Translations under genes and position numbers: made by a program | Shown here: in pieces, positions 1 to 64,000 of the stretch | How positions within the stretch are numbered: position 1 is the stretch's first letter | How the letters are laid out: each line of letters begins with the position of its first letter | The notes under the pieces: generated by a model | Databases searched by the model: none | Seen by the model: the letters and a program-made list of their open reading frames with translations, nothing else | What the model was told of the DNA's origin: nothing | NCBI GenBank assembly: GCA_023251755.1 | Contig: JAHEYF010000014.1 | Span: 1 to 64,000 of the forward strand | From: Bacteroidota bacterium | GTDB lineage: Bacteria; Bacteroidota; Bacteroidia; B-17B0; Aurantibacillaceae | DNA: 64,000 bases | Reading direction: 5' to 3'

Positions 1-28
1 AGCCTTGTAAATCAGTGTTTACAAGGCT
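1..28. terminator. Hairpin downstream of tRNA-Phe, probable terminator
   Basis: A perfect 11-bp inverted repeat (AGCCTTGTAAA, 6-nt loop, TTTACAAGGCT) lies 18 nt beyond the 3' end of tRNA-Phe, which is read on the minus strand. The bases that would form the terminator U-tract in that direction are outside the window. On the plus strand the hairpin is followed by a run of T at 36-43, so it could also end transcription entering from the left. Seen directly; the terminator role is inferred. Confidence 0.55.
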
Positions 29-46
29 TTCAGGATTTTTTTTAAG

Positions 47-119
47 TGGTACCTCCAGGAATCGAACCAGGGACACAAGGATTTTCAGTCCTTTGCTCTA
101 CCAACTGAGCTAAGGTACC
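47..119 (-). tRNA. tRNA-Phe (anticodon GAA)
   Basis: Read on the minus strand, 73 nt fold as a complete cloverleaf. The 7-bp acceptor stem GGTACCT/AGGTACC is perfect, the discriminator base is A, the D-loop contains AGTTGGTAGAG, the anticodon loop is CTGAAAA (anticodon GAA) and the T-loop is TTCGAAT. The CCA end is not encoded, so it must be added after transcription. A canonical promoter lies just upstream and a hairpin just downstream, so it is probably a single-gene unit. Confidence 0.97.
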
Positions 120-136
120 AGCTCCTTTTGGGAGGA

Positions 137-166
137 CAAAAATAAACAAAAATTGTGAATCACAAA
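137..166 (-). promoter_or_regulatory. Promoter of tRNA-Phe, Bacteroidota type
   Basis: On the minus strand TTTG (166-163) is followed after 18 nt by TATTTTTG (144-137). This matches the known Bacteroidota primary-sigma consensus TTTG-N17-23-TAnnTTTG. Transcription would start near 133, about 14 nt before the mature tRNA 5' end. It is the best full promoter match in the window and was used as the reference for the other promoter calls. Confidence 0.75.
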
Positions 167-255
167 ATTTCCGGCAAAAATTGGTGAATTTAGATTTAAT
201 GGCCTTTCAGGAAGAAGTTAAAAGAATCGTTGTAATTCTTAATTAGAATTCTTTT

Positions 256-1509
256 TCATTCAAATGCCTTAGTCATCCTGTCCTGCTCGGCTTTCGAAAT
301 TCCAATGCTTTTAGCCACGTTACGCCATTCGGTAAGCGCTTTTTTTGTTTTATCAATAATTTTTTTTGCTTTTGTTTTATTTACCCTAAAATAGTCTGTT
401 ACACTCAGGGCTAAGTCTAAATCGAGGGCATTGTCTTTTTCCGAAATATTTAAACTCAGGCCTGTTCCAAATTCATTGGGATTGAGGTCGTAAGCAGGGG
501 AAAGCTTCCAGCCGTTTTGAGTAAGCAGGAATCCATGATTGCGCAAATGATCATCGGTGTTTTTTATGCAGATATTAAATACTATTCTTCTCCAGAGTTC
601 TTCCAGATCGGTATTTACATCGGCTCCCTGTTGCATCAGGAATTCCGCTAATTCCAGGTAACTCACTCCTGTATCGTGTCCAGCCCCATCGGTATAGCCC
701 AGCAGGGTCATGGCCGAAGCAAAATGGATTCTTACACCTTTTGCAGTTCTGTCGAATCTTTTGGTGAGGTAAGTGTGGTAATTACTATTGAACTTTTTTA
801 TAACTCCTTCAGCACTATTTAAGCCGGCTTTTCCAGCAAGCTGGTTGGCTACCATTTCCCAGGCACCTATATTTTTTTCATCTTTTATGCTTGGAAATTT
901 GGCAATCCATAAATTATTCTTTGGGTCCAAAACGCTTGCTTTAGGCCTTGCCCCGCCTAAAGAAGATCCCGGGGCAATCAGTAAGTTGATCCATTTCAGG
1001 TAATCCCTGGCTTCAATATTGTCTTCCTCAAACTTTTTGCTGGCTTCTTCCAACTCACGCAGAGAGGTCCAGGGAGGGGCTGCCATTGCTTTATCATCGT
1101 TCTGGAAATTTTCATCCGTACTCGTCTTATAACGCAATGCACCCATGCGATGACCGTCGTAAACCCCAAGCAGGTAGTCTGATTCCAGTAAGTTTTTTGT
1201 ACTGCGTTTCTCCTTACGAGCCAGGGCAGCTTCCCTTCTGTCCATTAGCATACGGCCCCAGCGATCAGGGCAGGAATCGAGAAACATACCGAAGTTTGGT
1301 TTGTCATTGCGTGGGAAATAACGGCCCGAATACAATTGTAAATCAGGATCAAGTGTATGAATGAACCCCGTTTGCAGCCATTCTTTTGTATACTCAAAAG
1401 AAAAAACCTCTTTTCCTTTTGCAGGAACAGCAGAAAGAACACCCATGAGAACAGGTTCTTTTAGCCCTTCCCAATGTGCATACACTGATATGTCTTTCTT
1501 AGCGCTCAT
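256..1509 (-). CDS. hipA: HipA-family serine/threonine kinase toxin
   Basis: The 417-aa protein has the full length and domain order of HipA: an N-terminal subdomain and a C-terminal kinase fold. Visible motifs are the glycine-rich loop GSSLGGARPKA at about 181-191, which carries the serines that become autophosphorylated in this family; the catalytic loop NTDDHLRNHGF at 317-327 (Asp319 and Asn324 as catalytic and metal-binding residues); and the DFG-like PAYDLNP at 338-344 (Asp341). Known HipA toxins phosphorylate an aminoacyl-tRNA synthetase (GltX in E. coli) and induce dormancy; the target here is unknown. The ATG overlaps the antitoxin stop by 4 nt (ATGA), so the two are translationally coupled. 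All key residues are present, so it looks active. Confidence 0.9.
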   Translation of the reverse strand: MSAKKDISVYAHWEGLKEPVLMGVLSAVPAKGKEVFSFEYTKEWLQTGFIHTLDPDLQLYSGRYFPRNDKPNFGMFLDSCPDRWGRMLMDRREAALARKEKRSTKNLLESDYLLGVYDGHRMGALRYKTSTDENFQNDDKAMAAPPWTSLRELEEASKKFEEDNIEARDYLKWINLLIAPGSSLGGARPKASVLDPKNNLWIAKFPSIKDEKNIGAWEMVANQLAGKAGLNSAEGVIKKFNSNYHTYLTKRFDRTAKGVRIHFASAMTLLGYTDGAGHDTGVSYLELAEFLMQQGADVNTDLEELWRRIVFNICIKNTDDHLRNHGFLLTQNGWKLSPAYDLNPNEFGTGLSLNISEKDNALDLDLALSVTDYFRVNKTKAKKIIDKTKKALTEWRNVAKSIGISKAEQDRMTKAFE

Positions 1510-1826
1510 TTTAATTTTCTTTTAGGCGCCCTTTCTTTGGGCAGCAATTCGGCATCCTGTAATTTCCTTCCTAATACATCATCGGCAGCTACCTTTAGCA
1601 AATCCTTGTCCAAACCGAGTACAAATAACACCTGGCAATAAATTCCCATGGCCACACTGGGTGCCCCTTTTTCTACATTCCACAAAGTTGCACGGCTTAT
1701 GCCCGCACGTTCAGCAACCTGCTCCGCCCTTAATTTCCTTCGCAACCGGGCTAACTTAAGGTTCTCTCCCAGCTCTTTCAAAATTTTCTGGGTGGACGGC
1801 AGTAACACTGTTTTCCGACTTTTCAT
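1506..1826 (-). CDS. hipB: HipB-like Xre-family antitoxin
   Basis: This 106-aa protein has a helix-turn-helix of the Xre/Cro type (about residues 20-58, core AEQVAERAGISRATLWNVEKG) and a basic, lysine-rich C-terminus. It is the antitoxin and autorepressor partner of the HipA kinase that follows it. I chose the ATG at 1826: the frame stays open upstream to a TTG, but those seven codons overlap the perfect inverted repeat that looks like the operator. The stop codon overlaps the hipA start. Family roles are established; binding to this operator is inferred. Confidence 0.85.
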   Translation of the reverse strand: MKSRKTVLLPSTQKILKELGENLKLARLRRKLRAEQVAERAGISRATLWNVEKGAPSVAMGIYCQVLFVLGLDKDLLKVAADDVLGRKLQDAELLPKERAPKRKLK

Positions 1827-1828
1827 AA

Positions 1829-1852
1829 TGTATGTTATTACATACAAAGATA
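1829..1852 (-). promoter_or_regulatory. hipBA promoter with overlapping operator
   Basis: A perfect inverted repeat TGTATGT-TATT-ACATACA (1829-1846) ends 2 nt before the hipB ATG. Its distal end overlaps a -7 element TATCTTTG on the minus strand (1852-1845). A repressor bound here would cover the transcription start, as expected for autoregulation of a HipBA operon. Motifs are seen directly; regulation is inferred. Confidence 0.6.
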
Positions 1853-2149
1853 TTTATTTTGTTCAAACCAATAACCACTATATATTTCTAATTCAAAATT
1901 ATTCCTGTCACAAACCAAAAAGCAGGGAGGCAAAAACAAGTGTGTATTTTAATAAAGTTTACTATAATAAACAAATAATTATAATTTGCGTACATTAATA
2001 AACAGTATAGGCAAAGTACAAATTTTGTGATTTTTCAGGTAACAATTCGTTCGGAATTTTTTGGAAACAGTAAAAGACGGGCATTGCAATAAAGTAATTT
2101 TCACAATGGATGGAGAGACTCTTTTAAATTTTAACTTATTTCTTTTAAC
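1853..2149. other. Intergenic, AT-rich, no gene seen
   Basis: About 300 nt lie between the end of the GAF/SpoIIE gene and the hipBA promoter. It is AT-rich and I found no convincing ORF, tRNA or second hipB operator. The right end (2123-2155) carries one of the TTTTAACTT-type word repeats found elsewhere in the window, directly against the stop codon of the neighbouring gene. Confidence 0.5.
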
Positions 2150-3520
2150 TTAAAACCGAATCCCCATCACACACACATCGTCAATTTGCTCTAAGCAGCC
2201 TTTCCAGGTATTAAAAGCTTTGGTCATACTTTTTTCCTGCTCTTCGATGGATTGATGCTGAATGGAGAGGATTAATTTTTTAAAGGCTTTGTACTTGAAT
2301 TTTTTGCCTTTATCACCGCCAAACTGATCGGCAAAACCATCGGTAAACAAATAAATACTATCGCCTATTTCTATATCAAAGCTATGGTTGGTAAAGTTTT
2401 TTAATTCGGCATATTTACCAATGGGTTGTTTGTTGGCTTTTATTTCAATAAGTTTTCCGTTTCTTATGATGTAAATTGGATTGTTGGCGCCTGCGTATTG
2501 TAATTTGTTTGTTCTATAATTCAGGCTGCACAAGGCAATGTCCATTCCATCGCTGACTTCCTCTTCACTTTTTTCAAAGGTTTCAATCACCATTTGCCTT
2601 ACCCGGTTTAAAATTTCATCGGGCTGGTATAGTTTAATTTCTTTTACAACCCTGTTCAGCGCTTCGTGGCAAACTACACTCACCATTGCACCCGGAACCC
2701 CGTGGCCTGTGCAATCGGCAACGGCGAATAAAATCTGGTCACCGGCCTTTTCTATCCAATAAAAATCACCGGCAATAATGTCTTTGGGCTGGTAATAAAT
2801 AAACGATTGTTTTAAAAAAGTTTTTATAATCCTGTTGGAGGGTAAAATAGCGGCCTGTATTCTTTTAGCGTAATAAATACTATCGGTAATTTCTTTTTTT
2901 TGTTTTTTTAATGCAAGCAGGGTTTGTTCAAGTTCATTGGTTCTTTGCTCAACCAATAATTGTAGTTTACCCTGAAATGTTTTTAACTCTTCGTTGTATT
3001 TCGATTGCACCAGCTTTGTAGCCGTCATCGAAGCAATGGTGGTTAAAATCTGTAAATCATCGGGCGGGTAAAAATTTTTATCGGGATGCTCGGAGTCTAT
3101 AACACCAATTACTTTTTTGTTGTGTATAATCGGAACGGCAATCTCTGATAGCCTTGTATCATCATCCGCAATGTACCTGGCATCTTTACTTGTATCTCCA
3201 ACTATTTCACCAATACCGGTAGCGGCTACATAACCGGCAATGCCCTGTCCCACTTTTATTTCAATAGGATTTAAAATGGTAAGGTCAACAGGATTTTTAG
3301 GGCCGTGAGCAGCTTTCTGAACCAGCACCTGCCTTTGCTCATCAAACAGGTAAATCACACAATCCACATAACCCAACTCCCCAATGGCATTTTTTGCAAG
3401 CGACCAAACAATTTCTTCAACTGTTTCGGCTTCAATCAGTAGGCGCGCAAAGGTATTGATCACCCCGAGGTAGCGCTCCTTTTTTTTGAGATCGGCTATA
3501 TCGTGACCTGTAACTTGCAT
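2150..3520 (-). CDS. GAF-domain SpoIIE-type PP2C phosphatase
   Basis: The 456-aa soluble protein has a GAF sensor domain (about 20-170), a coiled-coil linker (about 175-225) and a C-terminal SpoIIE/PP2C serine phosphatase. Metal-binding motifs are visible: PKDIIAGDFYW, DCTGHGVPGA, DGMD and FTDGFADQFGG. Such proteins dephosphorylate an anti-sigma-factor antagonist or similar switch protein in response to a ligand held by the sensor. No STAS-domain or anti-sigma partner is nearby, so the target is unknown. The linker just before the phosphatase (DSIYYAKRIQAAIL) recurs in two other phosphatases here (23166-25499 and 52261-55527). It is transcribed alone, divergent from 3724-5277. Confidence 0.85.
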   Translation of the reverse strand: MQVTGHDIADLKKKERYLGVINTFARLLIEAETVEEIVWSLAKNAIGELGYVDCVIYLFDEQRQVLVQKAAHGPKNPVDLTILNPIEIKVGQGIAGYVAATGIGEIVGDTSKDARYIADDDTRLSEIAVPIIHNKKVIGVIDSEHPDKNFYPPDDLQILTTIASMTATKLVQSKYNEELKTFQGKLQLLVEQRTNELEQTLLALKKQKKEITDSIYYAKRIQAAILPSNRIIKTFLKQSFIYYQPKDIIAGDFYWIEKAGDQILFAVADCTGHGVPGAMVSVVCHEALNRVVKEIKLYQPDEILNRVRQMVIETFEKSEEEVSDGMDIALCSLNYRTNKLQYAGANNPIYIIRNGKLIEIKANKQPIGKYAELKNFTNHSFDIEIGDSIYLFTDGFADQFGGDKGKKFKYKAFKKLILSIQHQSIEEQEKSMTKAFNTWKGCLEQIDDVCVMGIRF

Positions 3521-3723
3521 AGAACGCTAAAAATAAGCATTTTTATATTCGGATGCTTCGGGTATTAGATGTACGACAGGATAGCAAGGACGATCAGAAC
3601 CTGTTTATTTGTTTAATAGTTCACCTTAAAATTGCCGGTAAGTTGGTAGATTAAATTTTTCTTATCCTGCCTTTTGGCCTATAATTGCTATTCCCCGTTG
3701 TTTTGCAAGCCAATGAATACTTT

Positions 3724-5277
3724 ATGAAGACAGCATCCAATGATTTGTACAAGCTGATTAAATCATTAAGCAGCCATGAAAAAAGACTTTTTAAATTGTT
3801 TGCAGGCAAAGATGCAAACTCTACTTTCTATATTTTTTTGTTCAATAAAATAAATGATGCCCCGGAGTACAATGAGAAGAAATTGATAGAGCAGGTTTTC
3901 AAAGTTTATAAAACACGCAACATTAAACAAACAAAAAAATACCTGTACGAAAGTATTTTAACCTTTCTTGAAGCACATTACAAAGAGTATTCGATTGACA
4001 CCCGCCTGAACAGCTATCTTACACAAGCGGAAGTGCTGCGTTCGAAAAACCTGAAGGAACAAGCCCTTAAAATTATTGTGAAAGCCGAAAAACTGGCAAA
4101 GGAAAATTACCGTTTTCTGTATCAGTCCATTTTTCAAGCCTGGAAATTTTCACTCATCCCACGCCTTAACAATGAGTCTTATTTTAAGGAGTATTTAAAA
4201 AAGGAGTATGCGGATGAATTAAGAAATGCTACCTGGCAGAACAACACAATTGAAATAAGAAATTTAATGGCTCAGGAAGGCCTGCAAACAGGATTAAAAC
4301 CGGGAAGTGAAGAACAGCAGGAACTGGAAACCATTTTACAACACCCTTTGTTCATAAATAAAAACGCGTACATAAGCCCATTGGCCCAAATACAGGTATA
4401 CGATTTAAAAGGGAAGATTTACCTGAAACAATTTAACCTCAGTGGTTCGGAAAAATACCTTGAAATGGCCTGCTCAACAATTGCAAGGGCCATAAAATTA
4501 GTTGAATCAACTTTTAAAGATAAAAGGGCCTGTACCGAATTGTACCTGTTGTTATTGTGGAGGTACACAAGTGCACTTATGATACTGAAGAAAAGGGAGG
4601 AAGTAATTGCAACGCATCCGAAATTTGATGCATTTATTGAGAGCATACCTGAAAAATTCAGGAACCCTTACTTATATGAAATTAGTATCAGGTATAAATT
4701 AAGTTTGCTGCTTTATGTGTTGGCTGAACATGAGATTGAGGAAGCGTTTCAGCTGGGCAAAATCATTCAGCCGCTTGTTGATAAGTACCAGTACCAGGAA
4801 GCCTGCTTTTTTTATATTTCTTACTTCTATGTTCATTTCTACAGGGGGGATTTTCAACAGGCTTTGCGTTGCATCAACAAAATACTTAAAGACAAAAAAA
4901 CCAATCCAAGGCCCGATATATATGACCGCGCCCTTGTTTTAAAGCTTTTTGTTTATTATGAATTAAAACAATTTTATCTGCTGCCGAGTACCTGTAAATC
5001 TACTCATTACCACCTTCGCAAAAGAGGTAAGATAACCGGGCTTGAAAAAGCATTGTTGCATTTATTTAACAAAGCGGCGACTCCCGGCCTGAATGAAAAA
5101 AACAAACAACTTCACCTGATTAAAACTGCAGAGGAGGAAATACAAAAAATAGTGGCGGATGATAGTGCAGGCATTAATTTATCTCTGCGTTCCTGGTGCC
5201 TGCTTTGGCTGAAAAGCAAACGAACAAATCAATCTCTTGTAGTATTATTGAAAGAAAAAAGAAGTTTTCATGCTTAA
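3724..5277 (+). CDS. Hypothetical protein, helical repeat type
   Basis: I do not recognise a named family. The 517-aa product (from ATG 3724) is rich in leucine, lysine and tyrosine, has no signal peptide or membrane segment, and looks like an all-helical TPR-like solenoid. The N-terminus (LYKLIKSLSSHEKRLFKLF) resembles conserved Bacteroidota proteins of unknown function. The frame is open to an ATG 39 nt further upstream, but the internal start MKTASNDLY fits the conserved beginning better. It faces the WG-repeat gene with only one base between the two stop codons, so no separate terminator fits between them. Confidence 0.6.
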   Translation: MKTASNDLYKLIKSLSSHEKRLFKLFAGKDANSTFYIFLFNKINDAPEYNEKKLIEQVFKVYKTRNIKQTKKYLYESILTFLEAHYKEYSIDTRLNSYLTQAEVLRSKNLKEQALKIIVKAEKLAKENYRFLYQSIFQAWKFSLIPRLNNESYFKEYLKKEYADELRNATWQNNTIEIRNLMAQEGLQTGLKPGSEEQQELETILQHPLFINKNAYISPLAQIQVYDLKGKIYLKQFNLSGSEKYLEMACSTIARAIKLVESTFKDKRACTELYLLLLWRYTSALMILKKREEVIATHPKFDAFIESIPEKFRNPYLYEISIRYKLSLLLYVLAEHEIEEAFQLGKIIQPLVDKYQYQEACFFYISYFYVHFYRGDFQQALRCINKILKDKKTNPRPDIYDRALVLKLFVYYELKQFYLLPSTCKSTHYHLRKRGKITGLEKALLHLFNKAATPGLNEKNKQLHLIKTAEEEIQKIVADDSAGINLSLRSWCLLWLKSKRTNQSLVVLLKEKRSFHA

Positions 5278-5278
5278 T

Positions 5279-5971
5279 TTATTTTCCCCCGCTTTCTCTT
5301 TCTTCTTCACTTTCCTCTTCGATGGCCCTTAATTTTTTTCCTTTGTGATTAATCATAAAAAGCTTCCTCTTTTTACTCACCAGGGCTTCTCCTTTATTAA
5401 AGCTGTTGGCGGAATCGTATTTCGCTTCAATTACAAAAATTCCTGTTGTATTCACAAAGCCCCATTTTCCGTTTTCACAAACAGCGGCCAAATGCTCTGC
5501 AAAATTTTGAGCAAACGTGTATTTTATTTCAATGGCTAAGGACCCATCTTTCCGAATGAACCCAAACCGGCCATTTAATTTAACCCTGGCCAGCCCGTCC
5601 TGAAAATCATCTGCGAGTTCATATTTCAGGGGAATAATAATTTCTCCCAGGGTATTTATAAACCCGTAACGGCCATTGAGTGCTACTTTTGCAAGGCCTT
5701 CGCAAAACAATCCTGCATCATCATATTGAGGTGCAATAATTGTTTTACCTGTACTGTCTATGTAGCCTCTTTTGTTGGCCACCAGCACCAGGGCATAACC
5801 ATTGGTCATTTCGCTGCCGGCTTCGTAGGTTGCAGTCGCAATAATTTTACCTGAAACAAAATTTTTATATCCGCATTTCCCGTTCTGGTAAAACCTCCGG
5901 ACATTCTGACTCACCATTATTTCTGATAAGATTAAAGCAGCAATAAACATATATCTTCCTTTTGATTTCAT
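5279..5971 (-). CDS. WG-repeat secreted protein
   Basis: The 230-aa protein has an N-terminal signal sequence (about 1-21) followed by about six WG (KWG) repeats of roughly 25-35 residues, each with a core such as GRYGFINTLGEIIIPLKYE. The C-terminal tail is acidic and lysine-rich. WG repeats form beta-rich scaffolds, common in Bacteroidota envelope proteins, with no catalytic role known. It lies 7 nt after the large T9SS protein gene and may be co-transcribed with it. Specific function unknown. Confidence 0.75.
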   Translation of the reverse strand: MKSKGRYMFIAALILSEIMVSQNVRRFYQNGKCGYKNFVSGKIIATATYEAGSEMTNGYALVLVANKRGYIDSTGKTIIAPQYDDAGLFCEGLAKVALNGRYGFINTLGEIIIPLKYELADDFQDGLARVKLNGRFGFIRKDGSLAIEIKYTFAQNFAEHLAAVCENGKWGFVNTTGIFVIEAKYDSANSFNKGEALVSKKRKLFMINHKGKKLRAIEEESEEERESGGK

Positions 5972-5978
5972 TTCATTT

Positions 5979-8900
5979 TTACTTTACAACATTAACAATT
6001 CCTGAAAGCTGGTGCTGTGTGCCTCTGAATTCAGTTGCATGGATTACATAGACATAAGTGTCTTCCTGTACTTTTTTCCCTTTAAAGGTGGCATCCCAAC
6101 CTGTATTTAAATCCTTACTTGTAAATAGCTCCATCCCCCATCGGTCATACAGGATTAATTCCCATTCTTTTATACCTGTTCCTTTCGGAAGGAAAACATC
6201 ATTCAGTCCATCGCCATTGGGACTAAAACTATTGGGCACGTACAAAGTGTATTCGTGTAAAATTACTTGCCGGGTACTGGAGTCGGTACAAAGCCCCTGT
6301 TGGTCAGAAACAACTAAGGTGACAAGGGAATAAATAGCAGATTGTGTAGTGCTATAGTCATGTGAAGGGTTTTGTAAAGCAGAGAAATTTCCGTCGCCAA
6401 AATTCCAGCTCCATTGTAATGCGCCGGTAGAAAGATCCGTAAAATTAAACCCGCCATTGTTATTGTCACTAAAACTGAAGTCGCTTAGCGGCGGGAGGTA
6501 TGCCGTAACAAAAGCGTTTTGGGTTGAAGTGTTGCTACAACCGGCAGAAGATACAACTGTTAACGATACGTTGTATGAACCAGGGGTATTGTATGTATGT
6601 AAAGGGTTCTGTAAATCAGAAGTATGCCCATCACCAAAATCCCAGGTCCAGCTGCTGATTGCTCCGGGATTGATAGTTGAAAGATCGGAGAATTCAAGCG
6701 GGTGGGTTGCACAGGCTTTTCCTGAGCCACCGAAGTCTGCCTTGGGAATTGGATTAACTTTCAGCAAGACACTTGCAGTATCTGTACAACCCGAAGTATC
6801 TTTAACCACACAGGTATAGGTTGTGGAAGAAGCCGGATGGACTTGAACACTTGCACCGGTTTGCGGATTAGGAGGCCAGGTGTAATTAAAACTACCGCTT
6901 CCGCCACTTGCACTGGCTGTGGCTATGGCAGAATCTCCGGCGCAAATGGAAGCAGGGCTGAGTGCAAGCTGTAATTGAACAGCCGGGGATTCAAGAATGG
7001 TGATATCGGTTTGGGTAAGGCACCAGCCCGCATCGTGCACCATTAAATGATAAGTTCCGGGGGGAAGCCCGGTAAGCGTAGCTGTAGTTCCGACAGCAGG
7101 TGTCCAGACATAGCTATAAGGCGGTACTCCATTGTTAACATTTACACTGATGGTCCCGTCATTTTTTCCTGCACAGGAAACCAGACTGGAGCTGGTGCTA
7201 ATGTCTAAAGTAACTGTTTGATAAGGTACCTGTACCAGTATTGAATCTTTGCAGCCTTTGGCATCAGTAAGGGTCGCTGTATATGTTCCAACCGGAAGAG
7301 CGGCTGTGTTATTGCTGCCTCCAACCGGTGCCCAGTTATAAGTATAGGGTGCAGTGCCCCCATTTGCCGTAACAGTAGCACTACCCGGGCTGTCGCATAT
7401 AGTGGAGTCGATGCTTTGAATACTGATTTTTACGCTATCGGTTTGTGTTGTAATCTGAATATGTATTGTATCAGTACAATTGTTGTTGTCTGTTATAGTA
7501 GCAGTATAGTTTCCTGCGGGAAGTGTGGCTGTATTGGAGGTTCCGCCAACAGGCGACCAGCTGTATGTATAAGGTGCACTTCCTCCGTTTGCAACAATCA
7601 CAGCTGTGCCTGGTGAGGCGCATACAGCAGGGCTGTTGCTTTGAATACTGGCTGCAAGCGAGCTTGCCTGGCCCACAAGAATGGTATCGTTAACAAAACA
7701 ATGATTGCTTGTATCGGTGATGGTAACTACATAAATTCCTGCATTAAGGTTGGTAGCAGTTGAGACCATTCCGCCAGTGGGGCTCCAGGAATAAGTGTAG
7801 CCGGCACTGCCCTGCACATATACACTGGCAGTGCCGGTTGCGGTGATACAGGAACTGGGGCTGCTGCTGGTTGTGGAACTAAAGTTGGAAGTGGTGCTTA
7901 TTACCTGCTGAAAGGTATCGGTAATGGCCAGACAATTGCTGACGATCAGTGTAACGGTATAGGTACCAATGGTGGCATATTGGTGAACGGGGTTTTGAAG
8001 AGTGGAGCCTGAGCTGTCGCCAAAATCCCAATGCCAGTATTGAAGGTCACCCCCGCATTCCGGGGTACTCTGATCGCTAAACTTCAATCCACAAACACCC
8101 ACATTCTGGATATAGGTAAATGCAGCGGTTGGAGCGGGCGCATACCGCCAGATGTTGTTGTTTTCAGCCCCTGCCCCACCTGTGTTGCCGGTTCCTCCAA
8201 ACATATACATCCCTTTATTGAGAATAGCCGCCCCTCCAAAATTCGCAGGAGGCATGTTCGCAGGTGAAGCTACTCCCATCTGCCCATAATTACCGCTACT
8301 ATTGGGGGTATTGTTTCCACTCACCCAGGTCCATTCATTGGTAGACGGTTTATATTTCCAGAGGTCATTCAGGCAATTGTACCCGGTATAAGGGTTGAGG
8401 CTGCCCCCAAACATCCAGAAGTTGCCGCAATGGTCGGTAACAGAACACCTGTTCTCTCCCCGGCAGGGAGGGAAATTATCAACAGAAGGCACACAGCGGG
8501 TACCATAATTTCCTTGTGAATTATTTATTGTATTGTCTCCGCTTACCCAGGTAAATAAATTACTCACCGGGTCGTATTTCCAGAGGTCAGCATAAATAGT
8601 TGAGTTGCATCCTCCGAAAAAATAAACTGCACCAGAGGGATCTTTCCATAAATTATGGATCTGCCTGCGACCGGGGTCATTGGCAAGAGAAGGCATTCCC
8701 TTCACCCCATAAGTTGGGCTGTAGTTGAACTGCTGAACGACTCCTCCTTTCCAGACCCATTGGAACACACCTGTATCGTACATCCATACATCGCTGAAGG
8801 ATGTGCTTCCCTGGCCACCACCCATCAACCAGAAATTTCCGGAGACATCGGTCCAGCAACTTTTTACCTCACAACGGTAACCGGGTGTGTTGGTATTTGA

Positions 8901-9503
8901 AAGAACATTTTGTACTCCATAAATTGGTATGGCAAACAGACTCCCTCCTGATACCCAGGTCCATTCATTTGTTACAATACTATAGCGCCACATATAATCT
9001 TTCTTATATCCACCCAACAACCATAAATCACCATTGTTGTCTACCCAACTGGCAGCACCATGACTAAACTTACCCGGCGAATTTGTAGCTGAAGGGACAC
9101 CCTGTGTTCCGTATACAGGGATTGGGCTGGGCGAACCGTGTATTAATGTCCACATATTGGTTGTGGGATTGTATTTCCATAAATAGGAATAGTAAACGGA
9201 ATTAAACACATCATTACTCCCATAAATCCATAAATTTCCCTGAGCATCGTTCCATTGTACAGCAGCATAATTCAAGGAGGGTGTATTGGCTATGGAGGGA
9301 ACTCCCATGGTACCGGTAACCATTGTGTTATTGACGGCAATGTTATTCCCTCCTCCCTTCATCCAGGTCCATTGGGCGTGTACTGGAAAAGAGAAAAAGC
9401 ATAAAAAAACCCCGAAAGCAATCCGGACTGAACAAAAGCTGTTATTCGGCTTTGATTGATTGACAATATTTTTTTTGTGTCCCATTAAAGCAGCGCTTAT
9501 CAT
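5979..9503 (-). CDS. T9SS surface protein: Kelch-like, PKD and SprB repeats
   Basis: This 1174-aa secreted protein starts with a signal peptide ending near VHAQW. Domains in order: six or seven Kelch/galactose-oxidase-like repeats (about 45-460, each with WMYD/LWKY and GG blades); a PKD domain (FGDSSGSTLQNPVHQY); several SprB-like repeats (GGTAPYTYNWAPVGG type); two further PKD domains; and a C-terminal gliding-motility (CHU_C) domain with NSFSPNGDGLNDVF and DRWG. That last domain is the type B sorting signal of the type IX secretion system, so the protein should be exported to the cell surface. An alternative start is the ATG at 9485. A role in adhesion or gliding is inferred from domains only. 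Confidence 0.88.
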   Translation of the reverse strand: MISAALMGHKKNIVNQSKPNNSFCSVRIAFGVFLCFFSFPVHAQWTWMKGGGNNIAVNNTMVTGTMGVPSIANTPSLNYAAVQWNDAQGNLWIYGSNDVFNSVYYSYLWKYNPTTNMWTLIHGSPSPIPVYGTQGVPSATNSPGKFSHGAASWVDNNGDLWLLGGYKKDYMWRYSIVTNEWTWVSGGSLFAIPIYGVQNVLSNTNTPGYRCEVKSCWTDVSGNFWLMGGGQGSTSFSDVWMYDTGVFQWVWKGGVVQQFNYSPTYGVKGMPSLANDPGRRQIHNLWKDPSGAVYFFGGCNSTIYADLWKYDPVSNLFTWVSGDNTINNSQGNYGTRCVPSVDNFPPCRGENRCSVTDHCGNFWMFGGSLNPYTGYNCLNDLWKYKPSTNEWTWVSGNNTPNSSGNYGQMGVASPANMPPANFGGAAILNKGMYMFGGTGNTGGAGAENNNIWRYAPAPTAAFTYIQNVGVCGLKFSDQSTPECGGDLQYWHWDFGDSSGSTLQNPVHQYATIGTYTVTLIVSNCLAITDTFQQVISTTSNFSSTTSSSPSSCITATGTASVYVQGSAGYTYSWSPTGGMVSTATNLNAGIYVVTITDTSNHCFVNDTILVGQASSLAASIQSNSPAVCASPGTAVIVANGGSAPYTYSWSPVGGTSNTATLPAGNYTATITDNNNCTDTIHIQITTQTDSVKISIQSIDSTICDSPGSATVTANGGTAPYTYNWAPVGGSNNTAALPVGTYTATLTDAKGCKDSILVQVPYQTVTLDISTSSSLVSCAGKNDGTISVNVNNGVPPYSYVWTPAVGTTATLTGLPPGTYHLMVHDAGWCLTQTDITILESPAVQLQLALSPASICAGDSAIATASASGGSGSFNYTWPPNPQTGASVQVHPASSTTYTCVVKDTSGCTDTASVLLKVNPIPKADFGGSGKACATHPLEFSDLSTINPGAISSWTWDFGDGHTSDLQNPLHTYNTPGSYNVSLTVVSSAGCSNTSTQNAFVTAYLPPLSDFSFSDNNNGGFNFTDLSTGALQWSWNFGDGNFSALQNPSHDYSTTQSAIYSLVTLVVSDQQGLCTDSSTRQVILHEYTLYVPNSFSPNGDGLNDVFLPKGTGIKEWELILYDRWGMELFTSKDLNTGWDATFKGKKVQEDTYVYVIHATEFRGTQHQLSGIVNVVK

Positions 9504-9562
9504 TGTTGTGATTAAGCCCTTATATCTATTGTTTTTAAAATCAATTCAGTGCATGCACGGTG

Positions 9563-10441
9563 TTAATGCGCAACAGATAACTTTGCAGTACTGCTTTGCC
9601 GGTTTTCTTTTTTTAGTTCTATCAGGTATATACCTGCAGCAAGGGCTTCTGTATTCAGTTGAATGGTTTGCTTACCTGTTTGTAATGTATATGCGTTTTT
9701 ATTTACCATGCTCCCGGTTGAGTTGTAAATAGTTATTGTTGTTGATTGTGATTGATCGGATTCAACAGACAATTGTACCAACTCATTTGCAGGATTGGGA
9801 AATACTTTTATCGAATTGTTAGTGAAGGCATCCGAAACAGAAAAGGTATTTTGAGAAATATGAATGTTATCAATAAACAAATAACTTGAATACCCATTGG
9901 TAATTTTAAATTGTACCAACACTTCATTTTGCCCCGTAAAAGCACTTACATCAACAACTTCTTTTCTCCATTCGTATGCCTCCGGTACAAAGTCTTCAAA
10001 CACATTAATGGCTTGTGAGCTGGTAATAAGTGCCGAATCAGACTTGTTGTATACGGTTGTCCACGAGTTGCCACAATCGGAAGAAACAAGCACTTCCAAG
10101 GTCTGGCTACTGCCCCAACCACCGGTGTTGTAAGCAAGGTCGAAACTTAATGCAGGCTGGGCCACAGTTGAAAAGTCTAAGGGTGGCAACATAAAATAAT
10201 CTTTTTCAAGTATTATAGGGTTGTTGACCCCGGGATAATACAGACAAGAGGATGAATTCCCAAAGCCGCCAATGGGGCTGTACAATACTTTTTTCCAGGT
10301 TTCATCGTTGTCTGGGTTTAGAAGGGTGCATCCGTTGGGAGGGAAGGACTGCATTTCAAAACCTTCAGAATAAGGCAATGGTGCTGATGCGGAAGGAAGG
10401 TTAAAAAAACCAAAAGTCTTTGCATCGTTACTGCTTTCCAT
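9563..10441 (-). CDS. C-terminal part of a frameshifted T9SS type A protein
   Basis: This 292-aa frame has no signal peptide of its own. It holds a jelly-roll-like region (about 20-195, with PYSEGFE, FDLAYNTGG and LFIDNIHIS) and ends in a type IX secretion type A sorting domain (VFPNPANELVQL to AAGIYLIELKKENR). Its first residues (MESSNDAKTF) continue the last residues of the frame upstream (NTSLPNG), which overlaps it by 14 nt in the -1 register. I read both as one gene broken by loss of a single base, probably in the G run near 10441-10446. The ATG at 10441 is unlikely to be a natural start. Confidence 0.75.
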   Translation of the reverse strand: MESSNDAKTFGFFNLPSASAPLPYSEGFEMQSFPPNGCTLLNPDNDETWKKVLYSPIGGFGNSSSCLYYPGVNNPIILEKDYFMLPPLDFSTVAQPALSFDLAYNTGGWGSSQTLEVLVSSDCGNSWTTVYNKSDSALITSSQAINVFEDFVPEAYEWRKEVVDVSAFTGQNEVLVQFKITNGYSSYLFIDNIHISQNTFSVSDAFTNNSIKVFPNPANELVQLSVESDQSQSTTITIYNSTGSMVNKNAYTLQTGKQTIQLNTEALAAGIYLIELKKENRQSSTAKLSVAH

Positions 10442-11231
10442 ATCCGTTTGGCAAAGAGGTGTTTACATGAAGTGCATGGTTGCCGCTACCTATAAGGGTG
10501 TAAGCCGGCAGGTCAACATCAGCCGTATTTCCGGAAGCCAGTGTACCCGACCAGTTGTAGGTTTGTATAGTGCCATTGTCTATGCTATAATTAATAATAC
10601 AGGAATTTAGTGTGGTGTGGCCACAATTGCTGAGGGTGATTTTAGGACTAAAGGAAGTACCACAGGCAGTTGTTGAATAACACATTCCGGGAGCTGCATC
10701 TATTAATTGCCGGCTAAAAGGGCAGGATGAGTTTATGATACCCACCAGTGTATTTTCATCATCAAGGAAGGAAGAAGTCCAGGATTTATCGGGGCATATT
10801 ACAAGGTAAGCAGGCAGGGCAAAATATTGATAAGCCGCCTCGATCGATTGCACCTGCGCCTGGGTAGCCTGCAATATGGGATAAGTAATTCCTGTTTTCC
10901 ATTCATCACCAAATGAATCACCGGGGTCTGTATTGATCATAAACACAGCTATTTTATCGGGGAACAGTGTACCATTGGGGCCATAATGTTCATAGAGCTG
11001 TTGTAATTTACCAGAGCGGTGTTGGCTCCAACAGGCAGCGCACCAGGGGGCCGAAAGATCAATGATCACTGTTTTGCCCTGCGCTAAAAGGGTATATAAA
11101 TCCCAATTGCTGTGATTCAGGTTAATGTCGGGAATGGTAAAATTTGGAGCCGTTGGAGATTGTGCTTTTGTTGTGCTGTGAAGTATGAATACACAAAAAA
11201 ACAAGGGCAACAATAAGAATGGTTTTTTCAT
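10428..11231 (-). CDS. N-terminal part of frameshifted thioredoxin-like T9SS protein
   Basis: The 267-aa frame begins with a signal peptide (cleavage near TTKAQ) and a thioredoxin/redoxin fold (about 28-165) with the active site WCAAC at 63-67, followed by a beta-rich domain typical of T9SS cargo. It stops 16 nt after the point where homologous proteins should continue into the frame at 9563-10441. The intact product would be a secreted, surface-attached thiol-disulfide or redoxin-like protein of about 550 residues. Whether the frameshift is real or a sequencing/assembly error cannot be told here. Confidence 0.75.
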   Translation of the reverse strand: MKKPFLLLPLFFCVFILHSTTKAQSPTAPNFTIPDINLNHSNWDLYTLLAQGKTVIIDLSAPWCAACWSQHRSGKLQQLYEHYGPNGTLFPDKIAVFMINTDPGDSFGDEWKTGITYPILQATQAQVQSIEAAYQYFALPAYLVICPDKSWTSSFLDDENTLVGIINSSCPFSRQLIDAAPGMCYSTTACGTSFSPKITLSNCGHTTLNSCIINYSIDNGTIQTYNWSGTLASGNTADVDLPAYTLIGSGNHALHVNTSLPNGYGKQ

Positions 11232-11250
11232 AGGTAGATAATTTGGTTTT

Positions 11251-11272
11251 TAAATTCATCCGGATGAATTTA
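11251..11272. promoter_or_regulatory. Perfect 22-bp palindrome upstream of thioredoxin-like gene
   Basis: TAAATTCATCC followed directly by GGATGAATTTA is a perfect 22-bp palindrome without spacer, 20 nt upstream of the start codon at 11231. The position and symmetry suggest a repressor operator in the 5' region. The rest of the gap to 11515 is AT-rich and holds one short hairpin (AGCCCC-TGAG-GGGGCT at 11437-11452) but no gene. Regulator unknown. Confidence 0.5.
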
Positions 11273-11515
11273 TATACGTATTGTTGGTATACCTGTTTAA
11301 TGCGGGAGGAGAAAATAAACAGCAAGGAACAGGCGCCAATTCATCACAACAACTCTTTCAATTGTTATAACAAATAGTTGTGGCAAGTATAGCTTAAAAG
11401 GGCTTTCCGGGGAAAACAAAAAACGTTATAAAGTATAGCCCCTGAGGGGGCTCAATTGTTGTGATAGTATGAATAGTTGAACGCCTGTTTAAATTTAAGT
11501 GGTATAACGTATAGC

Positions 11516-12574
11516 TTAGTTCTTCAGCTTTAAAAGTTTTTCGGCATTCAATATGGTAATGTTACTTCCCTTAATATCAATCATTTTTTCCTGTTTAAAA
11601 TCACTCAGGGTCCTGATCAACGATTCGGTAGCGGTACCCACTATATTGGCAAGATCTTCGCGCGAAAAAGAAATGGTGAACTGGTCTTTGTTGTTTTCGT
11701 GGTAACGTTTTTGCAACAACAACAAAGCTTCGGCCACTCTTTTTCTTACACTGCTATAAGCGAGTTTAACCAATTGCTCTTCTTTATCGCTGATGTTATC
11801 GGAAAGTACTTTTATAAATTTTTTCATCACGTTTGGGTTGCCGTGTATGAGCATAAAAAAATCCTCTTTGGGCAGGATGGTAATTTCGGCATCTTCTAAT
11901 ACTTCTGCTGTTTCGGCATGGTAATTTTCTTCGAGCAGGGCTAAGTAACCAAAAAAGTCCCCTTCTTTGTACAAGCCTGTAATCAGCTCTTTTCCGAGTT
12001 CATGTGTTTTAAATGTTTTTACTTTTCCTTTGTTTAAAAAGTACAAGCCTACCGGGTGCGTCCCTTCACTGAAAATCATTTCCTTCTTTTTGTACTTTTT
12101 TATTTTCCGGTCCTGCGATAATTTTTTCAGGTCTTCGAAACCACGTACCTCATCAAAAAATTTATTCAGGCCTTCCGGACTTTTTGTAAACTCGCTGCGA
12201 AGGGTCTCTGCTTTTTTCAAACGGCTTTCAACGGCATTCAACAATTCAATGTCGTCAAATGGTTTGGTAATATAATCGTCGGCGCCCATCTCCATTCCTT
12301 TTCTAAAATCCGATCGTTCCGATTTAGCTGTAAGGAAAATGAAAGGAATGGAAGAAGTGTTTTGGTTTTTACCGAGCAGGTGCAGCACGCCGTAGCCATC
12401 AAGTACGGGCATCATCACATCGCATATAATTAAATCGGGTTTGTTTTGCTGAGCAAGTTCAACGCCTATTTTTCCGTTTTCGGCGCTTAAAACTTTGTAA
12501 TTCGCCAGCTCAAGAATTTCGGCGGTGTTTTCTCTTACTTCAGTGTTGTCTTCAATGATAAGAATGGTGTTCAT
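11516..12574 (-). CDS. Response regulator fused to a CRP/FNR-type DNA-binding protein
   Basis: The 352-aa protein has a receiver domain (about 1-120; acidic pocket E8/D9, phospho-acceptor D52, T82, K104), then a cyclic-nucleotide-binding-like fold (about 155-265) and a CRP-type winged helix (HTH at about 304-327). The recognition helix has E317 and R321 spaced as in CRP and FNR, which read TGA/TCA half-sites. The N-terminal cysteine cluster of true FNR is missing, so the input is probably phosphorylation by the histidine kinase encoded next to it rather than an iron-sulfur cluster. Boxes it could bind are found at the ccoS, uspA, ccoI and DUF1003 promoters. That link is inference. Confidence 0.88.
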   Translation of the reverse strand: MNTILIIEDNTEVRENTAEILELANYKVLSAENGKIGVELAQQNKPDLIICDVMMPVLDGYGVLHLLGKNQNTSSIPFIFLTAKSERSDFRKGMEMGADDYITKPFDDIELLNAVESRLKKAETLRSEFTKSPEGLNKFFDEVRGFEDLKKLSQDRKIKKYKKKEMIFSEGTHPVGLYFLNKGKVKTFKTHELGKELITGLYKEGDFFGYLALLEENYHAETAEVLEDAEITILPKEDFFMLIHGNPNVMKKFIKVLSDNISDKEEQLVKLAYSSVRKRVAEALLLLQKRYHENNKDQFTISFSREDLANIVGTATESLIRTLSDFKQEKMIDIKGSNITILNAEKLLKLKN

Positions 12575-12578
12575 AGTA

Positions 12579-12612
12579 TTAAGTTAAAATTAATAAGTCA
12601 AAAGTTAAAAGG
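12579..12612. repeat. AAGTTAAAAG-type word repeat
   Basis: The short gap between the kinase and regulator genes is largely AAGTTAAAAT, AAGTCAAAAG and TTAAAAGG-like words in tandem. The same words occur at 2123, 19750, 27899, 27995 and 56720. Here only one arm is present, so no long hairpin is expected. Confidence 0.55.
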
Positions 12613-12630
12613 GTGATTTCGGATGCCCGG

Positions 12631-13839
12631 TCATATTTTTATTATGGGCAATGTTATGTTAAATGTTGTTCCTTCATCTAATCTGCTTTCAAAATCAATT
12701 TTCCCATTCATCAGGTCCACATACTTGGTAACGATATACAAGCCCAGGCCTGTGCCTTGTACATTGGTGGCATTTTTAGCCCTGAAAAAACGTTCGAACA
12801 AATGTTTCTGGTCCTCATCTGAAATACCAATGCCCTGGTCTTTTACAGCAAGTGTAATAGCAGCATCGTCAACATTTGTAATGATGTGAATATTTTTATT
12901 TTCGGGAGAAAATTTTATGGCGTTGGAAACAAGGTTGATCAATATGTTTTTTACAAAATGTTTATCCAGACAAACTTCTTTTTTCCCTTTGTGCTGATGA
13001 ACAATGTTTTGCCCCGGTTTTAATATTCCCTGAAACTCTGCATCTGCTTCCCGAATCAGGTGATCCAATTCAAATTCCGAATAATTAGCGGCGACTTTCC
13101 CTTCTTCTAATTTGCCAATGGAAAGAAAATCGTCGAGAATAAGAGTGAGGTTGTTTACAGCTAATTTAATGCGTTGCACATGCTTGTCTCTTTTATCTTC
13201 CTCTTCACTGGTTTTGTATTTGTTGATCAGGGAAACCGACGAAAGGATGGTACTTAAAGGTGTACGGAATTCATGCGAAGCCATAGAAACGAAACGGGAT
13301 TTCATATCGTTCAGTTCTTTTTCTTTTTCAAGGGCGGCACTTAATTCTTCTTTTGAGCGCTCAAGTTCCATTAAAGCTTCCTGGAGTATCTGGGTGCGCT
13401 CATATACTTTTCGTTCGAGGTTGATGTTGAGTTGTTTGATTTTATCCTGTTGCTGAACCCTTTCGGTGATGTCAATTACAAAGCCAATTACAATGGTGGT
13501 GTCGTTTTCTTTAAAATGGCTTAAACTAATTTCAACCGGAAAGGTGCTGTTGTCTTTTTTTCTCCCCCTTAATTCTATGTTGGTCCCCATTGGCCTGTTC
13601 ACCGGGCGCTGGTGATACCCGCTGCGGTGCTGCACATGCTGCTGCTTCAACTCATCGGGAATTAATATTTCAATTTTTTGATGGATTAATTCTTCTGCCC
13701 TGTAACCAAACTGTTTTTCGGCCTGGCTGTTGACCATAATAATTTCTCCTGTCTGATTGGTTACAACAATACCAATTGTAGCATGATTAAATAAAGCTGA
13801 AAACTTTTCTTTTTCTATATCGATTAACTTTTTTCCCAT
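12631..13839 (-). CDS. PAS-domain sensor histidine kinase, cytoplasmic
   Basis: The 402-aa kinase has one PAS domain (about 10-125), a coiled coil (about 130-180), the HisKA domain with phospho-acceptor H189 in SMASHEFRTPLS, and a HATPase domain with N-box NLVSNAIKFSPE and G-boxes KDQGIGI and GTGLGLY. No membrane segment is visible, so the signal is intracellular. The PAS sequence belongs to the FixL/PAS-S-box-like class, but a haem-ligand histidine cannot be assigned by eye. It lies 8 nt after the CDF gene and 56 nt before the receiver/CRP regulator, its likely partner. Confidence 0.87.
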   Translation of the reverse strand: MGKKLIDIEKEKFSALFNHATIGIVVTNQTGEIIMVNSQAEKQFGYRAEELIHQKIEILIPDELKQQHVQHRSGYHQRPVNRPMGTNIELRGRKKDNSTFPVEISLSHFKENDTTIVIGFVIDITERVQQQDKIKQLNINLERKVYERTQILQEALMELERSKEELSAALEKEKELNDMKSRFVSMASHEFRTPLSTILSSVSLINKYKTSEEEDKRDKHVQRIKLAVNNLTLILDDFLSIGKLEEGKVAANYSEFELDHLIREADAEFQGILKPGQNIVHQHKGKKEVCLDKHFVKNILINLVSNAIKFSPENKNIHIITNVDDAAITLAVKDQGIGISDEDQKHLFERFFRAKNATNVQGTGLGLYIVTKYVDLMNGKIDFESRLDEGTTFNITLPIIKI

Positions 13840-13847
13840 AAATTAAA

Positions 13848-14843
13848 TTATAAAGAATGTTTTTTATCGGGCAACATGTTTTCTATTGTCCAGTTCAATT
13901 GTTTTACAAATTTTTCTTTTCTGACAGTACAGTCTTGTATAGTGCAAATTGGGCAGGACAAAGGTAAACAAGGATCGGCGTGGATAAAAAATTCGATTTC
14001 ATTTTGTGAGTTTTGTTTCAACAGTTCTTCAACACGGCTTACTTCGCTGTGCGATTTTTCGAGATTTTCGTACCAGGGAAGGGTAATGTGGCAATCAACA
14101 TGAAGGCGCGATCCATATTTTAACACCCGTAAATTGTGAATGTCAATCCAGGCAGGTCTTCTGTGTTTGTTTAAGACATCTGCCAGGTGATTTAATTTTT
14201 CATAATCTGCCTCGTCCAACAGGTTGTTGACCGACTCTTTTAATAATTTATAACCAGTATAAAATATCAACAAACCAAAGGCAATTGTAATTGCATTGTC
14301 GAGCCAGATTAATTTGGTAAAATAAATAACAGCCAGCCCTATAATTAAACCTATGCTGGAATAAGTATCGCTCAGGAGGTGTTTGCCATTGGCAACCATT
14401 AACATGGAATGATTTTTTTTACCATTTTTTATAAGATAAGTTCCCATAAAATAATTTACCAGCGCGGCCAGTGAGCTGAGGTATAAACCAATGTCCAATG
14501 AATGAATTTCTACCTGCTTCCAAAAAGCCAATACCCCTTTTATTATCATTACGAGGCCGGCACAAAAAATCATTCCCCCTTCAAAGCCCGCAGACAGAAA
14601 TTCTATTTTGCCATGCCCATAAGGATGGTTTTCATCTTTGGGGCGGGCGGCGTAATAAATACTGAACAGGGCCATGGTCCCGGCAGCTACATTGATGATC
14701 GATTCGAGCGCATCGGTTAATATGGCGTTGGAGTGGGTACTGAAATAGGCAATAAATTTAATAGCCATGAGCAGGGTACTAATACCGAGCATCAGCCACA
14801 TGGTGTTTATTTTTGCTTTATCGGCACTGTTCATCTTAGACAA
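13848..14843 (-). CDS. Cation diffusion facilitator metal exporter
   Basis: The 331-aa membrane protein has about six transmembrane helices with the CDF metal-site residues in helix 2 (ILTDALESIIN) and helix 5 (HLLSDTYSS), and a cytoplasmic C-terminal domain. The tail has an unusual cysteine cluster, ADPCLPLSCPICTIQDC, that could bind metal. The family exports zinc, iron, manganese or cobalt in exchange for protons; the substrate is not decidable here. It precedes the histidine kinase by 8 nt, so the exporter and the two-component pair are probably one operon. Confidence 0.87.
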   Translation of the reverse strand: MSKMNSADKAKINTMWLMLGISTLLMAIKFIAYFSTHSNAILTDALESIINVAAGTMALFSIYYAARPKDENHPYGHGKIEFLSAGFEGGMIFCAGLVMIIKGVLAFWKQVEIHSLDIGLYLSSLAALVNYFMGTYLIKNGKKNHSMLMVANGKHLLSDTYSSIGLIIGLAVIYFTKLIWLDNAITIAFGLLIFYTGYKLLKESVNNLLDEADYEKLNHLADVLNKHRRPAWIDIHNLRVLKYGSRLHVDCHITLPWYENLEKSHSEVSRVEELLKQNSQNEIEFFIHADPCLPLSCPICTIQDCTVRKEKFVKQLNWTIENMLPDKKHSL

Positions 14844-14856
14844 TTATAAATACGGA

Positions 14857-14934
14857 TAAGTTCATTTGTTTATTCGTTCAGAGGTTCATTCGTTTGGATG
14901 CAGGTAAACTGCCTTGTGTATAAACGAATGAACT
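14857..14934. repeat. Intergenic inverted repeat, GTTYATTCG family, copy 1
   Basis: Words such as GTTCATTTG, GTTTATTCG and GTTCATTCG on the left are answered by AAACGAATGAAC on the right. GTTCATTCGTTT (14884-14895) pairs perfectly with AAACGAATGAAC (14922-14933). It sits between two minus-strand genes, and its right end touches the TAG stop of the metallo-hydrolase gene. Confidence 0.75.
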
Positions 14935-16336
14935 AAGTCAACTTAAACAGTTGTCCCTTTTCAGGAATCGCAATGTTATTAAATCCGTTTTCTTTTAAAT
15001 GCTGCTTCCAGGCTATTTTAGCCCCATCTTCTCCATGTACTAAAAATACTTGTTTTACTTTATCTTTTTGCTGGCAGGATAAAAATTCCATCATTTCGTT
15101 GTAATCGGCGTGGGCACTATAGGATGCAATTTCTTCAATGTCCGCCTCTACTTTGTGGGGTTCGCCAAATATTTTTACTTCTTTCACCCCGGCCAGTAAT
15201 TTACGGCCCAAAGAACCCGGTGGACAATAACCTACGATCAGCACCGTGTTTTTTTTATCGGAGATGTTGTTACGTAAGTGATGTTTAATACGCCCGGCTT
15301 CCATCATACCCGAAGCAGAAATGATGATGCAGGGCTGCTGGTAACTGTTTAGTTTCATTGATTCAGCTGCTTCTTTAATGTAAACTAAGTTGTTGAAACC
15401 AAAGGGGTCCTCGTCTGTTTTTAAATACTCCTGCACCTTTTCATTTAAGGCCGATAAATGCCTGCGCATAATGTCTGTTGCATTGGTTGAAAGCGGGCTG
15501 TCGACAAACACTTTAATATCTGGCAATAAGCCGGCATTTTTCAACCTGTCTAAGGTGTACACAATTTCCTGGGTACGACCCAGACTAAAGGCAGGAATAA
15601 TTAACTTCCCCTTTTTCTCAACGCAGGTTTTTGTTACTACTTCGAGCAGTCTTGTTTCCGCACCGATGGCGTCTTCGTGTAGCCTATCCCCATAAGTGGA
15701 TTCACAAATAATATAATCGGCCTGTGGAAATTTTTCGGGGGCTTTTAATAATAAATCGTGTGAACGGCCTATGTCTCCTGTAAAACAAAGCCGGGTTAGT
15801 TTTCCTCCTTCGTTGGCCGTTATATTTACCGCCGCACTTCCCAATATATGGCCGGCATCTGTAAACATAAACTGGATCTCATCGTTCAATGTAAATTTGG
15901 TATCGTAAGGAATGGGCTTAAAATGTTTCAGGCACCTCTCCATGTCCTTAGTAGTGTATAAAGGTTTTAGGGGATCAAGCCCCTGTGCCTTGCGTTTTTT
16001 ATTGAGGTATTGAATATCGTTTTCATGAATGTGCGCGCTATCGGCCAATAGTATTTCGCATACATCATAAGTTGCAGGGGTGCAATAAATTTTTCCGGCA
16101 AAGCCCTGCTTAACTAAATAAGGCAAGTTGCCTGAATGGTCAATGTGAGCGTGTGAAAGGATAACGGCTTCAATTTCGGAGGGGTTCAGCCCCAGTTGCC
16201 GGTTCAGTGTTTCATTGTCGGAACCCTTGTTTTGATACAGGCCGCAATCCAACAAGACTTGTTTTCCTTTTTCGGTGATGATTAAATGCCTGCTTCCGGT
16301 AACGGTTTCGGTGGCGCCTAAAAATTTTATATTCAT
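14933..16336 (-). CDS. Beta-CASP metallo-beta-lactamase-fold hydrolase
   Basis: The 467-aa protein has the metallo-beta-lactamase fold with HAHIDH at 62-67, GHILGSA, the beta-CASP insertion and a C-terminal RMMBL segment (SYSAHADYNEM, VHGE). This is the YSH1/CPSF-73-like architecture, whose known members are zinc-dependent RNA endo- or exonucleases. Its length and motifs are complete. The next gene downstream in the same direction is the CDF exporter, separated by a hairpin repeat; upstream is the DUF1003 gene. The RNA substrate is unknown. Confidence 0.87.
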   Translation of the reverse strand: MNIKFLGATETVTGSRHLIITEKGKQVLLDCGLYQNKGSDNETLNRQLGLNPSEIEAVILSHAHIDHSGNLPYLVKQGFAGKIYCTPATYDVCEILLADSAHIHENDIQYLNKKRKAQGLDPLKPLYTTKDMERCLKHFKPIPYDTKFTLNDEIQFMFTDAGHILGSAAVNITANEGGKLTRLCFTGDIGRSHDLLLKAPEKFPQADYIICESTYGDRLHEDAIGAETRLLEVVTKTCVEKKGKLIIPAFSLGRTQEIVYTLDRLKNAGLLPDIKVFVDSPLSTNATDIMRRHLSALNEKVQEYLKTDEDPFGFNNLVYIKEAAESMKLNSYQQPCIIISASGMMEAGRIKHHLRNNISDKKNTVLIVGYCPPGSLGRKLLAGVKEVKIFGEPHKVEADIEEIASYSAHADYNEMMEFLSCQQKDKVKQVFLVHGEDGAKIAWKQHLKENGFNNIAIPEKGQLFKLT

Positions 16337-16352
16337 ACGGGTTTGTTTAAGG

Positions 16353-16420
16353 GTAGCAGGTATTTGGCAGCAGGAGAAGTACCAGGTACTTGTTACTATA
16401 TACCTGCTACTATCTGCTAC
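16353..16420. repeat. TGCTACC-word inverted repeat
   Basis: GTAGCAGGTA (16353-16362) pairs perfectly with TACCTGCTAC (16401-16410), and an inner palindrome AGTACC-A-GGTACT sits at 16378-16390. Further TGCTAC words follow on the right and run into the stop codon of the DUF1003 gene. The same word occurs at the 3' end of ccoNO (about 36845-36868). Confidence 0.65.
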
Positions 16421-17064
16421 TCTTTCGATTTTTTATTATGTTCAGAAACTTTAAGTAATAGCATATCTACTTTTTCGTGCAACTGCTGAATTTCAATTTC
16501 TGCTTTGAGGTTTATTTTGTAATCGTTCTCCGAGCGTTGCCTGTCTTTATCTTCCTTGCGGTTCTGGCTCATCATAATAACCGGAGCCTGCAAAGCTGCA
16601 ACACAGGAAAGGATAAGGTTAAGCAGGATGTAAGGATAAGGATCGAATATAGTATTGGTGACCGTGTTGTAGATCATCCAGATAACAATAAACACCATAA
16701 AAGAGAGGATGAACCTCCAGCTTCCCCCAAACGCGGCAATTTTGTCGGCCAGCAATTGAGACAAGGTAGTTTTTTCCTTGAGCTCATAAGGCGATTTACT
16801 GATGAATTCGTTTTTTTCAATGCTGTTTACGATTTCTTTTTCCGCATTGTCTAAGTTGGGATTGTCTTCGGCGAGCACCCCGGCGGCGTGTATGGCCCGA
16901 TATTTATTCAGTTCTTTTAAACTGATGTAATCGTCCTTGGTGAAATCGGGAAAATCTTTTTTTATGGTTTCGAATATCGACTCACGGATCACATCGGCGG
17001 GCATCGCTTCAGAGTGATGAATAGACTTATTGGATATTTTGCAGTGTACTTGTTTTGCTGACAT
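16417..17064 (-). CDS. DUF1003 membrane protein
   Basis: The 215-aa protein has two transmembrane helices (about 113-135 and 143-165) with the DUF1003 signature DPYPYILLNLILSCVAALQAPVIMM and SQNRKEDKDRQR (given as two parts). A soluble N-terminal region of about 100 residues precedes them and a coiled-coil tail follows. The family is widespread and of unknown function. Its stop TAG lies inside the adjoining TGCTAC word repeat. An FNR/CRP-like box and a near-consensus -7 element lie upstream, mirrored by those of the divergent ccoI. Confidence 0.82.
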   Translation of the reverse strand: MSAKQVHCKISNKSIHHSEAMPADVIRESIFETIKKDFPDFTKDDYISLKELNKYRAIHAAGVLAEDNPNLDNAEKEIVNSIEKNEFISKSPYELKEKTTLSQLLADKIAAFGGSWRFILSFMVFIVIWMIYNTVTNTIFDPYPYILLNLILSCVAALQAPVIMMSQNRKEDKDRQRSENDYKINLKAEIEIQQLHEKVDMLLLKVSEHNKKSKE

Positions 17065-17124
17065 GGTGTTTTTGATGTAAAAATACGTTTATCCTCTTTT
17101 GTCCGGCGAAAATTTTTAACGTAA

Positions 17125-17167
17125 CAAATGTCAGTTTTTTTAAACTATGAGCCTTGAGCAAGATCAT
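17125..17167 (-). promoter_or_regulatory. DUF1003 promoter with FNR/CRP-like box
   Basis: On the minus strand the box ATGATCTTGCTCAA (17167-17154; reads TTGA-N6-TCAT on the other strand) is centred 35.5 nt upstream of the last G of GACATTTG (17132-17125), a one-mismatch version of TAnnTTTG. The spacing matches three other promoters in the window. Transcription would start near 17121, giving a leader of about 57 nt. Confidence 0.5.
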
Positions 17168-17176
17168 TGGAAAAAC

Positions 17177-17219
17177 TGATAATTATCATGTGCCTGACTT
17201 TTATTCAAATCTAATTTTG
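17177..17219 (+). promoter_or_regulatory. ccoI promoter with FNR/CRP-like box
   Basis: TGATAATTATCA (17177-17188), a perfect 12-bp palindrome matching the FNR core TGAT-N4-ATCA, is centred 36.5 nt upstream of the last G of TAATTTTG (17212-17219), a perfect -7 element. The predicted start (about 17223) is only about 2 nt before the ATG, so the mRNA may be almost leaderless. Confidence 0.65.
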
Positions 17220-17224
17220 CAGGT

Positions 17225-19645
17225 ATGCTGGAAACCGGAGCGATAAAGGAAGAAACCACTTGTTACCATTGTGGCGAAGATTGTAAGGAAAAAACGTATA
17301 CCGCCGATGATAAAACATTTTGTTGTGAAGGCTGTAGATTAGTGTTTGAGCTCTTAGACAAAAACAAACTCTGTACCTATTATAGCTTAGAAAAGAACCC
17401 GGGCTTAACGCAAAAAATAACCGTGCGCCCGGGCAAGTTCGCTTTTTTAGACGATGAGAAAATTAAACATAAATTAATCGAATTCAGAAGCGATACGCAA
17501 AGCCACCTTCGGTTTTATCTTCCTCAAATGCATTGCAGTTCCTGCATCTGGCTGCTTGAAAAACTACATCAATTAAACCCGGGTATCATTTCATCACGGG
17601 TAAATTTTCTGAAAAAAGAAATTACAATTGTCTTTAATGAGCAAAAAAATTCGTTGAAAAGCATTGCAGAACTGCTCACGCAAATAGGTTATGAGCCGCA
17701 CATCAGCCTGCACGACATTACTACACACGAAGTAAAAAAGTACGACCGGCAAAGTATCTACAAATTAGGCATAGCCGGCTTTTGTTTCGGAAACATTATG
17801 ATGATGAGCTTTCCCGACTATTTTTCTTTTGGTGTTTTTAACGAAAAAGGCTTGAAGGAATATTTCAGTTACCTGAATTTAATGTTGGCCCTGCCCGTTG
17901 TATTTTATTGTGATACGGAATTCTTTGTTTCGGCCTGGAAAGGCATGAAACAAAAATTCCTGAACATTGATGCGCCCATTGCACTGGCGATCGTTATTAC
18001 GTTTTTGCGCAGTGTATACGAAATTTTTTCGGGCACCGGCGCGGGTTACTTAGACTCGATGAGCGGGATTGTTTTTTTTATGTTGATTGGCCGTTTTTTC
18101 CAGGACAGGACCTATCAAAGCCTTTCTTTCGACAGGGATTACACCTCTTATTTTCCAGTGGCGGTAACGGTGCTTGAAAATGAAAAGGAAGTGCAACTAC
18201 CGGTATCGGATTTAAGAGTAGGGCAACGCATGATCATCCACAGCAACGAAATTGTACCGGCCGATGCTATATTATTCAGGGGCGGGGCCCGCATCGATTA
18301 TAGTTTCGTTACGGGCGAATCTGTTCCGGTAAGCAAAACCCTGGGGGAAATTATTTATGCCGGAGGAAAACAAACAGGGGCTGTTTTGGAGCTGGAGGTA
18401 ATAAAAGACGTTTCGCAAAGTTACTTAACACAATTGTGGAACAAAAAGGAGAAGGGCACAGACAAAAAAGAAAAGGCTTCTTACATTCATGTTTTGAGTA
18501 AGTATTTTACGTTCGCTTTATTTAGTATAGCTGCTATCAGTGCTGTTTACTGGTGTATGTACGATGCTACGAAAATATGGAAAGTTATAAGTTCCGTGCT
18601 GATTGTGGCTTGCCCCTGCGCGCTTTTGTTATCGGCTACTTTTACCAATGGCAATTTGCTGCGGGTATTACAGAAGGGAGGGATCTACCTTAAAAACGCA
18701 TTGGTTGTTGAACGGCTGGCGGAAGCAGATACCATTGTGCTGGATAAAACCGGAACGATTACACAATGCAACGATTTTACAATTAACTATGAAGGGGATG
18801 AATTGAATACTGAACATCAGCAACTGATCTATTCCTTGTGTTCGCAATCCATACACCCTTTGAGTAAGGCCATTCGTATTTATTTACCACAGACCCGGCT
18901 AATAAAGGTGAAAAACTTCAGGGAGCTGCATGGGCTGGGCCTGGAAGGAATGATCAACGGAAATTATGTTAAGCTGGGTTCCGAAGAATTTGTGCCGGGA
19001 ACGAATACCAAAACAAACAAGGCAGGAGGAAAGGTGTATGTAGTGATAAATAATAAAATAAGAGGCTGCTTTAGTTTACAAAACAAGTACCGCAACGGAT
19101 TTGAAGGCCTGGTGAATACAATTAAAGACCGCTACAACATCAGTATTTTATCCGGAGATAATGATGCAGAAAAAACCTATTTGCAAAACCTGTTTGGTGA
19201 AAAAACTACGCTGCTGTTCAATCAAAAACCGGAAGACAAATTAAGTTATGTGAAGCAATTGCAGCGCAGGGGTAAAAAAGTAATTATGCTGGGAGATGGT
19301 TTGAATGATGCCGGCGCCCTGATGCAAAGCAATACAGGAATAGCGGTGAGCGATGATACCAATAATTTTTCGCCGGCCTGCGATGCTATACTTGAAGGAA
19401 AGGAATTGTATAAGCTACAGGATTTTATACAATATTGCCGCAATGGTAAAAAAATAATTGCAGGCAGCTTTGTACTCTCCATACTTTACAACATAGTGGG
19501 ATTGTATTTTGCGGTAACAGGTGCACTGGAACCAGTCATTGCGGCTATATTAATGCCCCTGAGTTCGATCAGTATAGTTTTATTTACAACAGGAATGAGT
19601 TCGTTGCTCGGGAGGAAATTAGTGAAGAAAGCGGAGCTGGAGTGA
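17225..19645 (+). CDS. ccoI: Copper-transporting P1B-ATPase for cbb3 assembly (CcoI/FixI type)
   Basis: The 806-aa P-type ATPase has an N-terminal cysteine domain (C13xxC16, then CCEGC) of the type found in CcoI/FixI, a heavy-metal-associated domain with C104xxC107, eight predicted membrane helices, the phosphatase motif TGES, the metal site C463-P-C465, phosphorylation site D507-KTGT, the SIHPLSKA helix motif, and GDGLNDAGAL. This ATPase class moves copper across the inner membrane for assembly of the CuB site of cbb3 oxidase. The cbb3 genes themselves are 11-22 kb away on the other strand, but they share the same promoter architecture. Confidence 0.92.
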   Translation: MLETGAIKEETTCYHCGEDCKEKTYTADDKTFCCEGCRLVFELLDKNKLCTYYSLEKNPGLTQKITVRPGKFAFLDDEKIKHKLIEFRSDTQSHLRFYLPQMHCSSCIWLLEKLHQLNPGIISSRVNFLKKEITIVFNEQKNSLKSIAELLTQIGYEPHISLHDITTHEVKKYDRQSIYKLGIAGFCFGNIMMMSFPDYFSFGVFNEKGLKEYFSYLNLMLALPVVFYCDTEFFVSAWKGMKQKFLNIDAPIALAIVITFLRSVYEIFSGTGAGYLDSMSGIVFFMLIGRFFQDRTYQSLSFDRDYTSYFPVAVTVLENEKEVQLPVSDLRVGQRMIIHSNEIVPADAILFRGGARIDYSFVTGESVPVSKTLGEIIYAGGKQTGAVLELEVIKDVSQSYLTQLWNKKEKGTDKKEKASYIHVLSKYFTFALFSIAAISAVYWCMYDATKIWKVISSVLIVACPCALLLSATFTNGNLLRVLQKGGIYLKNALVVERLAEADTIVLDKTGTITQCNDFTINYEGDELNTEHQQLIYSLCSQSIHPLSKAIRIYLPQTRLIKVKNFRELHGLGLEGMINGNYVKLGSEEFVPGTNTKTNKAGGKVYVVINNKIRGCFSLQNKYRNGFEGLVNTIKDRYNISILSGDNDAEKTYLQNLFGEKTTLLFNQKPEDKLSYVKQLQRRGKKVIMLGDGLNDAGALMQSNTGIAVSDDTNNFSPACDAILEGKELYKLQDFIQYCRNGKKIIAGSFVLSILYNIVGLYFAVTGALEPVIAAILMPLSSISIVLFTTGMSSLLGRKLVKKAELE

Positions 19646-19749
19646 TATTGGTTGATATTTATAGAGATGAATTGATATTTGTTGGGGTTCATTTATTGTG
19701 TCACGCAGAGGCGCGGAACTCTCAGGAGATTGAATCGATAGGAGAATCA

Positions 19750-19784
19750 CCCTTTTAACTTTTAACTTCTTACTTTTCACTTAA
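19750..19784. repeat. TTTTAACTT-type word repeat
   Basis: Tandem words CTTTTAACTT, TTTAACTTCT and TACTTTTCACTT fill the end of the gap between ccoI and the convergent lipoprotein gene. Just before it are three TTGATATTT-like words (19640-19682) and a GCAGAGGCGCGG segment resembling the repeat at 26487. One arm only. Confidence 0.5.
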
Positions 19785-19786
19785 TA

Positions 19787-20200
19787 TTAGTTGTGCCCTA
19801 CCGTATCTATTTCTGTAATCTTAAAAGTATAGTTGAGTTTGTTTACAAGGGTATCAAAACCTGCAATCATAGTTTTGTCTTTACAGGCTTCCACAACGTA
19901 TTCAAGGCTCTGGTTGGGCTGAAGGGGCTGATTAAATTTTATACTTCCTGAATGTAGTTTATGCCCCAGGCTATCTGTACAGGTGTAATCGGCGTAAAAC
20001 GAAAATATAGTTGCGGGGTATTTGCTGCTGAGCTGGTATTTTGTTTTTAAAAAAGTTAATGTATCCTTCGTTTCTATTGATTTCCCAAGTACGGTTATTT
20101 CTACGGCATTGTGAATGTCGTTTGCTTCCTGCTTCAGGCCCGGCGTGTTGCAGGAAGCAATAAGGCCGGATAAAAAAAGGGGGAATACTAACTTTTGCAT
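19787..20200 (-). CDS. Small lipoprotein, function unknown
   Basis: The 137-aa product from ATG 20200 starts with a lipoprotein signal peptide with lipobox LIASC (Cys at residue 17). The rest is a small beta-rich domain without a motif I recognise. The frame is open for 50 codons further upstream, but that stretch has no signal features, so the internal start is preferred. It follows sprE/porW in the opposite order of transcription (sprE ends 162 nt upstream), and both would be envelope lipoproteins. Confidence 0.65.
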   Translation of the reverse strand: MQKLVFPLFLSGLIASCNTPGLKQEANDIHNAVEITVLGKSIETKDTLTFLKTKYQLSSKYPATIFSFYADYTCTDSLGHKLHSGSIKFNQPLQPNQSLEYVVEACKDKTMIAGFDTLVNKLNYTFKITEIDTVGHN

Positions 20201-20361
20201 AAGGAGGTGTTGGTTGATACTAAAAGTGCCTTGTGCTAATATATACTTTTTTTCCAAGTAAAAAAATCTTAAGAAGCCTGTGTGCCCCGAAGGTTTTAAC
20301 CAAGATAGCTCAGCTCCAACGTTAAACGGGTAAATAACTAAACTATTCAATACGGTATTGA

Positions 20362-23031
20362 TTATTGTTTGAGTCCGAGGTAATTTTTATTGAAGAAGGT
20401 TTTGTACTCTTCGGTGTTTTTGTTTTTAATCAGCTTAACAAGGTTCTCACTGGTAATGACAAACATGCTGCAATTTTCTTTTTGTATGTTAGCAAACACT
20501 TCACTTTTCGACAATACTAAGTTGTGGTAAGCCAGGGCCTCGGTTTTGTTTTTTAATGTTTTAACGGTAATAAGTGTAGAAAAACCAATGGGTACAGCCA
20601 TGGTGTTCATGCCCGAAGTGCTGTAATAGGTGTTGTGAAAATCAGACAATTGATTTTCCATTTTGTTGATATCGCCTTTCCCGTTTGGTATAACAATGAC
20701 CCAATAATGATCACTGTTGTCGTTTAAATTAAAGGTGTCTTGTACGGCTGTAGTTTTTAATTGTGCAGTGTCTTTAGGGGCAATGGCGTTTGGGTTTTTC
20801 TTTTTCTCAATTAAAGTAAGCATAGCTTTTGCAGGCTCGTAAACGGGGTCTTTCGGGTATTTTGCAACAACAATACGCAAAGCGCTTTCCAATGAATCCA
20901 GAGGTTGCGTGTGGCCAATGCACAAGGCTTTAAGGTAAGCAAAGCGTGGCGAAAAATCATTCTTCCCGAATTTTACCTGGGCTTCTTTGCAATGTTTCAG
21001 GGCATCCGGGAATTTATTCGAGGCGTACAATTCGTAGGTGGAAGCGTAATAGGCTTCCACTTCACTTTTTTTGGCCCCTACTTTACTGGCGTAATCGGGG
21101 TCGTTAATAATTTTGGTATAATCCGATTCGGGATAGTTTGCTAACAAATAACTTTTGCATTCATCTGCTTTGGGCTGGTTTTTTTCGCTGAGGTAAATCC
21201 GGTACATCTGGTAATAGCAGGAGGCTTCGTACTTGTTTTTCGGGAAACGTGAGTTCAGTGTTTCGTAAGCTTCAATGGCCTTGCGGTTGTTATCCAATTG
21301 TTCGCGGTAAATTAAACCGAGTGCATAATAAGCTTCAATAATTTGTTTGTTGGATGTATCAACCAATGCTTTGGTAAGAGGCAGGTCTTTTAAATAAAAG
21401 CCCCTCGACTTTGTACTGCTCAATGCTTTTTTTATGGAATCTTTTGCTGCAACCAGGGCGGTGTCTTGCTCCGGATCTCCTCCGCCAACAGGGTCCATGG
21501 CAAGGCTTTGTTTGTTGTTGCGCCTCCAGTTGTCTTCTAATTTCCGGTTGTTTCCCCACTTTTTCACAAAGTCGTTGATTCCGAATGAACGCGTTTGCTG
21601 GTTGTAAAAATACCAGGCCCCTGTACCGGGCCCTCCGCTTACAGGATTGGGGTTGTTGCCATTGTTATCCAACAAAGCGTTGTTCGCACTGTTTTCTTTT
21701 TCATCTAATTTTTTTTGTTCGTCTTCTTCAGCTTTTACAATTAATTTATCAATCAGTTTGTTTCGTGAAGAGGAATCCATTCCGGCTATTTTCTGTAAAC
21801 TGTCTTCACGGTGAATGGTGTTGATGTGGCCAACAAGAGTGGTAAGGCTTTTCTTTTTATTTAAAACGGTTTCGTAACCGCTAAAGCTCTCGGTAATTAA
21901 ACTCACAGTGCTGTCGTAATAAGCTTCGGCAGCGGTATAATTGGTGCGGTCGAAATAAATATCACCGAGGCGTAAGAATGAGCGGGCCTTTTGGTTGTTG
22001 TTGCTTACACTGTTTTTTGTAGAAAGTTTGTAATAGGCAATGGCTGCATCTTCACTTTTACTGCGTTCTTCAACCTGCCCCAGGGTGTAATAAATAACAT
22101 CTAAGTAATCGGAATTTTTAATGTCTTTGGTCATTTTTAACAACTCCTCCTTGATTCTTTTCGAATTTTCAGCGTTGTGTTCGGCCAACAGGGAGTGTTT
22201 GATTTTTACATTAAACACCATTTCGTAAGAGGGCTTCAATTTAAGGGCTTTGTTGTAGTGTACAATGGCTTTTTTGTTGTCGCGCTGCTGCTCATACAAC
22301 TGTCCTAAAATAAACTGGTAGCGCGCTTTTTTTGTTCTGTTCCGGGTAAGGTCAATGGCTTCGCTCAGGTGTTTGATGGCTTCGGGGTACATGCCCTGTT
22401 TAATGTAAAACTCGGCATAAAGGGCTTCAAAATCATCTTTAAATTCTTTAGGAAAACCCTTGTCGTTTTTTATAAGTGAGATATAAGGTTCCGATTGCGA
22501 CAACAGGTTCATTTCATTGAATGTTTTCACTAACCACAACCAGGCTTCGTATCTTTCCTTGCTTTTTGTGTAGGTGTGCGTAACGTATTCAAAGGTTTCG
22601 ATACCGGTAAAAAACTCCCGTTTGTAAAAATGGGCTTTCCCGAATTCAAGCCAGGCATTGTCAATCCATTTTACGGCCCCGATAATTTCCTGTTTCGATT
22701 TTTTATCTTTTATAGCGTGACGGGTAATGCAGGTGGAAGCTTTTTTAATTGTCCTGTCCATTTCTGGAGAAATGTTTTTGCAGGTTTGGTTGTCGCCGTA
22801 TATAAAAATGGGTAATATCCGGGTGTAATCGTCCTTGTTGTCTTTTTCAAGCTTGTCAACCCCTTCTTTCATGCTTTGAACAGCCAGGAAATACACGTTG
22901 TAGCGCGAGGTCATGTTGTGGTAACCGCGGTGTACAATGGTGTTTTTGTACTGGGTACACGCCGATAGCAGAGCCAGCAGCAGAATTGCCAGTATCAGGG
23001 TTAATCCGTTATTTGTCTTTTTGTAGATCAC
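20362..23031 (-). CDS. sprE: T9SS/gliding lipoprotein SprE/PorW
   Basis: The 889-aa protein has a lipoprotein signal peptide (lipobox LLSAC near residue 25), then the characteristic N-terminal segment HRGYHNMTSRYNVYF, followed by many TPR repeats (about 180-400 and 570-720) and a C-terminal domain of about 150 residues. The family (SprE in Flavobacterium, PorW in Porphyromonas) is required for type IX secretion and gliding. It fits the three T9SS cargo genes in this window. A low-complexity charged and asparagine-rich region lies between the two TPR blocks. Confidence 0.85.
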   Translation of the reverse strand: MIYKKTNNGLTLILAILLLALLSACTQYKNTIVHRGYHNMTSRYNVYFLAVQSMKEGVDKLEKDNKDDYTRILPIFIYGDNQTCKNISPEMDRTIKKASTCITRHAIKDKKSKQEIIGAVKWIDNAWLEFGKAHFYKREFFTGIETFEYVTHTYTKSKERYEAWLWLVKTFNEMNLLSQSEPYISLIKNDKGFPKEFKDDFEALYAEFYIKQGMYPEAIKHLSEAIDLTRNRTKKARYQFILGQLYEQQRDNKKAIVHYNKALKLKPSYEMVFNVKIKHSLLAEHNAENSKRIKEELLKMTKDIKNSDYLDVIYYTLGQVEERSKSEDAAIAYYKLSTKNSVSNNNQKARSFLRLGDIYFDRTNYTAAEAYYDSTVSLITESFSGYETVLNKKKSLTTLVGHINTIHREDSLQKIAGMDSSSRNKLIDKLIVKAEEDEQKKLDEKENSANNALLDNNGNNPNPVSGGPGTGAWYFYNQQTRSFGINDFVKKWGNNRKLEDNWRRNNKQSLAMDPVGGGDPEQDTALVAAKDSIKKALSSTKSRGFYLKDLPLTKALVDTSNKQIIEAYYALGLIYREQLDNNRKAIEAYETLNSRFPKNKYEASCYYQMYRIYLSEKNQPKADECKSYLLANYPESDYTKIINDPDYASKVGAKKSEVEAYYASTYELYASNKFPDALKHCKEAQVKFGKNDFSPRFAYLKALCIGHTQPLDSLESALRIVVAKYPKDPVYEPAKAMLTLIEKKKNPNAIAPKDTAQLKTTAVQDTFNLNDNSDHYWVIVIPNGKGDINKMENQLSDFHNTYYSTSGMNTMAVPIGFSTLITVKTLKNKTEALAYHNLVLSKSEVFANIQKENCSMFVITSENLVKLIKNKNTEEYKTFFNKNYLGLKQ

Positions 23032-23085
23032 GCAAACATCAAAAATAAGGGATTTAACGCAAAAAACAGCGGTTTATTGTTGAAT

Positions 23086-23160
23086 AGTTCATTTGTTTAT
23101 TCGTTTAATCGTTCGGTGGTGGCGAACAATTAAACGAATGAACAAGTGAACGAATAAACT
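23086..23160. repeat. Intergenic inverted repeat, GTTYATTCG family, copy 2
   Basis: The best-formed copy: a left arm of about 30 nt (23086-23115) pairs with the right arm (about 23123-23153) with only a few mismatches and a loop of about 8 nt. The arms are built of GTTCATTTG, TTTATTCG and TTTAATCG words. It lies between two minus-strand genes, the TPR/SpoIIE phosphatase and sprE. Confidence 0.8.
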
Positions 23161-23165
23161 AATAA

Positions 23166-25499
23166 TTAAACCCTCACACCAATAATCAATATATCATCAA
23201 CCTGCTCTAAGCTCCCTTTCCAGCTTTCAATGCTAGTGTTGAGTATTTCTTTTTGATCATTCATACTCGTATCCGAGTTGGCAAGCAGGATAGTCTGCAT
23301 TTGTTTGTACATGAATTTTTTTCCTTTGGGCCCGCCAAACTGATCGGCATACCCATCGGTATAGGTATACACGGTATCGCCGGGCATCAGTTCAAATTCA
23401 CTCAGCGTGAAAGGTTTTTGATCAAGATCGTGTTTGCCCACCGGCATTTTATCGGGTTTTAAGTCTATCAGTTCTTTGTTGCGTACAATATACAAGCCGT
23501 TGTTGGCGGCAGCGTATTGCAGTTTCATGGCTTCAAAATCAAACAAGCAAAACACAGCATCCATACCGTCTTTACCACCTTCCTGGCTTCCATCAGTACT
23601 CAGGGCCTGTATAATATTGGTGCGAACAGTGTTCAACACCAGATCGGGCCGGTTTATTTTTTTCTCGTTTACAGCTTCGTTTAATAATGAAATATTGAGC
23701 AGGCTCATAAAAGCCCCCGGTACTCCATGACCTGTACAATCAGCTGTTACCAATGCAAACAGGGATTTGGAGACAGCCTCTTTGTTCTCAGGGTTCATGG
23801 GCTGGCCTTTTCCAAAAACCATTTTCCCTTCGCGTAATTTTTTTACCTCCGAAGCCCAGTAAAAATCTCCGCTCACAATGTCTTTGGGTTTGTACAGCAC
23901 AAAGTAATCCCGGTTTTTGTCTGCCTGTACCAAATGGGTGTTCAATAACTTGTTGCTGGCCAGCAGGGCGCGTTGTATACGGCGGGCGTAATGTATGGAA
24001 TCTAAAATTTCCTTGTTTTTTTCTTCAATAACATGGTTCTGTTGCTCAACTTCAGCTTTTTGTGCAAGTATAATTTTATTGTCTTTCTTTTTGTTTTTAT
24101 ACGCCACAAAAGCAAACACCAAAAAGCCGAGTGCAAGTACAATAATGCCTATTAAAAAGTATTGAAACACTGCTTTTCGCTGCAGTTCAGCTTTGCGCAA
24201 TTCATCTGTTTTGTTCAGTAATTCAATTTGGTTTTCTTTGGTGCTCAGTTCCAATTCGGCCTGCATAAAGCCGTTTTTCATGGCAATTTCTTTATTAAAC
24301 AGACTATCAGAAATAGCATAAGAACGCTCGAGGTAAACAATTGCATTTTTATAATCCCCGGCTTTTTGAAACATGTCGCTCATACCCCGGTACCCGTTTT
24401 TAAGTAATTCGATTTCCCCGAGTTTTTGCGCCAGTATTAAAGATTTTTGCCCTAAGCTCAGGGCTTCCTTCATTTTCCCTTTGTTGGAATACACCTGGGC
24501 GATGGCCAGCATGGCTTGTCCAATGAGTGTAGAATCACCTCCACGCTCAAATATACCCATGGCTTTTTGCTGATAAGCTGCGGCTTCATCTATACGGCCC
24601 TGATCGTTGTATAAATTGCCGAGGTTGTGCAGGTTCATACCGATGCTTATGCTATCGCCCAATTGGGCAAATACGTCTATCGATTGCAGATAATATTTTT
24701 CTGCTTCACTGTATTTTTTCTGTTCCTTGCACACTGTACCCATATTAAACAATATGGAGCCTTCTGTGCTTTTGTCGTTGGCTAAGCGGGCATATTTAAG
24801 GCCGGTGCTGTTGTATTCTATTGATTTGTCGTATTGCTTTTGCCCCTGTAGTATAAGGGCCATGTTGGAATATATATAACAATACTGCAGGGTGTCTTTA
24901 ACCCGTTTATTGATTTCAAGGGCTTCCCGTGCATAGTTCAAAGCCTTGTCGTTATCGCCCATCAACTGGTAGACCCCCGTCATGTTGGTAACAATCACCA
25001 GGGCACCCTGGTCGTATTTCGATTCGCGGGCAAATTTCAGGGCCTCTTTGTATTTTTGTATGGCTTCCGGGTGTTTGTGCTGTGCATTGTAAACATTGGC
25101 CATGTTTTGCAAAACACCTGCTTTTTGCCGCAGGTTCTTTTGTTTTTCGCGTATGACTAAGCCTTTGTTGTAATACAACATGGCCGAATCAAATTGTAAC
25201 AAACCCCTGCAACAATTACCATAAATATTCAAAGCCTGCGCTTCACCGTTTTCGGAGTTTAATTTTTTTGAAAGACGGATGGCCTGCCGCGAATAATATT
25301 TACCTGAATCGTATTTAAAATAAGCATAATCCCAGGCTATATCCACCAATAAATTTATTTTATTCGTGTCTTCTTTGGATTGTTGAAGGGAATGAAGATT
25401 TTTATATAAATTTTCGTTTTGTGCAAACAGCTTCTGTGGGACAAAACAAAGGCTTTCCAACAGGAAAACAAACAGGGTTATTTTTTTTAGGAGCCGCAT
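23166..25499 (-). CDS. TPR sensor SpoIIE-type PP2C phosphatase
   Basis: The 777-aa protein has a signal peptide (to about residue 26), about nine TPR repeats in the predicted periplasmic part (about 30-400), a coiled coil, one membrane helix (about 450-472) and a cytoplasmic SpoIIE/PP2C domain with PKDIVSGDFYW, DCTGHGVPGA, DGMD and TDGYADQFGG. The link between helix and phosphatase contains DSIHYARRIQRALL, shared with the other two phosphatases here. It would pass an envelope signal to a phosphorylated cytoplasmic switch protein. Target unknown. Confidence 0.87.
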   Translation of the reverse strand: MRLLKKITLFVFLLESLCFVPQKLFAQNENLYKNLHSLQQSKEDTNKINLLVDIAWDYAYFKYDSGKYYSRQAIRLSKKLNSENGEAQALNIYGNCCRGLLQFDSAMLYYNKGLVIREKQKNLRQKAGVLQNMANVYNAQHKHPEAIQKYKEALKFARESKYDQGALVIVTNMTGVYQLMGDNDKALNYAREALEINKRVKDTLQYCYIYSNMALILQGQKQYDKSIEYNSTGLKYARLANDKSTEGSILFNMGTVCKEQKKYSEAEKYYLQSIDVFAQLGDSISIGMNLHNLGNLYNDQGRIDEAAAYQQKAMGIFERGGDSTLIGQAMLAIAQVYSNKGKMKEALSLGQKSLILAQKLGEIELLKNGYRGMSDMFQKAGDYKNAIVYLERSYAISDSLFNKEIAMKNGFMQAELELSTKENQIELLNKTDELRKAELQRKAVFQYFLIGIIVLALGFLVFAFVAYKNKKKDNKIILAQKAEVEQQNHVIEEKNKEILDSIHYARRIQRALLASNKLLNTHLVQADKNRDYFVLYKPKDIVSGDFYWASEVKKLREGKMVFGKGQPMNPENKEAVSKSLFALVTADCTGHGVPGAFMSLLNISLLNEAVNEKKINRPDLVLNTVRTNIIQALSTDGSQEGGKDGMDAVFCLFDFEAMKLQYAAANNGLYIVRNKELIDLKPDKMPVGKHDLDQKPFTLSEFELMPGDTVYTYTDGYADQFGGPKGKKFMYKQMQTILLANSDTSMNDQKEILNTSIESWKGSLEQVDDILIIGVRV

Positions 25500-25611
25500 A
25501 AAAACAGGAGCAAGTTATCATTTTTTATTCAGACCTCCCTTTACATTTTTTATGATTTTTAAGCCCCGGATTCGCCTTTGGGTACAATTTTTTTAGGATA
25601 TTTACGGATTC

Positions 25612-26481
25612 ATGGCCGAAGAAAAGAAAAAACGCAGCCTTCGCGAGCAACTCAAGAACAGGTACCGCTTAGTGGTGCTGAACGACGACTCCTTTGAGGA
25701 GAAGTTCGCGCTGCGCCTCACGCCTATGGGATTGCTGATTCTGATTGGTTCGGTGACCATTGTGATGACCTTTCTGGTAATCAGCCTTGTGGCCTTTACG
25801 CCCCTGCGCGAATACATTCCCGGCTACGGAAGCAGCGATGAGCGGAGGAATTTATTGCAATTGTCGGCTAAAACCGATTCGCTGGAAGAAACCATGAAAG
25901 CCAAGGACTGGTACATACAGAACATCACCGACGTATTGAATGGTAAAGCAGAAGGCAAGCCGTCTAAACCTATGAGAGACACGGCCCGGGATTATGTGAA
26001 CATCAACATTAAACCCTCCCGGCAAGACTCCGCCCTGCGTTATGAAATAGAAAACCAGGACAAATATTCCCTGAGTATTTCAGATAAATCCAAACCGGTG
26101 AACAGCATTAGTAGTTTTTTCTTTTTCAGCCCGGTAAAAGGTGTAATTACAACTTCCTTTAATTTAAAAGAAGGACATTACGGAGTGGATGTGACCGCTA
26201 AAGAAAACGAATTTATAAAAGCAACATTAAGTGGAACTATTGTGTTTGCAGGCTGGACAAACGAAGACGGTTATGTTATTCAGATACAGCACAACAACAA
26301 TCTGATGAGTATATACAAGCACAATTCCTCCATCTCAAAAAGGGTGGGCGATTATGTAAAGGCCGGCGACCCTGTAGCCATTATTGGCAATGCAGGCGAA
26401 ACCAGCAACGGTACACATTTGCATTTTGAATTGTGGTACAACGGCAACCCGGTTGACCCGCAGGATTATATTGTGTTTTAA
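25612..26481 (+). CDS. M23-family peptidoglycan peptidase, membrane-anchored
   Basis: The 289-aa protein has a short basic cytoplasmic N-terminus, one membrane helix (about 37-62), a coiled-coil stretch and a C-terminal LytM/M23 domain. Zinc-site motifs are HYGVD (first His and Asp) and HLHFELW (HxH), so it should be an active or scaffolding endopeptidase acting on cell-wall cross-links. It is divergent from the TPR/SpoIIE gene. The 186 nt after it contain a repeat, so dxr probably has its own promoter. Confidence 0.85.
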   Translation: MAEEKKKRSLREQLKNRYRLVVLNDDSFEEKFALRLTPMGLLILIGSVTIVMTFLVISLVAFTPLREYIPGYGSSDERRNLLQLSAKTDSLEETMKAKDWYIQNITDVLNGKAEGKPSKPMRDTARDYVNINIKPSRQDSALRYEIENQDKYSLSISDKSKPVNSISSFFFFSPVKGVITTSFNLKEGHYGVDVTAKENEFIKATLSGTIVFAGWTNEDGYVIQIQHNNNLMSIYKHNSSISKRVGDYVKAGDPVAIIGNAGETSNGTHLHFELWYNGNPVDPQDYIVF

Positions 26482-26486
26482 GGGCA

Positions 26487-26613
26487 AGTTCTCGCAGCGC
26501 TTTTTATTTCTCGCAGATTAGCGCAGATGAATGCGCGGAGTTGCGCAGAAGGTTTAAAAAAGACTTCCCTCTGCGAAAATCAGCGTTTAACTTCGCGGCC
26601 CTCTGCGAGAACT
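26487..26613. repeat. CTCTGCGA-word inverted repeat
   Basis: AGTTCTCGCAG (26487-26497) pairs perfectly with CTGCGAGAACT (26603-26613). Between them are further GCAGATTAGCGCAGAT and CTCTGCGAAAATCAGCG words that extend the complementarity imperfectly. Related words occur at 19695 and in 56770-56870. It separates the M23 peptidase gene from dxr. Confidence 0.65.
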
Positions 26614-26667
26614 CTTAAAACTAATCCGCGGGAAATTTTCTTATTTTTACAGCCTTAATTATAAATA

Positions 26668-27825
26668 GTGAACGAAACGATAAAGAAGATAGCAGTACTT
26701 GGATCTACCGGAAGTATTGGTACACAGGCCCTGGAAGTGATAAAAGCCAATCCGCAGCATTTTGCAGCCGAAGTATTGGTGGCCAACTCAAACGCCGATT
26801 TGCTCATCCAACAAGCCATCGCCTTTGAACCCAACGTGGTGGTGATTGCAGATGAAAATAAATACAAATATGTAAAGGATGCTTTGGCTTCCTACGATAT
26901 AAAGGTATACGCCGGTTCCGCTTCCATTGAACAGGTGGTGGAAATGGAAAGCATTGACCTTGTGCTGGCCGCTATTGTGGGCTACGCCGGTTTGGCTTCG
27001 ATCATCAATGCCATAAAACACAAAAAGCCCATAGCCCTGGCCAATAAAGAAACCCTGGTGGTGGCCGGAGAATTGGTAACACGTTTAGCCGCAGAAAACG
27101 GGGTGAATATTTACCCGGTGGATTCAGAACATTCGGCTATTTTTCAATGCCTGGCCGGGGAGTTTCACAACAAAATCGAAAAAATTTATTTAACCGCCAG
27201 CGGTGGCCCTTTCAGGGGGAAAGACAAAAGCTTTTTGCAACATATAAAAAAGGAACAGGCACTCAAACACCCCAACTGGACGATGGGTGCAAAAATCACC
27301 ATCGACTCTGCAAGCCTTATGAATAAAGGTTTGGAAGTAATTGAAGCCAAATGGTTATTCGGTTTAAAAAACCAACAGATTGATGTAATTGTTCATCCAC
27401 AAAGTATAGTACACAGCATCGTACAATTTGAAGATGGTAGTATGAAAGCGCAAATGGGTTTGCCCGATATGAAACTTCCCATTCAATACGCTTTTTCTTA
27501 TCCGCAGCGCCTCCGTTCCGACTTCCCCCGCTTTGATTTTATGCAGTATCCTCAGCTTAGTTTTGAAAAACCCGATACCGAAACTTTTAGTAACTTAGCG
27601 CTCGCGTTTAAAGCACTTGAAACAGGAGGAAATATGCCTTGTGTATTGAATGCAGCCAACGAAATTGCAGTCGAAGCTTTTTTACAGGACAAAGTAGGTT
27701 TTTTAGAAATGAGTGATGTAGTGGCCAATTGTTTAAGCAAGGTCCCTTTTATTCAACAACCCAATTACCAGCAATACATCGACTGCGACAAGGAAACAAG
27801 AAACATAGCATTAACAATGATTTAA
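26668..27825 (+). CDS. dxr: 1-deoxy-D-xylulose 5-phosphate reductoisomerase
   Basis: The 385-aa enzyme makes 2-C-methyl-D-erythritol 4-phosphate from DXP with NADPH, the committed step of the MEP isoprenoid pathway. The NADPH-binding motif GSTGSIGTQAL is at the N-terminus. Also visible are ANKETLVVAGE, VDSEHSAIFQCL (metal-binding Asp-Ser-Glu), SASLMNKGLEVIEA, and HPQSIVHSIVQFEDGS. The start is GTG; no ATG fits. Length is as usual for the family. A possible -7 element TATTTTTAC lies about 20 nt upstream. The next gene, rseP, follows in the same direction after a repeat-filled gap. Confidence 0.96.
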   Translation: MNETIKKIAVLGSTGSIGTQALEVIKANPQHFAAEVLVANSNADLLIQQAIAFEPNVVVIADENKYKYVKDALASYDIKVYAGSASIEQVVEMESIDLVLAAIVGYAGLASIINAIKHKKPIALANKETLVVAGELVTRLAAENGVNIYPVDSEHSAIFQCLAGEFHNKIEKIYLTASGGPFRGKDKSFLQHIKKEQALKHPNWTMGAKITIDSASLMNKGLEVIEAKWLFGLKNQQIDVIVHPQSIVHSIVQFEDGSMKAQMGLPDMKLPIQYAFSYPQRLRSDFPRFDFMQYPQLSFEKPDTETFSNLALAFKALETGGNMPCVLNAANEIAVEAFLQDKVGFLEMSDVVANCLSKVPFIQQPNYQQYIDCDKETRNIALTMI

Positions 27826-27827
27826 TC

Positions 27828-27902
27828 TTCGTTTATATGTTCTTTCGTTTATTCGTTCAGTAGCTGAACAAATGAACAGTTAAACGAATAAACTATTGAA
27901 CT
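27828..27902. repeat. Intergenic inverted repeat, GTTYATTCG family, copy 3
   Basis: Arms TTCGTTTATTCGTTCAG and CTGAACAAATGAAC face each other around a 3-nt loop near 27861 and extend imperfectly for about 31 nt per side. It starts 3 nt after the dxr stop codon and lies between two plus-strand genes. Confidence 0.7.
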
Positions 27903-28029
27903 TTTTAACTTTTAACTTAACTACGGAAAAGCCATAAGCAATAAAAAATAAGCCATAAGGGATTTTACATAACCGAAATCGCTTTTTGGCTCTTGGCTTT
28001 TAACTTTTGACTTTTAACTTTTAACTTAG
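27899..28029. repeat. TTTTAACTT and CCATAAG word repeats before rseP
   Basis: Two blocks of TTTTAACTT-like words (27899-27922 and 27995-28028) flank a block with AAAAGCCATAAGCAAT and AATAAGCCATAAGG (27927-27960). Together with the preceding inverted repeat, the whole 200-nt gap between dxr and rseP is made of repeat words. No gene is present. Confidence 0.5.
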
Positions 28030-28032
28030 TAT

Positions 28033-29397
28033 ATGGACATTTTAATTAAAGCAGTACAATTGCTACTCAGTCTAGGCCTCCTGGTTTTATTGCACGAGTT
28101 CGGGCATTTCATTACGGCACGTATGTTTAAAACCAGGGTGGATAAATTTTACCTCTTTTTCGACTTTTTATTTCCTTTACCAGGTGTATTGAATTTTTCT
28201 TTGTTTAAAAAGAAAGTGGGCGATACGGAATATGGTTTGGGTTGGTTCCCCATGGGAGGTTATGTACAAATAGCCGGAATGATTGATGAGAACCTGAACA
28301 CCGACCAGATGAACGAACCGGCCCAGCCCTGGGAATTCAGGTCGAAACCGGCCTGGCAACGTTTGATTATTATGCTGGGTGGAATTATTATGAATGTGCT
28401 GGTGGCTTTTTTAATTTATGCGATGGTGTTGTTTGCCTGGGGAGAGAAACTAACCCTCATGAGCAGCTTAAAAGATGGTGTGGAAGTAGACTCTACTGCA
28501 ATGAAACTTGGGTTTAAAAACGGAGATAAGATTATTTCGGTTGATAACAAAGAGGTAAAGTATATCGATGACCTCAGGGGGAGTATTATTCTGGGCCATT
28601 CGGTTCAACTCGAAAGACAAGGGGAGAAGATGGAAATTAGTCTGCCTAAAAATTTAATCGACCAGGTAGCCAGTTCCAAAAGTTTTTACCTGATGGGAAT
28701 TCCCCGCCCTGTATATGTTGGAACGGTTTCGGATTCGTTTGCGAATAAAAATGCAGGTTTATTGCCGAAGGACCATGTCATCGCCATCAACGATTCCATT
28801 AAAATCAATACGGCTTACGAATTTAAAGATGCCCGTGACAAGTTTAAAAACAAAAAAATTACGTTAACGATTGAACGGGACAAAGCAATTAAAAAGATTG
28901 ATGTATTGGTTAATGGTGAAGGCAGAACGGGTATAGTGCTGTTGGATTTGAAAGAAGACGACATGGAAAAATTAGGCCATGTACAGTTTGAACGGCATAA
29001 ATATGGTTTTTTTGAATCCTTCCCGGCAGGTGTAGCTAAAACATTTAACGTGCTGGGTAAATACATCGATCAGTTTAAATTGATACTTAGCCCAAGTACC
29101 GGGGCTTACAAACACATGGGTGGTTTTATATCCATGGGCAACATATTTCCTGCCGAATGGGACTGGGAATACTTTTGGTCGCGTACCGCTTTTATTTCGG
29201 TTATACTCGCCTTTATGAACCTATTGCCTATACCGGCATTGGATGGAGGGCATGTGGTATTTACCCTTTGGGAAATGATTACCCGTCGCAAACCAAGTAT
29301 TAAAGTGTTGACCTATTCGCAATATGTTGGAATGGCATTTTTATTGCTACTGATGGTTTATGCCAACTTAAATGATGTAATCAGGTTGTTTAGATAA
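28033..29397 (+). CDS. rseP: Site-2 intramembrane protease RseP
   Basis: The 454-aa zinc metalloprotease has the active site HEFGH (21-25) in the first membrane helix, two PDZ regions (about 150-230 and 230-300) and the third catalytic element ALDGGH near residue 402, with four membrane segments. RseP cleaves anti-sigma factors and remnant signal peptides within the membrane. A stretch after HEFGH (about 36-60) is longer than in the E. coli protein, as is common in Bacteroidota. It is followed after 8 nt by the next gene, likely co-transcribed. Confidence 0.93.
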   Translation: MDILIKAVQLLLSLGLLVLLHEFGHFITARMFKTRVDKFYLFFDFLFPLPGVLNFSLFKKKVGDTEYGLGWFPMGGYVQIAGMIDENLNTDQMNEPAQPWEFRSKPAWQRLIIMLGGIIMNVLVAFLIYAMVLFAWGEKLTLMSSLKDGVEVDSTAMKLGFKNGDKIISVDNKEVKYIDDLRGSIILGHSVQLERQGEKMEISLPKNLIDQVASSKSFYLMGIPRPVYVGTVSDSFANKNAGLLPKDHVIAINDSIKINTAYEFKDARDKFKNKKITLTIERDKAIKKIDVLVNGEGRTGIVLLDLKEDDMEKLGHVQFERHKYGFFESFPAGVAKTFNVLGKYIDQFKLILSPSTGAYKHMGGFISMGNIFPAEWDWEYFWSRTAFISVILAFMNLLPIPALDGGHVVFTLWEMITRRKPSIKVLTYSQYVGMAFLLLLMVYANLNDVIRLFR

Positions 29398-29405
29398 ACT
29401 TACAC

Positions 29406-30194
29406 ATGAGGTATTTATTCGGATTGATAGGGATATGTTTGTATTCGTCTGTTTTCAGTCAAACCACCATTGGCACCGAATCAAAGCCCAACCTCAGTAA
29501 TGATAAAGCCTTAACAGCAACTAAAAAACACAAAATACTCCTTGTTCCTTTTGAACCCAAAATGTACATGAGCCAGATTGATCACAAGATCAACGCTGAA
29601 ACAAAATGGGACCAGCAAAAAATTAAAGCCAGCTTTCGCGACGGGGTGGATGAGCAGTTGTACAAAAAGCTCAAACAACATTTCGATGTAATATCATTGT
29701 TAGACGATACAGTTAAATATAAAAAAGACCTCAGTAAGATTTACCAGCATCTTACCTATAAATACGAAAAAGTACCTAACCAGGAAAAGTACACTGCACC
29801 CAAAAACGAAAAGGAAAAACCAGGCATTAAAAACGGACAGCTGGTTGTTGAAACAAATTCCGATGCGCGTTTTATGAACGCTAAAATTACCAGTCCGGGT
29901 TTGGTGCCTGAGCTGTATGCCAAATACAAAACAGACCTGTTTGTGTTCATTAATCAAATAGATATAGAAGCCGGAACCACGCCGGCCGGTGATTTTGGAA
30001 GCCAGTCCTTGCGGACGATTACCCTGCATTATACGGTATACACAGTAGATGCAAAGGAAATTAATTCAGGCACCTGTTCTGTGAAATTTCCGGTGGAGGT
30101 AAATACCCCTTCGAAAATTATTTCTTCTTATGTTTCTAAAATAGCGGAGGAAATAAATAAGCGCATAGAAAAGGCCTTGCTGCCTGTCAAATAG
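29406..30194 (+). CDS. Secreted protein, function unknown
   Basis: The 262-aa product has a signal peptide (cleavage near VFSQ) and no membrane segment or motif I recognise. It has a mixed alpha-beta pattern; strands such as KHKILLVPFEPKMYMSQID and the region DLFVFINQIDIEAG are typical of periplasmic or outer-membrane-associated proteins. It lies 8 nt after rseP and ends before a strong bidirectional terminator, so the two probably form an operon. No function proposed. Confidence 0.65.
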   Translation: MRYLFGLIGICLYSSVFSQTTIGTESKPNLSNDKALTATKKHKILLVPFEPKMYMSQIDHKINAETKWDQQKIKASFRDGVDEQLYKKLKQHFDVISLLDDTVKYKKDLSKIYQHLTYKYEKVPNQEKYTAPKNEKEKPGIKNGQLVVETNSDARFMNAKITSPGLVPELYAKYKTDLFVFINQIDIEAGTTPAGDFGSQSLRTITLHYTVYTVDAKEINSGTCSVKFPVEVNTPSKIISSYVSKIAEEINKRIEKALLPVK

Positions 30195-30208
30195 GCATAA
30201 TGGCATCA

Positions 30209-30250
30209 TAAAAAAAGCCCCTTCCAAAATTTGGAAGGGGCCTTTTCTTT
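30209..30250. terminator. Bidirectional intrinsic terminator
   Basis: GCCCCTTCCAAA (30217-30228), one base, then TTTGGAAGGGGC (30230-30241) form a perfect 12-bp stem. It is flanked by a run of seven A on the left and CTTTTCTTT on the right, so it works as a rho-independent terminator on both strands. It separates the convergent genes ending at 30194 and 30259. Confidence 0.9.
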
Positions 30251-30258
30251 AGCAGGAT

Positions 30259-30576
30259 TTACTTTTTACAGCAATTTTTATCGGCTTTTTTACACTCAGT
30301 TTTGCATTTTTCATCACATGTACCGGCGGCACATTTTTCTTTGCAATCCTTTTGTGTAGCAGCAGAGCAGCATGCGCTGGCCGAGGTACAGGCTTTACCC
30401 TGACAACCTTTTTTCTCGCAGTCTTTGCAGCAATCCTTATCCGTGCATTTATTTTTTTTGCACATGGCAATACATTCTTTCGAACAGCTTGCTTTGCAAC
30501 AGGCAGGCTTATCGTCGCCTATGTTTTTAAAGCTAAAATTTATGAGGCAGATCAATGCCAATACTATAGTTTTCAT
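30259..30576 (-). CDS. Cysteine-rich secreted protein, metallothionein-like
   Basis: The 105-aa product starts with a signal peptide-like segment (about 1-18). The remaining 85 or so residues contain 20 cysteines in CC, CxxC and CxxxC spacings with many lysines (for example CKKNKCTDKDCCKDC). This composition suggests soft-metal binding (copper, zinc or cadmium) outside the cytoplasm, or a disulfide-rich scaffold. I know no named family. The start ATG is unambiguous. It lies downstream of another Cys-rich gene and near the cbb3 genes, so copper is a plausible ligand, but that is inference. Confidence 0.7.
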   Translation of the reverse strand: MKTIVLALICLINFSFKNIGDDKPACCKASCSKECIAMCKKNKCTDKDCCKDCEKKGCQGKACTSASACCSAATQKDCKEKCAAGTCDEKCKTECKKADKNCCKK

Positions 30577-30653
30577 TTTGTTTATTTTTAATTATTGATG
30601 AATGATTAAATACCAAATAAGTGAGGCTATGAAGTCTCACAACAAGTGAGGTA

Positions 30654-31013
30654 TTAACAAGCAGGCGGTTTAAAAAGAGTATTTAAAAATCCCTCCGACA
30701 ATTGTGAGGAGGTCCTGGTAATTTTATTACCGAGCGGGGTTTGAAATAAAGAAAACACTTGCTGACCGGGATTAATTTCTTCACCAATAATCACTGAGAT
30801 AACATATTGTGCATTTACAGGGAAACTGCAACAACAATCTCCCACTTTCGAGCACTTTTTATCCTTTGCTTCATCCTTTGTACAACAGGCCATTTTTGTT
30901 TCTTCCGAACAAGCTGATGTTGTATCAGGAAAAATACGGTCGGAGTAAAGAAACAACAAATTGTTGATTAAAAAGCAACAGCAGGTAACAAGTATAATAA
31001 GTGCATTTTTCAC
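30654..31013 (-). CDS. Small membrane-anchored Cys-rich protein
   Basis: The 119-aa product has one N-terminal hydrophobic helix containing CCC (about 5-24), then CSEETKMACCTKDEAKDKKC and a DCCC motif, a short beta-rich segment and a C-terminal PPAC. No named family recognised. The gap to the next gene (30577-30653) has three GTGAG/CTCAC elements in inverted order (30621-30650), which could be an operator. It sits between hemN and the metallothionein-like gene, all on the minus strand. Confidence 0.6.
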   Translation of the reverse strand: MKNALIILVTCCCFLINNLLFLYSDRIFPDTTSACSEETKMACCTKDEAKDKKCSKVGDCCCSFPVNAQYVISVIIGEEINPGQQVFSLFQTPLGNKITRTSSQLSEGFLNTLFKPPAC

Positions 31014-31115
31014 TTCAATAAATGTAAGGTATTTTAAAAAGAAAGAAAACTATTTTTTGTTAAAATACACCAAATAAAGCGTTGTATTATTTGTTTTTGA
31101 TCCGATAAACCTATT

Positions 31116-32468
31116 TTATACCGAGGAACTAAAGACCTGTTGCTGAGGGTTTGTTCGCCATAAACGCGCGTCAAAGGCCATACAGATGTTCCGTAAAAAA
31201 GCCCGGCCTTTGGTTGTTACCTTTAAATGATGTGCTTGCAACTCAATGAGTTTATCTTTTTCAAGTTCCTGTAAGCGGGGAATGGCCGCATATAGGGGCC
31301 CGCATTGTTCTTTTGTATTGGTCCAGAAAGTTTCAAATTTGCACATAAGGTTCAAAATGTGTTTTCGTATAATCAGATCTTCTTTGTCTAATACATGTCC
31401 GCGAAACAGGGGGAAATTCCCTTCTTCAACAGCTTTTCTGTATTCTTCCACCGTTTTTATATTTTGAGCAAAGGCATACCAGGTATCACTAATGGACGAA
31501 ACACCCAACCCGATCATTAATTGGGTATGCTTGTGGGTATAACCCATAAAATTGCGGTGAAGGCTCCCGTTTACAGCTGCTTTGTACAAAGAATCCGTTT
31601 TAAGTGCAAAATGATCCATGCCGATTTCAATAAATTTTGCCTCCTTCAATTGTTTCCTTCCCAATTCATACAAGGCCCTTTTTTCAATGTCAACCGGTAA
31701 ATCGGCCTCGCTAAATTTTCGTTGCCCGGGTTTTATCCAGGGTACATGGGCATAACTATAAAAGGCAATGCGGTCGGGTTTTAGCTGCCTCACATTGTTA
31801 ATGGTATTTACCATGCTCTTCGGGGTTTGCAGGGGCAGGCCATAAATCAAATCGAAGTTAACAGAGGTATACCCTGTTTCGCGGGCAAGCTCAACAATGT
31901 GCTGCACCTGCTCAAAGCTTTGTTTGCGGTTAATGATGTATTGCACCCTTGGGTCAAAATCCTGTATACCAAAACTTACCCGCCTGAATCCAAGATTATA
32001 TAATGTTTTCAGGTGCTGTTCCGTTGTATTGTCGGGATGGGCTTCAAAGCTGAACTCTGCATCCTCATTTATTGCTGAAACAGCCAATATACCTTTTATA
32101 AGAAGGGCCAGGTTTTCGGCGCTGAAAAAAGTAGGGGTACCGCCCCCAAGGTGAATTTCCTTGATGCTCGGTTTTTCTCCAAACAAGTCTGTATACAGGT
32201 TCCATTCTTTTAACAAGGATTGGATATAAGGGGCTTCTACTTTGTGGTTTACCGTAATGCGGGTGTTGCAACCACAATAAGTGCACAGGCTTTCGCAAAA
32301 AGGTAGGTGAATGTATAAACTGATCCCCTTACTTTTATTACTCTCCTTAAATGATTTTTGAACTAATTTTTTCCAGTCTTCCTGTGTAGGGGTTTTATCC
32401 CATAAAGGAACAGTGGGATAACTGGTGTACCGCGGGGCAGCGGTGTTGTATTTTGAAATTAGTTTCAT
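31116..32468 (-). CDS. hemN: Oxygen-independent coproporphyrinogen III oxidase
   Basis: The 450-aa radical SAM enzyme converts coproporphyrinogen III to protoporphyrinogen IX without oxygen in haem synthesis. The cluster motif CESLCTYCGC (Cx3Cx2C) and HLGGGTPTF are present, with a typical HemN C-terminal domain. I chose the start MKLISKYNTAAPRYTSYP because it matches the usual HemN beginning. The frame is open 25 codons further, overlapping the upstream gene by 32 nt. As last gene of the cbb3 set it would supply haem under low oxygen. Confidence 0.93.
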   Translation of the reverse strand: MKLISKYNTAAPRYTSYPTVPLWDKTPTQEDWKKLVQKSFKESNKSKGISLYIHLPFCESLCTYCGCNTRITVNHKVEAPYIQSLLKEWNLYTDLFGEKPSIKEIHLGGGTPTFFSAENLALLIKGILAVSAINEDAEFSFEAHPDNTTEQHLKTLYNLGFRRVSFGIQDFDPRVQYIINRKQSFEQVQHIVELARETGYTSVNFDLIYGLPLQTPKSMVNTINNVRQLKPDRIAFYSYAHVPWIKPGQRKFSEADLPVDIEKRALYELGRKQLKEAKFIEIGMDHFALKTDSLYKAAVNGSLHRNFMGYTHKHTQLMIGLGVSSISDTWYAFAQNIKTVEEYRKAVEEGNFPLFRGHVLDKEDLIIRKHILNLMCKFETFWTNTKEQCGPLYAAIPRLQELEKDKLIELQAHHLKVTTKGRAFLRNICMAFDARLWRTNPQQQVFSSSV

Positions 32469-32511
32469 TTGTAAATTATTGTTTAATTGAACAGCGACGG
32501 GCTCTTCAATT

Positions 32512-33222
32512 TCATTTTTTATGACAACAGGAGTGGGCTTCACATTGTGTTTTACTCATTTCAGGGCTGATGTATGGAATACCTAAATTCAGCCCTCTTA
32601 ATATTAATAACACACCCATTATTGATACAAAAACAGGGACTGTTTTACGTATTCTGTTTCGGAAAGAAAGTGAGATAAGGGTTCCACTCATGCTTAAGGC
32701 CAGCATGGCAGGCAAAGTTCCCAAACCAAAAAACAACATAAACAAAGCTCCCTGTAGCATACTCCCTGTAGCAATGGCTCCGGCAATTCCCATGTACACT
32801 AATCCACAAGGCAGCAAACCGTTTAGGGTCCCAATAAAAAATAGCGCGCGCAGTGTTTTTTGATGGAACAAATAAGTGAAAGAGGTTTTAAGCCTGGTGT
32901 TTAGTTTATACAAAGGTGCGGTAATTTTAAATTTAGTGAACACCCTCGTCGGGAGCAATACATACAATAACACCAGACTACCCAAAACAATAGATAATAA
33001 TTGTTGATAACCCCCAATTACAAAACCTTTGCCCAATGCACCAAACAATACTCCAAAACAAGCGTAGGTGGTTGCCCTGCCAAAGTTGTAAAGCAAGCTG
33101 CCTGTAATTTTTGAATAAGCAGATCTGTTGTTTAAAGGAAGCGCTAAGGCAATAGAGCCGCACATTCCAATACAATGGAAACTCCCTAAAAAACCAAGTG
33201 ATAATGCGGCTATATAGTTCAT
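32512..33222 (-). CDS. TauE/SafE (DsbD_2-type) membrane protein of the cbb3 cluster
   Basis: The 236-aa protein has six membrane helices with paired motifs GSFHCIGMCGSIALAL and NGLLPCGLVYM, the cysteine-proline pattern of the DsbD_2/SafE-like family. The C-terminus ends in CEAHSCCHKK, a possible metal-binding tail. In Bacteroidota this gene normally follows fixH in cbb3 clusters and is thought to act in copper or electron delivery for oxidase assembly. The start codon lies inside the first word of the adjoining inverted repeat. Exact role not established. Confidence 0.82.
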   Translation of the reverse strand: MNYIAALSLGFLGSFHCIGMCGSIALALPLNNRSAYSKITGSLLYNFGRATTYACFGVLFGALGKGFVIGGYQQLLSIVLGSLVLLYVLLPTRVFTKFKITAPLYKLNTRLKTSFTYLFHQKTLRALFFIGTLNGLLPCGLVYMGIAGAIATGSMLQGALFMLFFGLGTLPAMLALSMSGTLISLSFRNRIRKTVPVFVSIMGVLLILRGLNLGIPYISPEMSKTQCEAHSCCHKK

Positions 33223-33332
33223 TTGTTTAAAAGTTTATCCGTTTATATGTTCAGCCGTTTAATCGTTTATTCGTTAGTACCCGAACGCTTGAACTTCTGA
33301 ACGAATAAACTGTTAAACGCATGAACTATTGA
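33219..33332. repeat. Intergenic inverted repeat, GTTYATTCG family, copy 4
   Basis: Words GTTCATTTG, GTTTATCC, GTTTATATG, TTTAATCG and TTTATTCG on the left are answered by GAACGAATAAAC, TTAAACGC and ATGAAC on the right. Its core (33261-33286) is identical over 26 nt to copy 5. The fixH stop (TAG at 33326-33328) and the next gene's ATG both fall within it. Confidence 0.75.
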
Positions 33333-33769
33333 ATAAAAATCGTTTCCTCTTTGTAATATTCTTTCCCTCCGGAATGCCAGGATAATTGCATCTTGTATTC
33401 GCCGTGTTCAAATAAGGAAGAAATGATAAGCTGTTTGTTTTTTGCATCGGGTGCGAGTTGTACCTTTATATCCTTTGCCGAATCAGAAGGCCTGAAAAAA
33501 AGCACTTCGCCACCAAAACTATTGTTTACCATTGTTTCGGGAAAAAACAAAGAAATACTTTTACCTTCTACCTGGTATTGTATAGGTTGAGTTAAGGCAT
33601 TGGCATTGTTCTGCGCATTTATTTTATCCTGAAATTTTAACTCCTTTTCATAATAATCCGGACTTACAAGGTCCACTTTTTGATTCATGCTTTTAAATAC
33701 CAATACACCTATCAGCACTACAAAACCAATGTAAAGCACCGCTATTTTTATTCCCCAGCTGATATTCAT
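33326..33769 (-). CDS. fixH: FixH-family cbb3 assembly protein
   Basis: The 147-aa protein has one N-terminal membrane helix (about 5-25) with MNISWGIKIAVLYIGF, a YYEKELKFQDKI segment and a beta-sandwich periplasmic domain. This is the FixH/CcoH family, which works with the copper ATPase CcoI in maturing cbb3 oxidase. It lies between ccoG and the TauE/SafE gene and is flanked on both sides by nearly identical inverted repeats. Confidence 0.85.
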   Translation of the reverse strand: MNISWGIKIAVLYIGFVVLIGVLVFKSMNQKVDLVSPDYYEKELKFQDKINAQNNANALTQPIQYQVEGKSISLFFPETMVNNSFGGEVLFFRPSDSAKDIKVQLAPDAKNKQLIISSLFEHGEYKMQLSWHSGGKEYYKEETIFIQ

Positions 33770-33779
33770 TTTGTTTTAA

Positions 33780-33884
33780 AGTTTATATGTTTATTTGTTC
33801 ATCCGTTTAATGGTTCAATCGTTTATTCGTTAGTACCCGAACATTTAAACTTCTGAACGAATAAACTATTAAGCGATTGAACTT
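33780..33884. repeat. Intergenic inverted repeat, GTTYATTCG family, copy 5
   Basis: Built of GTTTATATG, TTTATTTG, GTTCATCCG, TTTAATGG and TTTATTCG words, then GAACGAATAAAC and GCGATTGAAC on the right. Positions 33817-33842 are identical to 33261-33286 of copy 4, and AACTTCTGAACGAATAAACT follows in both, indicating recent duplication or gene conversion. It lies between ccoG and fixH. Confidence 0.75.
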
Positions 33885-33885
33885 T

Positions 33886-35322
33886 TTAAGGAACGTACAC
33901 GACCGGGCTAAAGAAATTTGTTTTTACTGTTTTTATTTTTTTATCCCCGGAATAAATCCCGATGAGTAATTTTGTTTTGCGTTGTTTGATTTCTTTTTTA
34001 TCCAGTATAATAAAAAACTCTCCGGCTACTATTCCTTCTGGTTTTACATTCAGTTCTTTTCCAATTACTCTTATTTCACCATGCATTGATTCGAGCTTAA
34101 ATTGTACAGGGTAGTTTATCCGTGTTTTATTAATAAGCCGTATGGTGTATAAATTACTTATTCTTTTATCCGGCTGCTCCTGGTACATTTGCCCTGCTGC
34201 GCGCAACACAGTAGCATCAATGTCTGTACGGGTCGATAGCAACACTACTTCAACAACAATCAACAAAAAAAGAATTGCCGTATACCCTTTCATCCGGTTG
34301 GTGAACTGCATCTTCAACTTGTTTTTAATTCCGTTTTCCGAATCGTAACGGATCAAGCCTTTAGGCAGGTTCACTCGTTCCATCATGTTGTCGCAGGCAT
34401 CAATACAAGCCGTGCAATTGGTACATTCCAACTGGGTGCCGTTGCGTATATCAATACCTGTGGGGCAAACTTTCACACACTGAAAACAATCAATACAATC
34501 CCCTTTTTTATTTTCTTCCTTTTTAGTGAATTTATGCCTTGGTTCCCCCCGCACATAATCATACGCCACTACTATTGAATTTTTATCGAGCAATACACCC
34601 TGCATACGTCCATAAGGGCAAACAATTAAACACACCTGTTCGCGAAAACTGGAGTATATCCCGTAAAACACCGCTGTAAAAATAAGCATGGAAGTTAAGC
34701 CCCCAATATGCATAGATAAAGGTTCGCGCATGATGCTGAACAATTCATCCACGCCAATAATATAAGCCAGCAGAGTATTGGCAATGATAAAGGATACGAG
34801 AAAGAACAATAGGTGTTTGGTTACTTTTTTCCTGATTTTTTCGGGGGATGATTTTTGTTTTTGCAGGGCTTTCTGATAAGCCGCATCTCCTTCTACCCAG
34901 TATTCAATTTTACGGAAAATCAGTTCCATAAAAATTGTTTGTGGACAGGCCCAGCCGCAGAACACCCTGCCGTAAATTATTGTAAACAAGGCAATGAAAA
35001 TTATAAAGATGAGCATGCCCAGGCCAAAAATAAAAAAGTCCTGTGGCCAGAAAATCATGTTGAACAAAATAAATTTTCGCTCTACGATGTTGAAAAGAAA
35101 CAAAGGATCGCCATTTACTTTAATAAAAGGTAAGCCAAAAAAAACCACTAAATAAAGAACGCTTAATTTGCTTCGTAAGTTATATAGTCTGCCTTTTGGC
35201 TTTTGCGCGAATACCCAGGCCCGTTTCCCTTTTTTATCGATGGTTGCTATCGAGTCCCGGAACGATTCAGAATTTGCCGCATCATCTTCCTTTCCCAACT
35301 TTCCCTCATTCACACTGCTCAT
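33886..35322 (-). CDS. ccoG: Cytochrome cbb3 assembly ferredoxin-like protein CcoG
   Basis: The 478-aa membrane protein has about five helices, a polyferredoxin domain with CGWACPQT and two 4Fe-4S motifs (CIDCFQCVKVCP and CTNCTACIDACD), and a C-terminal immunoglobulin-like domain. This is CcoG/RdxA/FixG, shown in other bacteria to reduce copper for cbb3 assembly. Length and motifs are typical. It follows ccoP after 10 nt and lies within the minus-strand cco set. Confidence 0.93.
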   Translation of the reverse strand: MSSVNEGKLGKEDDAANSESFRDSIATIDKKGKRAWVFAQKPKGRLYNLRSKLSVLYLVVFFGLPFIKVNGDPLFLFNIVERKFILFNMIFWPQDFFIFGLGMLIFIIFIALFTIIYGRVFCGWACPQTIFMELIFRKIEYWVEGDAAYQKALQKQKSSPEKIRKKVTKHLLFFLVSFIIANTLLAYIIGVDELFSIMREPLSMHIGGLTSMLIFTAVFYGIYSSFREQVCLIVCPYGRMQGVLLDKNSIVVAYDYVRGEPRHKFTKKEENKKGDCIDCFQCVKVCPTGIDIRNGTQLECTNCTACIDACDNMMERVNLPKGLIRYDSENGIKNKLKMQFTNRMKGYTAILFLLIVVEVVLLSTRTDIDATVLRAAGQMYQEQPDKRISNLYTIRLINKTRINYPVQFKLESMHGEIRVIGKELNVKPEGIVAGEFFIILDKKEIKQRKTKLLIGIYSGDKKIKTVKTNFFSPVVYVP

Positions 35323-35332
35323 GGTTCCCTGT

Positions 35333-36535
35333 TTATTTTTTATCGCCTTGCAACAGGCTGTCTTTTTGCAGGCTACTGTTTAAGGTATCTGTTTTAGCAA
35401 TGCTTAAAGAGTCGCTGCTGCTTATTGTTTCAGTATACAAATCGCCCTGGGCCGCTTTGGGGTTAGGAGGATTGCTTCCTTTTAAACTCATTACGTAACT
35501 GGATAACTGGGCCATTTGAACCGGCGACAGGTCTTCTTTCCAGGCTTTCATTCCTTTATCGGGCCAGCCGTATTTTATACTTTTAAAAATGTCTGGAAGG
35601 CCGCCTTTGTGCAGCCAATAGCTATCAGTTAAATTCGGGCCTACCGTTCCCTCGCCCAATTTACCGTGGCAGGCAGCGCAGGTAGAAATAAAGATTTCTT
35701 TGGCCGCATTTAAGTCACTTGCATCAGTAAGTTGTTTTACATTGCTTTCATCCACATTGTTGGCTGCGTTTTTCATGTACTCTGCTTTTTGCAATTCAGC
35801 CGTTTTTAATTCTTTGTTGTATTCCGCCAATTGTAAATCTCCTGTTTCGCTTATGTGGTAATGCACCAAATAAATTACAGCCCATACAATAGTGAGGTAA
35901 AAACCAATTTTCCACCAGGGCGGCAGGTTGTTGTCCAATTCCTTTATTCCATCGTAGTTGTGATCCAATAGAATATCCGCTTCTTTTTCAATTTCAACCG
36001 AAGCATTGAGGCTGTCTATGATGGTTTTCTTTTTAACTTTTGGTTTGCTTTCTTCTTTTTTGGCTTGTAAAGCTGTATCGGTATACACCAGGGTTTTAAT
36101 GGTGTTAATTAAAATGAGCAATACACTAATTTCGCAGGCAATAATGCCCAGCATCAAATAAAAGGTGGTGTAGTCAATGCCGCTAATGTAGCGCGTAGGA
36201 ATGACGTTGGGGTTGGCTGCCTGCAGGCTATTCCCAAGTAATAAGAACAAAACAACAGCAGCAGTTGCTTTACCTGCTTCTCTTTCTTTTCTGTTTTTTT
36301 CTTCGTAAAACCGCGATACGTTTTTAGTTACATTGGCTATGGCTGCAATAAAAAACAGCAATAAAACAATAATAATAAGCAGGGTCAGAAACAAAGCATT
36401 TGTAAAATAAGAAGGAGCGGAACTATTCCCTGAAGTGGTTTGAGCCTGTGCATTTATAATGCCTGTAAACAAAACAAATAGTAGTATCCCTGCTTGCTTT
36501 AGTTTTTTGTTGTTTTGAATAATCTGGTTCATCAT
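35333..36535 (-). CDS. ccoP: cbb3 oxidase subunit CcoP, single haem
   Basis: The 400-aa product (start MMNQIIQ) has a signal-like N-terminal helix, three further membrane helices (about 45-68, 120-148 and 208-226), a charged cytoplasmic linker, and one cytochrome c domain with haem site CAACH at 286-290 and a probable Met ligand in KGMKAW. Proteobacterial CcoP has two haems; one haem with extra N-terminal helices is the Bacteroidota form. The tail after residue 365 is serine-rich. An ATG 48 nt upstream is also in frame. Confidence 0.88.
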   Translation of the reverse strand: MMNQIIQNNKKLKQAGILLFVLFTGIINAQAQTTSGNSSAPSYFTNALFLTLLIIIVLLLFFIAAIANVTKNVSRFYEEKNRKEREAGKATAAVVLFLLLGNSLQAANPNVIPTRYISGIDYTTFYLMLGIIACEISVLLILINTIKTLVYTDTALQAKKEESKPKVKKKTIIDSLNASVEIEKEADILLDHNYDGIKELDNNLPPWWKIGFYLTIVWAVIYLVHYHISETGDLQLAEYNKELKTAELQKAEYMKNAANNVDESNVKQLTDASDLNAAKEIFISTCAACHGKLGEGTVGPNLTDSYWLHKGGLPDIFKSIKYGWPDKGMKAWKEDLSPVQMAQLSSYVMSLKGSNPPNPKAAQGDLYTETISSSDSLSIAKTDTLNSSLQKDSLLQGDKK

Positions 36536-36569
36536 TCTTGTTTTTCTTTTAATTACATCTTGTTTATAA

Positions 36570-36657
36570 ATTCTAAATTCCAATCTCTAAATTCTAAAGC
36601 AGGCCGTAGTTTGTTGACCTTGACTTTAGAATTTGAAAAATTAGTGCTTGGAATTTT
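36570..36657. repeat. ATTCTAAA-word inverted repeat between ccoQ and ccoP
   Basis: AATTCTAAAG (36590-36599) pairs with CTTTAGAATT (36624-36633). Further words CTAAATTCC and AATTTGAAAAATT and TTGGAATTTT flank it. The right end overlaps the last codons and stop of ccoQ (ENSKH), so the repeat word is translated at the ccoQ C-terminus. Confidence 0.6.
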
Positions 36658-36826
36658 CCATATCGTTGTTTTCCAACGGAATCTGTTTTAACTCAAACAT
36701 TCTTTTTTTATCTGCCCTTAATACATAGACTAATAAAGCAGAAAAAAACAGAAAGAAGATGAACAGGGAAATCATTGGGTAAATGCCTACTCCGGTGATG
36801 GACTCTAAATAATTTTTAAATTTCAT
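36641..36826 (-). CDS. ccoQ: CcoQ-like small cbb3 subunit
   Basis: The 61-aa protein has one membrane helix (about 17-37) followed by a basic stretch (RADKKRMFELKQIPLEN). The size, topology and position between ccoNO and ccoP identify it as the CcoQ/FixQ equivalent, which stabilises the oxidase. The last residues (ENSKH) are written in a repeat word that also occurs in the gap downstream. It follows ccoNO after 22 nt. Confidence 0.75.
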   Translation of the reverse strand: MKFKNYLESITGVGIYPMISLFIFFLFFSALLVYVLRADKKRMFELKQIPLENNDMENSKH

Positions 36827-36848
36827 TGTGATGGTTTTTTAATTCCTG

Positions 36849-38975
36849 CTACTTGCTACCTGCTACCGCTTTCTCCGCTTTAATATCCGTCCCCATCCGT
36901 TGCAGGTAGGCAATAAGCGCTACAATTTCACGGTCGGGCAGGGTTTCAATTCCGTCTTGTTTCAGGTGGGAAGCAATTGCATCCGCTTGTTTTTTCAGGT
37001 CGTCGTTGGCTTTTGTTCCGTAGCCTTCGGGATAAGGAACCCCCAGTGTTATCATGGCTTCTATTTTTGCCTGTGTTGATCCCATATCTATTTGATCATC
37101 CAACAGCCAGGGGTAAGCCGGCATAATTGATTTATCGCTCATGGAGGTAGGATCGAGCATGTGGTTGTAATGCCAGGAGTCGGGGTACTTACCACCGATC
37201 CTTGCCAGATCAGGACCTGTACGTTTTGATCCCCATTGAAAAGGATGGTCGTATACAAATTCACCAGCCTTCGAATACTCACCGTAACGGGCTGTTTCAG
37301 AGCGGAAAGGACGGATCATTTGAGAGTGGCAGGTATAACAGCCTTCTCTTATATAAATATCCCTTCCCTGTAATTCAAGCGGAGTATAAGGTTTAACACT
37401 GGCGATGGTGGGAATGTTTGACTTAACCAAAAAAGTTGGAATGAACTCTACTGCCCCGCCGATTAAAATAACAATTAAACTTGCAATAAGCATTTGCACG
37501 GGTTTGCGTTCAATCCAGCGGTGCCAGTGTTCATTGCTGTATTTGGTGTAGGTCTGAAGCGCAGGTGCACTGGCTTCTTCATCGGGAACAAACACACCGG
37601 CTTTGGCTGTTTTAATTAAATTGTAAGTCATCAATACCGCACCCAGCAGATAAAGGGTTCCGCCCAATGAACGCAGTGCATAAAAAGGAATGAGCTTGGT
37701 GACCGTTTCAAGGAACTGGTATTGCAATTGCCCTTCGGCTGTAAATTGTTTCCACATGGAGCTTTGCACAAAACCCGCCCAGTACATAGGCACTGCATAA
37801 AACAATATACCGAGCGTACCCAACCAAAAATGCTGATTGGCCATTTTAGTTGAATACAATTTAGTGCTGAACATGCGCGGTATTAACCAGTACAGCATAC
37901 CGAAAGTTAAAAACCCGTTCCAGCCTAGGGCACCAACGTGTACGTGCGCAATGGTCCAGTCGGTAAAGTGGCTGATGGCGTTTACATTTTTTAATGAAAG
38001 CATAGGCCCTTCAAAAGTGGCCATCCCATAAGCGGTAATGGCCACCACCATAAATTTAAGCACGGCGTCTTCGCGCACTTTGTCCCATGCGCCGCGCAGG
38101 GTAAGCAAACCATTGATCATACCTCCCCACGAAGGAGCAATTAACATAATTGAAAACACCACACCTAATGATTGAGCCCAGTCGGGAAGCGAGGTGTATA
38201 ATAAATGGTGAGGGCCCGCCCAGATGTATAAAAAAATTAAAGCCCAAAAGTGGATGATGGATAAACGGTAAGAATATACAGGACGATTGGCCGCCTTTGG
38301 AACAAAATAATACATTAAACCCAGGTAGGGCGTGGTTAAAAAGAAAGCCACTGCGTTGTGCCCGTACCACCATTGAACCAGGGCATCCTGTACACCGGCG
38401 TACCAGGAATAACTTTTCCATAATGATACAGGAATTTCAATGGAGTTGACAATATGCAGTACTGCAACGGTAACAAAGGTGGCGATGTAAAACCAGATGG
38501 CTACATACAGGTGTTGCTCCCTCCGTTTCAAGATGGTGCCAAACATATTCCAGCCAAACACTACCCAAATTAGCGTAATTAAAATGTCTATCGGCCACTC
38601 CAATTCAGCGTATTCTTTTCCGGTGGTATAGCCCAACAGCAAGGTGATGGCTGCCAGTACTATAATTGATTGCCATCCCCAAAAATGCAGTTTGCTTAAT
38701 TTATCGCTGAACATGCGTGTTTTACACAGGCGTTGCAGGGAATAATAAACACCCATAAAAATACCATTGCCTACAAATGCAAAAATAATGGCGTTGGTGT
38801 GTACCGGGCGAACACGGCCAAAAGTAGTAGGGGCATAACCTAAATTAAGCGCCGGAAAAACCAATTGCAGGGCAATAAATAAACCAGCCAGCATCCCTAC
38901 TAAACCCCACAGCATTGTTGCGTAGGCAAACCATTTCACAATTTTGTTGTCGTAATAAAATTTTTGCACTTCCAT
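36849..38975 (-). CDS. ccoNO: cbb3 oxidase fused subunits CcoN-CcoO
   Basis: The 708-aa protein fuses the catalytic haem-copper subunit CcoN (about 1-480, twelve membrane helices; histidine ligands in PVHTNAI, WWYGHNAVAFFL, AGPHHLLYT and HVHVGALGWNGF) to the mono-haem subunit CcoO (about 515-708, haem site CYTCH in REGCYTCHSQMIRPF). This fusion is known from Bacteroidota. I chose the start MEVQKFYYD at 38975; the frame is open a further 25 codons but would overlap ccoS. The C-terminal VAGSK lies in a TGCTACC word repeat. Confidence 0.93.
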   Translation of the reverse strand: MEVQKFYYDNKIVKWFAYATMLWGLVGMLAGLFIALQLVFPALNLGYAPTTFGRVRPVHTNAIIFAFVGNGIFMGVYYSLQRLCKTRMFSDKLSKLHFWGWQSIIVLAAITLLLGYTTGKEYAELEWPIDILITLIWVVFGWNMFGTILKRREQHLYVAIWFYIATFVTVAVLHIVNSIEIPVSLWKSYSWYAGVQDALVQWWYGHNAVAFFLTTPYLGLMYYFVPKAANRPVYSYRLSIIHFWALIFLYIWAGPHHLLYTSLPDWAQSLGVVFSIMLIAPSWGGMINGLLTLRGAWDKVREDAVLKFMVVAITAYGMATFEGPMLSLKNVNAISHFTDWTIAHVHVGALGWNGFLTFGMLYWLIPRMFSTKLYSTKMANQHFWLGTLGILFYAVPMYWAGFVQSSMWKQFTAEGQLQYQFLETVTKLIPFYALRSLGGTLYLLGAVLMTYNLIKTAKAGVFVPDEEASAPALQTYTKYSNEHWHRWIERKPVQMLIASLIVILIGGAVEFIPTFLVKSNIPTIASVKPYTPLELQGRDIYIREGCYTCHSQMIRPFRSETARYGEYSKAGEFVYDHPFQWGSKRTGPDLARIGGKYPDSWHYNHMLDPTSMSDKSIMPAYPWLLDDQIDMGSTQAKIEAMITLGVPYPEGYGTKANDDLKKQADAIASHLKQDGIETLPDREIVALIAYLQRMGTDIKAEKAVAGSK

Positions 38976-38985
38976 AATTTTGTTT

Positions 38986-39141
38986 TTATTGTTTGTCTTT
39001 TTCTTCCTCTTCAAATAAAATCCGTACCGATGGTGTATAATCGTCATCAAACTGGCCGTTCTTTACAGAATGAATAAAGGCAATGAGAAACCCTACAGCC
39101 ACCAGCAAACTAAATCCTATCAAAATAAACAGTACACTCAT
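38986..39141 (-). CDS. ccoS: cbb3 maturation protein CcoS
   Basis: A 51-aa ORF (start ATG at 39141) reads MSVLFILIGFSLLVAVGFL then IAFIHSVKNGQFDDDYTPS and an acidic tail. One membrane helix followed by KxGQFDDxxTPxxRIL is the signature of CcoS/FixS, needed to insert haem and copper cofactors into cbb3 oxidase. It is the first gene of the cco set, 10 nt before ccoNO. Confidence 0.9.
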   Translation of the reverse strand: MSVLFILIGFSLLVAVGFLIAFIHSVKNGQFDDDYTPSVRILFEEEEKDKQ

Positions 39142-39161
39142 AAGGGGGTATTAACTGAAAA

Positions 39162-39205
39162 CAAAAGTAGAAGAGGAACTGTTTGTGGCAGCTGACTGAA
39201 ATCAA
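39162..39205 (-). promoter_or_regulatory. cco operon promoter with FNR/CRP-like box
   Basis: On the minus strand the box TTGATTTCAGTCA (39205-39193; TTGA-N6-TCA) is centred 37 nt upstream of the last G of TACTTTTG (39169-39162), a perfect TAnnTTTG. The predicted start near 39158 leaves a leader of about 17 nt before ccoS. The geometry is that of class II activation by an FNR-like regulator. Confidence 0.65.
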
Positions 39206-39213
39206 TGTGAAAT

Positions 39214-39257
39214 ATGATTTATGTCAATATTTTATGTACCTATGTAAAATATATTTG
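39214..39257 (+). promoter_or_regulatory. uspA promoter with FNR/CRP-like box
   Basis: ATGATTTATGTCAA (39214-39227; reads TTGA-N6-TCAT on the minus strand) is centred 36 nt upstream of the last G of TATATTTG (39250-39257), a perfect -7 element. The predicted start near 39261 leaves a leader of about 19 nt. The cco box lies only 22 nt away, so both promoters may be served jointly. Confidence 0.65.
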
Positions 39258-39279
39258 TTCAGCATAAAAACTCATTATT

Positions 39280-40176
39280 ATGATAAATTTAAACACGAGT
39301 AAAATAGTAGTTCCGGTAGATTTTTCGGAAACAGCCAGCCGTGCTATTAAACACGGAGCTTTTATTGCCCAGTTTTTAAAAGGCGAAATTGTGCTGGCCC
39401 ATGTTATAAAAACATCGGTTTACTTAGATATGCTTTTGCCCGTTCTACAGATGGAAGACCTTTCGGGGATAACAAAAATTGTACAGGAAAGGTTGGAAGA
39501 AATTGCAGACGGGGTTCGTAAAGAATATGGAATAAAAGTAAGTACAATTGTATCGACCGGTAAAGTGCCGGCTGAACTTGTAAACATTGCCAAAGATTAC
39601 CAGGCCGGGATGATCGTGATGGGTACGCAGGGTTATTCGGCGGTGGAAGAATTTTTAATGGGCAGTAATGCTTACCGGGTTATTTCAAAATCCCCTGTTC
39701 CTGTTATGACCGTAAGGAAGGAAACAGACAAGTTTGGGTATAAAAACATTGTGCTGCCGGTAGATTCTTCAGAACATTCCAGGCAAAAGGTGGACACCAC
39801 CATTAATTTTGCTGAAAAATTTGCCGCCAAACTGCACATCATTGGTATACTGGGCAACGACGAAGGAAGCTATGAGCCTAACCTACGGACAATTGTACAC
39901 CAGGTTGAAGAGCTGGCAAAAGCAAAAGGGGTGAGTGTTGAAAGCAAAGTGTGTTTTGCAAAAAACCGCGCCCACGAAACCTTAAAGTATGCGAAAGCTG
40001 TTCAGGCAGACTTAATTGTAACGATGACAGACCAAAATGCGGAACTATCAAGTTTACTGCTCGGCACCTATGCACATCAGTTGATTAATTTGGCCAAAGC
40101 CCCGGTACTCAGTTTCCCTCCTGAAAGGCACAATGAAAATATTTCCCTGACCTTTGCAGGCCTCGAATTGAATTAA
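39280..40176 (+). CDS. Universal stress protein, tandem UspA domains
   Basis: The 298-aa cytoplasmic protein has two UspA domains (about 5-147 and 153-280). The first has the ATP-binding motif MGTQGYSAVEEFLMGSNAY (G-2x-G-9x-G-S); the second is degenerate. Such tandem proteins are often induced by low oxygen or starvation. It is divergent from the cco set and has its own FNR-like box. It ends 21 nt before the convergent MlaF gene, with only a short repeat between. Confidence 0.9.
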   Translation: MINLNTSKIVVPVDFSETASRAIKHGAFIAQFLKGEIVLAHVIKTSVYLDMLLPVLQMEDLSGITKIVQERLEEIADGVRKEYGIKVSTIVSTGKVPAELVNIAKDYQAGMIVMGTQGYSAVEEFLMGSNAYRVISKSPVPVMTVRKETDKFGYKNIVLPVDSSEHSRQKVDTTINFAEKFAAKLHIIGILGNDEGSYEPNLRTIVHQVEELAKAKGVSVESKVCFAKNRAHETLKYAKAVQADLIVTMTDQNAELSSLLLGTYAHQLINLAKAPVLSFPPERHNENISLTFAGLELN

Positions 40177-40197
40177 GCATCTCTAAACTATAGACTC

Positions 40198-40950
40198 TCA
40201 ACTCTTCGGGCGGAGCTGTTTCAAAAATTCCGAGGCGTATACAAAGTCGAGTAATTCCTTATTGGTGGTGTTCAGTATTTGGGTGTTGTTCCCGTCCCAC
40301 CATTTTTTGCCTTTGTAGATGTATAAAATATGCTGGCCGATTTCCATCACCGAATTCATATCGTGTGTAATCACAACCGTGGTGATGTTAAATTCCTGTG
40401 TTAAGTCTTTGATGAGTGCATCAATAACCAAAGCGGTTTTAGGGTCGAGTCCCGAGTTGGGTTCATCACAAAATAAATATTGTGGACTATTGGCAATGGC
40501 CCTTGCAAGGGCTGCGCGTTTTTTCATCCCTCCTGATAACTCGGCAGGATAAAGTTTGTTGCGGTTTTCTAATTGTACTTTGTTTAAACAAAAATTCACC
40601 CGCTCTTTTTTTTCTGCTTCACTCATTCGTGTAAACATATCGAGTGGAAATTTCACATTGTCCTCCAGAGTCAACGAGTCGAACAAGGCTCCTCCCTGGA
40701 ACAACATCCCTATTTCTTTTCTTACATCCCGTTGCGCTGTTTCGTCCATTGAGGTAAAATCGCGGCCATCGTACAATACATTTCCTTCATCCGGAAAAAT
40801 AAGGCCCACCATCATTTTTAACAAAGTGGTTTTGCCTGAACCGCTTTCACCAATAATCAAATTTGTTTTACCTGTTTGAAAGGTGAAAGAAATATCCTCT
40901 ACTACTTTCCTGTCGCCAAAGGTTTTGTGTATGTTTTTAATTTCGATCAC
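40198..40950 (-). CDS. mlaF: Mla-type ABC transporter ATPase (MlaF-like)
   Basis: The 250-aa protein is an ABC ATPase with Walker A GESGSGKTT, signature LSGGMKKRAALARAI, Walker B YLFCDEPNSGLD and switch histidine THDMNS. It matches MlaF/Ttg2A, which drives phospholipid movement between the membranes to keep outer-membrane asymmetry. It overlaps the permease gene by 4 nt. The substrate-binding MlaD protein is not in the window. Its stop codon lies at the edge of a short TCTAAACTATAGACT word repeat. Confidence 0.88.
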   Translation of the reverse strand: MIEIKNIHKTFGDRKVVEDISFTFQTGKTNLIIGESGSGKTTLLKMMVGLIFPDEGNVLYDGRDFTSMDETAQRDVRKEIGMLFQGGALFDSLTLEDNVKFPLDMFTRMSEAEKKERVNFCLNKVQLENRNKLYPAELSGGMKKRAALARAIANSPQYLFCDEPNSGLDPKTALVIDALIKDLTQEFNITTVVITHDMNSVMEIGQHILYIYKGKKWWDGNNTQILNTTNKELLDFVYASEFLKQLRPKS

Positions 40951-41687
40951 AGCAACATTAGTTTGGTAATGACCAGGTTGGTAATCAGAATGAGGACGCT
41001 GTTGTAAACCACAGATCGTGTGCTGGCCTTGCCAACTTCAAGGGCACCGCCTTTTATGTAATAGCCCTGGTAAGCGGCAACTGAAGTAATGATATAAGCG
41101 AAAGCAATGGTTTTTGTTAAAGAATAAATAATATTGAAGGGCACAAAAAGGGTTTGTATCCCGAATATGTATTGATAAGAGGTACAGGCGCCTGAAGCAA
41201 CACCCATGACATAGCCCCCGAAAATTCCGAGAAACATGCTGATGGTTATCAGAAAGGGGTTGATAAACATAGCGGCAGCCACTTTGGGCAAAATTAAATA
41301 CCCGGCCGAATTGATCCCCATAATTTCAAGGGCGTCTATTTGTTCGGTAATACGCATGGTTCCTATTTCGGAAGCGATATTAGAACCTACTTTACCGGCT
41401 AAAATAAGGCTTACAATGGTGGGGGAAAATTCAAGGATGATGGACTCGCGGGTACCCAGGCCCAGTGCATATATAGGGATTAAAGGGTTTGTAAAGTTAT
41501 AGGCCCCCTGAATGGTAATTACCCCGCCCATAAAAACGGAGATAATGGCAATTAAGCCCAATGAGCCTATACCGAGGCTGTTTATTTCATAAATAATCTG
41601 CCTGAAATAAATTGAAAAGCGCTCCGGTTTACTGAAAACCCTTTTCATTAATAAGAAATAGCGGCCTATGTGGAGAATGATCTGCAA
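40947..41687 (-). CDS. mlaE: Mla-type ABC transporter permease (MlaE-like)
   Basis: The 246-aa protein has about five to six membrane helices and the MlaE-family core (GLIAIISVFMGGVITIQ, GLGTRESIILEFSPTIV, GSNIASEIGTMRITEQIDAL split into parts). It pairs with the ATPase that overlaps its 3' end. The upstream gap to the HipBST operon (41688-41787) is AT-rich, and a possible -7 element is weak. Role as in Mla systems. Confidence 0.9.
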   Translation of the reverse strand: MQIILHIGRYFLLMKRVFSKPERFSIYFRQIIYEINSLGIGSLGLIAIISVFMGGVITIQGAYNFTNPLIPIYALGLGTRESIILEFSPTIVSLILAGKVGSNIASEIGTMRITEQIDALEIMGINSAGYLILPKVAAAMFINPFLITISMFLGIFGGYVMGVASGACTSYQYIFGIQTLFVPFNIIYSLTKTIAFAYIITSVAAYQGYYIKGGALEVGKASTRSVVYNSVLILITNLVITKLMLL

Positions 41688-41787
41688 GGAAAAAAATTAA
41701 TGTACTAAATTACATAAATTCTGTTGAGTTCAGCATTCTTCAAATTATACGCGGGCAGGCAAAGAATCAATCCTCTAATTAAATAAA

Positions 41788-41886
41788 TTATACGCTTTCG
41801 CATATAATTTATGTTTATGTTAATATTTTATATGTGATAACATATAATTTAGTATTTTTGTATAAAATAAATGCGATCGCATATAA
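41788..41886 (+). promoter_or_regulatory. hipBST promoter with three regularly spaced operators
   Basis: Three similar 20-bp inverted repeats lie 40 and 39 nt apart: TTATACGC-N4-GCATATAA (41788-41807, one mismatch), TTATATGT-N4-ACATATAA (41828-41847, perfect) and ATAAATGC-N4-GCATATAA (41867-41886, two mismatches, containing the perfect ATGCGATCGCAT). A perfect -7 element TATTTTTG (41853-41860) lies between the second and third. The third ends on the first base of the hipB ATG. Likely cooperative autorepression by HipB. Confidence 0.7.
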
Positions 41887-42116
41887 TGAAGACTTTAGCC
41901 GAATTTGTAAAAAATAAAAGGAAAGAAGCCCATCTTACACAGGAACAATTTGCTGAACGGGCTGGTGTGGCACTTACCGTTATACGGAAAATTGAACAGG
42001 GAAAAGAAAATGTAAAATTAGAAAAGGTAAATCAGGTACTTAAAATGTTTGGGCATTTATTAGTGCCTGTAAGCAGCAAAGAACTATCATTAAAAAAAGA
42101 AAAGCCTAAAACATGA
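41886..42116 (+). CDS. hipB: HipB-like Xre antitoxin of a HipBST system
   Basis: This 76-aa protein is almost entirely an Xre helix-turn-helix (core TQEQFAERAGVALTVIRKIEQG) with a short lysine-rich tail. It is the DNA-binding component of a three-gene toxin-antitoxin operon. I chose ATG 41886 because the in-frame ATG at 41871 lies inside the third operator. The stop TGA overlaps the hipS start (ATGA). Confidence 0.82.
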   Translation: MKTLAEFVKNKRKEAHLTQEQFAERAGVALTVIRKIEQGKENVKLEKVNQVLKMFGHLLVPVSSKELSLKKEKPKT

Positions 42117-42445
42117 GGAGAGCAGAAATATATTATAAAGATGTAGTTGCTGGTATTCTTATTGAAACGAACGAAGGTCAATACACTTTTCAGTATGATA
42201 AGGAATACGTTGCGAAATATCCGGATCAATTTATTACTTTTTCTATGCCGGTTACTGAGCATGCTTATAGTGAAAATAGGTTGTTCCCGTTTTTTGAAGG
42301 CCTTATTCCTGAGGGATGGCTGTTGGACATCGCAGCAAAAAACTGGAAAATAAATTCGAATGACCGAATGGGATTGCTTTTGGCTTGTTGTCAAAATTGT
42401 ATCGGAGCAGTAAGTGTTCAACCAATAGCAGAAGAAGATGAATAA
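42113..42445 (+). CDS. hipS: HipS-like protein (HipA N-terminal subdomain)
   Basis: The 110-aa protein matches the N-terminal subdomain 1 of HipA (IYYKDVVAGILIET, FEGLIPEGWLLDIAAKNW, GAVSVQP) as a free-standing gene. In the HipBST system of enteropathogenic E. coli, HipS of this kind is the antitoxin that blocks the kinase HipT. Here it overlaps hipB by 4 nt and hipT by 8 nt. No frameshift joins it to hipT; both are intact with tight overlaps, so the split is genuine. Function inferred from the known system. Confidence 0.8.
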   Translation: MRRAEIYYKDVVAGILIETNEGQYTFQYDKEYVAKYPDQFITFSMPVTEHAYSENRLFPFFEGLIPEGWLLDIAAKNWKINSNDRMGLLLACCQNCIGAVSVQPIAEEDE

Positions 42446-43388
42446 GAAATGTTTATACTGTTATAAAGAACTGGGCAAACAAATTGAAAGTGATTTTCAC
42501 CAGCATTGTAGCTTAGCGTTTTTCGGAACAAAAACAGCGCCTTTGTTATCTTATTCATTCAACCAGATGGCTGAGCTGGCTAAGGATGTTGTGGAGCGCA
42601 GTATTGCTGTACCAGGTGTGCAGGCTAAACTGTCCTTATCATTGGTTAAAGATACTATAAGAGATGGGAATAAAGACCGTTTAACAGTTGTTGGAGCTTT
42701 GGACGGAAATTATATTTTTAAACCGCCATCAGAATATTATCCTGAAATGCCGCAGAATGAACATGTAACTATGCGGATGGCTGAGGCTTTTGGAATACAT
42801 ACAGTGAAGTCAAGTTTGATACGTTTGCAATCTGGAGAATTATCTTATATAACCAAACGAATTGACCGTAAAGAAAACGGAGAAAAAATTCACATGCTTG
42901 ATATGTTTCAGGTACTGGACGCCGTTGATAAATACAAAAGCTCAATGGAACGAGTGGGTAAGGCTATTGGCCAGCATTCGGATAATACCTTGCTGGATCA
43001 GTTGTACTTTTTTGAGTTAAGTGTATTTAGCTTCCTTACAGGTAATAACGATATGCACTTAAAAAATTTCTCCATGATTCATTCAGCTAATCAATGGGGT
43101 TTGGCTCCCGCATACGATTTACTAAATGTGAGCATTGTAAATCCTAACGATACAGAGGAATTGGCTTTAACCCTTGAAGGGAAAAAGAAAAAAATAAAAC
43201 GGGAGCATTTTGAACACCTAGGAACTTTATTGGATCTAAACACCAAACAAATAGAAGGCGTGTTTAAACGGATGATAAAAAACAAACCTATTGCGATTGA
43301 ATGGATTGACAAATCATTTTTATCAAATGACTTCAAGGAAAAGTATAAAGCTCTTTTGGAAAAAAAGTATTTAGGTTTATTAAGATAG
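42438..43388 (+). CDS. hipT: HipT-like kinase toxin
   Basis: The 316-aa protein is the kinase part of HipA without the N-terminal subdomain. A cysteine/histidine motif at the start (C5xxC8 ... H21, C24) suggests a small zinc site. The phosphorylatable loop is RSIAVPGVQAKLSL (S55), the catalytic loop GNNDMHLKN (D205, H207, N210) and the DFG-like PAYDLLN (D227). All kinase residues are present, so it should be active. HipT of E. coli O127 phosphorylates tryptophanyl-tRNA synthetase; the target here is unknown. Translation is coupled to hipS. Confidence 0.85.
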   Translation: MNKKCLYCYKELGKQIESDFHQHCSLAFFGTKTAPLLSYSFNQMAELAKDVVERSIAVPGVQAKLSLSLVKDTIRDGNKDRLTVVGALDGNYIFKPPSEYYPEMPQNEHVTMRMAEAFGIHTVKSSLIRLQSGELSYITKRIDRKENGEKIHMLDMFQVLDAVDKYKSSMERVGKAIGQHSDNTLLDQLYFFELSVFSFLTGNNDMHLKNFSMIHSANQWGLAPAYDLLNVSIVNPNDTEELALTLEGKKKKIKREHFEHLGTLLDLNTKQIEGVFKRMIKNKPIAIEWIDKSFLSNDFKEKYKALLEKKYLGLLR

Positions 43389-43435
43389 AGGGGCAAATAT
43401 GAAGATGGGAAGAAGGATTTTTGTATATTTAGGGC

Positions 43436-43564
43436 ATGAATTTTCGCCGGATTAAACTTTTACTTTTGCTCCTCAGCACCGGTTTGATGTTGAACAGCTG
43501 CTTTCTGTTTCATAAAAAGAACGCCTGCGACACCTGCCCTCATTTCGGGAAAAAACACAAATAG
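43436..43564 (+). CDS. Small lipoprotein with Cys motif upstream of feoAB
   Basis: A 42-aa ORF starts at ATG 43436: a basic N-terminus (MNFRRIK), six leucines and a lipobox (MLNSC, Cys22), followed by a short mature part FLFHKKNACDTCPHFGKKHK with a CxxC motif. It would be a 21-residue lipid-anchored peptide that may bind metal. TATATTTAG about 14 nt upstream resembles a -7 element. Its TAG stop is the first word of the adjoining inverted repeat. Function unknown; position suggests a link to iron uptake. Confidence 0.6.
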   Translation: MNFRRIKLLLLLLSTGLMLNSCFLFHKKNACDTCPHFGKKHK

Positions 43565-43634
43565 TTTATCCGCTCATTCGTTTCATGGTTTACTCGTTCA
43601 GGCCGAACGAAAGAACGAATAAACAAAAGAACGG
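43564..43634. repeat. Intergenic inverted repeat, GTTYATTCG family, copy 6
   Basis: GTTTATCC, GCTCATTCG, TTTCATGG and TTTACTCGTTC on the left, then GAACGAAAGAACGAATAAAC on the right with a loop of about 5 nt. It lies between two plus-strand genes (small lipoprotein and feoA). Confidence 0.7.
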
Positions 43635-43644
43635 GTTAAGGAAA

Positions 43645-43692
43645 ATACCCTTTTTAAGGTATGGTCAAATTAGCCCGTTTCATCTACATTTG
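43645..43692 (+). promoter_or_regulatory. feoA promoter with inverted-repeat operator candidate
   Basis: A perfect -7 element TACATTTG (43685-43692) lies 18 nt before the feoA ATG. Upstream, ATACC-N8-GGTAT (43645-43662) is a perfect inverted repeat centred 38.5 nt from the last G of the -7 element. An iron-responsive regulator of Fur or DtxR type is the obvious candidate, but the motif does not match a consensus I can name. Confidence 0.45.
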
Positions 43693-43710
43693 CAATACAC
43701 ACCGTACTTT

Positions 43711-43929
43711 ATGAAGACCTTAGCCGAACTGAAAATAGGAGAATCTGCTGTAATTGCAAGCTTTACCGACGATACACTTTCGTTAAAACTGATTGAAATG
43801 GGTTGCTTACCGGGTGAAATGGTGAGGTTGCAACACGTTGCCCCACTTGGTTGCCCTTTTGCCATTGAAGTTTCGGGTTATTTGCTGAGTATGCGTAAAT
43901 CAGAAGCCGCCACTGTATTAGTGAATTAA
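43711..43929 (+). CDS. feoA: FeoA-domain protein
   Basis: The 72-aa protein is a single FeoA (SH3-like) domain: LAELKIGESAVIASF, LKLIEMGCLPGEMVRL, PFAIEVSGYLLSMRKSEA. FeoA works with the ferrous-iron transporter FeoB. I chose MKTLAEL at 43711; the frame is open 42 codons upstream, but that stretch is repeat and promoter sequence. It ends 5 nt before feoB. Confidence 0.9.
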   Translation: MKTLAELKIGESAVIASFTDDTLSLKLIEMGCLPGEMVRLQHVAPLGCPFAIEVSGYLLSMRKSEAATVLVN

Positions 43930-43934
43930 AAACC

Positions 43935-46046
43935 GTGCCCGATACTTTATTAAAGGAAAAACTCCAATCAGCCAACCCCTTAAAAATAGCACTTGTTGGA
44001 AATCCCAACAGTGGAAAATCAACTTTATTTAACGCATTAACAGGCCTTAACCAAAGAACCGGAAATTTCCCGGGGGTTACTGTCGATAAAAAAACCGGTT
44101 ATTGCAAAGCCGAAGACCCGGAAACGAAACGTATTCATACCTTTGAGGTCATTGACCTGCCCGGCACCTACAGCCTGTACCCCAAATCCATTGATGAGCA
44201 GGTAACTTTTGATGTGCTGTTTGATACCGAAAGGCCCGAATACCCCGATATTATTGTTGCTGTAATCGATTCCTCCAATATTAAAAGGAATTTATTATTA
44301 GCGACACAATTGCTCGACCTGGGCCGCCCCATTGTGTTTGCCTTTAATATGATGGATGTGGCGGAAAAAAAGGGGATTACCGTTGAAATTGAAAAGGCAA
44401 AAAAGCTGTTCGGTGTGCCTGTAATTACTATTGATTCGCGGCACCGGGAAGGGATGGGGGACTTAAAAAATAATTTTTTTGAGGCCTGTTCAGCGCCTGC
44501 GCCCTTTATTACTTTAAGTGATCACCTCGATAAAAATTACATTGATTCTGTTCACCGCCATCACCAGCAAAGCTCGGAGTACGCCTCTTTATTAAAACAA
44601 GCCAATGGTTCGGAAAAAGCCACGGTAACTATTTTCAACATCAAGCCCTTCCGTAAATTTGAAAGCAGGGATACTTTGTTGCGTTTCGAAAAGATAAAAA
44701 AAATTATTTCAGAAACCCTGTCTTACCACGAAAACAGGCAGGATGTAAAATTGAGCGATAAAATAGACGATTACACCACCCACCCGGTATGGGGCTTTAT
44801 CATATTTCTGACCATTTTGTTTTTTATTTTTCAAAGCATTTTTTACCTCGCTGAATTTCCGATGGGATGGATTGAAAGTGGATTTGTGTGGCTGGGGCAA
44901 ACAGCTTCGGCAGCCTTACCACAAGGCCCCTTAAACAGTTTATTGGTAGATGGTATTATTGCCGGCCTAAGCGGGGTGGCCGTGTTTATACCTCAGATAG
45001 CCTTGTTGTTTGGTTTTATTGCGGTGCTTGAAGACAGCGGGTACATGGCCCGTGTAAGCTTTATTATGGACAAACTGATGCGCAAAGTAGGGCTGAACGG
45101 GCGTTCTGTTATTCCGCTTATCAGCGGCGTAGCCTGTGCGGTTCCGGCTATTATGAGTACACGCACCATCAGCAATGTGAAGGAACGCATCATCACCATT
45201 ATGATTACTCCCCTGATGAGTTGTTCGGCACGTTTACCAGTATATACTTTATTGATTTCTTTAATGGTTCCAGACGATGGAAGCAATCGTTTTTTCAGTA
45301 CCAAAGGTTTTATGCTGATGGCTCTTTACCTGATTGGGTTTATTGCAGCCATTGCAGCTGCCCTTGTCTTTAAATTTATTTTAAAAGCAAAAGAACGTAG
45401 CTATTTTATTATGGAACTTCCCATATACAGGCTGCCCCAGCCCAAAACGATTTTTATAACCATGTTCGAAAAGGTAAAAGTGTTTTTGCTGGATGCAGGA
45501 AAAATAATTGTAGCCATTTCGGTTGTCCTCTGGTTTTTGTCTACCCATGCACCGGGGAATAGTTTTGAAAACATAGAAAAAAAATACAGCGAAAGCACAT
45601 TGAGCAAACAGGAAACGGAAACAAAAATGAATGCCGAAAAATTAGAAGCATCGTATGCAGGTTTGTTGGGGAAAAAAATCGAACCATTTATTCGCCCGCT
45701 TGGCTTCGACTGGAAAATAGGCATCTCATTGGTCACCTCCTTTGCTGCACGCGAAGTGTTTGTAGGTACCATGGCCACCATTTACAGTGCCGGCGATAAA
45801 GAAAACACCAGCTCCATTCGTGAAAAAATGTCTGCGGATAAAAATCCGGTAACGGGATTAAAAACTTATTCGGTGGCGGTGTGCTGGAGTCTGCTTATTT
45901 TTTATGCCTTTGCTATGCAATGTATGAGTACGCTTGCAGTGGTGTACCGCGAAACAAAAAGCTGGAAATGGCCTGTTATACAATTGTTGTACATGAGCGC
46001 GCTGGCTTATTTGTCGAGCTTTGTAGTGTACCAGATGCTGAGCTAA
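43935..46046 (+). CDS. feoB: Ferrous iron transporter FeoB
   Basis: The 703-aa protein has an N-terminal G domain (GNPNSGKST, G3 DLPGTYSL, NMMD) and a membrane core with about nine helices, including two Gate motifs (SGVACAVPAIMSTR and AAREVFVGTMATIY). It imports Fe2+ across the inner membrane. The start is GTG at 43935, 5 nt after feoA. The loop near 545-575 (KKYSESTLSKQETETK) is long. The C-terminus meets the convergent T9SS gene head to head with no bases between the stop codons. Confidence 0.95.
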   Translation: MPDTLLKEKLQSANPLKIALVGNPNSGKSTLFNALTGLNQRTGNFPGVTVDKKTGYCKAEDPETKRIHTFEVIDLPGTYSLYPKSIDEQVTFDVLFDTERPEYPDIIVAVIDSSNIKRNLLLATQLLDLGRPIVFAFNMMDVAEKKGITVEIEKAKKLFGVPVITIDSRHREGMGDLKNNFFEACSAPAPFITLSDHLDKNYIDSVHRHHQQSSEYASLLKQANGSEKATVTIFNIKPFRKFESRDTLLRFEKIKKIISETLSYHENRQDVKLSDKIDDYTTHPVWGFIIFLTILFFIFQSIFYLAEFPMGWIESGFVWLGQTASAALPQGPLNSLLVDGIIAGLSGVAVFIPQIALLFGFIAVLEDSGYMARVSFIMDKLMRKVGLNGRSVIPLISGVACAVPAIMSTRTISNVKERIITIMITPLMSCSARLPVYTLLISLMVPDDGSNRFFSTKGFMLMALYLIGFIAAIAAALVFKFILKAKERSYFIMELPIYRLPQPKTIFITMFEKVKVFLLDAGKIIVAISVVLWFLSTHAPGNSFENIEKKYSESTLSKQETETKMNAEKLEASYAGLLGKKIEPFIRPLGFDWKIGISLVTSFAAREVFVGTMATIYSAGDKENTSSIREKMSADKNPVTGLKTYSVAVCWSLLIFYAFAMQCMSTLAVVYRETKSWKWPVIQLLYMSALAYLSSFVVYQMLS

Positions 46047-48278
46047 CTATTTCACCAATGTAACCCTGCCTACCTTTTCATGGTGTTCGTATTCTACCAT
46101 GTCTTTGTACTCGAGTTTGTACACATAAACGTCTATCTGGCAGGGTTTGCCTTTGTAGGTTCCATTCCAGCCCTGGTCTACATCGTTGGTTTCAAAAATT
46201 AAATTCCCCCAGCGATCAAAAATATACATGGTGTATTCGGTTACTCCAAACGTTTCGGGTTTAAATACATCGTTCAGGTTGTCTTTGTCGAAAGGGGTAA
46301 AGGCATTGGGCACCCATATCAAATACTCGGGCAGTATTTTTATCAATACCCGTGCTGTATCGGGGCATCCGTTACTACCCATCACTATTTGTGTTACCCA
46401 AAAATCGCCGAAATTATCGTAATAATGCTGGGCCGGAACATAGTCGTAAGTATTTCCGTCCTGGGTGTTAAAGGTCATAGACACTCCATATTTACTGGTG
46501 TCTATAAAACTAATGGTGGAATTAAAAATATCGGTTACCATTGGAGTGGCAATAAAACCTGCATCGGGCGAGGGTTTAACAGTCACCATGCCCGGAACAA
46601 AAAAAGTGCTGGTGTCGATACAGCCTGTTGTGGTAATAATGGTTAAGGACACATTGTATAAACCTGTGTTTATGTAGGTGTGTTGCGGATTGGCCTGGGT
46701 GGATGTGCTCCCGTCGCCAAAGGTCCATAAATAAGTTACAGGGGTTCCGTGCAGACTACTGTCGCTAAAAACGGCGGTATAGGGCTGGCAACCGATTAAA
46801 GAGTCGGTATTAAAATTTGCCACAGGTACATCATACACATGCACTGTATCAGCAAAAGTACCGGTACAACTGGCTTCATGCACGGTCAGCACCACCGGGA
46901 AATCGCCGGCTCCGTTAAACGAGACTCCTGAAGGGTTTTGTTGTGTGGAAGCAGTTGGTGTTGCATTGGGGCCAAAGTTCCAGTTAAAGGTGGAGTAAGG
47001 GGCAAAGTAGCCGCCGGCTGTAAAACTAAAGGAGTTGTTGTTGACACAGGCGTTGGTGTATGAGGGGACAAAATTGGGGTTCAGCAAAGGGTAGACAGTA
47101 AAAGTCTGTTGCGAGGTATCGGTGCAGGGGTTGCCCGGGTTCACAATAAGTGTGACGGTGTATTTTCCGGTATCAGGATAGGTGTAAGAAGGTTCGGTTA
47201 AAGTGGAGACATCGTTGGTGGTAGTAAGATCGCCAAAATTCCATTGATAAGAAGTCCCGTTAATACTCAGGTTTTGAAAGTTGACCGTTAAGCCAAAACA
47301 AAACTGGGTTTGGTTTTGAATGGCGCTTACATACAGCCAGTGACAGGCGGTTACATTGTATTGGAAATCGCGGTAATGCTGGCCTATAAGTACTCCGTTG
47401 CGGTATTCCTTCACACATACGCCAACCACCCATTGTCCGTTTACATTGGGAACACCTGAAATCATACCGGTAACAGGATTTATACTTAAACTCGGATTGG
47501 AACTCATAGGGAAAGCACCACTATAAGGCGCTACATAAGGCACACTTGAATAGGGTGGTGGAAGCCCCGTTTGGGGGCAAGACGGAGGCGGGGAAGGGCA
47601 CAAAGCAATAGGGGCCGAAGGAGCAGCACCTGTACCTAATTTAGGGCAGCAGGCATCGAGTCCGGTAAAGGCGGGGGCTAAGGAATATACCAATGAATCG
47701 CCATCGGGGTCGGTGGCTGAATGATCGAAGTGAACATCAAAACCATTGCAGATATATTTTTTCGGGCGGTGGTTAAAACGCGGGCTGCTGTTAAAAGCTA
47801 CTACTTCGGGCCCGGGAATGTGTTCGTAATAAGTACTGCCTATAGATCCTGGGTTAATAAGGTTTAAAATACTGTTGTTGCGGCAGCAGCGCTGATACAC
47901 CAGGTACCAGCCCCCGGTTTTAGGCGGCAGGTGAATGATTTTTTGATACACGGCCTCCTGCACACAAATATTGGTAGGCGCATTAAAACAGGCGTTGTTA
48001 ATGGAATCGGGTACATTAATGGAACCCGGGAAAAGCATTTCCTCTATATGAACAGTTCCCGCAGCATCAAAAACCATAATGGAGGCCGGGTCATCGTAAG
48101 CGGCATTGGTGTTTACCGAACAGTCGCGGTATAATTTTAAGGTAACTTTATAATTGCCGCCGCCAAGGTCATCGTAATAAATTTCGCCCCCCACAATATG
48201 TGTGGCAAAACCTTTGTATTGGAGAAATCCAAAAAAAAGTAAAAAATAAAAAACAATATTTTTTGCGTTTTTCAGCAT
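46047..48278 (-). CDS. T9SS type B surface protein with PKD domains
   Basis: The 743-aa secreted protein has a signal peptide (about 1-25), an N-terminal beta domain with ATHIVGGEIYYDDLGGGNY typical of Bacteroidota gliding-associated proteins, about three PKD domains (YQWNFGDLTTT, FNWNFGPNATP, TYLWTFGDGS), and a C-terminal CHU_C type B sorting domain (PNAFTPFDKDNLNDVF, DRWGNLIFETND). It should be exported by the type IX system to the cell surface. Role in adhesion is inferred. It faces feoB directly and is followed downstream of nothing else on its strand. Confidence 0.88.
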   Translation of the reverse strand: MLKNAKNIVFYFLLFFGFLQYKGFATHIVGGEIYYDDLGGGNYKVTLKLYRDCSVNTNAAYDDPASIMVFDAAGTVHIEEMLFPGSINVPDSINNACFNAPTNICVQEAVYQKIIHLPPKTGGWYLVYQRCCRNNSILNLINPGSIGSTYYEHIPGPEVVAFNSSPRFNHRPKKYICNGFDVHFDHSATDPDGDSLVYSLAPAFTGLDACCPKLGTGAAPSAPIALCPSPPPSCPQTGLPPPYSSVPYVAPYSGAFPMSSNPSLSINPVTGMISGVPNVNGQWVVGVCVKEYRNGVLIGQHYRDFQYNVTACHWLYVSAIQNQTQFCFGLTVNFQNLSINGTSYQWNFGDLTTTNDVSTLTEPSYTYPDTGKYTVTLIVNPGNPCTDTSQQTFTVYPLLNPNFVPSYTNACVNNNSFSFTAGGYFAPYSTFNWNFGPNATPTASTQQNPSGVSFNGAGDFPVVLTVHEASCTGTFADTVHVYDVPVANFNTDSLIGCQPYTAVFSDSSLHGTPVTYLWTFGDGSTSTQANPQHTYINTGLYNVSLTIITTTGCIDTSTFFVPGMVTVKPSPDAGFIATPMVTDIFNSTISFIDTSKYGVSMTFNTQDGNTYDYVPAQHYYDNFGDFWVTQIVMGSNGCPDTARVLIKILPEYLIWVPNAFTPFDKDNLNDVFKPETFGVTEYTMYIFDRWGNLIFETNDVDQGWNGTYKGKPCQIDVYVYKLEYKDMVEYEHHEKVGRVTLVK

Positions 48279-48414
48279 GGTAAAAAACAGTGGATCTTTC
48301 GCAATATGGTAAAATTAGGTCAATTTTTTATAAACACCGCTACAATGAACGAAAAACAAGCCTTCCTTATTGTTAAATTAATACGGTATTTGGTGGTGGT
48401 GGGGTGATTTCAAC

Positions 48415-48951
48415 TTATTTTTCCCTGTAAATAAGGATATTTATAACAGTGTTGTTTATACCACTATTATCGGTTAAGGAAATAGTAAAGCTTCGTTTAC
48501 GCGAATCAAAACAATTATATACATAAATTCCTTTGTCCATTACAGGAGCCGTGTATTTTTGCTGGTAATAGGTTTTAATATCGTTAAGCAGATCAGCGCC
48601 TAAATCCGGATTTTTACAATTGACCTGTAGCTCTATTTCATCCAGGGTGTCTTTAACAAAAGTAAAAGCGATGGAATAAGAAGTAAGTGAGTCTACTTTG
48701 CGTTCATAATAACTATAGCCTTCGTCCACTTCGGCAGGATGAACGGCTTCAGCTGCTTTTACTTCCCCGGCACTGGCTCCGAGTTCAAGTCCGTGAACAA
48801 TTCCTTCGGGTGTTTTAAGAATAGAATCGAGTGCAACAGCATACTCTTTAAATATGCGTTCCTTTTTTATTTCCACGGTGCTGTTCCCACAACGGATGCA
48901 GACCACCAGAATAAAAATCAGGGAACTATATCGTATTACTTTTTCACACAT
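48415..48951 (-). CDS. Lipoprotein-like protein, function unknown
   Basis: The 178-aa product has an N-terminal hydrophobic segment with a cysteine (LIFILVVCIRCG), so it may be lipidated or secreted. The remainder has a regular alpha-beta pattern with no motif recognised. The ATG lies in the first word (CATTCGTTT) of the adjoining inverted repeat. The gap to the next minus-strand gene (48279-48414) shows nothing else. Confidence 0.55.
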   Translation of the reverse strand: MCEKVIRYSSLIFILVVCIRCGNSTVEIKKERIFKEYAVALDSILKTPEGIVHGLELGASAGEVKAAEAVHPAEVDEGYSYYERKVDSLTSYSIAFTFVKDTLDEIELQVNCKNPDLGADLLNDIKTYYQQKYTAPVMDKGIYVYNCFDSRKRSFTISLTDNSGINNTVINILIYREK

Positions 48952-49028
48952 TCGTTTACTCGTTTATTTGTTCATTCGTTTATACGTTACCAACAACAAA
49001 TGAACGTTTAAACGAATAAACTATCGAA
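48949..49028. repeat. Intergenic inverted repeat, GTTYATTCG family, copy 7
   Basis: CATTCGTTTACTCGTTTATT and GTTCATTCGTTTATACG on the left are answered by AAATGAACGTTTAAACGAAT and AAACTATCGAAC on the right. It fills the gap between lysS and the following minus-strand gene. Confidence 0.72.
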
Positions 49029-49035
49029 CTAATGA

Positions 49036-50568
49036 TTAAACTTCCTTCAATTCCGGTTTTTTCTCAGGCCGCATTTGCGGGAAGAACAATACTTCCTGTA
49101 TGGATGTATTATTGGTCATCAACATAGTTAGCCTGTCTATACCAATACCCATACCGGCTGTAGGTGGCATACCGTATTCCAGTGCACGTAAAAAATCCTG
49201 GTCTACAAACATGGCTTCGTCATCGCCGCGCTCCATTAATTTCACCTGCTCCTCAAAGCGGGCCCGTTGGTCAACAGGGTCGTTCAGCTCACTGTAGGCG
49301 TTTGCAATTTCTTTTCCGTTTACCATCAGCTCAAAACGTTCCACCAGCTCGGGGTTGTTCCGGTGTTTTTTAGTAAGCGGCGAAGTTTCAATCGGGTAAT
49401 CCGTAATATAAGTGGGCTGAATATAGTTGTGTTCACATTTCTCACCAAAAATTTCATCAATCAGTTTGCCTTTGCCCATACTGGCTTCAACCGGAATGCC
49501 TAAGGCTTTGCACACATCACGCAACTGGGCTTCGTCCATATTGCTGATATCGTAACCGGTGTGTTCCTTTATGGCTTCGTACATGGTAACCCTGCGAAAG
49601 GGGGCCTGGAAATTAATTTCCTGTTCTCCTACTTTAACCAATGTGGTTCCATGAACATCGGTAGCTACTTTTTCCAGCATTTGTTCCGTAAAATTCATCA
49701 TCCAGTTGTAATCCTTGTAGGCCACATAAATTTCAAGCATGGTAAATTCAGGGTTGTGTGTACGGTCCATGCCTTCATTTCTGAATGCTTTGGCAAATTC
49801 GTATACGCCGTCGTACCCGCCAACAATCAGGCGTTTTAAATAAAGCTCGTTGGCAATCCGCAAATACAAAGGAACGTCTAATGCATTGTGATGTGTCATA
49901 AAGGGCCTGGCAGTAGCACCTCCCGGAATGGGTTGCAAAATAGGAGTTTCCACCTCGAGGTAACCTTTGTCGTTAAAAAAATTACGCATAGAATTAATAA
50001 CCTGTGTGCGTTTTCTGAATGTATCGCGCACCTGCTGGTTGATAATCAAATCCACATAACGCTGGCGGTACCTGAACTCAGGGTCCGTAACGTTGTCAAA
50101 GGTATTTCCTTCCTCGTCTGTCCTAACAACCGGAAGTGGTTTTAAGGATTTGCTCAGCAATTGTAAAGAGGTCACATGAATTGAGATCTCGCCCATTTTA
50201 GTGGTGAACACATAGCCCTTAACGCCAATAATATCGCCAAGATCGAGCATTTTTTTCCACACAAAATCATACAGCGATTTGTCTTCACCCGGGCAAATCT
50301 CATCCCTTTTAACGTAGAGCTGAATCTTGCCTGTTGAGTCCTGTATTTCGGCAAAGGCCGCTTTTCCCATATCGCGTACAATCATTATCCGCCCGGCAAT
50401 ACTAATATCTTTATAATTTAATTTATCGCGTTCGTAATTTTCCTTAATGTCCGCAGCATTTACGTTGATGTGAAATTCTTCGGCCGGGTAAGGGTTTATT
50501 CCTGCCTGGCTAAGCTCAGTTAATTTAGCCCTGCGGGTGATCTCTTGTTCGCTTAATTCAATGCTCAT
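49036..50568 (-). CDS. lysS: Lysyl-tRNA synthetase, class II
   Basis: The 510-aa enzyme charges tRNA-Lys. It has the N-terminal OB-fold anticodon-binding domain (about 55-165) and the class II core with motif 2 FRNEGMDRTHNPEFTMLE and motif 3 GMGIGIDRLTML. I chose MSIELSEQEITRR at 50568, matching the usual start; the frame is open 15 codons further. It is complete and single-copy in the window. No T-box or other leader element is apparent in the 230-nt upstream gap. Confidence 0.96.
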   Translation of the reverse strand: MSIELSEQEITRRAKLTELSQAGINPYPAEEFHINVNAADIKENYERDKLNYKDISIAGRIMIVRDMGKAAFAEIQDSTGKIQLYVKRDEICPGEDKSLYDFVWKKMLDLGDIIGVKGYVFTTKMGEISIHVTSLQLLSKSLKPLPVVRTDEEGNTFDNVTDPEFRYRQRYVDLIINQQVRDTFRKRTQVINSMRNFFNDKGYLEVETPILQPIPGGATARPFMTHHNALDVPLYLRIANELYLKRLIVGGYDGVYEFAKAFRNEGMDRTHNPEFTMLEIYVAYKDYNWMMNFTEQMLEKVATDVHGTTLVKVGEQEINFQAPFRRVTMYEAIKEHTGYDISNMDEAQLRDVCKALGIPVEASMGKGKLIDEIFGEKCEHNYIQPTYITDYPIETSPLTKKHRNNPELVERFELMVNGKEIANAYSELNDPVDQRARFEEQVKLMERGDDEAMFVDQDFLRALEYGMPPTAGMGIGIDRLTMLMTNNTSIQEVLFFPQMRPEKKPELKEV

Positions 50569-50798
50569 AATCTTATCAAAATTTCGGCAAAGATACCACC
50601 TGGCGGCGAACATTCTAAAAGAATAACTAAAGATTTTTCAGCAATTGTAAACTATTCAACATCCCTAAAAAGGTGAAACAGGTACTGCCGCCTGCGGTTC
50701 ATTCCGTGTATTTTATCGAAATCAGGCCCTTATTTTGTGAAAAATTGTAAACAAGTCCGGGATTTTTTATTAATTTCAATGATTGTAGATAAAAAAAT

Positions 50799-52253
50799 AT
50801 GCATTCTTTCCCCTTTGATCTTAAGCCTTTTTGCAGGCTAAAACTTGTGGTTATTTTTTCTGCATTCTTCTTCCTTTCCTCTTCCCTTAAGGCACAAAAC
50901 GATGGTTATCTGGAGTTTACGGGTAAAACGGTTAAAAAAAGCGTTCCCTTCGAAGGGGCAAAAATAACGGTATTAAAAGGCACTACCAAAGTAGCCGAGC
51001 TGACCACCACCAAGAACGGGAAGTTTTCCTTCGACCTGGAACTGGGTTCCGATTACAAAGTTACCTTTTCGGCCACCGGTTGCGCGGATATGTATATGAT
51101 GATATACGGCGCCAAATGCCCGGCCAACAAGGTTATTTTCCCGATTTACGACATTGAAGTGACCTTTTTTGAATACGGTAAAATAAGTGTGGATTTTGCC
51201 CATCTGAGCAAACATCCGTTTACCAAAGTGGTGTTCGATGGTAACAAGGCTTTTAAAGACGATGAGCAATATGTGACCAGTTTTTTAAAAGATATTTATG
51301 TGACCCCCGAAGAACTGCAAAAACGGGAAGACGACCGGATAGCAAAAGAAAAAGCAGAAAAAGACAAGTTGGCCGGGATTGAAAAAGCGGAAAAAGATAA
51401 GCTGGCCCATGAAAAAGCAGAACGCGAAAAAGCGGAAAAAGAAAGATTAGCCAAAGAAAATGCAGAAAAAGACTTGTTGGCTAAACAAAAGATGGAAGAA
51501 GAAGAGCGGATCCGCTTAGAGCAAATAGCCCTGGCCGAAAAAAAGGCGAAAGCAGAAGCAGAGGCCCTGGCGAGGTTGATGAAAGAAAAAAACAAGCTGG
51601 AAAAAAAGAACGAGGTTCAGAATGTTGTAGCTAAAAAACAAAACGACACCAACCAGTCTTTAGTAAAAGAAGAGGTTAAATTAACCCTTGAAAAAGAGCA
51701 GAAAAAAGTAAAAGAAAAACAAAACAAAGCTATAAAAGCCAATTTCGAAAGCGATTTACTAAAGATGGTGGCTCAAAACGAAAGGGTATCGAAAGAGTCG
51801 GATTTTAAAAAACAAAAAGACAAGGCTGAAATCAATGAAGTAATTGAAACCCTGAGCCAGGAAGCCATTGTGAAGGCCAAAAGCGATGAAACCAAACAAC
51901 TACTGAAATTAAAAAACAAACAGTCCGTCTTAAATTCACGCATCATCAACCAGGAATTAACTTCCCTTATTAAAGTGGTGGCTTATAACGACCTCTCGGT
52001 AAAATCAATCACCCATAAAACATTTCCCGAAGCTAAAAAATTTAAGCCCCGTACCATGGTGGGCATTACTACCGATACACAAAGCCAGGCCTTTAAAACA
52101 ACCTATATCATCAATGTTTCAGAAGCAGGGACAACAACCATTTATAAAAAAGAAAAATACAGCTGGGGCTTAACGTATTATTATAAAAACGACAAAGAAA
52201 TTTCGGAAAAGGAATACCAACAAGAAGTTTCGCGTTACAACACACCATTATAA
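50799..52253 (+). CDS. Secreted coiled-coil protein with regulatory-like domain
   Basis: The 484-aa product has a signal peptide (to about residue 33), a carboxypeptidase-regulatory-like beta domain (about 38-125), then a long, highly charged coiled coil (about 165-370) rich in the word KAEKDKLA, and a C-terminal domain of about 100 residues ending in a tyrosine-rich stretch. I know no named family. It lies 7 nt before the propeller/SpoIIE gene and is very probably co-transcribed, so it may be an envelope partner of that sensor. Function unknown. Confidence 0.65.
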   Translation: MHSFPFDLKPFCRLKLVVIFSAFFFLSSSLKAQNDGYLEFTGKTVKKSVPFEGAKITVLKGTTKVAELTTTKNGKFSFDLELGSDYKVTFSATGCADMYMMIYGAKCPANKVIFPIYDIEVTFFEYGKISVDFAHLSKHPFTKVVFDGNKAFKDDEQYVTSFLKDIYVTPEELQKREDDRIAKEKAEKDKLAGIEKAEKDKLAHEKAEREKAEKERLAKENAEKDLLAKQKMEEEERIRLEQIALAEKKAKAEAEALARLMKEKNKLEKKNEVQNVVAKKQNDTNQSLVKEEVKLTLEKEQKKVKEKQNKAIKANFESDLLKMVAQNERVSKESDFKKQKDKAEINEVIETLSQEAIVKAKSDETKQLLKLKNKQSVLNSRIINQELTSLIKVVAYNDLSVKSITHKTFPEAKKFKPRTMVGITTDTQSQAFKTTYIINVSEAGTTTIYKKEKYSWGLTYYYKNDKEISEKEYQQEVSRYNTPL

Positions 52254-52260
52254 TATTACT

Positions 52261-55200
52261 ATGAGAAAAAATTACAAGCAATTTTTTTTAATATACAAAC
52301 ACTTTCTAATCCTGCTGATTAGCTCAAGTCCGCTTTTTACACCGGCCCAGACAACCAGCTTTATAAGCTACGGCATGGACCAGGGCCTTGCCCAGGGGCA
52401 GGTACAAAGCCTTACCCAGGACAATGAAGGGAATTTATGGATTGGTACAATTGCAGGTTTAACAAAATACAACGGCACAAAATTTATTTCCTACACCAAA
52501 AACCAGGGATTGGCCGAAGACTGGGTAACCTGTAGTTATAAAGATGCCGCCGGAAATATATGGTTCGGGCACTGGGCCGGAAACGTGACCCGTTACAACG
52601 CCAAAACCAAAACCCTCGAAAACCTTGGCCTGGAAGAATACACCCATTTTAAAACAATTAAAGCCATTAAAGAAGACGGTACCGGCAGGTATTGGATTGC
52701 TACTGAAGGCGCAGGAATTTTTATTTACGAACCGGCCAACAACAAAATGTTTTCCCTTTCACAAAAAGACGGCTTATCGAGCAATACTGTTTACGACTTT
52801 GTGATGGACCCCGCTAAAAATGTATGGATCGCAACCGACTCAGGCCTTACCGTTTACAATATGCAAAAGCCGGTAAACGACCCCGAATCCTTTATCCGCC
52901 TCAATACGCGGCACGGTTTTTTTAGCAAAAACATTACTACACTTTACTTCAACACGAACAATGAATTGTGGATCGGATCGGCGGATAAAGGCCTGGCAGT
53001 TGTTCGTTTTGATAAAAACACACCTGCTGATTTAAGCGAATACATTGTAAAGTCACAAACGCTATTGGATGAATCAAAAGGCCTGAATTCTTCATTCATA
53101 AAAACAATTTACCAGGACCACAACGGTACGATGTGGGTAGGTACTGTGGGCGGGGGTGTTTCCAAATTTATTCCTTCTCCGGACAAAGACCGCCAGACAG
53201 CCCTGAACCAGGGCATATTTAAAACATACAGCACCCGCCAGGGCTTAAACTATTTTAATGTCAATACTATTTTTGAAGACCGTGAACAAAGCCTGTGGAT
53301 TGCAACGGACTTAGGCCTGAACCAATTCAGGGGCGAGCGCATGCAGATATACGATGAGGCTGACGAGGTGCCCAACAATATTATCTGGAGTATGTGCAAC
53401 GACAACGATAACAATATTTGGTTGGGAACCAATAACGGCTTGTGCAAAATAGCCTTTAATTTCTCAACCAATGGCGGCATTGAATCGCACTCCATTACAA
53501 ATTACAACCAGCAAAACGGGCTTTCTTCCAATTCCGTTTTAGCCTGTTTCCAGGATTCCAAAGGCAATATGTGGTTTGGTACCGGATTTAATGGTGTGAG
53601 CATGCTGGCCAAAGGAGCTTCAAAATTTGTGACCTATACCAAAGCCAATGGCCTGCTCAGCGATATGATTTACACCGTTGCAGAAGACAAAGAAGGCAAT
53701 ATATGGTTTGGAAGCAAAGAAGGCGCCACCCGTTTTAACCCCGACACAAAAGTGTTCCGCAACTACTCGGTAAAAGACGGGCTTGGAGGCAATCACATTT
53801 ACAGGATTTTTAAAGACAGCAAAGGCGTGTTGTGGCTGGGCGCGCTCGGAGGAAAACTATGTGCTTACGACGGATCTTCTTTTAAAACCTACGATGAATC
53901 GAACGGACTGACACATAAATTTATTTTGTCTATTAACGAAGACAAAAAAGGCAACCTTTGGTTTGGTTGTTACGGAGGCGGCTTGTACCGCTTCGACGGA
54001 AAAACCTTTATCAATTATTCCATCAACGAAGGCCTCAGCAGCGATTCTCCTTTTTCCATTGTTCCCGACAACGAAGGCAATATCTGGATAGGCAACAACC
54101 GGGGCATAGATAAGTTTGATGTAAAACAAAATACATTTGTGCATTATGGTAAAAACGAAGGCTTCCCCGGGGTAGAATGCAACCCCAATGCAGCCTGTAT
54201 GGACAAAAAAGGCAATATATGGTTTGGTACCATTATGGGCGCAGTGAAGTTTAACCCCAACGAAGACCTCCCCAACAAAACAGCTCCGCTTACCCAAATA
54301 TTTGGTTTAAAAATTCACCTCAAAGACACCCTGTTTCCTGCTGAAGCTGAATTCAAATACAACCAGAACAACATCACCTTTAAATTTATCGGGGTAAGTT
54401 TAACCAACCCTAAAAAAGTAAACTACGAATACAGCCTCGAAGGTTTTGACCACGGCTGGATTCCGGCCAATTACTTGGTTCAGGAAGCTGTGTACACCAA
54501 TTTACCTCCGGGCAAATACACCTTTAAAGTTCGCGCCTGTAACAACGACGGTGTGTGGAGTGAACCCACCACTTATAATTTTACGGTTCAACCTCCCTTC
54601 TGGCAAACAGCCCTGTTTTATGTTTCAGCCTTTATATTTATTGTGTTTGCCATTTATGTCTACGATCAGCTTCGCACCCGCAACCTTAAATTAGCCAAAG
54701 CTGCCCTTGAGAAAAAAGTACAGGAAAGAACGATAGAACTCGCCATTAAAAATGAAGAACTGGCCGAGAAAAACAAAGACATTACCGACTCTATACGTTA
54801 CGCCAAACGTATACAGGACGCTTCCTTAACCGGCATATACCATGTTAAAAACGTATTGCAGCAAAGCTTTATCTTTTTTAAACCAAAAGACATTGTAAGC
54901 GGTGATTTCTTCTGGATCAAACAACGAAAAGAAAGTATTTATTTTGCTGCAATAGATTGTACCGGCCATGGTGTGCCCGGGGCCATATTAAGTATTGTGG
55001 CCAACAATATTTTAAACAAAGCCTTTGAAGATACAACTGACGGAAGCCCCGCGGCTATACTGAACCGCTTAACTTTATTGGCTTCAACTGCATTGCAATC
55101 GTCCAGCGACACTTACCAGTTGCGCGACGGAATGGACATCGCCCTGTGCCGCATCAACACACAAACAAAACAGGTGGAATTCGCCGGAGCGTACAATTCA

Positions 55201-55527
55201 CTTTACCTCATCCGTCAAAATAAACTGATTGAATATGTAGCCGATCATTTGTCTATTGGCAACATCGAAAACAGTAAGCCATACACCAATCATTCTTTTG
55301 GATATGAAACCAATGATCAGCTGTATTTATTCTCCGATGGTTTCCCCGATCAGTTTGGTGGTGAAAAAGGAAAAAAATACAAGTACAGCCACTTCCAGGA
55401 GTTCCTTGTTAAAAACAACAACCTTCCGGTAGACGAACAGCGGGCAGCACTCGAAAAAGAATTCGGTACCTGGAAAGGAAAACTCGAACAGATTGATGAT
55501 GTGCTGATAATGGGTGTGAGGTTGTAA
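52261..55527 (+). CDS. Beta-propeller sensor SpoIIE-type PP2C phosphatase
   Basis: The 1088-aa protein has a signal peptide, about 14 two-component-regulator propeller repeats (core NLWIGT or NIWFGS; about 40-670) forming two seven-bladed propellers, a Y_Y_Y domain (about 690-775), one membrane helix (about 782-802), a coiled coil, and a cytoplasmic SpoIIE/PP2C domain with PKDIVSGDFFW, DCTGHGVPGA, DGMD and FSDGFPDQFGG. The periplasmic part is the same as in hybrid two-component systems that sense glycans, but here the output is a phosphatase. The linker DSIRYAKRIQDASL matches the two other phosphatases. Confidence 0.88.
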   Translation: MRKNYKQFFLIYKHFLILLISSSPLFTPAQTTSFISYGMDQGLAQGQVQSLTQDNEGNLWIGTIAGLTKYNGTKFISYTKNQGLAEDWVTCSYKDAAGNIWFGHWAGNVTRYNAKTKTLENLGLEEYTHFKTIKAIKEDGTGRYWIATEGAGIFIYEPANNKMFSLSQKDGLSSNTVYDFVMDPAKNVWIATDSGLTVYNMQKPVNDPESFIRLNTRHGFFSKNITTLYFNTNNELWIGSADKGLAVVRFDKNTPADLSEYIVKSQTLLDESKGLNSSFIKTIYQDHNGTMWVGTVGGGVSKFIPSPDKDRQTALNQGIFKTYSTRQGLNYFNVNTIFEDREQSLWIATDLGLNQFRGERMQIYDEADEVPNNIIWSMCNDNDNNIWLGTNNGLCKIAFNFSTNGGIESHSITNYNQQNGLSSNSVLACFQDSKGNMWFGTGFNGVSMLAKGASKFVTYTKANGLLSDMIYTVAEDKEGNIWFGSKEGATRFNPDTKVFRNYSVKDGLGGNHIYRIFKDSKGVLWLGALGGKLCAYDGSSFKTYDESNGLTHKFILSINEDKKGNLWFGCYGGGLYRFDGKTFINYSINEGLSSDSPFSIVPDNEGNIWIGNNRGIDKFDVKQNTFVHYGKNEGFPGVECNPNAACMDKKGNIWFGTIMGAVKFNPNEDLPNKTAPLTQIFGLKIHLKDTLFPAEAEFKYNQNNITFKFIGVSLTNPKKVNYEYSLEGFDHGWIPANYLVQEAVYTNLPPGKYTFKVRACNNDGVWSEPTTYNFTVQPPFWQTALFYVSAFIFIVFAIYVYDQLRTRNLKLAKAALEKKVQERTIELAIKNEELAEKNKDITDSIRYAKRIQDASLTGIYHVKNVLQQSFIFFKPKDIVSGDFFWIKQRKESIYFAAIDCTGHGVPGAILSIVANNILNKAFEDTTDGSPAAILNRLTLLASTALQSSSDTYQLRDGMDIALCRINTQTKQVEFAGAYNSLYLIRQNKLIEYVADHLSIGNIENSKPYTNHSFGYETNDQLYLFSDGFPDQFGGEKGKKYKYSHFQEFLVKNNNLPVDEQRAALEKEFGTWKGKLEQIDDVLIMGVRL

Positions 55528-55730
55528 TTTGGAAAGTTTGAGTTTCGTTGTTCGAGTCCGCTTGTTTCCACATCAATTGCTTTTTAGCCTGTATCTTACA
55601 TTGAAAGCTGATACAAGTCAATGCTTCCCTACAGGTCAAAACAAATCTCTATCCAAGACTTCGTATTTCTATTTTAATTGTTGGCATTGTAATAAAGCGA
55701 TAGTGAAAATTATTTATGGGTCGGTTGTGT
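55528..55730. other. Intergenic, no gene seen
   Basis: The first 200 nt of the roughly 670-nt gap after the propeller/SpoIIE gene hold no convincing ORF. A stretch GTTCGAGTCC at 55553 resembles a tRNA T-loop, but no tRNA fold surrounds it. Confidence 0.5.
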
Positions 55731-56002
55731 GGAGGCCAACGCACCCTCACCCCTAACCCCTCTCCGGCAGGAGAGGGGAATTCCTCCGTAGGGTAAATGC
55801 GGAAAGCGAGAAAATTAACTATCTATGTTATGCGAAGTAGGCTTGTGAAATGCAATACTGGGAAGGAATAACCTCAGGGCGCTGAATGTGCAATACGGGA
55901 GGTAGATGATCTACTTATTGTATAAAATGGTGGAGCAAACCACACACCCTCTCCCGCGGGAGAGGGCCGGGGTGAGGGTGCGATGCCCGTGCGTTCACCT
56001 CC
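55731..56002. repeat. Nested palindromic element of 272 bp
   Basis: Outer arms GGAGGCCAACGCAC (55731-55744) and GTGCGTTCACCTCC (55989-56002) match with two mismatches. Inside them GCACCCTCACCCC (55741-55753) pairs perfectly with GGGGTGAGGGTGC (55969-55981). Each end also carries its own hairpin: CCCCTCTCC-N4-GGAGAGGGG (55757-55778) and the perfect 20-bp palindrome at 55947-55966. The interior (about 165 nt) has no ORF. Composition is much more GC-rich at the ends than the surroundings. MITE-like in form; no clear target duplication. Confidence 0.65.
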
Positions 56003-56197
56003 TTTGGTATATTCTTCCGTCACCTTCAATGATTTACCGTTAAAGTGCGAAGTGACAGGTCACGGGAGCGACAAGGTAAGTGTTACGGTAGGGAGGTATA
56101 AACCCTTTAACCTGATAAAAAGGAATGTTTACACCCCTTATAATTTTTGCTGCCCGCAATAAAAAAATTTCGATATTTACGGCATCAATACCTCATT
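56003..56197. other. Intergenic, possible promoter of the DUF7935-like gene
   Basis: No gene is seen. A GATATTTACGG sequence near 56171 resembles the one before the M23 peptidase gene (GATATTTACGG at 25597) and may be a variant -7 element. Confidence 0.35.
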
Positions 56198-56719
56198 ATG
56201 CAAGAATTTCTCGAAATACTAAGAATACTTATCCCTGCCGGGGCCGTATTTGCCGCCACCTATTTTATTGTAAAAAAATTTTTAGACAATGAACAAAAAA
56301 AACGGGAAATGGAAATACGCAAATCATCTGTTTCCTTGCTAACCCCCATAAAGTTACAGGCTTACGAACGTGTTGTTATTTTTTTAGAACGACTGCACCC
56401 CAACAGCCTTGTTATACGGGTAAACCGGGCCGACCTGAATGCACACCAATTGCACATGGAACTGATAAAAACAATTAAAAGCGAATTTGAACACAACCTT
56501 TCGCAGCAAATATACATGAGCCACGGGGCCTGGGAACTGGTAAAAAATGCCAAAGAAGAAACCCTGAAACTCATTAATATGTCCTCGGCCAAAGTACCTG
56601 GTACAGCTAAAGGTCAGGACCTTGCACACATTATTTTGCAAATAACCGGGGGCATCGAAAAAATGCCCAGCCAGGTTGCCCTTACTTATATTAAAAAGGA
56701 AATAACACAGGTGTTTTAA
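56198..56719 (+). CDS. DUF7935-like membrane-anchored protein
   Basis: The 173-aa product (start MQEFLEILR at 56198) has one N-terminal membrane helix (about 8-28) followed by a soluble domain with LTPIKLQAYERVVIFLERL and a helical segment NLSQQIYMSHGAWELV. This pattern is conserved in Bacteroidota proteins of unknown function that often stand beside the methylmalonyl-CoA mutase genes; I believe the family is DUF7935 but cannot confirm. An in-frame ATG 51 nt upstream is unlikely. Confidence 0.65.
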   Translation: MQEFLEILRILIPAGAVFAATYFIVKKFLDNEQKKREMEIRKSSVSLLTPIKLQAYERVVIFLERLHPNSLVIRVNRADLNAHQLHMELIKTIKSEFEHNLSQQIYMSHGAWELVKNAKEETLKLINMSSAKVPGTAKGQDLAHIILQITGGIEKMPSQVALTYIKKEITQVF

Positions 56720-56751
56720 TTAAGTTAAAAGTAAGAAGTCAAAAGTTAAAA
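56720..56751. repeat. AAGTTAAAAG-type word repeat
   Basis: TTAAGTTAAAAGTAAGAAGT and CAAAAGTTAAAAGC begin within one base of the stop codon at 56719. A second block (56770-56870) contains TCTGTGAAACTCTGC and CTCAGTGGCCTCTGTG, a relative of the CTCTGCGA words at 26487. No gene is present before mutA. Confidence 0.5.
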
Positions 56752-56921
56752 GCAATAAATGAAAAACGATTCTGGCTATAGGTGGTTCTTCGTTCGTTTC
56801 GCGGCACAAAAGTAATGCTTCCATTCCCTTCTGTGAAACTCTGCTTCCTCAGTGGCCTCTGTGTTGAAAAAATTAATGCTCCGGTTTTCCGGGATTTTTC
56901 TTTATTTTTAAGAAAAAAAAC

Positions 56922-58307
56922 ATGCCCGGATTATTTAAGGAATTTTCACCGGTAAGTGCGGCGGCCTGGAAAGAACAGATTACCAAAGACCTTAAAGGAA
57001 CAGCATTTGAATCGCTGCTGTGGAAAAATGCAGACGGTATTACCATCCAACCTTTTTATACGGTTGAAAATACAGACGGAAAAAAAACTCCGCTGTTTTC
57101 AGATCCCGATTGGGAAATAGCTGTTGAGTTAAAACACAAAAACAATACAGAAATAAATGCCGCTGCCCTTAAAGCCTTAAGCGAAGGAGCAAGCGCCCTG
57201 TTTATTGAAATACATGAACAAACCGATCTGGTACAGGCCCTTAACGAAGTACAGGCCGAGTACATAGTAGTGAATTACGTGGTGAAGTGCAGCTTACAAC
57301 ATTTTCTCCAAAAATTAGAAGCGTATGTACACCACAATAAATTTGATAGCGCTAAACTACGAGGAGCCATTGTTATCGACCCTCTTGCCCATTTGCTGCA
57401 AACCGGCAACTGGTTCAAATGCCAGACAGCCGAATTGCTTGAACTGGCAGAACTACAAAAAACAAAAAACAACTTACATACCCTTTGCATTGATGCAGCC
57501 CTTTACCACAATGCAGGAGCAACGGCTTCCTTTGAGCTGGCCTGTATACTTACACATGCACACGAGTTAGTGGTAAAATGTACCGAAAACGGAACCACAG
57601 CCACACAGCTCGAAAATAAAATATGGATAAAACTGGCCGTAGGCCCCGACTTTTTTTTAGAAACCGCCAAACTCCGTGCCCTGCGTAAACTCTGGAACCT
57701 TGTGGCTGAACAATATGGAATACAGGGGCAATTGTATATCCACTGCGAAACATCCCTGCTCAACAATTCTATATTGGACGCTTACAACAACATGTTGCGC
57801 ACCACTACCGAAGGCATGAGTGCTGTTATTGGCGGTTGCGACAGCTTACTGGTGCATGCCTTCGATGCTGTTTATAAAAACGAAAACAATTTCAGCCGGC
57901 GCATGGCCATCAACCAGCAACACATATTAAAAGAAGAAAGTTATCTGAACAAGGTGGCCGACATCGGCGCAGGTTCGTATTATATTGAAACCCTTACCGA
58001 CCAGTTGGCCGAAACGGCCTGGGCACAGTTTAAAAACATAGAAAGCAAAGGCGGCTGGCTGGCTTGCGTTAAAGCAGGTTTTATTCAGCAGGAGATTGGC
58101 ACACAGGCTGCCCTGCTTCAACAAAATATAAACGAAGGCAAACAGACTTTACTGGGTGTAAACAAATTTCCCAATCCAAAAGAAACAATTGCGGAAATTG
58201 AAATTCTGGAACAAGTTGTAAAATATGGCAACACAGAAGTAAAACCACTTGAAGCCATTCGTTTAAGCAAAACAATGGAGCAGGAACGACTGGCGGTTAA
58301 ACATTAA
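56922..58307 (+). CDS. mutA: Methylmalonyl-CoA mutase small subunit
   Basis: The 461-aa protein has the catalytic-domain fold of the mutase but, as expected for the small subunit, lacks the C-terminal B12-binding domain. Recognisable parts are SPVSAAAWKEQITKDLKG, the barrel region and IGAGSYYIETLTDQLAETAW. It forms a heterodimer with MutB and is not itself catalytic. It lies 3 nt before mutB and is clearly co-transcribed. A TTATTTTTAAG sequence about 14 nt upstream may be the -7 element. Confidence 0.92.
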   Translation: MPGLFKEFSPVSAAAWKEQITKDLKGTAFESLLWKNADGITIQPFYTVENTDGKKTPLFSDPDWEIAVELKHKNNTEINAAALKALSEGASALFIEIHEQTDLVQALNEVQAEYIVVNYVVKCSLQHFLQKLEAYVHHNKFDSAKLRGAIVIDPLAHLLQTGNWFKCQTAELLELAELQKTKNNLHTLCIDAALYHNAGATASFELACILTHAHELVVKCTENGTTATQLENKIWIKLAVGPDFFLETAKLRALRKLWNLVAEQYGIQGQLYIHCETSLLNNSILDAYNNMLRTTTEGMSAVIGGCDSLLVHAFDAVYKNENNFSRRMAINQQHILKEESYLNKVADIGAGSYYIETLTDQLAETAWAQFKNIESKGGWLACVKAGFIQQEIGTQAALLQQNINEGKQTLLGVNKFPNPKETIAEIEILEQVVKYGNTEVKPLEAIRLSKTMEQERLAVKH

Positions 58308-58310
58308 TTT

Positions 58311-60440
58311 ATGATGCGTAAAGATTTTTCAGCCATACCCTACAAAACACTTAGTGTGTTACAAAAATGTCCGGACGATGTCTGGACTACAGCCGAACAG
58401 ATTGATGTAAAAAACACCTATACCCCCGATGATTTAAAAGATGCGGAACACCTGGGCTTTGGTGCAGGCTTTGCCCCTTTTTTACGAGGACCCTACGGCA
58501 GCATGTATGTACAAAGCCCCTGGACCATCCGCCAGTATGCAGGTTTTAGCACCGCCGAAGAAAGCAATGCTTTTTACCGCCGCAACCTTGCTGCCGGGCA
58601 AAAAGGTTTATCGGTGGCCTTCGACCTTGCTACACACCGCGGCTACGACAGCGACCACGAACGCGTAGTAGGCGATGTAGGCAAAGCCGGTGTGGCCATC
58701 GATTCGATCCTCGATATGAAAGTGTTGTTCGACCAGATACCCCTGGATGAAATGAGTGTTTCCATGACCATGAACGGAGCCGTATTGCCCATCCTGTCTT
58801 TTTACATTGTAGCAGCCGAAGAACAAGGTGTGAGTATGGATAAATTAAGCGGCACCATTCAAAACGATATCCTGAAAGAATTCATGGTGCGCAACACCTA
58901 CATTTATCCGCCCGATGCGTCGATGCGAATTATTGCAGACATTTTTGAATTCACTTCCCGCAACATGCCCAAGTTCAATTCCATTTCCATCAGTGGTTAC
59001 CATATGCAGGAAGCAGGAGCCACCGCCGACATTGAACTGGCCTATACTTTAGCCGACGGTTTGGAATACATCCGCACGGGTTTAAAAGCAGGCTTAGACA
59101 TTGATGCCTTTGCTCCCCGCCTTTCCTTTTTTTGGGCCATAGGCATGAACCATTTTATGGAGATTGCCAAGATGCGTGCAGGCCGTATGTTGTGGGCCAA
59201 GATGGTAAAACAGTTTAACCCGAAAAGCGCCAAAAGCATGGCCCTGCGCACCCATTGCCAAACCAGCGGCTGGAGCTTAACCGAACAGGACCCTTTTAAC
59301 AACGTTGCCCGCACCTGTATTGAAGCATTGGCTGCAGCCATGGGCCACACCCAGTCTCTGCACACCAATGCACTCGACGAGGCCATTGCTTTGCCAACAG
59401 ACTTTTCGGCCCGTATTGCCCGCAACACACAATTGTATTTACAACAGGAAACCAATATATGCAAAGTGGTGGACCCCTGGGGCGGTTCTTATTATGTAGA
59501 ATACCTTACCGAACAGATTGCCAACAAAGCCTGGGCGCTGATAGAGGAAGTGGAACAATTAGGCGGAATGGCAAAAGCCATTGAAACCGGCATTCCTAAA
59601 ATGCGCATTGAAGAAGCCGCTGCCCGCAAACAAGCCCGCATCGATGGAGGAAAAGACATTATAGTGGGCGTTAACCGCTACCAGACAGACGAAAAAACAA
59701 ACATCGATATTTTAGATGTAGACAATACAAAAGTGCGTAAGCAACAGGTGGAACGTTTACAACAATTAAGGGCCGGACGGGATAATGTAAAAGTACAGGA
59801 AGCCCTGAACGCCCTTACCGAAGCAGCTCAAACGGGCAAAGGCAATTTGCTGGAGCTGGGCATTAAAGCAGCACGCTTAAGGGCCAGTCTGGGCGAAATT
59901 TCATCGGCGCTCGAAAAAGTATACGGGCGTTACAAAGCCAACATCCGTTCCATTGCCGGTATCTATTCAAAAGAAATAAGTATGGATAAAGATTTTGCAA
60001 AAGCCCGCGAGCTGGCCGATAAGTTTGCTGCACTCGAGGGCAGACGTCCACGTATGATGGTTGCGAAGATGGGGCAGGACGGGCACGACCGCGGAGCAAA
60101 AGTAATTGCCACCAGTTTTGCCGATATGGGTTTTGACGTAGACATTGGCCCCCTGTTTCAAACCCCCGCCGAAGCTGCCAAACAAGCCGTTGAAAACGAT
60201 GTACATATATTAGGAGTTTCCAGTCTTGCCGCAGGGCACAAAACATTGGTGCCGCAGGTAATTGCCGAATTAAAAAAAGCCGGACGCGAAGATATTATGG
60301 TGGTAGCAGGCGGAGTCATCCCCCAACAGGATTACGAATTTTTATACCAGGCCGGTGTTGCAGGCATATTTGGCCCCGGAACCATTATATCGCAGGCCGC
60401 ACAGAAAATACTGATAAGGTTGATGGAGAGTTTAGAGTAA
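58311..60440 (+). CDS. mutB: Methylmalonyl-CoA mutase large subunit
   Basis: The 709-aa subunit interconverts (R)-methylmalonyl-CoA and succinyl-CoA with adenosylcobalamin, in propionate and odd-chain or branched-chain acid metabolism. The substrate-binding TIM barrel ([34 protein letters not shown]) is followed by the B12 domain with DxHxxG (D590, H592, G595), [10 protein letters not shown] and VVAGGVIP. Length is typical. The B12 ligand His592 is present. Its end (ESLE) runs into a GAGTTTAGAGT word repeat. Confidence 0.97.
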
Positions 60441-60520
60441 AGAGTCTATAGTTTAGAGTTCATAGCCCGATGTTTATAGTTAATTCACAATCGTCAATCG
60501 TAATTTGTCAATCGTAAATA
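60430..60520. repeat. TTTAGAGT and CAATCGT word repeats
   Basis: AGAGTTTAGAGTAAAGAGTC and TATAGTTTAGAGTTCATAG, then TTATAGTTAATTCACAATCG and TCAATCGTAATTTGTCAATCG-like words (given in parts), fill the gap between mutB and the DUF486 gene. The first word overlaps the last two codons and stop of mutB. A short relative of the first word lies at 40178-40203. Confidence 0.5.
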
Positions 60521-60892
60521 ATGCCCCGTAGCCTATCCACCATACTTCTCCTCATCGCCTCCAACACCTTTATGACCATTGCCTGGTACGGGCACCTGCG
60601 TTTTAAAGATGTAAGCTGGTTAAAAGACATAGGCCTGTTCGGAACCATTCTCATCAGCTGGGCCATTGCTTTTGTTGAATACAGTTTAATGGTTCCGGCC
60701 AACCGCATTGGCAGCGCCGAACACGGAGGGCCATTCAGTTTATTGCAGTTAAAAATTATTCAGGAAGTTATTTCCATTGTGGTGTTCTTAATTTTTACAA
60801 CTATATTATTTAAAACCGAAGAAATAAAACTGAATCATTTAATTGGTTTTGTTTTTTTAATCATAGCCGTCTATTTCTTTTTTAAAAAATAA
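60521..60892 (+). CDS. DUF486 (DMT-superfamily) membrane protein
   Basis: The 123-aa protein has four membrane helices and the family's conserved features NTFMTIAWYGHLRF, WAIAFVEYSLMVPANRIG and FSLLQLKIIQEV. The family belongs to the drug/metabolite transporter superfamily; its substrate is unknown. It stands between mutB and meaB in the same direction, 6 nt before meaB, so it may be part of the mutase operon. Confidence 0.9.
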   Translation: MPRSLSTILLLIASNTFMTIAWYGHLRFKDVSWLKDIGLFGTILISWAIAFVEYSLMVPANRIGSAEHGGPFSLLQLKIIQEVISIVVFLIFTTILFKTEEIKLNHLIGFVFLIIAVYFFFKK

Positions 60893-60898
60893 ACACAG

Positions 60899-61873
60899 GT
60901 GAAAAAACTACCCGCTGTACAGGAGTTTATTGATGGTATTCTGAAACAGGACATTGCCCTGCTAAGCCGTGCCATCACCCTGGTTGAATCAACCGTTGCT
61001 GAACATCAGCAACTGGCCCGGCAAATTATTGAGGGGGTCATTGCACACAGCGGAAAATCAATACGCATTGGTATTACCGGCGTTCCTGGTGTGGGCAAAA
61101 GCTCCTTTATCGAAAGTTTTGGTTTGCATGTTGTCGGACAGCAACACAAGCTGGCTGTATTGGCCATCGACCCCAGCAGCCAGATCAGCAAAGGAAGTAT
61201 ACTGGGCGATAAAACCCGCATGGAACAATTGTCTGTTCATCCCCGTGCATTTATACGCCCTACTCCCAGCTCGGGCAGTCTGGGTGGTGTGGCGCGTAAA
61301 ACACAGGAAACCATTATGCTCTGCGAAGCCGCCGGGTATAATTATATATTGATTGAAACAGTGGGTGTTGGCCAAAGCGAAACAACAGTCCACCAGCTAA
61401 CAGACTTTTTTTTGTTGCTGATGCTTACCGGTGCCGGCGACGAATTGCAAGGGATAAAACGCGGTATTATGGAAATGGCCGATGCCCTGGTAATTACCAA
61501 AGCCGACGGTAGTAATATAGACAAAGCCAAAGCCGCCCGTGCAGAATTTGCAATGGCCCTGCACTTATTCCCGGCTGCTGAATCGGGTTGGGTGCCCGAA
61601 GTAAAAACCTGCTCAAGTTTAACGAATGAAGGTATTGCAGAAGTTTATGAAATGATTGAAAAATACAGGCGACACAGCGCAATCAACAGGTACTTCGAAA
61701 AAAAGAGGACAGACCAGGCCCGTTATAATCTACAGCAATTAATTGACGAGCAAATAAGGGCTAAATTTTACAATACTCCGGGCATCAGTGAAAAAATAAA
61801 ATCCCTCGAACAATTGATCCTTCAGAATAAAATGAGTCCGTATACCGCAGTGGAACATTTATTCGTTCAATAG
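60899..61873 (+). CDS. meaB: Methylmalonyl-CoA mutase chaperone GTPase MeaB
   Basis: The 324-aa G3E-type P-loop GTPase has Walker A GVPGVGKSS at about 59-67, Walker B-like DPSSQISKGSILGDKTRM, switch region ETVGVGQSE and NKxD-like TKADG. MeaB loads and protects adenosylcobalamin on the mutase. The start is GTG at 60899, 6 nt after the DUF486 gene. It completes the set mutA-mutB-DUF486-meaB and is convergent with the OmpA-family gene. Confidence 0.93.
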   Translation: MKKLPAVQEFIDGILKQDIALLSRAITLVESTVAEHQQLARQIIEGVIAHSGKSIRIGITGVPGVGKSSFIESFGLHVVGQQHKLAVLAIDPSSQISKGSILGDKTRMEQLSVHPRAFIRPTPSSGSLGGVARKTQETIMLCEAAGYNYILIETVGVGQSETTVHQLTDFFLLLMLTGAGDELQGIKRGIMEMADALVITKADGSNIDKAKAARAEFAMALHLFPAAESGWVPEVKTCSSLTNEGIAEVYEMIEKYRRHSAINRYFEKKRTDQARYNLQQLIDEQIRAKFYNTPGISEKIKSLEQLILQNKMSPYTAVEHLFVQ

Positions 61874-61897
61874 TTTATTTGGACCTTAAACTTCGAA

Positions 61898-64000
61898 TTA
61901 TTTTTTATCCGGATAACTTACCTTAAACACCGTCCTTCGGTTTTGTTTGTGTTCGGCGTCGGAGCAATCAACACCATTGGCACAGCGGTTGGTCAGTTGT
62001 GTTTCGCCAAAACCAGCGGCTGTTAGTCTTTTTTTATCAATGCCTTTTGCAACAATATAGTCAACAACGGTTGCTGCTCTTTTTTGCGAAAGCTCCATGT
62101 TAAAATCATCCCCCGCCACTGCATCCGTATGCGCTTGCACTTCGAGCATTAATTTGGGATTGGCGTTCAGGGCCTCAATGGCTTTGTTTAATACGGCTTC
62201 CGCTTCAGGTAATATTTTCCATGAACCCGATTCGTAATGTATGTCTTCAATAATGCTCAATTCATTTTTAGTAGCATTCAGCTTAAATGTTCCCATCCAG
62301 GGGTCCACATCTTCAACCGCTATTGAAGTAAGGAGTTGTTTTTCGCCGGGCAATAATTCAAATTTAAAAAAGCCCAGATCGTCTTTTTTTATTTCTTTCA
62401 CAATCCTTCCTTTTTCATCGGTAATGTAAATTTTATCGAAAGGGATGTTTTTTACATCGCCCTCAAAAATCCGGAAGGTATAATCGATACCCGGCAAGAG
62501 GCTCGAAAAAACAAACAACCCTTCAGCAGTTGTTTTTTGAGTCTTTATAATTTCACCATGACTGCCAATCAATACAAGGGCAATATTTGCAAGAGGTGTT
62601 TTTTGTTCATCGGCGGCCAATAGTTTGCCCTTTATATCCAACAACAAAGGCTCGTCTTCTACTTTCATTAAGGACATGGCATTCCGGTCGGCCTGCAACA
62701 AGGGGAACATAATTTTCCCTTTACCGTCGGCCTCTGCATACAGTACCGGTTTTTTATTTTCATCGAGTATAATAAATTTTTTCACCGATGAAAGCGGGGT
62801 ATCTTCTACATCAATAGCAATTAAATAACTTTTATCGTAAGGCAATTTTTCGAATTTAAACCTTCCGTTCGCATCTGTTCTGGTAGAATACAGGATCTCT
62901 CCTTTTTCGTTGGTGATGTTTACACTGCGGTTGGCGTAAGGGCTTAAATTGCCGTCGTCGGCCACTAATGTTCCTGAAAAAGCTACTTTTAATTTTGCAT
63001 TGTCAATGATCCGCCCCAGTTTAATGCTTTTAGTGGTCTTGTTCTCATAAATATCCAGCACTTCAATTTCAAGTGTTTTTACATCGTATAAAGGTAATTT
63101 ACAGGCAAACAAAGGGTTTAATTCTGTTTTATCGTATACAGCCGCTTTCCCGTTTACGGTAATGGATTTGATGCTGCTTTTGTCTGTTACCTGTCCTTCA
63201 ACAAGCAGGTTGATCTGGTTAAAATAAATATTGATAAAATTATTGTTATCGATGAGCGGGTAAATAATTCTTAGCTGAGGTGCCACATCTTCCTTATTGG
63301 CCTGGTAGTTTTTTTCGTTGCTCATTTTTAACAAAGACTTCGCTTCCGAATCGTACGGTTTTAATTTTAAGCAATGGTTAAAATCACTAATAGCGTCTTT
63401 GTAATTGTTTAGTTCCAGGTAACAAATTCCCCGTTCACGGTAGGCGTCTGCGTATTTATTGTCGCTAACAAGTACACTTGAAAAATCGCTGATGGCGCTT
63501 TGAAACTGGCTGGTTTTTTTAAAGATCAGGCCCCTGTGAAAAAAAGTTGGAATGTGTTTGTTGAGTGCCAGGCTCTTCGACATATCGCCGATGGCCTCGT
63601 TGTAATCTGTTTTTTCGAGGTAACACAAGCCCCGCTGAAAGTAGACCAGAAAATTTTTTGGTTCCACGGTGTCTACCTTTACGATGTCTAAAGCAATGCT
63701 GTAATCTGTAATGGCATCGTCGTATTCCTGTTTGTGGTATTGTGCATAAGCCAGGTTGGTGTAATAGGGTTTAAACTCTGGCCGGGCAAGGGGTTGATTG
63801 TCTCCAAGGGTTTTCATCAGGCTGATGGCCCGCAGGTAATCGGCTACAGCGTTCTTGTAATTTTTCATACTGTCGAGTGCCAGTGCCCTTAAATAATGTG
63901 TACGGTGGTTGTAATCGTTTTTTTCGATAGCCGTGTTGCAATTCTGCTCAGCCCCTTTAAAATCCTTTAACATAATGTTGCAATACGCGCTTTTTTGCAG
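61898..64000 (-). CDS. TPR and OmpA-domain envelope protein, 5' end outside window
   Basis: The visible 700 residues hold about five TPR repeats (to about 230 from the right edge), a central region with three carboxypeptidase-regulatory-like beta domains, and a C-terminal OmpA peptidoglycan-binding domain (HTDAVAGDDFNMELSQKRA, GFGETQLTN, HKQNRRTVF). An ATG lies at 63973, but the frame stays open to the window edge and the residues there (LQKSAYCNIMLKDF) continue a TPR helix, so the true start lies outside. It resembles OmpA-like proteins linked to T9SS or envelope stability, but it lacks the WD40 part of PorE. Confidence 0.83.
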   Translation of the reverse strand: MQKSAYCNIMLKDFKGAEQNCNTAIEKNDYNHRTHYLRALALDSMKNYKNAVADYLRAISLMKTLGDNQPLARPEFKPYYTNLAYAQYHKQEYDDAITDYSIALDIVKVDTVEPKNFLVYFQRGLCYLEKTDYNEAIGDMSKSLALNKHIPTFFHRGLIFKKTSQFQSAISDFSSVLVSDNKYADAYRERGICYLELNNYKDAISDFNHCLKLKPYDSEAKSLLKMSNEKNYQANKEDVAPQLRIIYPLIDNNNFINIYFNQINLLVEGQVTDKSSIKSITVNGKAAVYDKTELNPLFACKLPLYDVKTLEIEVLDIYENKTTKSIKLGRIIDNAKLKVAFSGTLVADDGNLSPYANRSVNITNEKGEILYSTRTDANGRFKFEKLPYDKSYLIAIDVEDTPLSSVKKFIILDENKKPVLYAEADGKGKIMFPLLQADRNAMSLMKVEDEPLLLDIKGKLLAADEQKTPLANIALVLIGSHGEIIKTQKTTAEGLFVFSSLLPGIDYTFRIFEGDVKNIPFDKIYITDEKGRIVKEIKKDDLGFFKFELLPGEKQLLTSIAVEDVDPWMGTFKLNATKNELSIIEDIHYESGSWKILPEAEAVLNKAIEALNANPKLMLEVQAHTDAVAGDDFNMELSQKRAATVVDYIVAKGIDKKRLTAAGFGETQLTNRCANGVDCSDAEHKQNRRTVFKVSYPDKK

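Follow-up and report, generated by a model that had tools for sequence, protein, structure and literature searches.

A paired CRP/FNR-type operator recurs across Bacteroidia and is probably read by a receiver–CRP fusion protein

Two divergent promoter regions share a double box

The window analysed here is a stretch of 64,000 nucleotides from a Bacteroidota bacterium of the family Aurantibacillaceae (contig JAHEYF010000014.1), and it carries a cbb3 oxidase operon on its minus strand. The first gene of this operon, ccoS (38986–39141, minus strand), was defined from its open reading frame and from homologues in relatives; it encodes a FixS-like protein of 51 residues, and its homologues occupy the same place in 29 relatives with 49–75% identity. 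A ccoNO fusion encoding cbb3 oxidase subunits follows (36849–38975, minus strand; the open reading frame was listed from 39050 and we set the start at an internal ATG), and the operon probably continues through ccoP, ccoG (FixG), FixH, a DsbD_2-type membrane protein and a radical SAM enzyme (31116–36583, minus strand), the last of which we infer to be HemN-like. Just downstream of the operon lie two small Cys-rich proteins (30259–30576 and 30654–31013, both minus strand), neither of which has a Pfam family. On the other side of ccoS, across the intergenic region 39142–39279, uspA (39280–40176, plus strand) encodes a two-domain universal stress protein (Pfam Usp), and a FeoA–FeoB ferrous iron transport pair (43585–46046, plus strand) is found not far from this region.

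Between ccoS and uspA there are two TGA-N6-TCA palindromes, box A (TGACTGAAATCA, 39193–39204) and box B (TGATTTATGTCA, 39215–39226), with a centre spacing of exactly 22 bp. They are flanked by two perfect, outward-facing TAnnTTTG −7 elements, one for ccoS (TACTTTTG, 39162–39169, minus strand, with a 23-base gap to box A) and one for uspA (TATATTTG, 39250–39257, plus strand, with a 23-base gap to box B). An earlier note on this DNA had described both boxes, their 22-nt spacing and the perfect −7 element at each promoter, all of which we recovered.

The same double box, again 22 bp apart, lies between the genes for a DUF1003 protein (16417–17064, minus strand) and for ccoI, a P-type ATPase with metal-binding domains (17225–19645, plus strand), with box 1 on the DUF1003 side (17155–17166) and box 2 on the ccoI side (17177–17188). 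The ccoI promoter has a perfect −7 element (TAATTTTG, 17212–17219, plus strand) with a 23-base gap to box 2, whereas the DUF1003 side has only the imperfect GACATTTG (17125–17132, minus strand) with a 22-base gap, or 32 bp centre to centre. At ccoS, uspA and ccoI, box and −7 element are 33 bp apart, measured between their centres; the layout that had been ascribed to four promoters is thus exact at these three and not at DUF1003. The predicted transcription start of ccoI falls at or next to its ATG at 17225 (17212–17227, plus strand), which suggests that its mRNA is leaderless or nearly so.

In 200 resamplings of the window under a dinucleotide model, 22-bp box pairs had a mean of 0 compared to the two observed, and the box-N23-TAnnTTTG layout had a mean of 0.02 and a maximum of 1 compared to three observed. 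The 64-kb window holds no exact pair beyond those at ccoS/uspA and ccoI/DUF1003, and one weak pair when two mismatches are allowed.

The conserved unit is a pair of boxes at a fixed spacing

The earlier note assigned one box to each promoter. Since ccoI/DUF1003 also carries two boxes 22 bp apart, the conserved unit is instead the pair, and the element has a wider scope than had been assumed, being a double operator that recurs across Bacteroidia. There are 11 exact pairs in this genome compared to none for a reversed control pattern, and the spacings of its boxes concentrate at 22 bp (11 cases) and 23 bp (three), with zero to two at each other spacing. Across 120 genomes of the class we found 515 exact pairs against eight control matches, and at least one exact pair in 96 of the 120. 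When a box is combined with a −7 element at gaps of 21–25 bases, this genome yields 17 matches (11 and 6 on the two strands) compared to three for the reversed pattern (2 and 1), and the gap is exactly 23 in nine of the 17.

The same spacing stands out in an independent set of 80 loci, fetched solely because they encode a relative of the response regulator–CRP protein described below (RR-CRP): 95 pairs are at 22 bp, five at 23 bp and zero to four at any other spacing. A perfect −7 element lies at a gap of 23 on 48 of 200 sides in this set and on zero to four at any other gap. The shared promoter geometry proposed in the earlier note is supported. Boxes without a partner peak at gaps of 23 and 45, which are the near and far slots of the same layout. 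Of 30 cco loci, the window's own among them, 26 carry a pair ahead of ccoS, mostly with the −7 element at 23. Reversed-pattern controls and resampling together rule out chance or base composition as the source of the motif, and the peak in pair spacing rules out a single box per promoter as its unit.

Aligning 140 pair sides gave the consensus (A/C)TGAY-N4-RTCA(T/G), with TAnnTTTG at one position and no conservation of a −33 element. The earlier note read the half-site as TTGA, a reading that the alignment does not sustain: its additional T falls outside the consensus, being present at 8% in the logo and at 6–23% in all subsets. These values, together with the lack of a detected Fe–S FNR in this genome, also rule out a strict FNR box (TTGAT-N4-ATCAA). 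The description of the boxes as FNR-like is supported in that they are genuine operators of the CRP/FNR family and is not supported in the strict sense, as the consensus differs and no N-terminal Fe–S cysteine cluster occurs in the eight CRP-family genes found in this genome (93% complete). Nor do the boxes match a cAMP–CRP operator, with TGTGA half-sites and an Arg before the Glu of the recognition helix, as the flanking G is at about 10% and the RR-CRP helix reads TESLIR.

Class II sites of CRP-type activators are classically centred at −41.5. Mapped transcription starts in Flavobacterium psychrophilum place TAnnTTTG at −12 to −5 (PMC9723704); if the same placement holds in this organism, the 33-bp centre distance corresponds to a position of −41.5 for the near box and of −63.5 for its partner. 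Box A would thus be the near box for ccoS and the far one for uspA, and box B the reverse. With the start position borrowed in this way, the target promoters have what defines a class II operator, a dyad of TGA half-sites centred near −41.5.

Genes beside the pairs

Besides ccoS/uspA and ccoI/DUF1003, the pairs of this genome precede genes for a PAS kinase, for a BON, a DnaJ-like and a small Cys-rich protein, and for two YHS-domain proteins, one of which is divergent from a uroporphyrinogen-decarboxylase-like gene. In two further cases the gene at the pair is followed by another, a DoxX gene by a Usp gene and the gene of an ArsR-type regulator by that of an ATP-cone protein. Several of these identities were read from sequence instead of by Pfam. 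Pfam assignments for 97 proteins flanking pairs include 11 Usp, nine PAS kinases and eight DoxX, along with BON, Hsp20, AhpC/TSA, FixS, P-type ATPase, BLUF, YHS and other families. The cbb3- and oxygen-linked gene set that the earlier note had drawn from the window is supported. Some pair genes have no obvious link to oxygen, among them lipoproteins and a homogentisate-dioxygenase-like protein. In relatives, pairs are often clustered in islands, and in two relatives (loci L224 and L228) genes for BLUF blue-light sensors adjoin pairs, a hint that light might also act on these islands. Among culturable strains, Chitinophaga filiformis DSM 527 (L083) has a pair ahead of the kinase gene and Chitinophaga rupis DSM 21039 (L068) one ahead of a ccoI-like ATPase gene.

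A receiver–CRP protein is the likely reader

The window encodes a protein, RR-CRP (11516–12574, minus strand), in which Pfam places a receiver domain, a cNMP-binding fold and a Crp-type helix-turn-helix (HTH_Crp_2), and whose orthologues and conserved residues make it our proposed reader of the boxes. Next to it lies the gene of a PAS histidine kinase (12631–13839, minus strand), its proposed partner, and a related PAS kinase adjoins RR-CRP in 69 of the 80 loci. The phospho-acceptor D52 and K104 are invariant in 81 of 81 RR-CRP sequences, and the protein thus combines the conserved Asp and Lys of a two-component response regulator with an adjacent kinase. The only cysteine conserved across these 81 sequences is one beside D52. 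Residues E317, I320 and R321 of the recognition helix are likewise invariant in all 81, and position 316 is mostly Thr. In CRP and FNR, the GA of TGA is contacted by a Glu and an Arg, and the outer base by a further residue, an Arg in CRP (outer G) and a Ser in FNR (outer T); judging by its sequence, RR-CRP has neither of these last two residues, which would fit the loose flank of the operator.

Among the 120 genomes, those with RR-CRP have a mean of 5.75 pairs compared to 0.41 in those without any match, and RR-CRP genomes differ from all genomes lacking RR-CRP with p = 6e-12 (U-test, counting genomes as independent and ignoring shared ancestry). RR-CRP genes lie inside pair islands in at least nine genomes. 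That pair number follows the presence of the regulator, and that its genes sit within the islands, upholds the proposal that the RR-CRP of the window is the likely reader. Pairs are missing from the 10 kb around several RR-CRP loci in Dyadobacter and Larkinella, and altogether from four genomes that encode RR-CRP. A pair precedes the kinase–RR-CRP operon in 20 of 70 loci, which suggests that this operon is autoregulated in relatives; in the window itself we rejected autoregulation, having found no pair upstream of the kinase gene with up to two mismatches allowed.

Among solved structures in the PDB, the PAS domain of the kinase is nearest to FixL and DosP. The heme-ligating (proximal) His of FixL aligns in it, the distal Arg fails to align, and an indel lies near the His in some orthologues; a heme-based oxygen sensor is possible from this alignment.

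Proposed mechanism and alternatives

We propose that the 22-bp pair is a tandem class II/class I operator of a PAS-kinase/receiver-CRP system that controls microaerobic and stress genes, a reading to which we give a probability of roughly three in four and in which we infer the binding, the control by phosphorylation, the activation and the oxygen signal. The activator here would most likely be RR-CRP, phosphorylated by the neighbouring PAS kinase and binding as one dimer per palindrome. The dimer on the near box, at −41.5, would at each target promoter make a class II contact that replaces the missing −33 element, and the dimer on the far box, two helical turns away at about −63.5, would help cooperatively or through a class I contact. 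The symmetry of the pair would let it drive both divergent promoters, with each box probably serving as the class II site for one and the distal site for the opposite one; ccoS-NO-P-G-H would in this way share a single pair with uspA, and ccoI would share another, probably with DUF1003. Such a regulon would unite high-affinity respiration with stress survival and probably be on at low oxygen. In F. psychrophilum, cbb3 genes are induced on oxygen limitation (PMC9723704), and this observation, together with the set of genes beside pairs, would make low oxygen the likeliest signal.

Alternatively, the boxes could serve an FNR-type protein with an Fe–S cluster, as they seem to do in some related families, and RR-CRP could be a bystander. 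Four genomes with pairs and no RR-CRP (G074, G076, G099 and G110) have FNR-type proteins that bear cysteines near the N-terminus and whose recognition helix (GTATET.IRLLSE) is nearly the same as that of RR-CRP; a pair lies just beyond each of these genes, and the pairs of these genomes precede ccoS, ccoNO, HemN-like and Usp genes. With regulator classes assigned from match coordinates and inspected sequences, genomes with only the FNR type have a mean of 2.2 pairs compared to 0.35 in those with neither regulator, so that pair number follows either an RR-CRP or an Fe–S FNR relative. However, the same operators are more numerous in genomes with RR-CRP only (mean 5.3; 8.2 with both), and in this genome, which is 93% complete, eight CRP-family genes were found, all of them lacking an N-terminal cysteine cluster. 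The nearest relative, a 236-residue frame on contig C49 (L003), is of the FNR type, has no N-terminal cysteines and carries a changed helix, TARETLVR; it lies about 5 kb from a pair at a uroporphyrinogen-decarboxylase-like gene. We thus regard an Fe–S FNR as an unlikely reader in this organism.

Contig C14 (L210) of the same genome encodes a second PAS kinase and receiver–CRP protein (RR-CRP2), with two box pairs nearby, a paralogous system with possible crosstalk, and both RR-CRP2 and the cysteine-less FNR relative of C49 could share the boxes. That RR-CRP2, or crosstalk between both RR-CRPs, accounts for the main reader at the ccoS/uspA site seems improbable to us: RR-CRP2 also occurs in the pair islands of G061 and G067, and its recognition helix (PESVSR instead of TESLIR) has an FNR-like Ser, but boxes in its islands show no preference for the flanking T (10%), and it is RR-CRP1 that occurs close to cco genes in many loci. 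Repressors, in turn, can use palindromes that overlap promoter regions, yet the boxes stand at the distance of a class II activator with single-base precision, at promoters without a conserved −33 element, which makes a repressor or nucleoid-protein site unrelated to activation very improbable. The tandem operator of RR-CRP accordingly remains our preferred reading.

For the class as a whole, we lean, if only slightly, towards a regulon for microaerobic respiration and stress survival that is widespread in Bacteroidia and has one strict operator (dyads 22 bp apart and a −7 element 23 bases downstream). Its regulator would come in two designs that differ little in the recognition helix, an Fe–S FNR in some families and, in others such as this one, a receiver–CRP fusion under phosphorelay control; the sensor would have been swapped and the operator code kept.

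Relation to known systems

The element works somewhat like the FixLJ–FixK and DosR systems and is a member of neither. With class II promoters of CRP/FNR (and their upstream class I sites) it shares TGA-N6-TCA dyads, a near site at about −41.5 and a second two helical turns upstream, whereas here the −7 element is the TAnnTTTG of Bacteroidota, a fixed 22-bp pair is the unit, and in the regulator a receiver domain takes the place of the cAMP or Fe–S input. The FNR, ANR and FixK microaerobic regulons of Proteobacteria likewise target the cbb3 oxidase, its P-type ATPase, HemN-like enzymes and universal stress proteins; unlike in these, the operator is flanked by A/C instead of T, no Fe–S regulator was found in the genome, and control is probably by a kinase phosphorelay. 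As in FixL–FixJ–FixK, cco (fix) genes would be controlled through a PAS kinase, whose PAS is here closest to those of FixL and DosP, together with a receiver and a DNA-binding protein of the CRP type, but here the receiver and CRP form one fusion protein, merging the FixJ and FixK steps; heme binding by the PAS is a possibility.

The DosR/DevR hypoxia regulon of Mycobacterium, also under an autoregulated two-component system, is rich in usp and hsp20 genes, as is the set described here. DevR uses cooperative paired boxes of which the near one overlaps the −35 region (PMC3029386), similar to the arrangement proposed here; DevR is, however, a NarL-type regulator with unrelated boxes, in contrast to the HTH_Crp_2 of RR-CRP. 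The NmpRSTU oxygen utilization regulon of Myxococcus is similar in the two-component control of oxygen-use genes and differs in its NtrC-like regulators, which belong to another DNA-binding family (PMC11841059).

We know of no well-defined oxygen or redox regulon in aerobic Bacteroidota. A literature search, with subscription papers largely outside it, found neither such a regulon nor any account of this operator or a receiver–CRP regulon in Bacteroidota, and no functional study of the architecture in which a receiver is fused to CRP. The element points to a large, conserved and apparently undescribed regulon. A single operator grammar makes the members of this regulon predictable in any such genome, gives a testable role to the unknown genes DUF1003, DoxX-like and DUF6629, and provides a clear prediction for the receiver–CRP architecture; the exchange of sensors over kept operators, if true, would be a natural case of such a regulon.

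Other features of the window

Three overlapping genes at 41871–43388 (plus strand) encode an HTH_3 protein, a HipA N-terminal domain alone (110 residues) and a HipA C-terminal kinase domain (316 residues), a split HipA in the gene order of a HipBST-type toxin–antitoxin system. In the intergenic region 55745–55970, copies of a repeat resembling CTCACCCCTAACCCCTCTCC lie in inverted orientation, a common type of dispersed repeat in Bacteroidota.
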